From the NCBI GenBank assembly GCA_948567375.1, contig OX419755.1, positions 9,243,001-9,307,000 of the forward strand: a DNA stretch of 64,000 nt. The letters are read 5' to 3'. The stretch comes from Lunularia cruciata (lineage: Eukaryota; Streptophyta; Marchantiopsida; Lunulariales; Lunulariaceae). Both the position numbers and the translations under genes were made by a program. Under the pieces are notes generated by a model. The model had not been told where the DNA came from. It did no database searches and saw only the letters and a list, made by a program, of their open reading frames with translations. This document shows, in pieces, positions 1-64,000 of the stretch. Position 1 is the first letter of the stretch. Each line of letters opens with the position of its first letter.

Positions 1-2080
1 GGGAGAGTTTGACTTCAACACTATGAAGAACTTTCTTTCACATGAGAGTTATAGAGATTGATGAGTGAGGTTACCTTCCTTAAGCAAACATGTGGAAAAA
101 AGGTCAGTGTCTATGTGGAAAGAGTAGAGAAGTTAGAGTCCAAATTCTGCCTAGTGTTGATGAAAGGTGGAGATGATGTGGAGACTATTATGATTGGCAT
201 AAAAGTCATGCTGACCAAGAATTCTATGGGAGGGTTGAGACCATAAATTAGAACCTATTTGAAAGAATCCTTGACTTAGTAGTTAAGATAAGACCACATG
301 TCTAGGAGAATATTCCCATGAGTATGGATATCTTTTAGCTTTTTTATTTTATTTGGCTTTTAGCCTAGTAACTTGAGTTACTCTAGTAATTTTTAGCTTT
401 GGTGCGTAACTATTTCACAAACATATAGACTAGGGATGAGAAGATACTTATCATCCTTTCATTGGCAAATATCTCTCTCTCATTGAGTTCTCTAATGAAC
501 AATATCTTGAGTCTTGGAGTGTTAGCCTTGGAGGAGTATGATGAGTTGTGATTCTTTACCTTCTTAGTCCATGGTACACTATCACAAGTTAATCTTGAGT
601 GAGAGATAGGCTGGCTCACAAGACAAACTTCACAATTATTGGCAACTATTTCTACCATGAAACATGGAAAACTCAAATTCCAATTCTTGGCCAAACATAT
701 GATCCAAATTCTACTCAAGAATTTGATCCTTATTATTACATCTAATCTTTAAATCAAAGGATTCCTCACTAGGAGTGGAGTACTCTTCCTACCGCCCTTC
801 ATTGGCATGGTGCGCTCATGTGCGGTTGTTAGAAAAATATTTCCTCTCCTAGATGCACAATTTTAACTCCCTCAAGTCTTTGGAAAATTAAACTCTTGTT
901 CAGCCTTGTGATTTGGATTCCTTTTGGATAACTATTGAGAGAACTTGGATATCTTCTAGGCATTTCAGAAATTCCTTAACAAGTCTTTATCTTATAGTAT
1001 TACAATGTGTGGTCATTCTGCAATCTCTCTTCACTTGATACTCATGTCTTTTGCATGCATTCCTCTTGTCACTCTTGATTTTATCCTGCTCACAAATTAG
1101 AATTTTCTTGGTTGTACATTCTTGACTTGTTGGTCCAAAGGAAAGTTGTTATAGATTCTTTGCATCAAGTTGATCATGCCAAGTTGAAGTTTCCTTACTT
1201 TAGGTATAGCACTTGCCAAGTCCAATTTGAGTTCTCCTTTCCCTGATGCAAAGTAATCTTCTTTGTGCCCAACCCAAAGAAGGTTGCATTGTGTCATCAA
1301 TTCTTCTCCTTTCTTCACCTTTTGGGTCCAATTTAACTTCAACTATACACTCCTTCCTTAAAAAATTTCAAAAGCAAAAAATATGGGTACCATAGACTAT
1401 AAGGCTAATGTCTTCTCTAATCTCATTACATCCAGCAAAGGAAGAATAAGAAACAACAACAGCAAAGCTTATTGAGCTGAGTTCTTAAATAGTGGCTAAC
1501 TTGAGATAATCAGATGCTCAAGTAGTGGCATGGTCTTTGCAAGGACTGCTTGCCAAACTCTGTGTGTTTGCAAAGGAACAAGATCATGGCATGCTAAACC
1601 TATTCATCTGGTTGGCAAAGTTGTACAAATCTGCTTGGATGGATACCATTGGAATGTCACGCCAAGGCTATAGTGCAAAGAAGACCTTTGGTGAACTCTT
1701 AATTGTGCCGCATGACGTCATCCTCTTCATCCTTCTCAAAATATGAACATAATCCACAAAGAGAAAATTAGGGTGTCCATTAATCTAAAGTAGACTGCAA
1801 TCAATAGAACCAAACTCAATTGGGATCCAAGTTAGAAGAACTCATCAAGGAGTTTGCAAACTTCAAAGTACAAATGGTTAGAGCCAAAGATAAGAGAATT
1901 TCCCTTCTTACACTTGGCCTAATATGTGGTGTACTACTTTTCAGAAGTTAAGACCATGAAAAATGCCTCCCTACAACCTATTGCGTGGTTATTATAGGCA
2001 CCAAACTACACCAGGATGACTTGCCCACACCCACCTAACCCTCAACCCCTAGTGAGGTTTATGTCTCACCCACTTTTCCT
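1..2080. other. No gene recognised; decayed repeat-like DNA
   Basis: I see no coding region that I can support. Open frames are short and unrelated to one another. The DNA is AT-rich and unstructured by eye, like the remnants elsewhere in this window. Confidence 0.5.
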
Positions 2081-2720
2081 AAGATGGATGCAACTATTAA
2101 CTTCTTCAACTTGGAAAAATTAACACCCAAAGATGTTGCATTGATTGACAATGATAGATGGCTTGAGTTGGAGGTGAATTGTGTTGTGAATTGCGTCAAA
2201 ACATGCTCAACCAAATGCCAGGAGAATAACTCATATTGTTTTGATTTTGTCAGTTCTTGTGAAAGCTAAGAAGTATATCTGTCCCAAAAAGATTATATTT
2301 GATAAGGAGGATGAATTTGAGGTAAGGAGGAAGTCCCTAGAGGACGACTACACCAAGAGTTCTTTGGATAACTTGGAAGATTCTTTGGAGAAGAATGTAG
2401 TAAACTATATGGAGTACTATGAGATGGACAACTAACTAGAGGATCAACTTGAAAATCATAAGGAAGCCTCTGTACTATTGGGAGTGAGCCCACTAAGTCA
2501 TGTTGAGGATATAGTGAAACTTGACAACTGCCAAGATGCGATCATGGGAGAAGGATGATCCTTACAATTTCTAAATCAATAACCCAAGAAGAATGTCAAG
2601 CATTTACCACCTTTTTTGAGGAATATAATTATGTCTTCAATTGGAACATTAAAGAAATGCCTAGCATACCTTGGCACAAAGGATTAACTTGGAAGAATTG
2701 TGAGAATAGGGGTTTCTAAA
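2080..2720 (+). mobile_element. Faint Ty3/Gypsy-like fossil fragment
   Basis: One frame near 2,615-2,671 reads FEEYNYVFNWNIKEMPSIP. This resembles the segment just before the reverse transcriptase in plant Ty3/Gypsy polyproteins, where the usual pattern is like FAWSYEDMPGI. Acidic, lysine-rich open stretches lie upstream, as in the gag-pol linker of such elements. The copy is broken throughout, and no LTRs or RT core were recognised. The call rests on one short resemblance and could be chance. Confidence 0.25.
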
Positions 2721-3417
2721 TCCCTAATTCAAGGAGATGGATTCACAAATCTGCCTCCAATTTTAATTCTCAAGTCCAATTTTCAACACCAAGGCCTTGA
2801 GCAGTTAAGCCATAGACTTATGAGCCATTCAAAGAGATTAAATTTAGAAATGACAATTAGTGGTAATATTTTTTATGGCCATGGCTATATAGGTCAAGCA
2901 CAAGCCCCCACAAGATGAAATCATTGCAGAAAAAGAACACTTTTATGATGATAAAAGAAGATGCCAAAGTAACTCATCCTTCCTAGTTCATTGCTCTTTC
3001 ATTGAGAAGAGTTTTTTTAGATGGACAAAACAAGTTCTTTGGGGCTTTTTGAAAGCAAAGATGTTATCCTTGAAGGGTTTTTATATTTAAAAACTGGAAA
3101 ATTTGGTAATAATAAGTGCACAATTAAAATCTAATTCACATATTATTTTCAAGGTAGAGAGGAAATTGTCAAGGGAGGAATGGTTGGCCTCTATGAGGAA
3201 CATAACTGTCATATCTCACAAAGCACAATTAATGGCATCACACATATGCACTGTAGAGCTGAATTGCCACAAAACAGGTTGGACTTCATGATGGAGATAT
3301 GCACTTTCATTTCCAATGGGGAGCTTTGGTGTATGATGAGGTGTCAATGGCTATATATTGACTATGAAGAAATTTATGGTAACAAGTCAAAGCCAAAGGG
3401 TGAAGCAAGGCTTTTGG

Positions 3418-3580
3418 TAAAGATTTTGATGCTATATACACATTCATGGCAATGGGTAAAAGAATTCTTGATGATGATGGTATCTAGGCATTTGGTAGAT
3501 ATCTTGATGCTATAAACACGTTCATGGAAATGGATAAAATTATTCTTGATGATGATGGTATCTTCGATATCATTTACAAT
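3418..3580. repeat. 78-bp imperfect tandem duplication
   Basis: TTGATGCTATA starts at 3,426 and again at 3,504. Both copies continue through a shared TTCTTGATGATGATGGTATCT. The period is divisible by three, so this may once have been a repeat within a coding sequence, although no credible gene contains it now. Confidence 0.8.
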
Positions 3581-5449
3581 GTCTCAATTAGAATTGAAGA
3601 AGATTTATGTCCAAATGCCCTCCATGACATCATATGCCAAGATATATAATGATTTCACAAATTTTTCATAAATTTTTTAAGATAAATTCATACAACTTGA
3701 CTTTGATGATTTTAATCAAGTTCAATTGCTTTGGTAAAATGACCTTGATAGGAATTGTTTTTACAACATCAGAAAGCTTTGGATCTAGCAATTAAAGCTC
3801 CTTGGCTGTTTGATCTAGATCAAGAAGATTTTTTTTATGATTGATGGCGCTTCATCATTTTCTCTTGCAAAATGAACATTGAGGCAGGGGCACTTGTGAT
3901 TTTGCACCACTTATGTATAAATTTGTTTGCTTGCTATAGTAGCATGACTCAAGATATTTACAAGAGTTTTCTTAAGCAATTCAACCCACTAATATTTGAG
4001 ATAATGGGTGAGTTTAAAGAAAATTATTAATAATTAAATATTAAAGCAATCTCTGAGTTTGTCAACTATTCAAGGATGGTCAAGTTTATCAAGTCTATAT
4101 GAGTAAAGTAGGAGAAGGTTTGTAATACCTTTATTGGAGAGCAATTCACAGTTGTTCATGTTGCAAGTCATAGAGGATTCTGGCAATTCTTGGATCTAAG
4201 AGCAAGGAGAGTCAAAATAAAACTTGAAGAAATTCAAACTACATCAAATATCAGCTCATCTATTTATTATTATTCAATGGTAAGAATTTGTGGTATTGAA
4301 CAAGCTCAAGACTCTTGTTTCGTAGGGTAAACCCTAGAGCAAATATGTCAATCATTTATGGCATGAACAATCAAGTCTCTTGAATGAATAATTCTGTCTA
4401 GAATATGCTAGAATCCAATCCTTTTTATAGAATATTTCAAGCAAAAAGACACAAAGGTGATGGAATGCCTCATATTTTTCTTTGTGACCATCATTAATTT
4501 TCATTTTATTCTACTTGCTACTGGAAGACACTCACTTCAAACCTAAAACCATGTCTTGGGATTTTTGTTGTATACAATCAAGTTTTTGATGAATTAGTTT
4601 CCAGCAAAACATTGGCACCACAGTGGAGGATGTGTTTTTATTCTTTGTAAAATAAATACCTTGTTGAAATAAGGAGAAGCAACTCCAACTAAAACTCTCA
4701 AGTGAGATTGGACTATGACTTAAGTTTTTCAAGGTAGGTAACTTTGTACATATTCATATGAAGTTGATTGAGCAGATAAGGTGCCCGTGGGAAATCTAAT
4801 TCTTGTAATTAGAGCTTGGGATGAACTATGAAAAGGCTTGATGTCCATAGATAGCAATGCCAACAAACACATATATAGGAAAAGCATGAATGTGTTATGT
4901 CATTCACAAATATGATTAAACAGATTTGAAATGGAAAAGTTATTGAAAACTCCAACTTGAACAAAGCTCATGAATCTCTTGGAGTGCTAGCATAGTACAA
5001 TCTAGAACTATCAAAGCAGACAATGGGAACCAACCAAGATTTGTCCAAAAGAAGTGCAAATTGATGAGTGGATTTCATCACTCAGTATGTCAAAGTGGTG
5101 GTCAGATCAATTCTCTTGAACATTATGCAAATAGCTCCAAATGTCCATTGTATCAATTGAAGAATAGATTTATACAAGCTACTTTTTTTACAAGAGCTTT
5201 ATTTACAAGAGCTTATTGGATGATTAATTAAGTGTATGGTCTCATGTGGTTGTGCGGTTCAACACTAACTTAATTCTCTCAGTCAAATGAAAAACTTGGA
5301 TCTTCATCCTCTGTTTGTTGCTAACTCTTTTGCCAATCCGTCAACTATCTATTGCTCTATATATATTTTGAATCTCACAAGACAAAAAATTTTATTGCCA
5401 AGATGAAACTACAACATGGAATAATGCAATAAGTCACCCAACTGTCCCT

Positions 5450-5725
5450 CACTGATAGAGTATGAAAAGCTAAGCTTGATTGAAATGCCTGAAAGCCAAA
5501 ATGCACAACTAGAATCTATGTGTTCTAATCAACCACAGAAACTCATAGTAGAACCTTAACCAGCAAGAATGTTCAAGATATCCCTCCCTGATAGGGTAGA
5601 AAAGCTATCCTTGATTGAAATGCATACAAGTTTATACTCGTCACTAGAATCCATGTGAACTAATCAACCACAAAAACTTGCAGTAGGACTTTATCTAACA
5701 AGAATGTTCCCAAAGGTATATCTTC
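5450..5725. repeat. 136-bp imperfect tandem duplication
   Basis: Copies begin near 5,453 and 5,589, at TGATAGAGTA and TGATAGGGTA. They share the words CTTGATTGAAATGC, CTAATCAACCACA and AACAAGAATGTTC or close variants. No coding function is visible. Confidence 0.8.
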
Positions 5726-5879
5726 ACTTAGACTGTATCCTCCCTGCCGTTTGTGACAAAAACAATACTTCTTTTAGGTCAAAATTATAAGACTTGAATG
5801 ACTATCCGTGAAAAAATCTATTAAAATGTCATATTATGCAAAATTCTATTATCTTGAGGCTGAATGCTCAGAAGGACTC

Positions 5880-6420
5880 AATCTCACGAGAACATAAACG
5901 AATCCGCGTACTATGACTTGGACATAATAGAACTAATAGCGTTCTCGGAATGTCTCAATAGGATTGGAGAATGTGATATCATCAAGATGATATTCGGGAA
6001 CTTATGCATTGTAGTACACTTGTGCTCAGGTAATATACGTGTGGACTTTCATATTTGCCTGTTTCCGATACTTAAATTGTTTATGCTAAGATGTTTGTCA
6101 TAAGATCTATATCTTGATTAATACGAGTGAATTTAGGTCTTCCAATCTTGAAGATAGACTTTTGTGGACGCCCCAAGTTCATAGCTGGATTTTTCCCATT
6201 TTTAAACAAGCATTGTGTGCATATCGAGGGCCTTAGGGTTATCCCCCTTTAGTGTCTATTTCCCGTGCGGATATACATGACACTAGTTAGATTCGAGTCT
6301 GTCAGTAGGAGGTGGTGGTTATTGATGGTGCTTTGATTAGTTAACTGTACTTTGAGCGTTCCTAGATTCGGTAGTGAATATAAACAGAGCAAGTAAGAAT
6401 TTTGTAATTTCTTAATGGTC
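5880..6420 (+). pseudogene. AAP amino acid permease fragment (exon 5 end and exon 6)
   Basis: A short block at about 5,994-6,025 matches the end of AAP exon 5 (GNLCIVVHLC) and runs into a GT splice-donor-like sequence. A later block at about 6,200-6,400 matches the middle and end of exon 6 as found at 8,812-9,240, including the stretch that encodes the last membrane helices. Everything upstream is missing and the reading frame is not kept. This is a dead fragment of the same gene family as the intact copy about 2.5 kb away, on the opposite strand. Confidence 0.7.
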
Positions 6421-6544
6421 ATGTTGCTTAGCTTTTGTAGGTTCTGTTTATCATCGCTTTAAGACGGAGGTCTCTTTCTCGAAGTATTGGAGAGAATTTG
6501 TATATAACTGGTCCCCCCCAAGTGATAGAATTCAGATATCTGTA

Positions 6545-6705
6545 CTGTGGTATCGACCTAGCTTTTCCAAATAAAGACAGGCGGTGTTTATCTCTACAAA
6601 TTTACATTTAGTGATTATGCTTGAAGTTTACATTTGATCTGAAAATTGCTTCTTCACGACAATCCAGTAAATTCTCTATACTGGACATTTGCAATGTTGA
6701 GATAT
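6545..6705. repeat. Direct repeat, first copy (partner 7,533-7,686)
   Basis: The segment shares ACCTAGCTTTTC, AATCCAGTAA and CTCTATA-TGGACA with 7,533-7,686 in the same order and orientation. It lies just downstream of an AAP fragment and probably moved with it, so it marks a local direct duplication of AAP remnants. Confidence 0.75.
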
Positions 6706-7070
6706 TAGGGGGTTTGACTTGGGCCATTTTCGTATCCAAACAAATATATACGAGAGATCTATGGAATGTCTTGTAATTTTGATGGGATGTGATAGGAAGG
6801 TATGCGTTATTTAAGGGAGGTCCTTCTGTAACTCTCGAAGGATTAACAGGTCACGATTTGCCTGACCCATAAACTTTTATGGTCTAGTAGACCATAAGAC
6901 CCGCTAACTGCTGACTGACAATAAAATTGAACACTAGTTTTTTACGGGTCTATTTGTGAATATCCTTAATTCGGTTTCCAGGGTTCTCCCATAAATATTT
7001 ATGGGATGAGCATATCTCCCGTAAATTTCGAAAGGGAAAACTATTAAGTTACTATTAAGCTTCTACTACC
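6700..7070. other. Short non-coding spacer with two hairpins
   Basis: No gene is seen. At 6,877-6,897 TTATGGTCT is followed after three bases by its inverse, AGACCATAA. At 6,988-7,005 lies the perfect 18-bp palindrome CCCATAAATATTTATGGG. Function unknown. Confidence 0.6.
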
Positions 7071-7255
7071 TTCCAAGTCTTGTATCAGTTTTTGAAATCC
7101 ATCCGCTCACCCTTTCGTGGCCACTTTGCACAGTCCAACGATCTATTTTGCACTAGACGAATTAGCGTGGAAAACTTTTAAACCAGATCCTTTTGTGGGT
7201 GAAATATACATGAGTGATTGGTTTCTAGAGGTTGAGCAATCTCAAAAATGAACAA

Positions 7256-7360
7256 GTTAAATGTAAAATTGGCAATGGGAAATGCTGGTGTCTTGACGGC
7301 ACGATAAGATCAAATTATTCTAAATTCAATGGTGATGGACGTCCAAGACGTACCGGTATG
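7256..7360 (+). pseudogene. AAP exon-1 fragment
   Basis: The sequence encoding GDGRPRRTG directly before a GT donor matches the end of AAP exon 1, which is DDGRPRRSG in the intact copy. The upstream part is only loosely similar and no further exons follow in place. A related short block lies on the minus strand near 40,070-40,115. Confidence 0.6.
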
Positions 7361-7532
7361 GTACCTGTTCGACGGTCCCCGGCCCTTCGGAACCACAAAG
7401 TATTTCGTGGTCTTTGGGCCGTCGAGAGCTTTGCATCTCCAGCCGATTATCTAAGTCTGGACCTCGGTACTTCATGGACGATGCTCGTTCACAAACAGGG
7501 ATCTCATCCACACGTTCCCCCACCTCCCAAAG

Positions 7533-7686
7533 AAAAATGCAGATTTTGTATTGTGGTGATTACCTAGCTTTTCTAAATGAAGACAGGCTTTCATGCAATG
7601 ATTGTCTCCAGCAGTTTACATATGTTCTGCAAATTTCTTCTTTACGATAATCCAGTAACTTCTCTATAATGGACACTTGCAATGAA
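7533..7686. repeat. Direct repeat, second copy (partner 6,545-6,705)
   Basis: This is the same sequence as 6,545-6,705 with moderate divergence. Its right edge coincides with the point near 7,670 where the long inverted repeat becomes continuous, so it probably marks a rearrangement junction. Confidence 0.75.
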
Positions 7687-7689
7687 AAG

Positions 7690-8810
7690 ATATAAAGTAA
7701 CTGCAATTCTCTACTTATCTCTTTGGCTGAGTCCTTTGTAGAAATAAAAGATTCTAGACAGTAACTTGGTACTTTAGTCTTCCAAATGTCATGACTCTAC
7801 TTAATCAAATCTGAGAAGTGAATTTGTAACTGTACAACAAGATCCGAAAGGCCCTGACAGTTCCAATCCAGTAAAATCTTGCGCTTAACTTTATTTGTAT
7901 TTCTGCTTCGCGGCAGCTCGAAGGATTTGGTGGATTCTTTGAAGAATCCTATTCTTTCTGTGTATTCTTACAAATATCATTTTTGGCCCGGTCATACTAA
8001 GTGTTTTCTTGACAATGACTTCCGTTGGTACGAATTTTGAAACAGGTTCTTGAATCCAAATGGAAAATTACACCTATAAGTGATGGCATCTTGCTTCCTG
8101 GTCTTAACTAGTAGTAGAGAAGTTTCTAATTGTGGGAGACTAACAACGCGCTGATTTGTGTTGTTCTCGTTTCCGTGGATTTCCAGTATGGGAAATTATT
8201 GCAAGGGTTGTTATTAGCATGCTTCTCACAGTAGAGCCACTGCTATCCCAACACTGGAGTGCCGGGTCACCTGCTACTAACGTCTCGATTCTCACAGGCT
8301 TGACTTCCGGGCCATCACTTTGTGTCGACTGAAAACTAGACACTAGATCTAGAGGATTTGTGTCACAGAGATATGAAACTAAATCTTTCTTTGTTTTGGG
8401 AGTCACCTCCACTTCTTACGTACTAGTACTATCAAACCTAGATCTATCCACTGTATTCAGAGGACAAGCTGTATTCCGGTTGCATGTCACAAAAGTATGG
8501 AACGAAATCTTTCTTTGTCTTGGGAATTACCTCCACTTCTTACGTACTAATACTATCAAACCTGGGTTCATCCAGAGAACTCAGAGGATACTCCGGTGGC
8601 AAACACTGAGAAAAACCATAATTGAAGTTAACAATGGTGAAACATGATGGCAAGAAAGAAGATAAGATATGTTTCCGAAAGAAAATTATATTAAATTGGA
8701 GACAAACACAAACGAAAATTACACATTACACTCCACGATTGCACCCCGGAGAACATATCAACTAAACAAATGTCAGTAGCTTCTCTAAGATGTGTTTCGT
8801 AGGCATTTCT
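7690..8810. other. 3' flank of the AAP gene, within the left arm
   Basis: This is non-coding by my reading. It matches 38,193-39,300 in inverse orientation, and parts of it recur near 42,020-42,120 and 42,280-42,430 beside other AAP copies, so it belongs to the duplicated AAP unit. It contains the 125-bp tandem repeat listed separately. The AAP transcript probably ends here, but I could not fix a polyadenylation site. Confidence 0.6.
8375..8615. repeat. 125-bp tandem duplication downstream of AAP
   Basis: Copies start near 8,375 and 8,500, sharing AAATCTTTCTTTG, CACTTCTTACGTACTA and ACTATCAAACCT. The same doubled structure is at about 38,420-38,660 in the other arm, so the tandem event came before the inverted duplication. 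Confidence 0.85.
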
Positions 8811-8811
8811 G

Positions 8812-11084
8812 CTAATCAGCATTACCATCGAAAGGTACATAATGCTTACTTGCAGCTTTTATGTCCACTGCTGAGCCTAGGAACGCGCAAAGCGAAACTA
8901 AAAGACAAGCTAGCATGAGTAACCACAAGAACCACCACCTCCAACTGAAACACTGTATCCCTACTCGTATCATGTATATACGCACGGGGAAATAGACACT
9001 TAAAGGGAAGAATCCTAAGGCCCCCAATATGCCCATGATGCTGTTGAAAAACGGCAACAATGTCGCGATAAATGTGGTGAACCCTACAAAAACTGACCTC
9101 CATACGAGAACACCTAAATTAACTCTAACCAACCCGACATAAGGCAAGGAGAAAGCAAAAGTCTTGACACTGCGGCCTGGTCGAAAGAAACATCCCCTAG
9201 CGTGGCCTTCAACAAAAGCGTAAAGGGGTTGTGCAAAAACCTGAAGAAAGTTCACATAAACAAGAGTTGTTAGGTGTAAGCCGGTTGAGTTGAACAGGTG
9301 TCAGAATACATTTTGCTTGGATAACAACTTAACATAGGCGAATTTATGAATAAGGACCTTCTAAACCAAAGAAAGTCGTACGTTACCTGAAAGGCTCCAC
9401 ACAGGTGTACGACGATGCATAAGTTCCCGAATACCACTAACCGGTAAGGTTCGTAGAATCCGAAACCCGTGAGCAAGTTTCCAGGAGCTGCATTTCCAAA
9501 AGCAGCATATCCAAAACATCCCACGGACAGGTAGAATAATGTACAAGTTACGTTGGTGACTAACGCAACCTTCCTCATCGTTCTATTTTCTGCTGGAGGC
9601 CGTCTAAGTGTATCCTGGTTTTATTGCAAAACAGAAAGATGGTCAGTCCACTTAAAAAAGTGAGCTTGTGCATAAATCAATTAGACATAAACCTCGAGAG
9701 TTTAGAAACAATTTGAACTCTAAATGAAAATATTTACTCACTTGAATGTTGATCAAAATTATTATGAAGCCATAGGCAAAAGCAATATCGCCCATAGCCG
9801 AAAACGTTTTCCACATTTTTTCAGCATGAGAGTATTCACCCTTTTCGGGGCCGACTGGAGAACCCCCTAGAGTTCCATGAGAATGCCCGCCATGGAATGT
9901 CTTGACAATACTCAGAGCTAAACCTATGCCTGCATATGAAAACGACATCACAGCGGCCACAACCGACAACCACCAGGCCTCTGCCAAGTTTGGGATCTGA
10001 GAGAATACGATCTGTATAAACCCAAAAATCAACATATATATATTGCTGGACACTTTGCAGCTCGCGTTGTGTCCCTCCTCGTGGAAGCATACAGCACGTT
10101 TAACAGCCCTGCCACAAAGACACATACAGTATCTGAGATCAAGTTCCTTGAACCTGAGATGGAACGCTTTGTGAGCTGAGAGGACAATGAAAGGAAAATC
10201 TGAATCCTTACACCATGCTGGTGGCTGCTGTGATTGTATATCCCACACAAACACCGAAAAGATTTATGTACTGAACAAGGCCGCACACAAACGTCTCCGC
10301 TCGCCCTGCGAACAGATTCAAACTGCATTCCATTAATCGGACATCACTCGGTGTTAATCCTAACCGTCTGAGAATTTCCCTCCGGTGAACGGACGAGAAA
10401 ACTGTAGACAGTTCCTAGGATTGCCAGCAAAAAGATGATTAGCAATTGACACTTGAGCTTCAGGTTGACGTTTAAGTGACCTCTCCCACGGTTTCTAATA
10501 CATATGATATCTCCAGATGGTATCTGATGCGTATACACCAATTACATAAACTAGACGCACCTAGATATGCTTTAACAGCATCCATGTAGGTATAAAGCCT
10601 CCTTCCCGATACAGGGTCCATGTAACGATAAGAATCGGCAAGTAGAATGGATGTCAAGTATGTGATCACGGCGAAACCGAAGTTCACCAGCGGGCCAGCT
10701 ATCCAGCCAAGTTGAGCAACACTCCAAGCCAAACTAAGCACTCCAGATCCTATCACAGCCGTGATAGCGTGTGCAGAGGCTGTGAGGAACGTTCCTGCTC
10801 ACAACATTGTACAGTAAGAGAAACGAACCATGTAAGTAAGTAGGAGAGGACATTGAGTTCAGATGCAAGTGTTCATTGTATTCAAGAACGGGCCCTTTGG
10901 AAGTTCCACGAGTGAGATGTGTAACGATCATTGTGTCTCTCACCTCATCCGAAGATTGAGTAGACAACATACCTGAACGTCTTGGACGTCCATCATCGTC
11001 GACCTCCAGCGTGATCTCATCTTGTACGGGGTCTTGTGCTGAACTCGGAGCCAATTCTACATCTGACTTCTGTGAGTAACTCAT
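8812..11084 (-). CDS. AAP: Amino acid permease (AAP family), six exons, apparently intact
   Basis: This is a plasma-membrane proton/amino acid symporter of the plant AAP type (AAAP superfamily). Exons, in transcription order: 11,084-10,973; 10,794-10,561; 10,305-10,212; 10,108-9,742; 9,614-9,387; 9,240-8,812. All five introns (178, 255, 103, 127 and 146 bp) have GT-AG ends and the phases join without a stop, giving 487 residues; AAPs are usually about 475-490. The start chosen is ATG at 11,084 (MSYSQKSDVEL), which gives the short hydrophilic N-terminus typical of the family. Family signatures include DDGRPRRSGT at residues 30-39, TASAHAITAVIGSGVLSLAW at 42-61, GWIAGP at about 66-71, and GYAAFGNAAPGNLLTGFGFY and VFAQPLYAFVE in exons 5-6. 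About ten or eleven hydrophobic helices are visible. Substrate specificity cannot be read from the sequence. Its inverted sister at 31,011-38,192 is broken. Confidence 0.93.
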
Positions 11085-11240
11085 TTTACGAGATAACAGA
11101 TCACTCAATGTCCTCCAATCAATCACTCCTTTGCCTTTCACCCGCCAGAAAACTTGCGCCTGTGTCTCGAGGAGAACCTGATTAATAAATTTACTACACT
11201 GGTGCTGCGACTCATGTGAGCAGCCTTATAAGATCTGCAT
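11085..11240 (-). promoter_or_regulatory. Likely core promoter and 5' leader of the intact AAP gene
   Basis: A TATA-like CTTATAAGG lies on the minus strand at 11,224-11,232, about 140 bp before the start codon. The same motif with its flanking GGCTG-TCAC is kept upstream of the right-arm copy near 30,865 and the third copy near 39,670. Conservation across three copies fits a promoter element but may only reflect recent duplication. Confidence 0.4.
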
Positions 11241-12385
11241 GCTCATGGGCTCGGCTCGGCTGCAACTCATGCCTACAGCCGAGCCTCAAGTAGTCATATG
11301 TGGCGATCACCCACGTACTACGTCCTCCCCCGCATTGCTTCCGCTGGGTATGATATTTGGGGTGAGTAAGGACAAGCTTTCTAATGGGGACCATCGGCGA
11401 GACATTAAATTTTTAATAACCCGGATTTTGTGTTCTATTTCCTATCAACTTTCGAGGGAAATGTGTCGTTGCACACATACAGGATATTGAGTGCATATAT
11501 ACTCGTGCACGCACTCTTGCCTGCATAAGTATACATTTGCATACATACAGGATATAGAGTGCATATATATTGGTGCACGCACTCTTGCCTGCATAAGTAT
11601 ACATTCACTGTTAGACGTGGACAAGACGCGCAGTTCAGTGCGGTTTTGTCTGAGCCATTGGGGAATTAAAGTTGAGATGTGGACAAAGCAGACAGGATTA
11701 CTCAATGTCCCGGAATCAATCACTCCTTTGCATTACACCCACCAAAAGCCTTGTCCCACTGTGCCCAGGAGCTTTAGCTTTATAAGTTTTCCATCCATGC
11801 TTATGCTGCAACTCATCTAAGCAGCCTTAGAAGTTGTCCATCATGGGCACGGCTCGGCTGCAACTCGTGCCAGCCGTCGAGCCGATAGTCATCTGAGTCC
11901 TATGTGCCAATCACCCACGTCCGTACGTCCGCCTTCGCATACCTTCTGCGGGGTGTGATATTTGGGGTGAGTTAGGACGAGCTTTAGAATCGGAGGCATC
12001 TGTCCACCTATTCGGAGGGGAGGCAATCGGCGAAACATTAGATCTTTTCCATTTTGTACAAGTTTTGGAGAAAAATGTGTCTTTACATACAGGATACGAC
12101 GGAATGAAAACCACCAGGATGTCCTCGTCTTCATAAACCTCTGAAGAAGAATACGCAACAACCTATTCAATATGTGAAGAGTCAGCCGAATGGTTTCTTC
12201 TGGAGTTACGTCATGGAATCCTGGTACATGCACATTTGCTCTCTTGGTTTCACCTTATTTCCTACCGGTGGCCAGAAGATTAAAGGTGAGACGTGGACAA
12301 GTCAAGAGGCGCAGTTCAGAGCGGTTTTGTCTGTGCGATTGGGTATTACATTTGTGATGTGGACAAACTAGACAGGGACTAAAAT
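11110..12385. repeat. AAP upstream region, about 0.6-kb tandem duplication
   Basis: ATCAATCACTCCTTTGC occurs at 11,118 and 11,715. A series of shared blocks follows in each unit: GGCTCGGCTGCAACTC, ATCACCCACGT, GATATTTGGGGTGAGT, TACAGGATA and GACGTGGACAAG. The units are clearly diverged. The same double structure is in the right arm at about 29,570-30,990, so it predates the palindrome. The AAP gene therefore has two tandem versions of its upstream region. Confidence 0.85.
11470..11610. repeat. 68-bp tandem duplication, left arm only
   Basis: ACATACAGGATAT starts at 11,475 and 11,543, each followed by GCACGCACTCTTGCCTGCAT. The right arm has a single copy at about 30,560-30,630. The duplication arose, or one copy was lost, after the arms separated. 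Confidence 0.85.
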
Positions 12386-12399
12386 AGCCGTGTGGAACA

Positions 12400-13480
12400 A
12401 GTGTGTGCATGTGTTTTAATGCTTTATATATCACACATATACTAAATAATGCGGACAAAATAAGAGAAATATGGAATGTTTACCAACTGGAAACTAGCTA
12501 CTTGGAACCTCTCCCCGAATGTAACTAAAAAATCTACAAGTTAAGGTAATGCACAAAACCTCCAGCGAAATATGATAAGCTTCGCTTATAATAAGGCGGG
12601 CGAACTAAAACGGAACACCTTGTTAAACCTCACTAATATAATTAAAACGAAAAGTTAAACTCCTTTTCTGTTTCCAGTTACACTATAAATTTCATAGGAA
12701 ATTTTCTCTGAAAGTTATAGAGTAATTGTTATAGAGTAATTGGAAATAGAAAAGGAACGTAAAAATAATAACATAAAATCTAGTATATAATTTTTGATGG
12801 AATAATTAATTAGAGATATATTTTATGTTAAAATAAAAATAAAAAATGATGTCTATTTCAATACTTAATAAAAGGTAAATTTAATAAATTAATTTAATTT
12901 TTATTGTTTAGTTGACTTTCTGTATATTTTGAAATTATTTATCTTTGATATATAATTAAAATTTAAAATTTTCCTTAATATATTAAGGGATTATTTTATG
13001 TTAAATTGGTAAATAATAATAAAATTATATATTTTCATTCAATACACAAATTTTTGATATTTTAGTTTATTTTTGATATAAAAATATTTAAATTTAAATT
13101 ATTTTTTCAAAAACATATATTTTATGATAAAAAGTTAAAATCATAAAATACATTCAAATAATGGAAAATAAGATGTGAGCCTATGTAAAAATAAAATATG
13201 TTAGATGATTTAAAGATATTACTATTAAAAATAGTAAATAAAAATACTGAAAATGATTCATTGGGTGTGAGTCTCTGGTAGAAACATAATCTTTGGGTGA
13301 TTAAAATATACTATATATTATCTTATAAAATTATAGAAAATATAACTACTCCGTAATAGAAAAATAAATATGCAAATAAAAATGACGGAGTATTACCTAA
13401 AAAAATAAATTTCTTTTGAAGATGTCATCTTTTCTACTATATAAATTATGGATTGTATTCAGTAATTTTTTGTTTGAAAT
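12400..13480. other. AT-rich non-coding segment of the left arm
   Basis: Very AT-rich sequence with no gene seen. It pairs with about 28,420-29,400 in the right arm. A short inverted pair, TACTCCGTA and ACGGAGTA, near 13,345-13,393 resembles the ends of small MITEs, but I could not confirm an element. Confidence 0.6.
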
Positions 13481-16400
13481 ATTATTTCCTTGAGTTTGCA
13501 ACTTATAACATATTTAGGCAATTCTTGCAAGATATCTTTAGAAGTTTTAATACAATCAATGGAAATTTTTAGCACATTGTTTTGGCATGGATATTTTGTA
13601 TGCCTCTTTTACATGATTCTCTACTCTAGTTTTACACATTGTGGCTCAAGACTACTCCTCACTCCTCCAATTTTCCTTCTTTAATTGCTACACTCTCCCC
13701 TTTAGCCTTCTTTGAGATGCAACACTTTTTAGAAAAGGTTATGGTACCTGCTACCCCGATGACCTGAGGCATGGCTGCTTGAGATACCTGGATAGATGAT
13801 TCTACTTTGATTGTAAATATAGGTAATTCTTACTCCACTCTTGGTTAACTCTCAATTAAACCTAGAAGGCTAGTCTCTTCAAGTACTCACTTCCATAGGT
13901 ACTGCTTTCTCCACTCTTTGTCCAACTCTCTATTACACCTAGAAAGCTAGTACCTTCAAGTACATGCTTCCTTGTCCCTTTAAGGGTAAGTGGATCTTGG
14001 GTATTCATTGATTGAGTACCTCCTGCAACATTTCATCTTGAGTTGATTGAAACGTGCACTACAACTTTCTAGTTCATTATCAAGAAGTTAGTTGATTCTT
14101 CTTCTTCTCCTCCCCCCTAACAATTGCACATCTAATTTGCATTAGGAGTCTTAATATGTGTATGTATAGGACAAGAAATATATATGCGCACTACCTGGAA
14201 TTAATATGGAGCTTCAATTGATTCTTTGCCAATTCCAACTCCTTTGTCACTCGAGTGAGGTCTCCCACCAGTCTCCTTCTCTGGCTTCTATAATCTATAG
14301 GGTAGCCTAAAACTCATTCTGCTTTGTATCAAGCAGCTATTTCTAGGTTGTGTGGATTACACCTTCAACATCCTCATCATATGAAGTAGATTTGGCCCCC
14401 TACTCTATCAAATTGAAAATCATAGAGAATTTTGAATGGGGTTGTGAAGGAGCTCTATGAGTTTCATCAAAATATTATGCAATCAAATTTCTCTTCATAG
14501 TTTCCTCCATCCTTTGATTGCTGCAAATCCACCAAAGTGGGTATGGTTTGGGTTTGAGTGAGGTTCATAGTTGGTATAACATGACTTTGTTAGGTTCTTC
14601 CTTGCTAGGAGTGGCTCTCATGACCACTTGGGTTAGAGCTATAGTGGCTTGATAGGTCCAAACTGCTAAGTATTGGTCTTGTTTTCCTTCCTCTTTTGTG
14701 TGAGTAAATCAAGGATTCATAAATATGATATAGGTAGAAGAAAATTCTTGTAAATCTACCTCTCCCATCACTACTGGCTAGGTTTTATGGAGTCTTGGTA
14801 GCCCAATTAACATTTCTTGTAATCTACCTGAGTTAACCTTCTTGTATCAAGTATGGCACCTACTAGTACATTTACCCAAGTCTTGCTAATATTTGGGTGA
14901 ATAATGTGGAATATTTAGAGAAGGAACTTGAATACCACTACCCTAATTTTTTACAATCCAACCAAATCTATATCCTTCTCTTGAGTTTTAAGCATCTTCC
15001 TCAAGCATAATAAGGATGGTGGAACCTAGATCTCCATCCCTAGGTGGTAATCATTTTTCTACTTTCTATATTTTTCATACATCTATGATAAGTCTATATC
15101 CTAAATATTGATAAGTCTTTAAACAGTAAAGTATATCCTAGGGATAACATTCACACTAATTCATTGTTTTATCATCCTATCTATTCTAAATTCCCATGGA
15201 ACATCTAGAAAATACTCCCATATCTATGACAATCAAGTATTTTATCAACACATGCATATGGATCTTCTTCTTAAGCTTGGATGTTTGCTTTGATTTTGTC
15301 ATAGTTCTTCAGATTAGTCTCCAATCTGCAGAATGCACCCAATTGTTCCACTCTATCTTCTTCACTCAATTCCTCTTGCTCTTGTTATGCGGTTGGCTCA
15401 TGAATGCTTAACAATTAAAAGTGCTCCTAGTCAGGTCAACTTCTAAGTATTTCACTATTCAAATGAGGTTTGGATTTTCTCTACTCACAAATGGTATAAG
15501 GTACTCTCATGAAAGTATGCAGTATATCTTGCAGCCCACAATGACTCACAAGGACCTTCTAATAGATATAATTTACACTTGTGTACAGTCTGCATTGTTT
15601 TTGTGTACCTTTGGATATGTGCATAGGTTCTTTTTGGATCAAATGTGGGTTGGTCACCCATCATAATCAAATTTGCACTAATATTGATGTGTTGGGTATC
15701 TTCTAGCCATACAATGAGGTTAGTATGATATTTGCAATCCAATTGATCTTTGTCAGTTACAATCTTTCTTTTAACAAATTATGTTATAAGTATATTGTAG
15801 TCCTATACTACAAAACATTTTGATTTTAGATGAGTTAAGAACTGGGTAAATTCAGAGTTAGACATAGGATACATATTACATTATCTTGATTTTAAGACAA
15901 AATATACAAAAGAGCTTCACTAAGATAAGATTTCTACAGTGCAATAGCTAGAAACTCATTTTGATTACAACACTAGAAGTACTTTACTCAATTTAGGATT
16001 ATGGAAATTTTGACTCTACAATTGCAATCCTTACCTAAGGTTAATCCATAATGGTATTATCTCTACTCCTTGGAAAATAGAAAAACTTGGTTTCCATCCG
16101 ATATAGATATATGGTTGTAATCCATAGATATCATCCTTTGTACTTGAATTTGTTTCTCCAATGCAAGAGCAAATGATCCTTGTTAATGAACCAAAAAGGA
16201 ACACATTGAACCAATTGTGTAAACTAAGAATCCAATCCTTTAATACAAGAAATCCTTCTGAAATCTTCCCAATATCACTATGACCATCCTTAGGAAATAA
16301 AATATGTCATTTTCTTTTGCAAATTTTTTTGGATTTTCTTCCTTGATCTTTTGTAAAGGGATTTTGTGTTAGCAAAGCATCTTTTTGCCCTTGTAATGTT

Positions 16401-16560
16401 GAAATTTCATGTTTATTGTTCTCCTTTTCCTTTGTATCATGATCTATTTCAATTCTTTCCTTTTAGAGAAATCGATTCTTGATGAATTTGAAATAAAGCT
16501 TAGAGAACATTGAAAAAAAATTTATATTATAAGAATTTTGATAAAAAAAGATTGAATGTA
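13480..16560. mobile_element. Old retroelement-family fossil, copy alpha (left arm)
   Basis: The segment pairs with 25,300-28,400 in the right arm. Parts of it recur in the same orientation in the spacer and its right side: 14.0-15.5 kb resembles 22.0-23.6 kb. A block near 14,500-14,620 recurs at 19,860-20,020 and 22,565-22,700, and its minus-strand reading contains PTLVDLH. A dispersed, partly coding, decayed family of this kind is most likely an LTR retroelement. No reverse transcriptase core or paired LTRs were recognised. It is broken throughout and old. Confidence 0.45.
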
Positions 16561-18505
16561 AAATAACATTAAGAAATTTGCCCTAGCCAGCGCTTGAGTT
16601 GGTGAAGTTGGACAGATTTGGAGAGGGTTTGAATTGGCAAGAAGAAAAGCTTGAGGTTGAAATTTGGAGAGTGATGCATGTGGCCTTTGAGAACTTAGCA
16701 ATTCCTTAGCATAAAGATACCTTATACTATGATACTATTTGAGGAAGAGATTATAGACCCTTGATCTATTGATTTCATCTAGGTGATTATATATATCTAC
16801 AATAGATTGCACCAAAAGCACTTGATGTTACTACATGCCACACTATTTTGAGAGTGCATAAGGTTTTGCCTTCCAAAATCCTCATGTTGGAAGGATATGA
16901 TGGTGCTTTTTGGGAGGATTATAAGTGCAACTATGTGCCATTCCACTTCCCAAACATTGATGGCACTATGGACCTAAGCTTAAAACTTGTATGTGCAGGC
17001 TTGCGGTGTATATTATGTGGTTCTTCTTGTGGAGCCATTACTATGTAAGTGTGTGATGGTTATTTGAGAGGATGGCATATGGTGTGTTTGACTCCTCCTC
17101 GCATAATGGTCCCTCAAGGACAGTCGTTATATCCTAGATGTCCTTGACCTATAGAGTGTTCACTCTTTGTGTGGTATAGATTGCACATGTGAGATTAATA
17201 CAAGAGATTAACAATGGGTCTCAATAGCAACTAGCATCTTGATCTTTGCACACCATAGGGCATATCATATATTTGTAGGAGATGGCTATCTAAAGTTAGA
17301 GCAACCAAAATCCTTGCTAGGGGGCAATTGTGGCACTCTACAGTTCATGTATGAGTTATGTGTGAGTTATACATCTATAGTGTATGATGTTGACAACAAT
17401 GTATGTTGTGAAGTGATATATATATGCACAAAAAGATGGTCTTAGTGATATTGAGAAGACCATACAAGGATTCTCCAAAAACATTATTATCAAAATGTGA
17501 AATTTTATCTTCAGGATTGGGCTCAAGTTTCTTACATGTAGTTATTTTTATCTTGGTTCATTAGATGGTTATCTAGTTTTGAATTTGGAGAAAAATTTCA
17601 AGGACAAAGCATGAAATATATAATTACTACCATATCTATATCTAATAAAAAGAAAAAGTGTGATTAATAGAGGAGTCAAGGCAATACTATTTATGGCTTA
17701 ACCAAAGGACTAGAATTGATAGTTGTCTTCCTCATAAACATAAATTTTCTAAATTAGTCCTAGTGTGGTAAATAGAATGTTAGGACTTTTTAATAAGTGT
17801 AATTCTCTTCTACATTATTATGTCTTCAAGCAAGATAGTGTGAGATATGTTCTAAGGTTGATCCACATCTTAACCAACTCTAAACCCATCCAAAGCTTAC
17901 TCAATAGGTGGTATAAAGTTGCAACATCATAAGAAGCAAAGTATTAATTGAAGAATAAGGACAACCATGTAGAAAACATGAAGGATGGGAAGATGAGTGA
18001 AAAGTGATTGGATTAAAAAGATCATGCCAACCTTATTGTACTGCTAAAGGACAACAACAACATCAACATTAAGGCATAGGTGATTGTGGTGGGTGAATTA
18101 TCTATACCGGACCAAAACCTGATGTGTGACCAATCAAAGTGATGAAAATGATGCAACTTATACACCAAAGATTAAGGTTAATTTAAATTACAGAATCAAA
18201 TGGTTGGAAATGTGATATTTTAGAAGATCACTTGTGATGATATGTGGGAGAACACACATAATTTGAGGATTGATATTACACCATTTAAGAGGAGAGTAGA
18301 ACAAAGCTCTAGTTGAATACTGAAATACTCAGAAACTAATCTCACAAGGGCAAATTTGAATTGTTAAGCATCTACCAACATACCTAGCTACAAGTGCAAG
18401 AATAATTGAATTAAGAAGATAGAGTGCAATAACAGGTTATGGTTGAAGACAACAAATTAGCATACAAGCTATGACACTAACAAAGCTACTCCCAAGCTTT
18501 TGCCA
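15300..18505. repeat. Inner inverted repeat (palindrome within the left arm)
   Basis: The segment 15.3-16.5 kb resembles the inverse of 17.4-18.5 kb. For example, the block around 15,440 pairs with 18,345, and the block around 16,185 with 17,565, so the axis is near 16.88 kb. Divergence is much higher than between the two main arms, so this hairpin is older. The mirror structure lies in the right arm around 24.98 kb. Confidence 0.65.
16600..18505. mobile_element. Old retroelement-family fossil, copy beta (inverted, truncated) with PHD-like segment
   Basis: At about 16,990-17,150 the plus strand has PHD-finger spacing: paired cysteines, then CDGYLRGWHMVCLTPP and a final VPxG with a C-terminal cysteine. 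The preceding open stretch contains LEGYDGAFWEDY. As I recall, some plant retroelements carry PHD modules of this sort. The segment is the inverse of 23,350-25,260. Its outer part is also an inverted, diverged copy of 15.3-16.5 kb. It is broken. Confidence 0.45.
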
Positions 18506-21500
18506 TTGAGTTATTATTTTTCTTTTCTTGATTATTACAAATTAATTTTGGTCTTATTAGCCTTGTTTCTATTAGAAAAAGCTATCTTTAAGGAATTCGA
18601 ATTTGAATAGAACTTGAAAGAGATTGCAAATTGATGAAATTACAAGAATTTGATAAAATTATTGCATGGAAAAATAACAAGAAGAAATTGAAACTCATAA
18701 CATGTAAGGGTGTATTTACCAACTTATTAGTAAAAATTTCATAAAATTCATGTCAAATTATAATTTAATTTTTATTAATAAATCATGAAAATTTAAATCA
18801 TCTCTTCAATTTGGAAATTATTATGCCATCTTCTTGGTTGAACCTATATATAGTGAGAAGAAAATTCAATTTTGGTTCTCATCATTAATCTCTCATTCTA
18901 TTCATTTTGCATTATTAATCATAAACCTCAACCAAAATAAGATTTTTAGCCAAGTTTAAAATTTGATCTTATCTTAAAAAAAATTAGATGACCAAAGATC
19001 CCTTTGATACAATGTCTTATCATCTATCATTTGTCCAATGTTTTGAATGTTCCAATCTTTGAATGTTTTGAATACCTTGAAAGAAGAAAAGAAAAAGTGG
19101 ATCTGGTACATCTCAAAATATTTTTAATTTGGTTCTCTTGTCCATTTTTTAAATCTTTTAGTGATTGTAACCCAATGACAGCTAAAAATACCTACCACAT
19201 AAGGAGCATGATTAAATTTTCTTGTCTAATGGTGGTATGTAACAAAGAAGTTGTCTCTTTGTCTAAACTTGGCACTTAGGAAGCTCCTTGTCCCTTTAAG
19301 CAAAATAGAACAAGAAGAAGCTCCACGTCCATTTTAGTGAAATGGGACAAAAGGAAGTAAAGGAGATTGAAAGAAACTTGCAACTTACTTCTTTAAATCC
19401 TTTGTATTTAATGACTTACTCATTTTTCATTTTTGCATGTAGATTGTTTAGTAAAAAGGAATTTCATAATAATTAGAGGAAAGCTATTTGCACAAGCTCT
19501 AAACCAACAATAATCACATGGTAGTAGCAGTAATTTGGGTCTTTGGCCTTTAGCTTAGCTGTAGGACCTTCGCACAAGCTTGGGTTGGTGATTGGGTACA
19601 TTACTGTAGCTATAGGTAAGCTATAGGTAGAGGACCATAATAGGCTTAACCCTTGTGACAAGGTTCTTGGGCCATAGATTTGCACCAAGATCTAAAATTT
19701 GGCTTTGGTTAGAGAACCTTAGGATGGATTTAACGTGTAATATGGTTCTCCACTTGTATCTTAGTACCATACCTAATTACCAAATTATACGCTTAGAATA
19801 TTGGAAGATTTTCTCTTGGTACCTTGGTTCTTTACCCTTAGTTCAGCTAAGAATTTTGAATTCCTTCCCATTGTACCTTCTATCTTTTGATTGACTGTAG
19901 ATAGATGCAAGTCCACTAGAGTGGGTATGGTTTGATTTTCCACAAGGTTCAAAATTGGTATAGCATGCATTTTGTCAAGTTTATTCTTGCTAGGAATGGC
20001 TCTTGTAGGCACTTTGTAACATTGCCCCTCTCTCTACATTTGAGTTCATGGTTGATGAAATGACAACTTACTTAGAGTTTTTGATACTTGAATCCTTGAG
20101 CCAAAACTCTTGCAAATTTTTTTTAAGAACTAATAGTGGCACCTTTATTTAAGGTTTTGAGTTAGTATTTTGAGCTTTAAAAATCAAACTCTTCTTAAGA
20201 CATTGTCCCTAAAATTGTAGTGATTGGATTGAGATGTATTATTTATCATTGAAAACATTATCTTGCAGGCAATCCAATGAGTCTTAGAATTTTTTATTTG
20301 GAACCAGTTGAAGAAGCCATCTTAGGTCAATCCTTGGGATTATTTTTCAAGGATATAATTAGTATATTTGGAATACATGTTTCAATCAAGTGTTAAAGTA
20401 AATACTAGAAATAGTTCTTGGATATAGCAAGGACTTGTCACACCATTTGTAGTGTCACATCTAGATTGCTTAGACACTGGAGTTGCAATGATTGTAGTTA
20501 GAGTTATTTCAACAATTTCTCAGAGACTACTTTCTGACAGTCAGATTTTGTGTTTGGGGTACTGACTTCATGGTGTGGCCCACTGTCACTTTGCACCGTT
20601 TGCACCATTGAGTGTGCCATCAGCAGGACCGTTAGGGTTTTAGACTTAGCTTGAGTCTAGGGGTATACTTTTGAAGTGCAGCTCCAAAGAGCTCACTTTT
20701 TTGATGTTGAGCCTTCGAGTTCTTGGCTATGGTGGACAGAGGCCGGCGAGCATCACCTGGATTCTCTTAGCTAGAGTGGGTGTGGTATGACTATAATCAG
20801 TGCCCAGTTGTTGGCAATTTATAGAGTGCTAAATCAAGTATTGATTAGAGTGGAGTGGATTCAAGAGTTGTAAACAATCTGACTATTGTGGCACTTTAGA
20901 GCTTATGTATGACTTATGTGTGAGTTGTGCTTCTATAGTGTATGATGTTGATAGCGATGTATGTTGTGTAGAGATGTATATACGCACGACAAAATCTCCA
21001 TGACACTTGTGTACAAGGATTAAGTAGAGTTGTGCTTAGTTGCTTGTGTTTGAGTCCTCTACATGCTTGAATGTATACCCACATTACTTTGGGATAGTGT
21101 GTGGATATTATATTCAGGTAATTTTTCTTTTGGTGTGCTATATGTTTCCCCTTGGTGATATTGAGTGTATACCCAATTGGATTGGAATGGTGTGCAAATA
21201 TTATATTTACACTATTTTCTTTTGTTGTGTTGTATGTTTCTCTTTGGTGATATTGGAAATGATAATTAATAAACCCAAAACCACCCATGTTGTGATCATA
21301 AGTTATGTAAAGCATTACCCTTGTTGTGATCATAAGCTAAGTTATACATTTCTTACCTGGTAGAATAGAAGGAACATGTAGGACAAGGGTAAAAATTCTT
21401 AACTTTTGAGAATACAAGTGAGCATGAGCACCCTATCATCAAGATATAATCCTTGATCTATAGTCAGCACAACCAAGTACTCAGTTTGAAAGCAAGACAA

Positions 21501-23349
21501 ATTAGTCTCAATCTGGACTTCATTAATTTCATGGTCTATTCCTCCATGAATGTTTTATGGTGAAACAATGCAAACCAATAGATAAGTGGTCTCCTATACA
21601 TCTGCTTTAGCATTAATAATTCTTGATGACCATCAATCCTTGTATCTACTATGGCTAACTGTCTATCCTTGGTCTATCACAAGTTTGATTTTTTGCTTTT
21701 GAGTGACACTATCACTCTGTTTTGATATTACTTTAAACTCCGTAGTTGGCAACTAAATTGTCTAGCAAGATTTATCAACTTCAACCATGCAGACAATTGT
21801 TGTGCATGTCTAGAGAGATATATCTCCACAAGGATTTTGTCTAACTGCAAAATCAAAATTGCAGTTCAATGAAGAGTTCAACACCCCACCTAATGACTTG
21901 ACCTTGACTACATCCACACGTAAATTACCTCTTACTCTTGGTCAATCCTTTTTCATACCTAGAAGCATTGTCCTTCAATATTTTGCTTTTTTATGCCTTT
22001 AAGTTACCTGGACTGTATCTTCTGTACCCATTGATTGTGTATCTCCTCCAACATCTCATCTTGAATTGATTATAACATACCCTCCAAATTTTTAGTTAGT
22101 GGTTAAGAAGGTAGTTGATTCTTCTTCTTCTTTCTTCTAATGAAAGTTATGCAATCTTTCATAACTTGCATTATATGTCTCAACATGTATAGGCTCGAAA
22201 TGAAATTTATGCATCCATTGCAATAAATATATGCACCAACTAGAATTGACCATCATTGATTGCTCATTTTGTTGTTGATTCTAGCTCCTTAATCACTTAG
22301 GTTAGATCTCCTATCAATCTCCTTACTTTGCAATATAGAGGTTACATATTTCTCCTTTGTGTTAAGGATCCATTTCTAGGCTGTTTCCATGATATTCTCA
22401 ACATCCCATGATGTTGAGAATAGATTTACTATCTAAAATACTGAATTGGAACTCATGGAGAATTTTGAATGGCCTAGGAAGAAACTCTATGAATTGAATC
22501 CAAATATTGTGGAGGGAAAGGTCAATAATAATTAGGAATAATAATGCCATCAAAATTTTCCTTCTATTCCTCTACCTTTTTATTGACTGATTATAGATCA
22601 AACTTGGAGCAACTCCATCACCGTAAGTAAGGCTTTGGTTGGGATGAGGTTCATAATGGGTACGACATGCACTTTGTCAGATTCCTCCTTGCTAGGAGGT
22701 CTGCTAATGAGCAGTTAGGTTATCAGTGGTGGGGTCTAATAAGTCTATAATAATAACTATTTATCCTATTCACCCTCTTTTGGTTAGAGTAGATAATAGG
22801 TTCTATAAATATGCTATAGGTAGGGAGAGCTTCTAGCAAATCTACCTCTTTTCTTGGTAGAGTCTAGTTGCCATAGACTCATTTGAAATGATAAAGTCAA
22901 GTTAACCTTTTTACATCAATGATAGTATGTCCCACTATAGCTACACAAGTCTTGCTTATACAATCAAGCTGATCTAGGTGGAATATTAGGAGAAGAAACT
23001 TAAACACCGTTGTAGCCCAAAATTTTAATAATTTTGTATACCTCTCTTCTATTATAATTATCATCTTGAAAAAAATGGTGTGATCCAAGCTTATCCTCTT
23101 GTTGGGAATCCTTCTCTTACATCCCTCAATTTGTATGTGACCATGATTAATCATAAATCCAAAGTGTTGGTAACTACTTGCATAGTCAAATAAATCTTAT
23201 AAGTACCTTCCCACTATTTAAGTCTTTTATTTTCATGTCTAGTCTAAATTCTTAGGGAAAGGCTAGAAAACACACACACACCCAATGGCCATTTAGTCTT
23301 CAATGTTAACCTTATACCTATATTAGATAGTTTCTTTGAGCTAATCTCT
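18506..23349. other. Spacer between palindrome arms; repeat remnants only
   Basis: No gene is recognised. It holds diverged pieces of the retroelement family found in the arms: about 19,860-20,020, 20,880-20,980 (like 17,325-17,425) and 22.0-23.35 kb (like 14.0-15.3 kb). It also has a 94-bp tandem repeat near 21.07-21.26 kb. The left part, 18.5-19.8 kb, is AT-rich and unassigned. Confidence 0.6.
21065..21350. repeat. 94-bp tandem duplication followed by a short repeat
   Basis: GTATACCC occurs at 21,073 and 21,167 within matching units that include TATGTTTC and TTGGTGATATTG. Just downstream, TTGTGATCATAAG is repeated within about 40 bp. No function is apparent. Confidence 0.75.
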
Positions 23350-25300
23350 CAAGCAAGAGCTTGGGAGTAGCTTCGTTAGTGTCACAGCTTGTATGCTAAT
23401 CTGCAGTCTTCAACCATGATCCCTTATTGCACTCTATCTTCTTAACTCAATTATTCTTGCACTTGTGGCTAGGTATGTGGGTAGATGCTTAGCAATTCAA
23501 ATTGGCACTTGTGAGATTAGCTTCTGAGTATTTCAGTATTCAACTGAAGTTTGGTTCTTCTCTCCTCATAAATGGTGTAAGATCAATCCTCAAACTATGT
23601 GTGTTCTCCCATATACCATCACAAGTGATCTAAAATATCACATTTCCAACCATTTGATTTTGTAATCTAAATTAACCTCAATCTTTGATGTATACTTTGC
23701 ATCATTTTTATCACTTTGATTGTTCACACATCAGGTTTTGGTCAGGTGTAGATAATTCACGTAGCACAATCACCTATGCCTTAATGTTGATGTTGTTGTT
23801 GTCCTTTAGCCATACAATAAGGTTGGTATGATCTTTGTAATCCAATCACTCCTCACTCCTCTTCCCATCCTTCATGTTTTCTACATGGTTGTCCTTATTA
23901 TTCAATTACTACTTTGCTTCTAAGGATATTGCAACTTTGTACTACCTATTGAGTAAGTTTTGGATGGGCTTAGAGTTGGTTAAGATGTGGATCAACCTTA
24001 TAACATATCTTACACTATATTGCTTGATGACATAATAACTTAGAAGAGAATTACACTATTAAAAGGTTAAAAAAGTCCTAAAATTCTATTTACCACACTA
24101 GGACTACCTTAGCAAATTTAGGCTTATGAGAAAGACAACTATCAATTCTAGTCCTTTGGTTAAGCCATAAATAGTATTGCCTTGACTCCTTAATTAATCA
24201 CAATTTTTCTTTTTATTAGATATTTATATGGTAGTAATTATATATTTCATGATTTGTCCTTGACATTTTTCTCCAAATTCAAAACTAGATAAAACATCTA
24301 ATGAACCAAGATAAAAATAACCACATGTAGGAAAATTGAGCCCAATCCTAAAGATAAAATTTCACATTTTGATTAAAATGTTTTTGGATGATCCTTATAA
24401 GGTCTTCTCAACATCACTAAGACCATCTTGTTGTGCATATATACATCACTTCATAACATACATTGTTATCAACATCATACACTGTAGATGTATAACTCAC
24501 ACATAACTCATACATGAACTGTACAGTGCCACAATTGCACCATAGCTAGGAACTTAGTTGATCTAACTTTAGATAGCCATCTACTAAAAATATATGATAT
24601 GCCCTATGGTGTGCAAAGATCAAGATGCTAGTTGCTATTGATACCCATTTTTAATCTCTTGTATTAATCTCTCATGTGCAATCTATACCACACAAAGAGT
24701 GAACACGCTATAGGTCAAGTACATCTAGGACATAACCACTGTTCTTGAGGGACCATCATGAGAGGAGGAGTCAAACACACCATATGCCATCATCTCAATC
24801 CACCATCATACCCTTACATAGTAATGGCTCCAAAAGAACAATTACATAATATACATTGCAAGCCTGCACATACAAGTTTTAAGCTTAGGTCCATAGTGCC
24901 ATCAATGTTTGGGAGGTGGAATGGCACATAACTGTACATATAATCTTCCCAAAAGCACCATCATATCCTTCCAACATGAGGATTCCGGAAGGCAAAACCT
25001 TATGCACTCTCAAAATAGTGTGGCATGTAGTAACATCAGGTGTTGTTGGTGCAATATGTTTTAGATATATATAATCACATAGATGAAATCAATAGATCAA
25101 GGGTCTATAATCTATTCCTCAAATAGTATCATAGTGTAAGGTATCTTTATGCTAAGGAATTGCTAAGTTCTCAAAGGCCACAAGCATCACTCTCTAAATT
25201 TCAGCCTCAAGCTTTTCTTCTTGCAAATTCAAACATCTCCAAATCTGCCCAACTTCACCAACTCAAGTGCTGCTAGGGCAACTTTCTTCATGTTATTTTA
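22000..25300. mobile_element. Retroelement-family fossil, copy beta (fuller copy)
   Basis: The segment runs across the inner end of the right arm. 22.0-23.6 kb matches 14.0-15.5 kb in direct orientation, and 23.35-25.26 kb is the inverse of 16.6-18.5 kb, including the PHD-like block near 24,730-24,870 on the minus strand. The inner palindrome breakpoint therefore falls inside this copy. It is broken and old. Confidence 0.45.
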
Positions 25301-28300
25301 CATTCAAACTTTTTTTTATCAAAATTCTTGTAATATAAAAAAATTTCAATGTTTATTTAAATTCATCAAGACAAGATTTCTCTAAAAGAAAAGAATTGAA
25401 ATTGATCATGATACAAAAAAAAGAAGAATAATAAAAATGAAAGGTCAACATAACAAGGGCAAAAAGATGTTTTGCCAACACAAAATCCCTTTACAAAAGA
25501 TTGAGGAAGCAAATCCAAAAAAAATTTCAAAAGAGAATGACATATTTTATTTCCTAAGGATGGTCGTAGTAATATTGGGAAGATTTTAGAAGGATTTCTC
25601 ATATTAAAGGATTGGGTTCAAATTTTTTTGTTTCCACATTGGGTTCAATGTGTTACTTTTTGGTTCATTAACAAGGATTATTTGCTCTTGCATTGGAGAA
25701 AAAAATTCAAGTACAAAGGATGATATATATGGATTACAACCATATATCTATATCTGATAGAAACCAAGTTTTTCTATCTACCAAGGAGAAGAGATAATAC
25801 CATTATGGCTTAATTTTAGGCAAGGATTGCAATTGTAGAGTTGACTTTTCCATAATCCTAAATTGACTGAAGTACTTCTAGTGTTGTAATCAGGATGAGT
25901 TATTAGCTATTGCAATGTAGCAATCTTATCTTAATGAAGATCTTTTTGTATATTTTGTCTTAAAATCAAGATAATGTAAGATGTACTCTATGTCTAACTC
26001 TCAATTAACCCAGTTCTTAACTCATCTAAAATCAAAATGTTTCGTAATAATGACTACAATATCCTTATAACATAAATTTGTTGGAAGAAAGGCTGTAATT
26101 AACAAAGATCAATTGGATTGCAAATATCATACTAACCTCATTGTATGGCTAGAAGATACCCAAAACATCAATATTAGTGTAAATTTGATTATGATGGGTA
26201 ACCAACCCACATTGGATCCAAAAACAACCTATGCCCATATCCAAAGGTACACACAAACAATGCACACTGTACACAAGTGAAAGTTTTATTTATTAGAAGG
26301 TCCTTGTGAGTCATTGTGGGCTGCAAGATATAATGCATACTTTCATGAGAGTACCTTATACCATTTGTGAGGAGAGAAAATCCAAACCTCATATGAATAG
26401 TAAAATACTTAGAAGTTGACCTGACTAGGAGCACTTTGAATTGTTAAGCACTCATGAGCCAACCACATTACAAGAGCAAGAGGAATTGAGTGAAGAAGAT
26501 AGAGTGGAACAGTTGGTTTCATCCTGCAGATTGGAGATTAATCTGAAGAATTATGAGAAGATCAAAGCAAACATCTAAGCTTTTGCTTAAGAAGAAGATC
26601 CATATGCATGTTTGATAAGATAGTTGATTGTCATAGATGTGGGAGTATTTTCTAGATGTTCCATGGGAGTTTAGAATAGATGGGATGATAAAACAATGAA
26701 TTAGTGTGAATTTTCTCCCTAGGAAATACTTTACCATTCAAGGAGTTATCAATATTTAGGATATAGACTTATCATAGATGTAAACAAAATAATGAAAAAT
26801 GGTTACCACCAAGGGATGGAGATCTAGATTCCACCACTCTTATTATGCTTGAGGAAGATGCTTACAACTCAAGAGAAGGATATAGATTTGGTTGGATTGT
26901 AAAAAATTAAGGTAGTGGTATTCAAGTTCGTTCTCTCAATATTCCATATTATTCACCCAAATATTAGCAAGACTTTTGTAGATGTACTAGTACGTGCCAT
27001 ACTTGATACAGGAAGGTTAACTCAGGTAGATTACAAGAAATGTTAACTACGCTACCAAGACTCCATAAAACCTAGCCAGTAGTGATGGGAGAGGTAGATT
27101 TTCTAGAATTTTTCTCTACCTATATCATATTCATGAATACTTGATTTACTCATACCAAAAGACAAAGAAAAACAAGACCAATACTTAGCAGTTTGGACCT
27201 ATCAAGCCACCACAGCTCTAACCCAACTGGCCATGAGAGCCACTCCTAGCAAGGAAGAACCTAACAAAGTCATGTTATACCAGCTATGAACCTCACTCAA
27301 ACCCAAACCATACCCACTATGGTGGATTTGCACCAATCAAAGGATGGAGGAGACTATGAGGAGGAATTTGATTGCGTAGCTAATGCCATTTGCCTTGCAT
27401 AATATTTTGATGAAACTCATAGAGCTCCTTCACCACTCCATTCAAAATTCTCTATGATTTTCAATTTGATTGAGTAGGGGACCAAATCTACTTCAAATGA
27501 TGAGGATGTTGAAGGTGTAATGCACACAAACTAGAAATAGCTGCTTGATACAAAGCAAAATGAGTTTTAGACTACCCTCTAGATTATAGAAGCCAAAGAA
27601 GGAGACTTGTTGGAGACCTCAATCAAGTGACAAAGGAGTTGGAATTGGCAAAGAATCAATTGAAGCTCCATATTAATTCCAGGTAGTGGACATATATATT
27701 TCTTGTCCTATACATACAAATATTAAGATACCCAATGAAAATTAGATGTGCAATGGTAAGGGGAAGGAGACTAAGAAGAATCAACTAACTTCTTGATAAT
27801 GAACTAGAAAGTGGTAGTGCACATGTCAATCAACTCTAGATTAAATGTTGGAGGAGGTACTCAATCAATGAATACCAAGATCCACTTACCCTTAAAGTGA
27901 CAAGGAAGCATGTACTTGAAGGGACTAGCTTTCTAGGTGTAATACAGAGTTGACAAAGAGTGGAGAAAGCAGTACATATGGAAGTGAGTACTTGAAGAGA
28001 CTAGCCTTCTAGGTTTCATAGAGAGTTAACCAAGAGTGGAGTAAGAATAACCTGTATTTACAATCAAAGTAGAATCATCTATCCAGGTATCTCAAGCAGC
28101 CATGCCTCAGGTCATCGGGATAGCAGGTACCATAACCTTTTCTAAAAAGTGTTGCATCTCAAAGAAGGCTAAAGGGGAGAGTGTAGCAATGGAAAAAGGA
28201 AAATTGGAGGAGTGAGGAGGAGTCTCGAGCCACAATGTGTAAAACTAGAGTAGAGAATCATGTAAAAGAGGCATACAAAATATCCATGCCAAAACAATGT

Positions 28301-28420
28301 GCTAAAAATTTCCATTGATTGTATTAAAACTTCTAAAGATATCTTGCAAGAATTGCCTAAATATGTTATAAGTTGCAAACTCAAGGAAATAATATTTCAT
28401 ACACAAAATTACTGAATACA
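25300..28420. mobile_element. Retroelement-family fossil, copy alpha (right arm)
   Basis: This is the inverse of 13,480-16,560 with roughly the same spacing and a few small indels. The plus-strand block near 27,200-27,450 contains the shared TIPT-VDLH-like reading and a YFDETHRAPSP stretch, suggestive of a former gag-like or linker coding region. It is broken. Confidence 0.45.
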
Positions 28421-29400
28421 TTCCAAAACTTATATAGTAGGAAAGATAACATCTTCAAAAGAAATTTAAATTTTTTTTAAGTAATACTCCCTATTTTTAT
28501 TTGCATATTTATTTTTCTATTATGGAGTCATTATATTTTCTATAATTTTATTAGATAATATTTTTTAATCACCCAAAGATTGGGTTTCTACCTGTGACTC
28601 ACACCCAATGATTCATTTTTCAGTATTTTTTATTTACTATTCTTATAGTAACATCTTTAAATCCCTAAAATATTATATTTTACATAGGATCACATCTTAT
28701 TTTTCAGAATTTGGATGTATTTTATGATTTTATCTTGTTATTAAAAAATAAATATTTAAAAAAAATTAATTTAAAATTATATATTTTTATGTCAAAAAAC
28801 AATTAAAAATATATAAATTGAATGAAAATATGTAAATTTATTATTATTCACCAATTTAACATAAAATAATCCCTAAATATATCATGAATTTTCTTCTATT
28901 TTTATTATGTATTAAAAATAAAATTAGTTTACAATATTTTAAAAATCAACTAAATAATATTAATCAAATTAAATTATTAACATAATTTTTACTTATGATT
29001 AAAATAGACATTATTAAAAAATTATTTTAATATAAAGCATATCTCTAATTAATATTCCTACTAAAATTATATACCATAGTGTCTGTTATTTTTTTGACCT
29101 TCCTTTAGTGTTTCCAATTACGGGCTTGACGGGGGTCTTCCCATCCTTCATTTTTCGTATGCGATCGTCTTCTAATTTTCCAACTACATTATAACTTTCA
29201 AAGGAAATTTCCTATGAAACTTATAGTGTAATTGGAAACAGAACAGGAATTTAACTTGTCTTTTCCGTTATATTAGTGAGGTTTAACAGGGTGTTCCGTT
29301 TTAGTTCGCCCGCCTTATTATAAGTCAAGCTTATCATATTTCGCTGGAGCTTTTTGCATTACCTTAACTTGTAGATATTTTAGTTACATTCGGGGAGAGG
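28420..29400. other. AT-rich non-coding segment of the right arm
   Basis: This is the counterpart of 12,400-13,480. No gene is seen. It carries one extra short segment at about 29,120-29,175, described separately. Confidence 0.6.
29120..29175 (+). repeat. Partial copy of the LINE tail repeat (second half only)
   Basis: The words CGGGCTTGACGGGGGTCTTC, CCATCCTTCATTTTTC and GCGATCG match the second half of the tail repeat at 53,516-53,645. The left arm lacks them between TTTCCAATTAC and the sequence that leads to ATAACTTTC (about 12,700). This is a short arm-specific gain. Confidence 0.7.
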
Positions 29401-29687
29401 TTCCAAGTAGCTAGTTTCCAGTTTGCAAACATTTCATATTTCTCTTTATTTTGTCCGCATTATTTAGTATATGTGTGATATATAAAGCATTCAAACACAT
29501 GCACACACTTGTTCCACACGGGCTATTTAGTCCCAGTCTAGTTTGTCCACATCACAAATGTAATACCCAATCGCACAGACAAAACCGCTCTGAACTGCGC
29601 CTCTTGACTTGTCCACGTCTCACCTTTAATCTTCTGGCCACCGGTAGGAAATAAGGTGAAACCAAGAGTGCAAAGGTGCGTGTACCA

Positions 29688-29941
29688 CTCAATCAACACA
29701 TTAATTGGAATGTGCATGTTCTGGTATATATGCACCCATTCAACACATTAATTGGCTGCCCATTTCCCATTTGATTGGGTAGATTTCTCATATAGACTCT
29801 GTTGGGGCTTAGCCCTCTGTTACTTTTTTTTCTCTCCCTTGTACGGGCTTGATCGGTCTTCCCATCTTTCGTTTGTCCTACGCGATCGACTTTTTCCTTT
29901 TTTGTCTGTCCCATTTGAATTCCACCGTTATTTGTTGACCA
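29688..29941 (+). mobile_element. 254-bp SINE-like insertion carrying the LINE tail repeat
   Basis: The left arm reads straight through GTACCAGGATTCC near 12,215-12,230. The right arm has 254 extra bases here, flanked by ACCA at 29,684-29,687 and 29,938-29,941, consistent with a 4-bp target duplication. The insert contains the full tail (CTCATATAGACTCTGTTGGG, GCTTAGCCC, TTGTACGGGCTTGAT, TACGCGATCGAC) after a 5' part with a doubled CACATTAATTGG. It has no reading frame of note. It is most simply a short non-autonomous element moved by the LINE-like family at 50-58 kb. Confidence 0.7.
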
Positions 29942-31221
29942 GGATTCCATGACGTAACTCAAGAAGAAACCATTCGGCTGACTCTTCACATATTGTATAG
30001 GTTGTTGCGTATCCTTCTTCAGAGGTTTATGAAGACGAGGATATCCTGGTGGTTTTCATTCCGTCGTATCCTGTATATAAAGACACATTTTTCTCGAAAA
30101 CTTGTACGAAATGGAGAAGATCTAATGTTTCGCCGATTGCCTCCCCTCCGAATAGGTGGACAGATGCCACCGATTCTAAAGCTCGTCCTAACTCACCCCA
30201 AATATCACACCCCGCAGAAGGTATGCGAAGGCGGACGTACGTACATGGGTGATTGGCATATAGGACTCAGATGACTATCGGCTCGACTGCTGGCATGAGT
30301 TGCAGCCGAGCCGAGCCCATGATGGAGAACTTCTAAGGCTGCTTAGATGAGTCGCAGCATAAGCATGGATGGAAAACTTATAAAGCGGTTGTTCCTGGGC
30401 ACAGTGGGACAAGGCTTTTGGTGGGTGTAATGCAAAGGAGTGATTGATTCCGGGACATTGAGTAATCCTGTCTGCTTTGTCCACATCTCAACTTTAATTC
30501 CCCAATGGCTCAGACAAAACCGCACTGAACTGCGCGTCTTGTCCACGTCTAACAGTGAATGTATACTTATGCAGGCAAGAGTGCGTGCACCAGTATATAT
30601 GCACTCTATATCCTGTATGTATGCAAAGACACATTTCCTTCGAAAGTTAATAGGAAATAGAACACAAAATCCGGGTTATTAAAGATGTAATGTCTCGCCG
30701 ATGGCCCCCATTATAAAGCTTGTCCTTACTCACCCCAAATATCATACCCAGCGGAAGCCATGCGGGGAGGACGTACGTACGTGGGTGAGCGCCACATATG
30801 ACTACTTGAGGCTCGGCTGTAGGCATGAGTTGCAGCCGAGCCGAGCCCATGAGCATGCAAATCTTATAAGGCTGCTCACAAGAGTCGCAGCATCAGTGTA
30901 GTAAGTTTATTAATCAGGTTCTCCTCGAGACAAAGGCGCAAGTTTTCTGGTGGGTGAAAGGTAAGGGAGTGATTGATTGCAGAACATTGAGTGATCTCTT
31001 ATCTCGTAAAATGAGTTACTCACAGAAGTCAAATGTAGAATTGGCTCCGAGTTCAGCACAAGGCCCCGTACAAGATGAGATCACGGTGGAGGTCGACGAT
31101 GATGGACGTCCAAGACGTTCAGGTATGTTGTCTAATCAATCTTAGGATGAGGTGAGCGACACAATGATCATTACACATCTCATTCATGGAACTTCCAAAG
31201 GGCCCGTTGTTGAATACAATG

Positions 31222-31672
31222 TGTTAGTTTAGTTAATCTCTAGTTAAGGGACTTCTCTTGTTTTTAAGGTTTTGTTAGAATCCTCTAGAAGCACTGCCAA
31301 ATGTCCTCTGTTTAGGGTAAAGAGGGGCACAGCCCTAATTAGGGTTAAGCAAAGCAACCCCCTACGGTTTGCTGAAGTGTATATAAGAGTGCTTTCTACT
31401 CCTGTTTCAATTAGTTCTTCAACAAGGGTGATTCACAATACCTCTTCTTTGCATTTAGTGAAGTCCTGAGTTGCCTAACATCATCTCAAGATTATCTTTT
31501 GATATCTCAGTATTAGAGGCTACTAGTGCTGAGTGAGAGAACCTACTTGATGCTTGTGAGTTGTGATACAAAGAGAGAGGTCTAGTATTGCATTAGTGAT
31601 GTTTGATACATCATAGATAAGAGGGAGTGATAGACCTTCCACTTCAAAGAGAAGGAAGCTTGGTTCTTATAA
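31222..31672 (+). repeat. Copia 5' LTR
   Basis: It begins TGTTAGTTTAG and ends CTTGGTTCTTATAA, 451 bp, paired with 35,850-36,299. A TATATAAGAG promoter-like motif lies about 155 bp in and is kept in both LTRs. Confidence 0.95.
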
Positions 31673-31690
31673 GGTTATGGGCACACAATC
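31673..31690 (+). other. Copia primer binding site, half-tRNA type
   Basis: GGTTATGGGCACA follows the LTR almost directly. It is complementary, with one mismatch, to the anticodon region of plant initiator tRNA-Met (TGGGCCCATAACC) rather than to its 3' end. Drosophila copia and some other Copia elements prime from such a half-tRNA. The ATG at 31,677, the first start codon of the gag frame, lies inside the site. Confidence 0.7.
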
Positions 31691-34600
31691 AACACTGGGG
31701 TTGATAGGAGAACTCAGAGAGATAGAGAAACTGGGGAAAACTAATTACAAAGCTTGGGCTTTGGATGTGAAGACTATCTTAGACAGTTATGACTGTCTAG
31801 AGTTTGCATTAGAAGCTCATGATATAGATGAGCTAGAGGTGAACAAGGAGGAGAGAGTCAAGCACTCTACTACTAGGAGGTTTCTGCTGAGGGCTATGGA
31901 AGAGCCAGCTAGAGACCTAGTAGATACTTATGTTTGGAGTTGGGAGATTCGGGAAAAAATTAAGAAATATTACACTGTTGAGAAGCTGAAGAGCTCCTAT
32001 CGGGTCTGGTCTACAGTAAAGAACTTGAGATTGGAGGAAGGTGAAGATTTCATCTGTTATCTGTCAAAACTGCAGAAGCTTTTCAAGTGTTTCAAGGAGG
32101 ATGGGGTTGTACTTAGAGAGAAGTATGAGATCAATCATCTCTTAGATAGTCTTCCTTCAAGCTATGACTCTGTCCTAGTAGCTCTGCAAGTTTTACCTGT
32201 TGAAACTGTCGCATGGAATTTTGTGATACACAAATTGCTGGTGTTTAGCATACATAGGAAAGACAAAGGGCTGAAGTTATATGAGCAGTGAGATGCTACT
32301 TTGTTCAGTGCTTCTTCTCAGTCAAGAAGAGTGCCAGATAGAAGAGTGAGCAAATCAGAGCAAACCAGAGTGAGTAAATCTGGTAAAGGAGTTAGTAATG
32401 TTGATGACAGGACTTGTTATTTCTGTCATGAGAAAGGTCATATTGCACTCATATGTCCCAAGAGAGGAAAGAGGAGAGAACGAGCGCTGAAGATGGTAGG
32501 CAAGAGACCTCAACCAGTAAAGGGACGAAAATCTGGGAGTTCAACTTACAAATCAGAGGAGTGCCATGAGATAGTTAATGATGAGGAGGGGTACTCAACA
32601 GAAGAGTTGGATTGTGGAATGTTGGCAGAATCACAGTTGCCATCAAACGGTTCTGGATGGTTCTTGGACTCAGGAGCCACCTCTCATATCTGTTATCAGA
32701 AGGAGATGTTCTCAACTCTTCAACCTCTGAAGATTCCCAAGAGTGTTCGTTGTGGACTTGGGATTCTGAATCCAGTGTTAGAAACTGGCAAAGTTCCTAT
32801 AGCCTTCATGGGATGTTCTAAAAAAGACTATTTGGAAAATGTACTGTATGTTCCAGATTACACCAAGATCTTGATATCAGTACATAGCCTCATGGAGCAT
32901 GGTGTGGATGTTCTGTTTGAAAGCAACAAAAATCAATGTACTTTGAAGAAAGGAGAGCTGGTCCTTGGGTATGGTACTGCCAAAGGGAAGTTGTTCAAGT
33001 TGATGGAAGCTGATGGTTCTGATTCTGCATTGGTAGCAGAAAACAGAAATGATATCCATCTCTGGCATTTGAGGTTAGGGCACTTGTTAGTGCAAAATCT
33101 ATTTGCTTTAGAGAAGGAAGTGGATGGGTTGGAACTAGATCCCAAAGGAAAACTTGAGTTCAGCATTGGGTGTGCAGAAGGTAAGGCACACAAGGCTCCT
33201 ATTCCCAAGAAATCTTCATCTAGAGCTTCTGGTATTCTAGATGTCATACATTCTGATGTATGGGGATACATAACTGAGAAGTCATTGAGTGGAGCAACCT
33301 ACTATATTTCCTTTGTGGATAATTACAGTAGCAAGAGCTTTATCTATCTCATGAAAAGCAAGGATGAAGTGTTGCAAAACTTGCAGAAGTTTGTAGCCAT
33401 GGCTGAGTTGCAGACCGGGAGGAAAGTCAAGTGATTGAGAACAGATGGAGGCAGAGAGTACAAGTACAGGAATGAGGAATTCCTCTCTTTTCTGTCAGAG
33501 AAAGGAATTCTCCTTGACTGTACTGCAAGAGACAGTCCTGCATAGAATGGAGTTGCAAAACGGTTGAATAGGACATTTGTGGACAAAGCATTGGCAATGC
33601 TCCAACATGCCAAGCTGGAGAGAAAGTTTTGGGGTGCTGCAATTATCACTGCAAATTTTCTTAGAAATATCACTGGTACCACAGCATTGGAAGGAAGAAC
33701 TCCTGAAGAATGTTGGAGTGGTAAGACACCTAATCTTTTCAGCTTTGAAAGTCTTTGGATGTCCTGCCTATGTTCATATCCCCAAGGAGCAGAGGAGGAA
33801 GTTCACAAAGAAGGCTGAGAGAATGCTTTTTATAGGATATGAAGAGGGACTGAAAGGATATCTTTTGTACAATCCTAAGTCATCAGAAGTAGAGATGTAC
33901 TCTTTGATGAACTGGGGACTTGGAGTGAGAATAGTGATGAGCTGCAGAAGGAAGCTGATCAGTTTGATCAGCCTGATCAATCTATCTTCCCAAGCTGCAG
34001 AGTCAGTTTTTCAGATCAATCATCAGAAGAGCAATCTCTACCTGAAACTGATGGTTCACCAAAGGAGAGTCTGAAGGTGTACAAAAGAAGGCCTAAACAG
34101 ACAATGGTTGATTCTGATACTACAGAAGGTGACTCCCACAAGCAGTCTGCAGATGTAGGATCTCTCAGTGAGACTCCAGAGATGTCAAGAGACGGCATGA
34201 ATCTTCTGGGCACAGAGCCAAGAAGATCACAGAGAGATAGAAAAACCTATTGACAGACTTGGTCTTCTATCAAAAGAGATGTTAGATGAATCTTACATCT
34301 GTCATGAAAATTGTGATCCAGACACTTTACAGCAAGCTATGCTCAGACCAGATTCGAGTCAGTGGGAGTTGGCTATAGCAGAAGAGAAGAAGTCTCTTCA
34401 GACTAATGGTACATGGGTACTAGCTGATTTACCACCAGGTAGGAAAGCAATTGGCTGCAAATGGGTTTTCAGGGTCAAACGGGGAGCTGAGAATGAGATT
34501 CTGAAGTACAAAGCAAGACTTGTTGCAAAGGGCTTCAATCAGAAAGCATCAATAGGTTATTGAGAAAATTTTGCACCAGTTGCCAGGTATGGATCTATTA

Positions 34601-35849
34601 GCATGCTTCTAGCTCTTGCAGCTGAGAGAGATTGGGAAGTGGAGTAGTTAGATGTGAAAATAGCCTTTGTCAATGGAGATTTGAGAGAGACTATTTACAT
34701 GGATGTTCCAGATGGATATACCAAAGGCAAAGGAAAAGTATGCTTGCTTAAGAAGGCTTTATATGGCCTTAAGCAAGCTCCTAGAGCCTGGTATGAGAAA
34801 CTGGACTCATACTTGAGAGAGCAGGATTTTGAACGAGCAGATTCTGACATGAGTGTGTATACATAGCTGTACATGTAGATGATCTGTTACTGTTGGGGAA
34901 CAGTGAATCTATCACAGGAGTGATAGATTTCTTGTGCTTTGTTTTTGAGATGACTATCCTTGGTCCAGTAAAACTCGTTTTGGGAATCAAAGTGAGCAGA
35001 TACAGAGAAGCAGGATGGATCCGGATCAGCCAACCACAGTATGTGAGATCCATACTAGCTAAGTATCAGATGACAGAGGCAAATCCTGTCTCTACACCTC
35101 TTGATCTGGGGTGGAAGCACAGCAGAATCATAGATGGGGAGGTGAATCTCTATGACAAAGTGTTGTATCAGAGTGCTCTTGGTTCTCTAATGTTTATCAT
35201 GGTCTATACAAGACCAGACATATGCTATGCAGTGGGAGCACTAGGTAGATATACTAGCAACCCTGCACAAGTACATTGGAAAGGTATAAAGAGAGTATTT
35301 AGGTACTTAGAGGGTACTCAAGATGCATTCTTGGAGTACCAAAGGCAAGGTAACATACTTGCTCCTACTCTTGAAGCATATACAGATGCTAGTTGGGAAG
35401 ATGACATAGATAGCAGCATATCAACTAGGGATATGTAGTTTTGCTTAGTGGTGGAGCAATCAGTTGGCGTAGTAAACAACAAACATCTGTTGCACTGTCT
35501 ACTACTGAGGCAGAATTTATGGCTGCCTCAAATGCTACTCAAGAAGTCATCTGGAACAGGAGACTTCTTAAGGAGTTGGGTTTTGAGCAAGAAAGTCCTA
35601 CTACATTGTACTGTGACAATACAAGAAGTATAGCACTCAGCAAAAATCCTGTACATCACCCCAGGACTAAGCACATTGAGATTAGAAGAAGATTTGTAGA
35701 GGAGAAAGAAAAGGAGAATGTTGTGAAGTTAGTTTACTGTCCTACACAGGAGATGACAGCAGATGTGTTTACAAAAGCATTACCTAAAGATAAACACATA
35801 AAATGTGTAGTAGAAATGGGAATAGTCCTGAACTCTCATTAAGTGGGAG

Positions 35850-36299
35850 TGTTAGTTTAGTTAATCTCTAGTTTAGAGACTTCTTTTGGTTTAAGGTTTT
35901 GTTAGAATCCTCTAGAAGCCCTGCCAAATGTCATCTACTTAGGGTAAAGAGGGGCGCAACCCTAATTAGGGTTAAGCAAAGCAACCCCCTACGGTTTGCT
36001 GAAGTGTATATAAGAGTGCTTTCTACTCCTGTTTCAGTTAGTTCTTCAACAAGGGTGATTCTCAACACCTCTTCCATGCATTTCATGAAGTCCTAAGTTT
36101 CCTAACATCATCTCAAGATAATCTTTTGATATCTCAGTATTAGAGGTTACTAATGCTGCGTGAGAAAACCTACTTGATGCTTGTGAGTTGAGATACAAAG
36201 AAAGAGGTCTAGTATTGCAGTAGTGATGTCTGATACATCAGAGATAAAAGGGAGTGATAGACCTTCCACTTCAAAGAGTAAGAAGCTTGGTTCTTATCA
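35850..36299 (+). repeat. Copia 3' LTR
   Basis: It begins TGTTAGTTTAG right after a purine-rich AAGTGGGAG (polypurine tract, about 35,840-35,849) and ends CTTATCA, 450 bp. CAATT follows, the target duplication of CAATG before the 5' LTR, with one mismatch. Confidence 0.95.
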
Positions 36300-38192
36300 C
36301 AATTTACACTTCCATCTGAACTCAATGTCCTCTCCTACTTACTTACATGCTTCGTTTCCCTTACTGTACAATATTGTGAGCAGGAACGTTCCTGACAGCC
36401 TCTGCACACGCTACCACGGCTGTGATAGGATCTGGAGTGCTTAGTTTGGCTTGGAGTGTTGCTCAACTTGGCTGGATAGCTGGCCCGCTGGTGAACTCCG
36501 GTTTCGCCGTGTAACATACTTGACATCCATTCTACTTGCCGATTCTTATCGTTACATGGACCGTGTATCGAGGAGGAGGTTATATACCTACATGGATGCT
36601 GTTAAAGCATATTTCTCGTCCGTTCACCAGAGGGAAATTCTCAGACGGTTAGGATTAATACTGAGTGATGTCCGATTAATGGAATGCAGTTTGAATCTGC
36701 TCGTAGGGCCCGTGGAGACGTTTGTGTGCGGTCTCGTTCAGTACATAAATCTTTTCGGTGTTTGTGTGGGATATACAATCACAGCAGCCACCAGCATGGT
36801 GTAAGGGTTCAGATTTTCCTTTCATTGTGCTCTCAGCTCACAACGCGTTCAATCTCAGGTTCAAGGAACTTGATCTTAGATACCGTGTGTCTCTTTGTGG
36901 CAGGGCTGTTAAACGTGCTGTGTGTTCCACGAGAAGGGACACAACGCGAGCTGCAAATTGTCCAGAAATATATATATATGTTGATTTTTGGGTTGATACA
37001 GATCGTCTCTCTCAGATCCCAAACTTGGCAGAGTCCTGGTGGTTGTCGGTTGTGGCCGCTGTGATGTCCTTTTCATATGCAAGCATAGGTTTAGCTCTGA
37101 GTATTGTCAAGACATTCCATGCCGGGCATTCTCATGGAACTCTAGGGGGTTCTCCAGTCGGTCCCGAAGAGGGTGAATACTCTCATGCTGAAAAGATGTG
37201 GAAAACGTTTTCGGCTATTGCTTTTGCCTATGGCTTTATAATAATTTTGATCAACATTCAAGTGAGTAAATATTTTCATTTTAGAGTTCAAATACTATCT
37301 AAACTCTCGAGGTTTATGTCTCAGTGATTTATGCACAAGCTAACTTTTTGTAGTGGCCTGACCATCTTTCTGTTTTGCAATAAAACCAGGATACACTTAG
37401 ACGGCCTCCGGCAGAAAATAGAACGATGTGAAAGGTTGCGCTAGTCACCGACGTAACTTGTACATTATTCTATCTGTCCGTGGGATGTTTTGGATATGCT
37501 GCTTTTGGAAATGCAGCTCCTGGAAACTTGGTCACGGGTTTCGGAGTCTACGAGCCTTACCAATTAGTGGCATTCGGGAACTTATGCATCGTCGTACATC
37601 TGTGTGGAGCCTTTTAAGTAACGTACGACTTTCTTTGGTTTGAAAGGTCCTTGTACGTAAAGTCGCCTATGTTAAAGTTGTTATCCAAGCAAACTGCTTT
37701 CTGACACCTGTTCAACTCAACGCGCTTACACCTAACAACTCTTCTTTCTGTGAACGATCTTCAGGTTTTTGCACAACCCCTCTATGCGTTTGTTGAAGTC
37801 AACGCTAGGAGATGTTTCTTTCGACCAGGCCGCAATGTCAAGACTTTTGCTTTCTCCTTGCCTTATGTCGGGTTGGTCAGAGTAAATTTAGGTGTTCTCG
37901 TTTGGAGGTCAGTTTTCGTAGGCCTTACCACATTCATCGCTAGATTGTTGCCGTTTCTCAAGAGCATCATGGGCATATTGGGGGCCTTAGGATTCTTTCC
38001 TCTATGTGTCTATTTCTCCGTGCGTATGTACATGATACGAGTAGGGATACAGTCTTTCAGTTGGAGGTGGTGGTTCTTGTGGTTACTCATGGTAGCTTGT
38101 CTTTTAGTTTCGCTTTGCGCGTCCTAGGCTCAGCAGTGGACATAAAAGCTGCAAGTAAGCATTATGTACCTTTCGATGGTAATGCTGATTAG

Positions 38193-39660
38193 CAGAAATG
38201 CGTAAGAAATACATCTTAGAGAAGCTGCTGTCATATGTTTAGTTGATATATTCTCGGGGGTGCAATCGTTGAGTCTAATGTATAATTTTCATTTGTGTTT
38301 GTCTCCAATTTAATATAAAATTTCTTTTGGAAATATGCCTTCTCTTTATTTTTTGCCATCATGTTTCACCAGTGTCTACTCCAATTATGGTGTTTCTCAC
38401 TGGCTGCCCCTGGAGTACAACTTATCCTCTTTGTACTGTAGATGGACTGAGGTTTAATAGTATTAGTACGTAAGAAGTGGATGTGACTCCCAAGACAGAA
38501 AAATTTCGTTCCATACTTTTGTGACATTCAACCGGAATACAACTTGTGCTCTGAGTACTGTGGATAGACCCAGGTTTGATAGTATTAATACGTAAGAAGC
38601 GGAGGTGATTCCCAAGACACATAAAGATTTAATTTCATATCTCTGTGACACAGATACTCTGGATCTAGTGCCTAGTTTACAGTCGACACACACTAATGCC
38701 CCTGTGAAGTCACGCCTGTGAGAATCGGGAGGTTAAAAGCACGTGACCCGCCATGAGACCGGAAGCATTCAAACACTAGATTGATCTAGAGTACAACAAT
38801 CTCCCGTACTGGAGATTCACGGAAACGACAACAACACGGATCGGCGCGTTGTGTGACTCTGACTTCCCACAATTACACTTTTCTCCAATACTAATTACGA
38901 CCAGTAAGCAAGATGTCATCCCATGACAATGTAGATTTCCATTTGGATTCAAAAGCTTGTTTCAAAATTCGTACCAACGGAAGTCATTGTCATGAAAACA
39001 CTTGGTATGACAAGGCCAGAGACGATATTTGGAAAATACACAGAACAAATAAAATTCTTGAAAGAATCCAAATCCTTCAAACCGCCGAGATACAAACAAA
39101 GTTAAGCGCAGGATTTTACTGTTTTGGAACTGTCAGGGACTTTCGGATCTTGTTGTACAGTTACAAATACACTTCTCAGATTCGATTAAGGAAAATCATG
39201 GCATTTGGACGACCAAAGTACCTAGTTAGTGTCTAAACTCTTTTATTTCTACAAAAGACTCAGCCAAAGAGATAAGTATAGAATTACAGTAACTTTATAT
39301 CTCTACATTGCAAGTGTCCACGGCCACAAACACGGTGTGCAGATGGATTTCGAAATCTGATACAAGACTGGAAGCTAACAGAAGCGCGCGTAAATGAAGA
39401 AGACACAGATGAATTGTGAGGTAACCATAGTGGAGAGATCCTAAACTTGAATTTACGATATCCGAAAAGAGATTCTGATATATGAGCTTACCGATTTGCA
39501 GCGAGCGGTGTGGTGCCGGAATCCGCAGTCACTGCCGGATTCTTTTGGGCAGCTTCTTCATCTGCTAGTCGTGTTTGGTTGCGGGCATCCACCACCCGCT
39601 TCCGAGTTCGTTTGGAAACTTAGAGGCTACTGACGAACTGGCGTTGGTAGTCTGTATGAG
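38193..39660. other. 3' flank of the AAP pseudogene, end of right arm
   Basis: No gene is seen. It mirrors 7,690-8,810 up to about 39,318, including the 125-bp tandem repeat near 38,420-38,660, with a further match to 7,072-7,137 near 39,325-39,375. From about 39,380 to 39,660 I see nothing recognisable. Confidence 0.6.
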
Positions 39661-39664
39661 CATG

Positions 39665-42110
39665 AACAGCTTATAAGGCTGGTCACATGAGTCGCAGCAT
39701 AAGCGTAGAAAGCTTATTGAGCAGGTCCTCCTCGAGAGACTGTCACAAGTTTACTGGGTGGTGGAAGGAAAAGGAGTGATTTGTAATCTCGAAAATTGAA
39801 TAACTCAGAGAAATCAAATGTAAAATTGGCTTCGAGTTCATCACAAGACCTCGTACGGGATGAAATCACGGGGGAAGTAGAACTCAACAATGATGGACGT
39901 GCACGATATCATGTATGTTGAATTCTATTTCCATTATGATCTCATCAGTCATGTATGTTGAATTCTACTTCCATTATGATCTCATCAGGTATGTTTGATT
40001 AATTTTCGGATGGAGTGAAGGAGTTAATGCTCTCACCACATCCAAAGAATAGCATAATCTCATACGATAATCTACCGGTATATCTTGGATCGTCCATCAC
40101 CAATGAATTTTAGAACGGTTCAGTTTTGCGTAAGTATAATTTTTTATATTTTTATAATATAGACGTTTTTAATTTAAATAATTATATATATAATTAATAT
40201 TATATTATTTAAAAGAAATTTAATTAATAAATAATTATTTTCATAAAAATGTAATATATTGAAATATAAGATAAATAAAAAAATATAAATAATTATAATT
40301 TATAAAATTTTAATAAAAATAAAATTTTATTGATAGCAAATGAACTATCATGAAGATTATTCATAAGATTGTTAAGACTTAAGAATTGGTGTAAATCCTT
40401 CTCAGCAATATGACCATATCAGGATGTCAATCAAGGTACTCATTGTAATGTTATATTGAAGAGTTAATTATTTAGGGAATTTTATTTATTTATTGTTCAG
40501 TGTTACTGAAAACTAAATGAGAAATTTAAACTTGACCTAGACAAAAGTTGAACTCACCCTGTTCTATTTCAAAATAATTCAGATTTATCAAGGAACCAGG
40601 AACTTTATACTGAAATGAAGATATATATTTTTATTAATTTTATAATAATAAATTTTATAATAATAATATTACTTATATTGTAAACATTAAATTTTTTAAA
40701 TGGTATAGATATTCTTCACTCGGAACCCAAACCTGGCAGAGGCCTAGTAGTTGTCTATTGTAGCCAACGTGATGCTTTTTTCATATTTTTCATAGTAAAA
40801 GGGAGATAGCTTAGAAAACACCATCAAGCCGCACAAGGGAGAGACTAAAGAGGTAAAATGGAGCGAAAGCGCCAATAGAGTTCAGCATATAGATGCATAG
40901 GTTTAGTTCTAATTATCGTCAAGACATTCCAGACTGGCCATTCCCATTGACAAGGGGTTATCCAGCTGGACAAGACTATTCATCCGAGGAGGATGAATAC
41001 TCTCAAAAGATGTGTAAAATGTTTTCTGCTTTGGACAATATTGCTTTCGCATATGGCTTCATAATCATTTTAATCAACATCTAAGTAAGTATATCATTTT
41101 CAAATGTTTTTTAGCTTTCAAGGTTAAAGTAGAGTTAAAAATTATGTAAAATAGGTTTTCCTTTAATACAATACTAGAAAATAATGCACAAGTTAACTTT
41201 TTGCATTGGACTGATCATTTCTCTTTTGGCAAGAATCTAGGATACACTAAGACGGCCATCCGGAGAAAATAGAACGATGCAAAAAGTTGCTTGAGTCACT
41301 AACGTAACTTGTAGTTTATTTTATCTTTCTGTCGGTTGTTTTGGATATGCTGCTTCTGGAAATGCAGCTCCTAGGAACTTGCTCACGGATTTCGGATTCT
41401 ATGAACCTCACTATTTGGTGATATTGGGGAACTTATGCATCGTGGTACACCTGTGTGGAGCCTTTAAGGTAACGTAAGACTTTATTTGGTTTGGAAGCTC
41501 CTTATTCCTAAAGTCGCTTATGTTAAGTTGTTATCCAAGCAAACTGTATTCTGACACCTTTTCAACTCAACGGGCTTACACCTAATAACTCTTTCTCTGT
41601 GCAACGTTTTCCAGGCTTTTGCACAATCCCTTTATGCTTTTGTCGAAGTTAGCGCTAGGAGGTGTTTCTTTCGACCAGGCCCCAAGAAGACTTTTGCTTT
41701 CCCCTTGCCTTATGTGGGGTTGGTCCGAGTAAATTTATGTGTTCTCGTTTGGAGGTCAGTTTTTGTAAACTTCACCACATTCATCGCCATATTGTTGCCG
41801 TTTTTTTCAACAGCATCATGGGCATGTCCATTTCCCATGCGGATTTACATTACACTAGGCGGGATAGAGTCTGTTTCAGTTGGAGTGGTGGTTCTTGCGA
41901 TTACTCATGGCAGTTTGTCTTATACTTCGCTTTGCACTTCCCTAGGCTCAGCTGAGAACATAAAAGTTGCAGGTAAGATAATTACCTTTCGATGGTGATG
42001 CTGATTCCGAGAAATAAGCCTTTTCTTTGTTCCCTCATCATTGTCTACTCCAATTATGGTGTTTCCCACCGTCTGCGACGGGAATACAACTTATCCTATG
42101 AGTAACGTGG
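39665..42110 (+). pseudogene. AAP pseudogene, third copy
   Basis: The upstream region (CTTATAAGGCTGGTCACATGAG) and exon 1 end (about 39,790-39,913) are recognisable, but the start codon is lost. Exons 2 and 3 are replaced by AT-rich DNA. Exon 4 remnants lie at about 40,715-41,083 (HAEKMWKTFSA-like and IAFAYGFIIILINI), interrupted by a tail-repeat insertion. Exon 5 remnants are at about 41,230-41,467 (GYAASGNAAP-like) and exon 6 at about 41,615-41,998. The 3' flank matches that of the other copies to about 42,120. It is more diverged than the two arm copies, so it probably comes from an older duplication. It has multiple stops and indels and no coding capacity. Confidence 0.85.
40797..40889 (-). 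mobile_element. LINE tail repeat inserted in AAP pseudogene exon 4
   Basis: On the minus strand this reads CTCTATTGGCGC, CATTTTACCTCTTTAGTCTC, CCCTTGTGCGGCTTGATGG. It splits the exon-4 stretch that elsewhere reads TTTTCATATGCA-GCATAGGTTTAG. The insertion postdates exon duplication and shows that the tail unit moves on its own. Confidence 0.7.
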
Positions 42111-42279
42111 ATGAACCGAAGTTTGATAAGTTTCCTAAAACATAGTAAGAAAGCTCTAGGACCTAAATTTAGAATTGACAGATCAGAAACTTGGATACAC
42201 TATCCGTGTACAAGGTTTAAAAAGATAGGAACCAAAACCCAATAGCCTAGCTATTTTAGTTGAGAGATGGACCTAATTA

Positions 42280-42728
42280 ACAAGGGTTGTTATTACCATG
42301 CTGTTGAGTGTAGAGCCCCTGCATTCCTAGCACTGGAGTGGCGGATCACCTGCTTCTAACCTCTCGATTCTCACAGAATCGACTGAAAGCGAGGTACAAT
42401 ATCCAGCGTATTTGTGTCACAAAGATACGAAACTAAATCTAGGTTCTAGGTTCTGTTTCATACCCTTTGAGGCCTTTCTCATCATCAGCATACCACTGAA
42501 AGGTACACAGTGCTTACTTGCGGTTTTATGTCCACTGCTGAGCGTAGGAACGCGCAAAGTGAAGCTAAAAAAGCAACTTCCATTATTAATAACAAGAACC
42601 ACCACCTCCAACTGGAAGACTCTACGCTGACTCATATCATGTATATCCGCACGGGACATAGACACTAAGGGGGAACAATCGTAAAATCCTATGTCCATGA
42701 TGCTGTTGAGAAACGGCAACAATGCAAC
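42280..42728 (-). pseudogene. AAP fragment, fourth copy (3' flank plus part of exon 6)
   Basis: 42,280-42,430 matches the 3' flank of the intact gene near 8,200-8,390 in the same orientation. 42,480-42,726 matches exon 6 back to LLPFLNSIMG. The AAP homology stops sharply near 42,726 and unrelated sequence follows. With the third copy it forms a tail-to-tail pair around about 42.2 kb, a smaller version of the main palindrome. Confidence 0.8.
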
Positions 42729-42729
42729 G

Positions 42730-44780
42730 ACCACGAAGAGGTAAACCTAATGAAGTAAGATGCTCATATGATCTAACTCTAAGTCCTCTGAACTCAGAAT
42801 CTCGCTGGATATCTCTAGAACACAAACAGGCCATGAGGTGAGACCCAATGTGAACTCCCTCTGGGAGTTCAGACCACTGCCACATGCTCCGTAGCAACCA
42901 CTCCACTCCATCCGGAGTAAGATCTATCCACAAGATAACCTCAAAAGCGTAGCAAATAGAACTAGATGAAATGGCTTACACCAGGATGGGATACCCACCC
43001 TACAGACCCGGACTGTGTATGAGGGCACCAACTATGCCTAGTCGTCCCGGTCTCCCATGCACGGACACTTATAGCACCACGAATCCATAATGAACACATA
43101 CAAGTAACATCCACAATAATAATCTTCTTCCGTAGGAAGCCGAGGAAGAGGATACATGGAATATACTCTCCTGATAGAAAATCCTCTCTCTAAACTCAGT
43201 TTGAGTTCCCTGAGTCTCCACACTATGAGGTAACACATGGGTGGCATCAGTTTGGGTATGAATCTCATGACAAGTATGGGTCTCGCGAGCAATAGTACGT
43301 AGTCTGGATCCAAGATAAGCCACACGAGCCCTCAAATGAGCTAGACTACTCTCACTCTCCTCTACATGAGCTCTCATCTGAGCTAGACTACTCTCGCTCT
43401 CCTCTACCTGAACATGTGCACTCTCACATCTCTCTATAACATATGCTAACTCTTGTGCCTGATTCCATAACTGGAGCTTGTAACCCTCCGCCATGGCAGC
43501 GGCACCTAGTATGTCCATGTCCATGTCCAAGTCCAAGTCCAAGTCACCTAATCTTTGCTCTCTCTCCATCTCAGAAGTAAGCAAGGTCAGATGCCTCTCC
43601 TCCTTTGCACAAGTAAATCCTCTCGCTCACAAAGGAATCTCTCTTGCTCTAGCACTAATCTTTCTCTCTCTTCTACACTTTCCAATCTACTCTCACGCTC
43701 AAGCACTAATCTCTCTCTCTCCTCTACACTCTCTAGTCTACTCTCATGCTCAAGCACTAATCTCTCTCTCTCCTCTACACTCTCCAATCTACTCTCACAC
43801 TCAAGGAGATTTCTCTCTCTACACTCAGCCACTCAAACACAATCATCTAAAATGCAAGTGATGTCAACTGAACAAGAAGGAGGTGAAGGTACTCTGAAAT
43901 GCATGGGGTCACCAACCCCCTCCACAGATGGAGAAAGTGGTGAAGGGGAAGAAGAGTGAAAAGGAGCTATCTCAACAAAGTGTAATCTCCTCCTCTCCAT
44001 CACTCAGGTACATCATGTCCTCCTCTGGAATGAAACCTCTCTCCACAAAGAGATGCGTGAGTATCTATCCAAGGAATGTGACTTTGAACCTACGCTCCTT
44101 AGGACTCCTCAATTGGCTTTGCAAACTCCCCAACTTTGCAATGATAGCTCTAAAAGCTAACTCTCCCCAATCATAATCCTCCACACCAAATCTCCTCAAC
44201 TTGGTCTTGGTGTTGGGTACCAAATGCCCATGTACAATCTTGGGCCTAATAGTGGGTGCAACAAGTGCACCCATCAAGTGGAAGAAAGCTCAAAATGCAT
44301 GATATACCCATTGCCTTGCAAGATATCTTTTTGCAACCCTGTCCCTTTGTGGAAACTAGTCTGAAATAGCTGTGTAAGGAAGTGTCATCAATCTTGGTGT
44401 TCTCCCCCTTGGCATGGCAAGTGCATCTCTAACTATATATGCAGTCAATTGAAACTGCCTACCTCTTACCAAACCTTGTCCCATGAACTCACAAACTTTG
44501 TAAATGGAATGACCTGCAAAACCCACCAAAAAAATCAGCTCAAACTTCTCTCCCAAGGACTCAAGCTCAGGGGGTGTCGCTTGAAGGTGCCCACGTACAA
44601 TATAAATGTCAAAAGAGCTGTGGGTTGCCGCTGGTTGCTGTGATTGGGAGCCGCTTGACGGCACGGGGCGCCCCCTTGGGCGCCAGGGAGGCACTCGACA
44701 CCGCGCGTAGGCGCCTGTGCACGCTGCCCGCAAGTGCAACTATGCTGGATGGCACTGCGGGACAATGAGGGAGACGGTAG
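42730..44780 (-). pseudogene. Unrecognised decayed coding region with coiled-coil repeats
   Basis: Read on the minus strand, successive open stretches look like one former protein in several interrupted pieces. A first part (about 44,740-44,060) contains MPRGRTPRLMTLPYTAISD and GHLVPNTKTKLRRFGVEDYD. A charged coiled coil follows, with a 17-residue repeat ESRLESVEERERLVLE, three units at about 43,657-43,809. Then come LDLDLDMDMD, a second coiled coil with EESESSLAQMRAHV twice, and a final part near 42,740-42,930 (DGVEWLLRSMWQWSELPEGV). I do not recognise the family. The architecture suits a gag-like or other transposon protein or a lost host gene, and I cannot choose. Confidence 0.5.
43657..43809. 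repeat. 51-bp tandem repeat, three units
   Basis: AATCTNTCTCTCTC-TCTAC starts at 43,657, 43,708 and 43,759. The period is exactly 17 codons, encoding the coiled-coil repeat on the minus strand. The plus-strand frames here are shadows. Confidence 0.9.
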
Positions 44781-45095
44781 GAGCCACGTGCAGCCCCGCG
44801 GAAGTGTTGGGTGCCTTGCGGGGTCGCAAGAAGGCACTCGCGCGCAAGGGTATAGGGTTTAGGGATGGCGTTGGACGGCACTCGATGATGTGCAAGGATG
44901 TTGGTAGGCGCTATGGGATAGGGAGGGAGACACAAGGAGGTCCGTGCAGCCCTACGGAAACGTTGGGTGCCGTGCGGGGTCACGGGAAGGTGCTCAAGCA
45001 TAGGGGTTTAGGGTTTGGGGATGGCGCGGGAGGACATTGGGAGGCACTGCGGGACAGGCTGGGAGGCGCTACTGATTTGGAAGCAATAAACCTGA
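44640..45095. repeat. GC-rich island with 156-bp tandem duplication
   Basis: This stands out sharply from its AT-rich surroundings. GCAGCC starts matching units at 44,790 and 44,946, sharing GTTGGGTGCC, GCGGGGTC and a TAGGGTTTAGGG-like stretch. GGCACT-GCGGGACA recurs around the units. It lies at the 5' end of the unrecognised minus-strand coding region, so it could be part of that element's end. Confidence 0.75.
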
Positions 45096-45099
45096 AATA

Positions 45100-46440
45100 A
45101 ATGAAAATCTTGAGGTGGAATGAAAAGAAAACAATGAGGAAGGTTTGAAGAATACCTCTGGCTGTGGATAGTGAAGTCCAAGAGTTATTTTGAGCCCCAT
45201 TACATCTAGATCAATCTCCCAAATTCCCGAAATAGCAGTTCAAATCTGATGTTTGTCCAGCCAACACCACTTGATGAAATTGGCTGAGTGTTGAATGCTA
45301 TGGAATGCTATGAGCCAATCTCCTTCCTGAGTATTTCTCATGTCGGGCCCGTCAACTATCTTTTCGTATCCCCAGATTTCTGCCATGGTTCAAATTGAAT
45401 CTCCTCTCAATCTCTCAAATGCTCTCTTATCTCTCTTCTCAATCTCTCCTTGTTGTTTCTCTAGAGTCTTCAAAGCACTCCTTCAATTAGAAATGTGAAT
45501 GGAATTCTTCCAACTCTTTGGCCCCACAAATTCCCAACTCTCCCAGGCTCTCCACAGCGAGTTGGTCTCCTTCGAGTTGGGCTTCAGCCAGTTTTCCTCA
45601 TTCAAGTGAGTATGTTTCCTTCTGAATACCCCACTCTCAAAATGGTTCTTTCTCCTTCAAACAACTCGCACACCCTCGTGAAATGACCCTTTCTTGAAAT
45701 GGCTCTTTCTCCTTTGAACAACTCACACACCCATGCACACCCTCGAAAAATGACACTTTCTTGTTACAACACCCCACACACTCGTGAATGAGGCTTTCTA
45801 GCACCTCCACACCCACGGGAATGACATGAATTGAAAAGAAGAAGGTTTATATAACCCAGGCAGTTGCAAAAAAAACTCAATACCAAACATCCTAAAATGT
45901 ACACTTTGGAGGAAAAATTTCATTTTTCAACCGAAAGAACTCAAATCCAAATTGGCAACATGCGGCACTCCATGTCGCTAACTGGTGCAAGCAAGCATTG
46001 CATATTGCACGCAGCGCCTACCAGCACCTACCACCGGTGCCTACCGGCACCTATGAGTGCATTTAATATTTGTGCATATTGGAGTGCGGTCCACAGCGTC
46101 TGCCAGGGTCTACGAGCACCACTCAATGAACCGGAAGCAATTTTTAAGTTTGTGAGCGGCCCCCAGCGTGTACAAGCGTCATCTCACGGTGTCTGCAACA
46201 TTGGCTCATTTTTTTCCAACAACATCCAACAAGTGGCTTTCAAGTGTAAACTTGCTAAACACCACATTGTAAGTGTAAACAGAGGCCTTACAAATGTATA
46301 GATTAAGCTTCATAGAATTCTTTTTGCATCCTTCAAATTCTTATCCCAATATTACATCAAGATACACTCATGGTCTAAGATAAAGACTCATGGTCTAAGT
46401 TGCGAGACTATGAGATATGAGATGAATAACTGAAAAATAT
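45100..46440. other. No gene recognised
   Basis: The segment has short direct repeats, for example ACTCACACACCC and TGACACTTTCTTG or TGACCCTTTCTTG near 45,670-45,780, and AGCGCCTACC or GGTGCCTACC near 46,015-46,050. No coding region can be supported. Confidence 0.5.
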
Positions 46441-46464
46441 ATATTTCATTATATGGAATCTCAA

Positions 46465-47834
46465 TCAATCAAGTATATCATCATTGTTATAATCAATGCA
46501 ATGCTGCATCACCGTTGATCTACTTTCTTCTCTACCAAGTTCTATACCATGAAAGGACATTTCTGAATCTATTTGAGTTTCCTTTATCAATCCGCCATTG
46601 TCCGCTAACCAAAGGTCAGACTTATTGATTAAAAAATTATGTAAAATAATACACACCGATACCCACTTTAACAAATAAGCATTTCTACTATTGTCTTTCA
46701 GTTGCACTCTTAGCTTGCAAAGAGAATGCCATCTAGCTTTCAATACTCCTATACAATGCTCATTTATCACTCTTGCCTTTGCTTAATATTTATTAAACTC
46801 CTGCTTGTCCTCTGAGCAAGCCTGCTTGAAAGCGGGGACTAGGTGATGCATGGGTACATAACCCAATTCACCTAAAAGGTACTCCTTTGCCTCAAAAGTG
46901 CAACAGCTCCCTCTTAGGTTCAAATCATTCCATAGTGACGATTTTTTCAAACAAGTCATGTCATGACATGACCCTTGTATTCCTACAAATAAAAAAGTCC
47001 ATACTTTTAGTAAACTAAACAAAATAGATCACCAATGCATTGCAAAAATACCTAACAAAACAACACATAACATCAAACATACCTCTGAAAAAATGGATTA
47101 TTCTCCTTTTATCATCACAAATAACTTGGCCGTTTATAGAATATGATCCCTTGCGGTTGAAATATATTTCCTCGTCCACAGTTGATCGGGCTGCAAGAGA
47201 AAACAATGTTCCATCTACCAAACCAACACAACCGGGAAAACCTTCTGTGCAAAAACAGTGGATATCCTCCTCCTCTCCTTGAGTTTGGGCCAAGCAACTT
47301 GACTCCTCATCACATCTAATATGGTTGTTATAACTCTATCAATAAAAGCAATTTTTGAACCAACACTAATGCCCCAAATATGTATACCCCGTGCAACACA
47401 AGCTCCATTTCCGTGATGCCCAAATTTATCAAATGCTAGGGCAACTTGGATCCACACGGGTGTTTGCTCTCTGCGGTACCTTTTCTCAAAAATCATGTGA
47501 GTCTTAATCAAATCCACTAATGTTGGAAAAGAATCCCCATCCATTATAGTAAGCTGGTGAAAGGCCTTAGTATCTAGATTTCTAAAATACTCCTTCACAA
47601 ACTCTCTACTATGAGGGTAAGTAACACCGGGTTCCAAGTATCAATAAAGTATCAATGAGTATGTGCATACTCCCATCCACTAATAAAACATTCTAGCATA
47701 TCTAAATCTCCTCCTAATTCCTCGCCTTCATCTTCTAATCCTTGTAGCTATATCTCCAAATCTAACCGAATCATCCATTGAATATATTTTCTAATATTTC
47801 TGGTTAGTTCTAAACAAGTGCTCCCTCTCGGCAT
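46465..47834 (-). pseudogene. PIF/Harbinger (HARBI1-like) transposase, nearly readable
   Basis: This is a DDE_Tnp_4 transposase. The start ATG is at 47,834 (MPRGSTCLELT). A helix-rich N-terminal part contains GNGACVARGIHIWGISVGS. Catalytic residues look kept: first Asp in GLVDGT (about 47,215), second in GSCHDMT (about 46,962), Glu in INEHCIGVLKARW (about 46,760). A 100-bp GT-AG intron (47,082-46,983) separates the first and second Asp; both sides join in phase 1 and give HFFRG-IQGSCHD. Defects: an in-frame stop near 47,750, a frame change around 47,640-47,700, another around 47,230-47,280, and one in-frame TAA near 46,795 just before AKARVINEH. Terminal inverted repeats were not found. It could be a recently dead transposon or a decayed domesticated gene. 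Confidence 0.85.
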
Positions 47835-47839
47835 GATTT

Positions 47840-49825
47840 TACTCAAATTTTAATCACCACTGATAACTCCTTATCGACGAAGGGGCATCTCTCTTCCCCA
47901 TGAAATTTCAGCAAAGGGGCATCTCTATTCTCTGTGCGCACAAAAAAACCATCTCATCAATTTCATTCTGTAACAAGAAAACAAGTTCATGAATTTCATT
48001 TCATTATTCAAGGGGAAGAAAGGTATACATTTCATACTCGTACAAGAGACAAATTTTTTTTAATAATGAAATCTAGAGTAACACTTCAAACAAAATCACT
48101 CCTCCCTCTTACCTTCCCACAGCTTGCACTCAAATCTTCCCACTCCAAACAAATTCACTCCCCCTTCCACCTCTGGGTATGGGTCTCTCAAATCTTCATT
48201 GGGTGGTCAATTTTTGCATGCCCTCAAATCTTTCCACTCATGCTCCCTCCAATCTTCCTTGGTGGTAAAAATTTGCTGAGTTGCCGCTCATCATTTCATT
48301 ACCATGGGTGTTCTCAAACATCCTGGATGCTCCTTTTGGTAGCCGTCACTTTCACTCTAACCCTAAACGATAACTTTATTAACCCTAATGTGCAATCAAT
48401 GCACTACGGAGTGATAACAAAAATTCCTTATCCCTTATTTTCTACGAACCACCTCATACGGAGTGTGCTAATAATAAGGAACTTGGCCCAAACTCCGTAA
48501 CAATACCTTTTCTACCTCTCGGTCACACACCTGTACCCATTTAGTCAACGCTTCGTAACAATCTATATGAAAAGTTATGAAACTTCGTATAACTATTTAT
48601 GAAACCACCTATTGTAATTCTGCAATCATGAATATCCTTTGACCTCAAGTAAAGACGCCTTCGGAGTCCACTCCGACATGCATCGTCTGCATCTGCCGTC
48701 AATCTTTTGCTCCCAATTGCACTTGTGCTTTTTGATGACAATACCTTCTCAACTGCGCTGTGGTGGCTAGCACCAAGTTCGTGAGTGACGAGGTTATAAC
48801 AAGGCGGTGTTGTGGTTGCAGTATTTGAGACTCTCGGGCGAAGACATGGAGTTCAAAAAGTCCGCCTATGTTCTCTCTTTGTCTACATTACGGGAGAGAT
48901 GTGGTTCAACATGAACGGCCACATGGAAGAAACGCTGATCTTTCAAACCTCTTTAAATTAGTACACTTTTTGACATAACGTTTTGAAACATAATCATCAT
49001 CCTTGTTAGTACTTGTTAACAAGATACCAAAAAGTTAAAAAAGAGAAAAGCACACTTCAACCAGAAGAGTGTTTGATGGTGATGGTCTACAAGAACATTG
49101 TGAAGCTCCAAAAGCCTATTTAGTACGCAACACTAAAACACTATATAGCGCATAACACCAATTAATGTTCTTTTGATCGTGATACTTTATGAGAATTTGA
49201 ATGTGATTAAATAAATAAATAAATAAATATATATATATATATTAACTGTAAAAATATGAACTATATAACATGCATTTTAAAATGAAGTAAAAAAAATACT
49301 AGCAATAATACATATATTTTTATATTTATTTTGGAATTTATATTATATAATTGAATTTTATAATAAAAATCATTGATTTTATGATTATATACCAAATCCA
49401 AATCCAATCCAAAGTCAATTAACTTTAGACTCAACCTCACCTAGAAATATAGCAAGCTTATAAACTCATAACCAGGGTTATCAAATACAAAAGTCTCTCC
49501 ACAATGTATAAAGTAAAATATCCTTTTATTTAAATATTTTAGTTAGATTAGATAGATTTGAGTGGTAAAGATCAAAATATTTCATGGTGCATTCGCTATG
49601 ATTGAAGCCATAATTGTAATGGGATATGTCCTAAATCAACTGCTTTTTGAGTTGAGACTTAAGAGTATTGATGTGAAGGTCAATGCTATATATAACCAGG
49701 CAAGAAACGGTATGACACAATCATACCTTTCAGAGTGATTTCGTTTTCTAAATATCTTTATTCGTTTGGATTAAACTCTAAAGTCTGAGTTACTATGTGA
49801 CCTGAAGTGATTTTCCTTCTCTATT
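47840..49825. other. No gene recognised
   Basis: Near 47,883-47,925 the phrase AAGGGGCATCTCT occurs twice about 40 bp apart. Around 48,400-48,500, CTACGGAGTG, ATACGGAGTG and ACTCCGTAAC form short inverted words of MITE type. At 49,211-49,242 a simple (AAAT)n(AT)n tract occurs. Nothing coding is supported. Confidence 0.5.
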
Positions 49826-49828
49826 GTT

Positions 49829-50460
49829 ACATTAAGTGTCCCTACCAATCCAGCTTATGATATTTCAGACTTTGATTTACTGGAGAATATTATCATGTTT
49901 ATATGTCAAATATGCATATTTCGAAAACGATACATTATCTGCTTCGGACTACATAATAAAGTTGTTTTAATATGTGACTCGTGGTTCTTAGTTTCCGGTC
50001 CCATGCTCGTGGCCCCATGCCATTGGTGGAGTTTAGCATCTGTATATTTATTTTGATCCAATGGAGTTCTCAAAATGTGACCCATGCTCATTGGTGGAAT
50101 TTTGCATATGATGAGTGAAATTTCAGAAGCGACACGCTTGAGAGCCGATGGCCCGGCGCCAAAGAGTAGAATAACTCATATAAAAGATAATAATATCATA
50201 AACTCCAAAACTCATTTTGTCAATCCGTCATTACATATGGGCCCTACCTTATATTCGACTCTTTGGATCTGCTATGATATAGTATGATATGATATGGTAT
50301 GGTTTATCATTTCATAACTCTACCAACTGTCTTTGGGGCGGAGAAAGTAGACATGAATCTCGATCGCTAACTTACTTAGATATCTTAGGTGATGTAAAGG
50401 AGATTTTCTTCACATATGCTATTGGGGTTAGTTCCATTTTACCCTTATATGAATTTTCCA
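49829..50460 (+). repeat. Repeat flanking the LINE-like element, 5' side
   Basis: From AAGTGTCCCTA through TTTCAGA-TTTGA, CTTCGGACTA and CCGTCATTACATATGG-CC to GGGGCGGAGAAA this matches 54,028-54,300 in the same orientation. It has an extra roughly 225 bp at 49,965-50,190 that contains its own internal repeat (CCCATGCTC, ATTGGTGGA-TTT-GCAT). The end, 50,398-50,460, carries a partial tail repeat (TGCTATTGGGGTTAG-CC). The LINE copy therefore lies between direct copies of one repeat. Confidence 0.75.
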
Positions 50461-50484
50461 AAATATTTTATCTAAGAAAAGGAC

Positions 50485-53400
50485 TATGATGCACAAGGAC
50501 TATGATTGGACCACTTGGGATGCCCACGTGAGACGAGCGACCACATTAACAGCAGTGACACTTGGGATTACGCATGCTTCTTCTATACCTTCATTGATCG
50601 TTCCAGGGATACCGATCTAGTCGTGGGAGTGGTTAGCTTCTCATGCGGGTTGCATTTTGGGGTTATTTGAGACTAGTTTTACATCTCCACGTCTATTCCA
50701 TAGGCTACCCTGCACACTCCATGATGAGGCTAGATAGGCTTTTTGCCTACCACTGGATTGTTTGGCACGTGATCCCTTGGACGAGTTAGCGTGGTTCCTA
50801 TTCCTCCTACTCCCCCGATGGTGTCTTCGTTATGCTAGAGGGGGACGTGCGGGGTATAGAGAGGTGGCGGCTAGATTTCATCGATTCCAAGCGGGGGATT
50901 GGGCAGCTCTTCAGGAGGAGTATGTTAGTGCTACACGATTTAGGAGACAAGCATCACCACAGGATACCATAGATTCCACTTGATTACGACGATGTAGGAC
51001 ATTGGGTCAAGCGGGAGAGTTTAGTAGAGCAGCATGAGCGCTACACCCTTTGTCTATAGCGAGTCCTACTGATGAGACCATCTCTTCCCTTCGCTCATTG
51101 CATCCTATAGCAGTAGAGAGACTACCACTAGAGGTCTTAGATTATCAGCCTGAGCAGCTTTTATGTCTTGATAGGTCATTATTTGCACAAGCATTGTGCA
51201 CTACCCCTCGCCTTTCCTCAGGAGGCTTGTCAGGGATGGTTTATGAGCACCTTAGAGATTGCTTCCAGGCAGATGATCCTTCTAGTGGTTTTACCGAGTT
51301 GTTTCAGGTGGTTGCAGCAGTAGCAAGAGGAGACATTCTTATGTCTATTAGTCGGGTCTTAGGTGCTAGTCGACTTCTTGCGATCAAGAAGGACACGGGA
51401 GGCATTAGACCGATTGCTATTGGAGAGATCTTTTTGCATTTGGTAAGTCGTACCATTATCCTTCATCATCATTCTCACTTTCGCAACACCTTAGTCCACA
51501 TCAGTTTGGAGTAACTACACCTGGAAGATGTGAGGCTATATCTCTAGGCATTAGAGCACTCCTAGATATCCATCTTGAGTGTGTCATCCTACAGGTGGCT
51601 GTTGAGAATGCTTTTAATAGCGTCTCACATGCATCCATCTTTAGAGAGCTTAGGGAGACTGGTGGATCCTTGGCGAGTCTCATTCCTTTTGTGTGGTCTT
51701 TTTATGGCTCTCCTGCTTCCCTTTACTACCAGCATGGTGGTTCACAGGAGAGAGTCATCATCTTAGAGTCAGCTGTTGGTACACATCAGGGAGATCCTTT
51801 GGGGAGGGGGGGCCTTATTTGCCATGGCTCACTTTAGAGCTCTCCTATCTATTACTTTGGCCATGCCAGGTTGTGTATTTCCCTCCTTGGCAGATGATAC
51901 ACACATCGTAGGCCATGTAGATCAGATTAGGCAGGCCTTTGACTACTTGACTACCGAGCTACATCTAGTAGGCTTGAGAGTCAAGGTGTCAAAGTGTAGG
52001 GCATGGTCCCCTTTAGGTATCCCTCCCCACCTTGAGCTTCTAGAGGGGTGTATCACACCCACAGATGGACTTCATGTTCTTGGAGTGGCAGTAGGATCGG
52101 AGGATTTTGTCACACGCTTCTTGGACGCTGCCCTTGGAGAGGATGTTTTCCATGTGGATGACCTTCCATTACTAGGAGATCCACATGTGGCATTTGGTAT
52201 ACTCTCTTCCAGTATTGCTTGTCGACCATCCTACCTCATCCGTACAGTTCCCCCCTTACTGTCCTTCCTATCACATCTGAGAGCATTTGATAGGAGGATT
52301 ACGGGAGTCTTTGGTGATATTATTGAACCAGGGACTTTTGAGTGTGTGACAAGGGACTTGGCACGTAGACAAATGGCTCTACTGATCTCATGTGGTGGGG
52401 TTGGCTTACTTTCTATGGAGGAGATGTTACCTATAGCGTTTTTGGGTAGTTGGGCTCGTTCGGCACCCCTACTTTCCTCTTGTTTTGTGGTTGCTGATAG
52501 GCCAATTTTGGAGACTTATGTGAGAGGTGGAGGGAGGATCCTTTTCTCTCCAGGTGTTATTGTGGCAGACGAGAGATAGTCTATCACCATGAGCACAAGA
52601 GGGTTTTCCACCGTTTGCTTCACTATTGTCAGATTGGACTAGAGGTCTACAGTCTTCCTTGATGGAGCGATAGTGTGAGCATACGCTACATTCTCTCTTA
52701 GTCGACTCGTCCATTCCTCAGGCTACTAGAGCACGTCTACACTCTTGCTCCGGCAAGGGTGCAGGCTCATGGATCCTAGCTCGACCATGCATTAGGGCTT
52801 TCCGACTCGCACCGGCTACTTTCTCTACAGCGATGAGGTTTCGCCTAGGTTTTGTCCACCCATCTCCATCTTCACTACTCACTTGTGAGTGTGGTTCTAC
52901 ACTAGATGCAGCGGCAGTCCACATGACACAGTGTCCTTTTGGTGGACAGAGGATAGCTACCCATGATGCCATTAGAGTTTGCTAGTGTTTGCTATGGCAC
53001 GAGAGAGTGGATACTTGGCTTGGAGGGAGCGTTTGTATGCGTTGCAGACAACACGTGTCAGGGCAGACTTATACTTGGTCCGAGATGATCAGGTGACAAT
53101 AGCGGATGTCGTGGTCACGGACCCTATGCGGGATACAATTTTGGAGGGAGTGATTACCCATCCCCCTGGATGGGCAGCGAGTGCAGCAGCAGGTCGCAAG
53201 GTCTCCAAGTATAGGGGCATGCAGCGAGGTCACCTCTTTGTTCCTCTAGCCTTGGAGTTATATGGAGCAATGGACACGGCATTTGACACATTTGTCAGGG
53301 AGTGCACGAGAGCTTATCATGTTAGGCGTCAGGAGGTACCACTCTCACTCTCATACTTTGTAGCATATTTTAGACAGTGTGTGTCCATTACTCTATAGAG

Positions 53401-53515
53401 GGCAGTGGCTAGTGCAATCCATAGGAGAGCAATCACATTAGGTGATGTTTCTTTGGATGCTCCAGTTGTGTGTAGACCGTACGACTTGCATAGCTCGGAT
53501 ATCTTAGGTGCGGTA
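50485..53515 (+). mobile_element. LINE-like non-LTR retrotransposon with R2-type endonuclease order, copy 1
   Basis: The RT domain starts near 51,050. GGIRPIAIGE is near 51,400; the motif A position reads QVAVENAFNSVS (about 51,590-51,630) with Ala (51,598-51,600) where the catalytic Asp is expected; motif C is LADDTHIVG (about 51,887). After the RT come a CCHC motif, CECGSTLDAAAVHMTQC (about 52,882-52,932), and a nuclease-like RADLYLVRDDQVTIADVVV (Asp at 53,066 and 53,105, twelve residues between), as in restriction-like endonuclease LINEs such as R2. Damage: TGA codons near 50,980 and 51,030 at former CGA codons, a frame change around 51,460-51,490, an extra base in the G-run near 51,800, a stop near 52,579, and mixed frames at 52,580-52,980. 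The 5' end is truncated relative to copy 2. It ends in the tail repeat. Confidence 0.8.
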
Positions 53516-54895
53516 GGGCAAATTTCTCATACAGACTCTATTGGGGCTTAGCCCCATGTTACCTCTTTTGTCTCTCCCTTGTATGGCTTGATGGGGTCTT
53601 CCCATCCTTCATTTTTCCTACGCGGTCTCCTTTTTCTCTTTAAGAAAAGGTATTCTCCAAAATATTCCATGTACCTAAAATTATTATTTGAATCTTCTCC
53701 TCGCTCAGCAACTTCAACTCACTTAGCAGCATCATGACAGCACATGAATGCCCCGCTTAACTTGGCGGAGGGCTTTGACAGCATGCGCAATTTTTACTTG
53801 AAGTGAGATGAAGTGAACTAAAGTTATTTCTACTTTGTTATGGTGAATGGTGGGATTGCCTTACCCTTTTGTCTTTTCCTTGTCCGGCATTATGGGGTCA
53901 TTCCCCCTTCTTGTTTTCACCCACAGTCACCTTCTTCACTTCCTACTATCCAATCCAAAGAAGCTCACGTTTGGGATGGAATCTAAGACCCCGCAAGAAT
54001 ATTTTATTCCCCTCAGAAACTACAGTAAGTGTCCCTAGAAAATCCATGGTAGGACATTTCAGAGTTTGACTTATTGTACAATATAATCATGCTTATCTAT
54101 CAAAACATGCATATCTCAAAATGATGCGTCATCTACTTCGGACTATATAATACTATCATAAACACCAAAAACTTACTTTGTCAGTCCGTCATTACATATG
54201 GACCCTACCTTATGTCTGCCTCCCTACATCTGCTATGATATGGTATGGTCTATCAGTTCATAACTTCTACCAACTGTTTTTTGGGGCGGAGAAACTCAAC
54301 GTGCATCTAGATTGCTAAGTTCCTACTATCTTGGGGCATGTCGGGTAGATTCTTTTTACAGATACTATTGGGCTTAGCCCCATTTTAGCCTTACATTTTA
54401 ACCCCACGAGAATATTATATTCCAGTCAGAAAATGATATCAAGTTACAAGAAGAATACCTTATATTTGACTCCTTACATCTGCTATGATATGGTATGGTC
54501 TATCATTTCATAACGGCTTGTTGGGGTTTTCCATCCCTCGTGTTTTCTACGTGGTCGTCCTTTACCGTTAGACTCATTTCATAACTTCTACCAACTGTGT
54601 TTGGAGCGGAGAAAATCAACGTGAATCTATATCGCTAACTAGGGGCTGTAGGTTGTTTTTACAAATACTATTGGGGCTTAGCCCTATGTTTTTTCCTTCC
54701 TTTCCTTGTTATGGGGTCTTTCCCTCCTTGTTTTCGCAAGCAGTCACCCGCTTCACTTCCTCTATCCAGTCACCCGCTTCACTTCCTCTATCCAATCCAA
54801 AGAAGCTCACGTCTCGGATGGAATCCTACAAGAATATGATATTCCCATCAGAAAGTGACATCAAGTTACAAGAAAGAAGTTCTCCATAATTCAAA
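53516..54895 (+). repeat. Cluster of LINE tail repeats and associated units
   Basis: The full tail at 53,516-53,645 follows the LINE 3' end: CTCATACAGACTCTATTGGG, GCTTAGCCCCATGTTACC, CCTTGTATGGCTTGATGGGG, CCTACGCGGTC. Further versions in the same orientation are at 53,840-53,945, 54,350-54,400 (first half), 54,510-54,565 (second half) and 54,650-54,760. Between them lie copies of the 49.83-50.35 kb repeat (54,028-54,330 and about 54,403-54,510) and AATCCAAAGAAGCTCACGT blocks (53,950 and 54,788). The cluster looks like repeated insertion or tandem copying of the element's 3' end. Confidence 0.75.
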
Positions 54896-54899
54896 GAAA

Positions 54900-57800
54900 A
54901 AAGAACAAGGGTGACCACATAGAAAAAATGTAGGATAGGAACATCTGATCAAGCCAAGCAAGGGAGAGATGGAAAAAGGTAAAATGGGGCTAAGCCCCAA
55001 TAGAGTCTATATGAGAAATCTGCACTACTGCACCTAAGATATCTGAGCTATGAAGTTGTGTGGTCTCCAAACAACTGGAGCATCTAAAGAAGCATCACCT
55101 AGTGTGATTGCTCTCCTATGGATTGCACTAGCGATTGAATTTTGTAGAGCAATGGACACATGCTGTCTAAAATATGCTAAAAATTATGAGAGTGATAGTG
55201 GTACCCCCTAGTGTCTAACATGATAAGCTCTCATGCACTCCCTGACCATTGTGTCCATCACTCCATATAAGTCCAAGGCGAGAGGAACAAAGAGGTGACC
55301 TGGCTGCATGCCCCTATACTTGGAGACCTTGGGACCTACTGTTGCACTTGCCGCCAATCCATGAGGATGGTTAATCACTCCCTCCAAAACTATATCTTGG
55401 ATAGTGTACATAACCACAACATCTGCTACTATCACCTGATCATCACAGACCAAGTATAAGTCTACCCTGACATGTGTCATTTGCAAAGCATATGATACTC
55501 CCTCCAAGCCAAGTATCCACTCTCTCATGCCATAGAAAATACTATGTCCCTAATAGCATCATGGGTAGCTATTCTCTATCTTCCGAAAGGACACTGTGTC
55601 ATATGGACGGTTGTTACATCTAGTGTAGAACCACTCTCACAAGTGAGTAATGAAGATGCAGATGGGTGGACCAAACCTAGGCAAAACTTCATTGTTGTAG
55701 AGAAAGTAGATGGTGCGATTCGAAATGCACTAATGCATGGTGGAGCTAGGATCCAAGAGCCTTCATCCTTCCCGGAGCAAGAGCAAAGACATGCTCTAGT
55801 AGCATGAGGAATGGATGAGCCAACTAAGAGAGAATGTAGCGTATGCTCACATTGTCGATCCACTAAGGAAGACTATAAACCTTTAGTCCAATCTAACTAT
55901 AGTGAAGGGAAAGATGGAAAGTCCTCTCATGCCTAGGAGAATAGACTATCTCTCATTTTCCGTAATAACGTTTGGAGAGAAAAGGATCCCCCATCTACCT
56001 TTGTCACATAAGTCTCCAAAATTGGCCTTAAACAACCACAAAATGAGAGGAAAGTAGGGGTGCCAAGAGAGCATAACTACCCAAAAATGCTATAGGTGCA
56101 TTCTCTTCCATAGATAGCAAGCCAACCCCTCCACATGAGATTGGTAGAGCCATTTTTCTACATGCCAAATCCCCTATCACACACTCAAATTTCCTTGGTC
56201 CAATAGTATCACCAAAGACTTTTATAATCCTCCTATCAAAGGCTATTAGATGTGATAGGAAGGGCGAGGAAGAGGGAACTATATGGATGAGGTAGGACGG
56301 TCAATAAGCAATACTAGAGGAGAGTATACCAAATGCCACCTGCAAATCTCCTAGTAATTGAAGGTCATCCACATGGAGAACATCCTCCACAATTGCAGCA
56401 TCTAAGAAGCATGTGACAAAAGCCTTGGATACTATTGGCACTCCAATAATACCTAGTCCATCTATAGATGTGATACACCTCTCTAGAAACTCAAGGTGGG
56501 GAAGAATACCTAAAGGGGACCATGCCATGCACTTTGACACCTTGACTCTCAAGTCTACAAGATGTAACTTGGTAGTCAAGTGGTCAAAGGCATTCCTAAT
56601 CTGATCTACAAGGCCCATGATGTGTGTATCTTCTCCCAAGGAGAGACATACACAACTTGGCATGGCCAAAGTAGTAGACAAGAGAGCTCTAAAGTGAACC
56701 ATGGCAAATAAGGGTCCCCCTAAAGGATCTCCTTGACATGTACCCATAATTGACTCCAAGACGATGGCTCCCTCTTATGAACCACCCGTGCTTCTAGTAA
56801 AGGGAAGCAAGATGGCCATAAAAAGACCACACTACAAGAATAGGACTCACCAAGGATCCACCAAGCTCTCTAAATATGGATGTCAGTGAGACATTATTAA
56901 AAGCATTCTCAACATCCACCTGTAGGACGACCCACTATAGATGGATATCTAGGAGTACCCTAATGCCTAGAGATATACTTCACATCCCCTAAGTGTAGCT
57001 ACTCCAAACTGATGTGGACTAAGGTGTTGTCAAAAGTGAAAAAAATGCTGAAGGACAATGGTACGACTTACTAAATACAAAGATCTCTCCAATAATAATC
57101 AATCTAATGTCCCCTTGTCCTTCTCCATCACGAGAAGTCTATTAGCACCTAACACCCAACTAATAGACATAGTAATGTCTCCTTTTGTTATTGCTACAAC
57201 CACTTGAAATAACGTGATAAAACCACTAAAAGTATCATTTGCTTGAAAGAAATCTCTAAGGTGCTCATAAACCATCCCAAAAAAGCTTCTTGAGAATAGA
57301 TGAGAGGCAATGCATAATGCTTGTGCAAAAAGTGACCCATCAAGACATAAAGGTTGTTCAAGCTGAGAATCTAAGACCTTTGGTGGTAGTCCTTCTACTA
57401 CTATAAGATCTAGTGAACATAGGGAAGAGATAATCTCATCAGTAGGACTCAATATAGACAAAGGGTGTAATGCTTGTGCTACTCTACTAAAATCTCCCGC
57501 TTGACCCAAGGTCCTACACCATCGTAATTGAGTGGACTCTATGATATCATATGGCAAAACATGTCTCTTAAAACATGTAGCCCGAAGAGACCTCTCCTAA
57601 AGGGCAGCCCAGTCCCCTAATCAAAATCAATGAAATCTAGCAGTCACCTCTCTATGCCCTGCATGTCTCCCTCTAGCATAATGAAGACACCATTAAGGGA
57701 GTAAGAGAATAGGAACCATGCATACTCATCCAAGGGATAATGTGCCAAACAATCAAGTGGTAAGTGAAAGGCCTGTCTGGCCTCATCACGGACTGTGTGG

Positions 57801-58190
57801 GGTAGCCTATGGAATAGATGTGAATATGGAAAATTATTCTCAAATAACCTCAAAATGCAACCCGCTTGAGAAGCTAACCTCTCCCATGACTTGATTGGTA
57901 TCCTTTGAATGGTCAACAAAGGGATAGAAGAAGCATGTGTAATCTTGAGTGTCACTACTGTCGATGTGATAGCTCACCTCATGTGCGCATCCCCAAGTGA
58001 TACCAATCATAATCCTTGTGCATCCTTCCCACATGGTCTTTGCTCCTTGCAAGGTAAAATGTCAATGACATACTGGGCATGGTGTATTCCGAGCCACTCG
58101 AGAAAACCCACATGGGGAGGTGTAGCCATGATTAGTACAAGAATAATGATAATAACACATGATACTCCTCTTCATATCTCCCCGTAATTG
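54900..58190 (-). mobile_element. LINE-like non-LTR retrotransposon, copy 2, tail to tail with copy 1
   Basis: This is the same protein family on the minus strand. It reaches further 5' than copy 1 and includes a CPVC zinc-finger-like start near 58,080 (HFTLQGAKTMWEGC). Motif A reads QVDVENAFNNVS with its Asp at 56,914-56,916, but motif C reads LGEDTH (about 56,628-56,642), so the first Asp of the usual ADD is Glu. The CCHC-like region (about 55,570-55,640) has lost a cysteine (CESG). The nuclease-like motif RVDLYLVCDDQVIVADVVV is at about 55,420-55,475. Several stops and frame changes split the frame (around 57,099, 56,760-57,090 and 55,800-56,300). Its 3' end is the tail repeat at 54,900-55,022. 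Confidence 0.8.
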
Positions 58191-58199
58191 CAAAACCGC

Positions 58200-59440
58200 A
58201 ACCCCTCACATCCCAAATGACTAAATGAACTTGAGTCCTACTGATGAGATTAGAATTTATGAGACTTACAAGACTAAAAAATGAAATTCGGGACTGTAGT
58301 TAGAGAATGGATTCCGATCGAACTTAGCTTCCTAATTTCTAAAAAATAAAAAGAATTTCGGAATTCGGTGTGAATTTTGCGAAACTTCTGAATCTCTAAT
58401 TAATGAGGAACTCATAATTACCAATTGCGATGATACGGAAAAGGCGATTGCGTAAGATAACAGATAGCAAGAAGGATGGGAAAATCCTATCAAGCCGTAC
58501 AACTATAATATGTGGCTATCCCCCAATAGTATCTGTAAGAATCTGGGTCGATAAGAATATGAAGGTATCATTTTCTTGTAACAGGTTTTCATTCTTACCT
58601 TACCGAGCTTTATCGTTCGTTATTGTTGGATCAATTATTGGGATGGGTCATTGATATGGATGAAGTAAGTCAAAACAAAGATCCTGTAATTATTGTTATT
58701 AAGTTCTTACTAATAAGATTTGACGAGTTTTCATAGAATCCACAGATTCTTTAATGATCACAAAAATACTCTATAAATACTTCAAGTATAAAAATGAATA
58801 TGAGTGACGCTCTCATCCATTGAGAGAAACATATAAATTAAAAGCCACCTGTGCTTTATTCTAGTTTTGGTCCTCGGATTATACAAGAGGACCCTATATG
58901 AGAGTTTAAGACTCTTTTCTACCCAACTCATAAGTTAATAAGGATGAAAAATGCATTTCAAGGCTAGCGACCCGATACTTTTAATGAACTGTGAACCCGA
59001 TCCCCAGACCAATTTGCTTCACGCTCACATGGGTGGAAATGCATTGCCTTCTAATGATAATATATCTGATTCTCATGTTATTATTCGTCTTTACAAATTG
59101 TAAGTGATCGTGTTCTTCTCCTCGCAAATTTCAGATTCACAACTGGATTCCATGAACGCCTCAGAATGATTTTCTCTACGTAGTCTGTATCGTACGTACT
59201 ATAATAGAAAGCTAAAATGAAGTGCTGCTATTCTTAACGGTGCCGACGATCACTATTGGCAAGATATGCTGATTAAAGAATCAAACAACAAAAGCACGTA
59301 ATCCATTAACTACAGTGGGACACTATATATAAAATCAGATCCTGGATGTCATCTGAGTTTGAAAGTCGTCAGAATTTGGAAATCTTGAGATGTTTATACC
59401 ATAAGACATGTTTACCGATTGATACCCAAGTCCTTTTAAT
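58200..59440. other. No gene recognised; one tail repeat inside
   Basis: 58,433-58,545 on the minus strand is a diverged tail repeat (CAGATACTATTGGGGG, GTACGGCTTGATAGG, CCCATCCTTCTTG, TTACGCAATCGCC). It lies 5' of copy 2 and in the same orientation. The rest, including AT-rich 58.6-59.4 kb, holds nothing I recognise. Confidence 0.6.
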
Positions 59441-59690
59441 TTTTTGACTACTAGGAATCCATGCATTTATAAAATCTTACGAGTCATACGCAACACCCAC
59501 AATAAAAATATAGATATCAATAATACTGTAATTAAAGCCCTGTACCCGGTTAGTCGCATGGTGGAAAGTTACTCTCAGCAGAATGAAAAAAATAAATGTA
59601 TTTGTGTATTATGGAGGAATGTAAGGTTTTTCAACTGTCTCTCCATTAGGAAACAACTTGTCACTGTAAGCGTGAACATAGTCGGACACT
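59440..59690. repeat. Duplicated module, first copy (partner 63,385-63,660)
   Basis: It shares CCATGCAT-TATAAAATC, GGTTAGT-GCATGG, GGAAGTTACTCTC and TCCATTAGGAA with 63,385-63,660 in the same order and orientation. In both places it leads directly into the roughly 205-bp hairpin unit. Confidence 0.8.
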
Positions 59691-60298
59691 CGCGAATTAG
59701 TTTGGATTATATATGTATATAATCTGAACTCCAATATTGAATATTAATTGATATTTTATCAATTATTACTTGTACAATATTTTGTTGCTAAAAACTTACA
59801 CTCATACTTCTTGATTGATAAGAGCATTTTGTTAATCGACGATTTTATTTATATGAAATTCAATGTTAACTGCGAACTGTGTTAACTGTTACACTCGCGA
59901 ATTAGTTTAGATTATATGTGTATATAATCTGAACTCCAATCGCATATTGAATATTAATTGATATTTTATCAATTATTATTTGTACAATACGTTGTTGCTA
60001 AAAATTTACACACATACTTCTTGATTGATAAGAGCATTTTTTTAATTGACGATTTTATTTATATGACATTCAGTGCTAACTGCGACCTATGTTAACTGTG
60101 ACACTCGCGAATTAATTTGGATTATATGTGTATATAATCTGAACTTCAATTGAATATTGAAAATTAATTGATATTTTATCAATTATTACTTGTAAAATAT
60201 GTTGTTGCTATAAACTTACACACATACTTCTTGATTGATAAGAGCATTTGTTTAATCGACGATTTATTTATATGAAATTCAATGTCAACTGCGTACAT
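59686..60298. repeat. About 205-bp tandem array, three units, each with a hairpin
   Basis: ACACTCGCGAATTA starts at 59,686, 59,891 and 60,101 (periods 205 and 210; the last unit is about 196 bp). Each unit holds an imperfect palindrome of the form GATTATATATGTATATAATC, the run AATTGATATTTTATCAATTA (itself self-complementary) and TACTTCTTGATTGATAAGAG. A single diverged unit lies at about 63,675-63,835. Confidence 0.9.
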
Positions 60299-60384
60299 TC
60301 AGATTATTGCTGTTGCTGGGTACCTTTCTTGAGTGCGGTTTCTATTCAAGTTAAGCGATGCACTTCCCGAGGTCGGACTGTAGT

Positions 60385-60545
60385 TTTTCCGCGATGGTGA
60401 AGAAAAACCCGATAATTAACGAGACCATGGGAAAGGCGACCGCGCAGGGATACAAAAACGATGGAAAGACCTCATCAAGTTCGCACAAAGAGAAAAGCAC
60501 AAGAGGTAAAATTGGGCTCAGTCTCTGACCAGGAAAAGCTTCATC
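60385..60545 (-). repeat. Diverged LINE tail repeat
   Basis: On the minus strand this reads AGACTGAGCCCAATTTTACC, CTCTTGTGCTTTTC, GTGCGAACTTGATGAGGTCT and GCGCGGTCGCC, matching both halves of the tail. It is the most distant copy from the LINE pair, about 2.2 kb beyond the 5' end of copy 2. Confidence 0.6.
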
Positions 60546-60549
60546 CACT

Positions 60550-63385
60550 GACTCCGCGGAATCTGGTCAACTTGTTTGATATCCAAAAGTCATATCATAC
60601 TATTTATGTGAAATAATACTATTTGTCCTATTTTATGTCCATTAATTATGACAGACCTATCACATTTATTATAAGATGTAATTACCCGTTTGCATTCCTC
60701 GTGTAATTATGATAAACCTGTCAGATTTATTACCAAATTTCTTTCCTTGGATTTATAGTAAGAGGATATATTATTCACATCTATGTAGTGCTCCTCCCCA
60801 TGGAAGAACAATCCTCCAGCTATTTTTTTTCTTACCCTCTTTACACATGGTCATCTTCCTTTCAAATAAATAAATTTATGATTGAATTATGTTCATGCTA
60901 ACCAAGTTCCATGCAGTCTTGTCTATCTGGTATTTGATGCTTTAATATGAATTCCATTGATGTTGAAAGATTTTTGATTTCCTTAACGGATTCTTGAGGA
61001 TTCACTCAAGTTGCATTTCATGTTGGTTTGCATTTGCATTTCAATGATACAGAAGGCATTTCATTGAAATTCCAAGAGTCCTTGGGATTTCAATGAAATG
61101 CATTCTGTATCATTATATTAATTTATTAAGAATACTTAACAATGAAGTTAAATAGTAACTTTTGAAAGAAGAAATATAGTCCATTCATCTCTTACTCTTG
61201 TAAAATTATGAACCGAACTAGTTGAAGGTATTTGACTCTAAATAGTATAATATCGTATGATATTATAAAAATGTGTATACTATACTATTACTTGATTGTA
61301 AGATTTTATCTGATTCAAACAACAACTTAAAAAGGTATCAATCACGAAAGATACCTTATCCTATCAGGAAATATATTGTTTTATTTTTATTTTGGAAGAG
61401 AAAATCTTTGAGATTGCAACATAAAATAAATGCATTATCAATAACTATGAAAAGAGATTACGAAACTCATTTTTTGAAAAGAAGCATGGGCCAGTAATCC
61501 CAAAACATCATGCATAGCAATAATGAGTTCACTTTGATTCATATATATATATATATACTTCATTGCATTTTAAGAATGAAAGATTTTGAATTTTCTGTTA
61601 AATAGCTTCACCATTACTGCTTTATGTCTTATGGAATTCAAGTAAAGTTTAGATTTATTGTGAACCAAATATAATTAAGCATATGTATATTGTGAATGAT
61701 TTTGGATGAAGGTTAGATACTATCTCTTTAAATTGTTAAATCTTTAAATTGTTACAAAGAGTGTAAGACTTAAATATATTCTTTGATAAAGCGACCCCCT
61801 TGGCTCGGATCAGCCCACTCGCTCTGACTAACCCTTTCTTAACCGGGTTAGTCCATGTTAATGTGATTAACGTTAAATTCTACTGTTTCAGAATTTGAAT
61901 AACCCAATCATAGTTACTTTGGAAGAGATTAGACTCGGATGCAGCAGCTCTTTATCTTCTATTTTTGCTTGTTGGTTGCAAGATAGTATTCCCTTGGCTT
62001 TAACCTCCGCTGTCATGCCCTCGTCCCTGTCCACTGTGCCCTTGGCTACTTTCCTATAAGAGAGCAATCTCAAATTGTGAGGGGCCCTCTAGTAGACGCC
62101 GATGTCTAAGCCTGTCAGGAACTTTGGGGTCCATTCATAGCTCCAATAAGCCTGCCGTGAGGTTGTATGATAGTAGGTTCCCTTACCAAAACCCAAAGAT
62201 CAAACGGATGGCATATCATCTCAATAAAGTGCCAATGTTTGTGGAATTGGGTGATCTTGAAGGATCATGTCTTACCCCAACAATCTTTCAAGATATGAAT
62301 GCGTGTACCATGTTGTATTAAGTGAATTGTGTTAACAGTTTGGAAGAATCAGTGTCATTGTTGGTACTAGGGGGATATTTTGAGAAGAGAGTTTGTACAT
62401 GTTGGATCGCTTTAACCTAGACTCGATTCTGATAGAGAAATGATGTATTTGTAGGCCATTCCACTTTCTCATTTGCAATCTCATACTGCAATTCCACCTA
62501 TATTGTAATGATTATACAGCTTATAGGAGACTTCAAGGTCCTTCTTTAGCAACGAATGAGCACCTTCAGTCCATGATGTCATGTCAATGTCTCTGCAAGA
62601 CGGAGATATCAATAAGTATAGCATTGAAGAAAGTTTGAATGTGTCATCGAGTCATTCTTTCTTAATGGATTTGATAATAGACTCAAAGGCTTTGTCATCA
62701 TACTCACATCATACTTTGTCATCATACTCACTTTGGAAATCTTGCCACACTTGCTGCATCTCGTACCGCAGGTGCTATCACAATCTTTTTCCAACAGCTC
62801 AACATCTGCTTCCACCATGCCTGACATTTTGCTGGAAAGACTCAGAGAGGTCAATTGTACTGAGGAGCTCTTGTGAGAGAAGAAGCCTGGCCTTTACCAC
62901 AATGTTATGATTAATATACCAAAGGGGTTTGATTTAAGCATTTTGGTGTCATAAAAATATTTTATTTATATGGGAGGTCAATGAGATATTTTGTAGATTA
63001 TTATAGGATGTGATATTAGAGATATTTTTATAAAATTTAATAAGATATATTATAAATTTTTATGAGCTAAGAGACAACCTATAAACCAGAAAGACCTAAA
63101 AAATCTGATGGAAGTAAAATTTACTTATGAAATAATGAAATAACCTATTCCTAAAACATGAGAAGCATATTCATATATTCTTGATGCGAGATAGTAAAAA
63201 ACATTTATGGGAGGTAAATATGCAAGATGAGCCTGTCGCCAAATCCCCCCCTTTATCTTAGTTCAATTTATATTTGCTATAAGAAGAAGCAACTTCGAAT
63301 AGATTCTACGAACATATATGAATGACTAGAGAATAACAAACAAAATAACTTATCGAATATGAATAAAGCATTAAAATGTCTAATT
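60550..63385. other. AT-rich DNA without recognised genes
   Basis: It holds the foldback at 61,043-61,114 (listed), an (AT)n tract near 61,541-61,556, and a doubled TTTGTCATCATACTCA near 62,693-62,730. A 65-codon open stretch at 62,124-62,321 (MGSIHSSNKPAVRLYDSRF) resembles nothing I know and may be chance. Confidence 0.5.
61043..61114. other. Near-perfect foldback: 34-bp arms, 4-base loop
   Basis: Left arm 61,043-61,076, loop AGTC, right arm 61,081-61,114; 32 of 34 positions pair. The arms begin AATGATACAGAA and end TTCCAAG or CTTGGGA. The transcript would form a long hairpin. A small MITE-like element or a young inverted duplication is most likely. The tiny loop is unlike most plant miRNA precursors. 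Confidence 0.9.
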
Positions 63386-63850
63386 TTGTTGACAATAGGG
63401 ACCCATGCATCTATGAAATCCTACAAGCCATACACACCATAAGAATGTGATATAATACTGTAATAAATCCCGCGTATGATACTGTAATATATCACCCATA
63501 AGAATGTGATATAATACTGTAATAAATCCCGCGTACGTGGTTAGTTGCATGGTTGGAAGTTACTCTCGACAAAATGTAATGAAATATATTTCTGCATTAC
63601 GGAGGGATGTAACTTTTTTCAACTCTCTTTCCATTAGGAACCGGCTTGTCAGTGTAACCCTGATCGTAGTTCAGGGTCACACTTACAAATTAGTTCAGAT
63701 TACATGTGCGTATAATCTGAATGATAATCACATAGTCTATATTAACTGATATTTTATTATTTATTCGTATATAATATGTTATCATCAAAGACTTACACAC
63801 ATACTTCTTGATGCGTAAGAGCATTTGAATATGAATTCATAGATTACATG
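63385..63850. repeat. Duplicated module, second copy, with one hairpin unit
   Basis: This partners 59,440-59,890. It contains a 59-bp tandem duplication (CCATAAGAATGTGATATAAT at 63,437 and 63,496) absent from the first copy, then a single diverged hairpin unit (GATTACATGTGCGTATAATC). The two modules are about 3.9 kb apart in direct orientation, so they could be the ends of one element, but no coding interior was found. Confidence 0.75.
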
Positions 63851-64000
63851 AATATATCAAATAAAGAGAGATTACATAGAGATTCTTTACCTGAATCTCT
63901 ATATATTTGTTAGAACTTCTTTTGAAAATTGGTGGTGTAGACTTTTAATTGAACACATTCCAGTTTTTAATGACATTGAATTCAGTTATTAAACAGATTT

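What the first reader, a model, noticed from the sequence alone, without database searches (positions are those of the whole stretch)
50485..58190. LINE-like pair with R2-type domain order (RT, CCHC, restriction-like endonuclease) in a plant
Most described plant LINEs are L1 or RTE types with an APE endonuclease upstream of the RT. Here both copies have no visible APE domain. They end instead with a CCHC knuckle and an (A/V)D-x12-D nuclease-like motif followed by VVV, in the order seen in R2-like elements. Similar RT proteins with this C-terminus occur, as I recall, in sponges and some algae. This may be an undescribed plant clade and is the best candidate here for a new system.
Basis: partly seen in the sequence, partly recalled or inferred. 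Interest (0 to 1): 0.85.

Follow-up and report, generated by a model that had tools for sequence, protein, structure and literature searches.

The report
Plant jumping gene with R2-type nuclease
Two decayed copies of a "copy-and-paste" jumping gene in what looks like plant DNA carry the reverse transcriptase and DNA-cutting domain order of animal R2 elements, and short stubs of its tail are scattered through the same stretch.

Summary
Two inverted, decayed copies (plus 50483-53640; minus 54898 to about 58190; 83.7% identical) encode RT, a CCHC-like knuckle and a restriction-like endonuclease (RLE). RT: Pfam RVT_1 E=6.9e-9 on the joined plus reading. RLE: D-x12-D and KX2KY as in R2; score 76 to the solved R2 protein 9nl2, 0 of 2000 shuffles as high. 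Of 246 unedited window ORFs, the two RLE ORFs match that R2 nuclease best. No APE was found upstream, but the 5' end is not certain.

Mobility: the plus copy is 5'-truncated between perfect 10-bp repeats. Three stubs of 55-134 bp share its 3' end, each between its own 10-12-bp repeats, one imperfect; they are among nine tail matches of 16.5 bits or more outside the two LINEs (ten shuffles reach 7.7). This fits non-site-specific target-primed reverse transcription.

A 2022 review names only L1 and RTE LINEs in plants. No relatives were found where I could search, so clade and novelty stay open. Structure prediction failed (pLDDT 37). Boldest reading: the missing partner LINE of T-ended plant SINEs.

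The parts
50483..53640 (+). Plus copy of the LINE, 5'-truncated, 3158 bp
   Evidence: Homology to the minus copy; bounded by a perfect 10-bp direct repeat; 3' end equals that of other tail copies
50473..50482 (+). Target-site duplication, 5' side, TAAGAAAAGG
   Evidence: A competing repeat ATTYTCCAAAATATT (50453-50467 / 53652-53666, 1 mismatch) ranks higher, whose four printed rows do not show TAAGAAAAGG, but it does not touch the element end
53641..53650 (+). Target-site duplication, 3' side, TAAGAAAAGG
   Evidence: an exact repeat of 10 bp or more at this spacing occurs at 31 of 20000 random places
51038..51511 (+). RT N-terminal part (before the catalytic A motif), open frame
   Evidence: ORF; homologous minus ORF 57099-57596; no Pfam match of its own
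51409..51834 (+). RT fingers/palm: SPHQFGV, ENAFN motif A (catalytic Asp is Ala in this copy), QGDPLG motif B
   Evidence: RVT_1 E=0.0053 unedited, 6.9e-9 joined; best of 246 ORFs to R2 RT, 62 against 40 for the next
51767..52579 (+). RT palm/thumb: ADD motif C and following linker
52674..52985 (+). Linker with CCHC-like knuckle (CX1CX9HX3C) and GxRIxxH
52976..53395 (+). Restriction-like endonuclease ORF: D at 53066-53068, D at 53105-53107, KX2KY from 53198
   Evidence: best of 246 ORFs to R2 RLE
53549..53551 (+). Probable end of the ORF (TAG in the loop of the GGGGCTTAGCCCC hairpin); an earlier in-frame TAG at 53396 is a Gln codon in the minus copy
   Evidence: Read from the translations
53508..53640 (+). 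3' tail shared with the stubs; T-rich end
54898..58190 (-). Minus copy of the LINE; 3' end at 54898, 5' end uncertain (ATG at 58129 opens MATPPHVGFLEWLGIHHAQ)
   Evidence: no exact direct repeat of 9 bp or more between 54840-54920 and 57980-58800
55211..55549 (-). RLE ORF of the minus copy
   Evidence: second best of 246 ORFs to R2 RLE
55579..55872 (-). Linker/knuckle ORF of the minus copy
56301..56774 (-). RT ORF of the minus copy (QGDPLGG; motif C reads GED)
57099..57596 (-). RT N-terminal ORF of the minus copy
29775..29908 (+). 134-bp 3' stub of the family with 10-bp direct repeat TCCCATTTGA (29765-29774 / 29909-29918)
   Evidence: Tail profile 75.9 bits and repeat
29122..29176 (+). 55-bp 3' stub with 11-bp direct repeat TTTCCAA[T/C]TAC (29111-29121 / 29177-29187)
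   Evidence: 22.8 bits; repeat with 1 mismatch
54515..54573 (+). 59-bp 3' stub with perfect 12-bp direct repeat TCATTTCATAAC (54503-54514 / 54574-54585)
   Evidence: 16.5 bits; repeat
40809..40882 (-). Tail match without found direct repeat
   Evidence: 38.0 bits
58439..58540 (-). Tail match just upstream of the minus copy, no direct repeat found
   Evidence: 34.9 bits
60432..60525 (-). Tail match without found direct repeat
   Evidence: 22.8 bits
54574..54755 (+). SINE-like composite: non-LINE head plus LINE tail; related copies near 50187-50450 and 54147-54396
   Evidence: Heads shared; tail matches of 31.9, 26.8 and 26.1 bits; direct repeats not tested

Best explanation
These are two dead copies of an autonomous non-LTR retrotransposon (LINE) of the RLE-bearing, R2-like kind. 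The parent encoded one protein with RT, a linker with a CCHC-like knuckle, and a C-terminal PD-(D/E)XK-type nuclease in the LINE variant (K in KX2KY). Shown here: the domain order, the RLE residues, a 5'-truncated insertion and stubs sharing one 3' end, and 10-12-bp direct repeats at unrelated sites. Inferred: the nuclease nicks targets with little sequence preference; the RT recognises the last roughly 130 nt of the RNA (constant GGGGC-TTA-GCCCC hairpin and T-rich end) and primes on the nick (target-primed reverse transcription); early stops leave short 3' stubs; other transcripts that acquired the same tail are copied in trans.
For: RVT_1 E=6.9e-9 on the joined plus copy. With the RT profile of our two copies alone, the only PDB hit at E<=10 is an R2 protein (9nl2, E=0.13), although LINE-1 ORF2p chains are in that database. 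RT alignment to three R2s: 0, 0 and 2 of 2000 shuffles as high. RLE to the same three: 0, 0 and 14 of 2000; profile-profile E=1.1e-4; unedited RLE ORFs rank 1 and 2 of 246, 50 and 47 against 39 for the next. KX2KY with the first K catalytic is the LINE variant of PD-(D/E)XK according to PMC5678591 (passages). Direct repeats at 4 of 8 sites examined. Tail profile: 11 rows of 16.5 bits or more including the two LINEs; reversed window none at E<=1, ten shuffles at most 7.7 bits. No APE found.
Against: The GXW motif shared by R2 and Prp8 is not there (YGAM instead), the RH pair reads TH, the knuckle spacing CX1CX9HX3C is outside the published CX2-3CX7-8HX4C, and there is a 12-residue insertion before KX2KY. 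hhalign probability is only 56.5%. AlphaFold gave pLDDT 37, so the fold is unproven. Tail RNAs fold no better than shuffles (z -1.38, -0.24, -0.09). Four of eight sites, the minus copy among them, show no direct repeat that meets the test at the element end. In the ORF ranking for RT only one ORF stands out; the next two tie at 40, one of them unrelated. No tree was possible.
Confidence: 0.88

Rival explanations
1. A Dualen/RandI-like element carrying both APE and RLE, of which the upstream APE was lost by 5' truncation in both copies.
For: The plus copy is 5'-truncated and the minus copy's 5' end is not fixed. Dualen/RandI, which has both nucleases (PMC4640811 passage), is listed for green algae (PMC4438587 Table 3 passage).
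Against: Upstream of the ATG at 58129 the frames are full of stops and hold no Pfam domain at E<=1. From that ATG to the stop is already about 1045 codons' length (arithmetic), near the R2 chains in the PDB (1114-1390 residues). Pfam shows no RNase H in the RT and linker-RLE reads.
Confidence: 0.08
2. A plant L1- or RTE-type LINE (APE kind) with a decayed C-terminus that mimics a nuclease by chance.
For: L1 and RTE are the only LINEs named for plants in PMC9033089 (passage). APE LINEs also end their linker with a CCHC knuckle (PMC5678591 passage).
Against: Both copies keep D-x12-D and KX2KY, and the similarity to two R2 nucleases beats all 2000 shuffles. L1 ORF2p was not hit by our RT profile, R2 was. 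No poly(A) or GTT tail is seen.
Confidence: 0.03
3. The short tail copies are an unrelated repeat (e.g. a MITE or SINE) that happens to share the LINE's 3' end because a LINE ancestor inserted into it or captured it.
For: Some tail copies sit in composite repeats with non-LINE heads; several show no direct repeats.
Against: The tail reaches exactly to the direct repeat of the plus copy, overlaps the end of the ORF in both LINE copies, and stubs of three different lengths end at or within a few bases of the same place with their own repeats.
Confidence: 0.07

Closest known systems
R2 retrotransposons (R2Bm 8gh6, R2Tg 9dou, 9nl2)
   Same: Order RT, knuckle, RLE; D-x12-D, KX2KY, GxRIxxH; the only PDB hit of the RT profile
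   Different: Not in 28S rDNA (no rRNA family match in the window; unrelated target sites); 5' truncation with short direct repeats; knuckle spacing, RH and GXW not conserved; N-terminal Myb/zinc fingers not looked for beyond Pfam
Non-site-specific RLE LINEs (Hero, EhRLE3, YURECi) and sponge R2-homologous/Utopia elements
   Same: RLE elements with variable insertion sites, per PMC3636483 passages and PMC13188248 passages
   Different: Hosts as I recall them are animals and protists; the word plant does not occur in either text (0 counts). Sequences could not be compared here
Dualen/RandI
   Same: RLE-bearing LINE of the green lineage (green algae)
   Different: Dualen also has APE; none found here
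Plant L1 and RTE LINEs
   Same: Plant host, 5' truncation
   Different: Those end in (A)n or (GTT)n (PMC9033089 passage) and, as recalled, carry APE before the RT; here RLE after the RT and a T-rich end
Au-like SINEs of seed plants
   Same: Short T-ended 3' end; partner LINE listed as not determined and suggested to be an unidentified LINE recognising poly(U) (PMC3747384 passages)
   Different: No Au sequence was available; identity of the tails is untested

Membership tests
RLE-encoding non-LTR retrotransposons (R2 group in the wide sense) | RT followed by linker with CCHC knuckle and C-terminal RLE, in this order | tested here: met
   the knuckle spacing is one residue outside CX2-3CX7-8HX4C at each step and its second Cys is Ser in the minus copy
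RLE-encoding non-LTR retrotransposons (R2 group in the wide sense) | LINE variant of PD-(D/E)XK: D-x12-D and catalytic K in KX2KY | tested here: met
   D-x12-D and KVSKY in both copies (KX2KY definition)
RLE-encoding non-LTR retrotransposons (R2 group in the wide sense) | RH before helix 1 and GXW after strand 4 | tested here: not met
   TH and YGAM instead. PMC5678591 describes these for R2Bm and as shared between LINE RLEs and Prp8; the H is kept, the R and the W are not
RLE-encoding non-LTR retrotransposons (R2 group in the wide sense) | PD-(D/E)XK fold | tested here: inconclusive
   AlphaFold pLDDT 37.3 and 36.7; no fold search was run on such models
RLE-encoding non-LTR retrotransposons (R2 group in the wide sense) | No APE upstream of the RT | tested here: inconclusive
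   None found, but the 5' end of the longer copy is not fixed and fuller copies could not be searched
R2 clade proper | Insertion at the R2 site of 28S rDNA | tested here: not met
   Different target sequences; no rRNA family match in the window
R2 clade proper | RT phylogeny within R2 | not tested
   R2 is the only PDB hit of the RT profile, but no tree with other clades could be built
Non-LTR retrotransposon mobility (TPRT) | Constant 3' end, variable 5' truncation, target-site duplications | tested here: met
   Four insertions of 3158, 134, 55 and 59 bp with 10-12-bp repeats (one with a mismatch) out of eight sites examined
Dualen/RandI | Both APE and RLE | tested here: inconclusive
   RLE present, APE not found
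Partner LINE of Au-like SINEs | 3' tail shared with Au-like SINEs | not testable with these tools
   I found no Au sequence to compare with; six tail-like strings occur in no held paper's main text

The most novel reading that the evidence does not exclude
Land plants harbour a third LINE lineage, with an R2-type nuclease and no APE, that inserts without site specificity and supplies the machinery for T-ended plant SINEs (Au-like and similar) whose partner LINE has not been identified; the tail stubs and composite tail repeats in this one window are its products.
Probability: 0.25. Interest if true: 0.85.

Novelty: new variant of a known kind. Interest (0 to 1): 0.65.

Why it matters
RLE LINEs are the older branch of LINEs and are described as mostly target-specific (PMC4640811 passages); [quoted passage not shown] A plant RLE lineage that inserts freely with ordinary target-site duplications would widen the host range and give a distant relative to compare for that question. 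It would also offer a testable candidate for the missing partner LINE of T-ended plant SINEs (PMC3747384 passages), with a defined 3' tail to search for in any plant genome.

Tried and rejected
Relatives: viral contigs with RT and RLE alignments, genome contigs and plasmids gave none. One viral contig matched an 18-base tail pattern (L001); by eye its flanks do not resemble the tail beyond about 19 bases, so it was dropped as chance. Structure: two AlphaFold jobs at pLDDT 37.3 and 36.7; no fold search was made on such models. RNA: two Rfam rows at E 4-5, both below their gathering scores, none a ribozyme. Tail folding is not better than shuffles; 2 of 24 predicted pairs change on both sides in 3 sequences. 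An RT tree with L1 was not built, because no L1 letters were printed by the tools. The second RT profile contains an R2 row, so its R2 ranking is circular and is not used as evidence. A direct repeat for the minus copy was looked for and not found: no exact match of 9 bp or more; the 8-bp matches and one 10-bp match with a mismatch do not mark a convincing pair of ends. Codon-position differences between the copies are nearly flat (15.4, 15.0, 17.1%), so no claim of selection is made.
Full report
OBSERVATION. The window holds two inverted copies of one element. Thirteen of the 15 inverted-repeat pairs reported for 46000-62000, with arms of 36 to 704 nt and 81-94% complementarity, link 50517-53568 with 54973-57993, and a gapped alignment gives 83.7% identity over 3123 bases. 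Neither copy is intact: the coding region is spread over several frames. Differences from the plus to the minus copy are dominated by C>T (129) and G>A (127), against 54 T>C and 49 A>G, and CpG observed/expected is 0.46 in the plus and 0.21 in the minus copy, which fits decay by methylation (inference). Differences hit the three codon positions almost equally (15.4, 15.0, 17.1%).

PROTEIN. Reading the plus copy through its breaks gives RT motifs (SPHQFGV, ENAFN, QGDPLG, ADD), a linker, a CCHC-like knuckle and a nuclease-like end. Pfam RVT_1 matches the joined RT at E=6.9e-9 (plus) and 0.0012 (minus, below cut-off), and the unedited plus ORF at 0.0053 (below cut-off). A profile of the two copies alone hits one distinct sequence in the PDB at E<=10: an R2 protein, E=0.13. 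That is weak, but LINE-1 ORF2p and group II intron RTs are in the same database and were not hit. Against three R2 RT segments the pairwise scores are 92, 67 and 52, with 0, 0 and 2 of 2000 shuffles as high.

NUCLEASE. Using R2 letters printed from the PDB, the C-terminus aligns with R2 from the knuckle through KX2KY: score 76 to 9nl2 (0 of 2000 shuffles) and 69 to R2Tg (0 of 2000); to R2Bm 44 (14 of 2000), where the alignment stops before KX2KY. hhalign gives E=1.1e-4, probability 56.5%. Among all 246 stop-to-stop ORFs of 60 aa or more in the window, unedited, the plus and minus RLE ORFs are first (50) and second (47) against the 9nl2 nuclease; the next is 39. Against the 9nl2 RT segment the plus palm ORF is first (62), but the next two tie at 40 and one of them is unrelated; the minus RT ORF has 38. 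The LINE-specific core has the catalytic K as the first K of KX2KY (PMC5678591, passages); both copies have KVSKY. D-x12-D has the same spacing as in R2Bm. Against close R2 kinship: TH instead of RH, YGAM instead of GXW, knuckle CX1CX9HX3C, and 12 extra residues before KX2KY. The fold itself is not shown: AlphaFold confidence was 37 in both jobs.

NO APE, AND THE 5' END. The plus copy is truncated. The minus copy reaches an ATG at 58129 (MATPPHVGFLEWLGIHHAQ), about 1045 codons' length before the stop at the hairpin, with frame breaks between. Three frames up to 60600 hold no Pfam domain at E<=1. This favours an element without APE, but two copies cannot prove the 5' end.

INSERTION. The plus copy is flanked by TAAGAAAAGG on both sides, abutting its 3' end at 53640; an exact repeat of 10 bp or more at this spacing occurs at 31 of 20000 random places. 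A second, slightly longer repeat (ATTYTCCAAAATATT, one mismatch) lies a little outside, so the duplication is not unambiguous. The 5' junction shows a short local duplication (AGGACTATGAT twice). A profile of the last 150 or so bases finds 16 rows in the window at E<=1: the two LINEs, nine more at 16.5 bits or above, and five weak ones (5.3 to 11.4 bits, one of them inside the minus LINE); the reversed window gives none and ten shuffles at most 7.7 bits. Three of the nine are stubs with their own direct repeats: 29775-29908 (TCCCATTTGA) and 29122-29176 (11 bp, one mismatch), and 54515-54573 (TCATTTCATAAC, 12 of 12). Of eight sites examined, four have repeats; the minus LINE and the sites at 40809, 58439 and 60432 do not; the other tail rows were not examined. 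The control for short spacings is weaker (119 of 20000 at 130 bp, 188 of 20000 at 60 bp), and the mismatched repeat is not covered by it. The same 3' end, different 5' ends and unrelated duplicated targets are what target-primed reverse transcription leaves.

TAIL. The ORF ends in the loop of a GGGGC-TTA-GCCCC hairpin (stop at 53549, read), so the shared tail overlaps the coding end. The central hairpin is nearly constant in the three best copies, with little covariation, and the tails do not fold better than shuffles. The end is T-rich. Some tail copies sit behind non-LINE heads that recur (50187-50450, 54147-54396, 54574-54755), which looks like SINEs or composites using this tail.

HOST AND LITERATURE. 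Copia gag, RVT_2 and amino-acid permease fragments fit a plant without proving it; the species is unknown. PMC9033089 (passages) names only L1 and RTE LINEs in plants; PMC4438587 (passages) lists Dualen/RandI for green algae and Hero for animals only. PMC3747384 (passages) says that T-ended p-SINEs and Au-like SINEs may depend on unidentified LINEs. The ten searches that ran cover open-access papers only, so an earlier description, for example in Repbase, cannot be excluded. From memory, from no call, I believe that related unannotated RT proteins exist in other green plants; this is a lead, not a result.

VERDICT. The element is most likely a non-site-specific RLE LINE of R2-like make in a plant; its clade, its fold and its novelty in databases remain to be tested. 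The repeated tail in one window is the most useful new handle.

Noticed in passing
54147-54396, 50187-50450, 54574-54755: A repeat family with a non-LINE head (CATAACTTCTACCAACTG...GGGGCGGAGAAA) joined to the LINE tail; possible SINE.
   Followed up: partly
29177-29240: Hairpin-like, MITE-like repeat beside the 55-bp LINE stub; weak Rfam MIR7696 match at 29177-29238 (23.9 bits, gathering 83).
   Followed up: no
59685-60346: About three tandem copies of a 210-bp unit.
   Followed up: no
9652-10263 (-) and 36749-37327 (+): Broken amino-acid permease (Aa_trans) fragments whose translations are alike over long stretches, in opposite orientation: a duplicated gene fragment. A further Aa_trans piece lies at 8812-9300 (-).
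   Followed up: no
31617-35438: Decayed Ty1/copia element (gag, Pol_BBD, RVT_2).
   Followed up: no
17954-17993 (-) and 23861-23898 (+): Two weak tail matches (11.4 and 9.7 bits) inside a longer repeat whose two copies are alike.
   Followed up: no
50480-50506: AGGACTATGAT occurs twice 16 bp apart at the 5' junction of the plus copy, perhaps a filler made during insertion.
   Followed up: no
61043-61114: Inverted repeat, 34-nt arms, 94% complementary, 4 nt apart.
   Followed up: no
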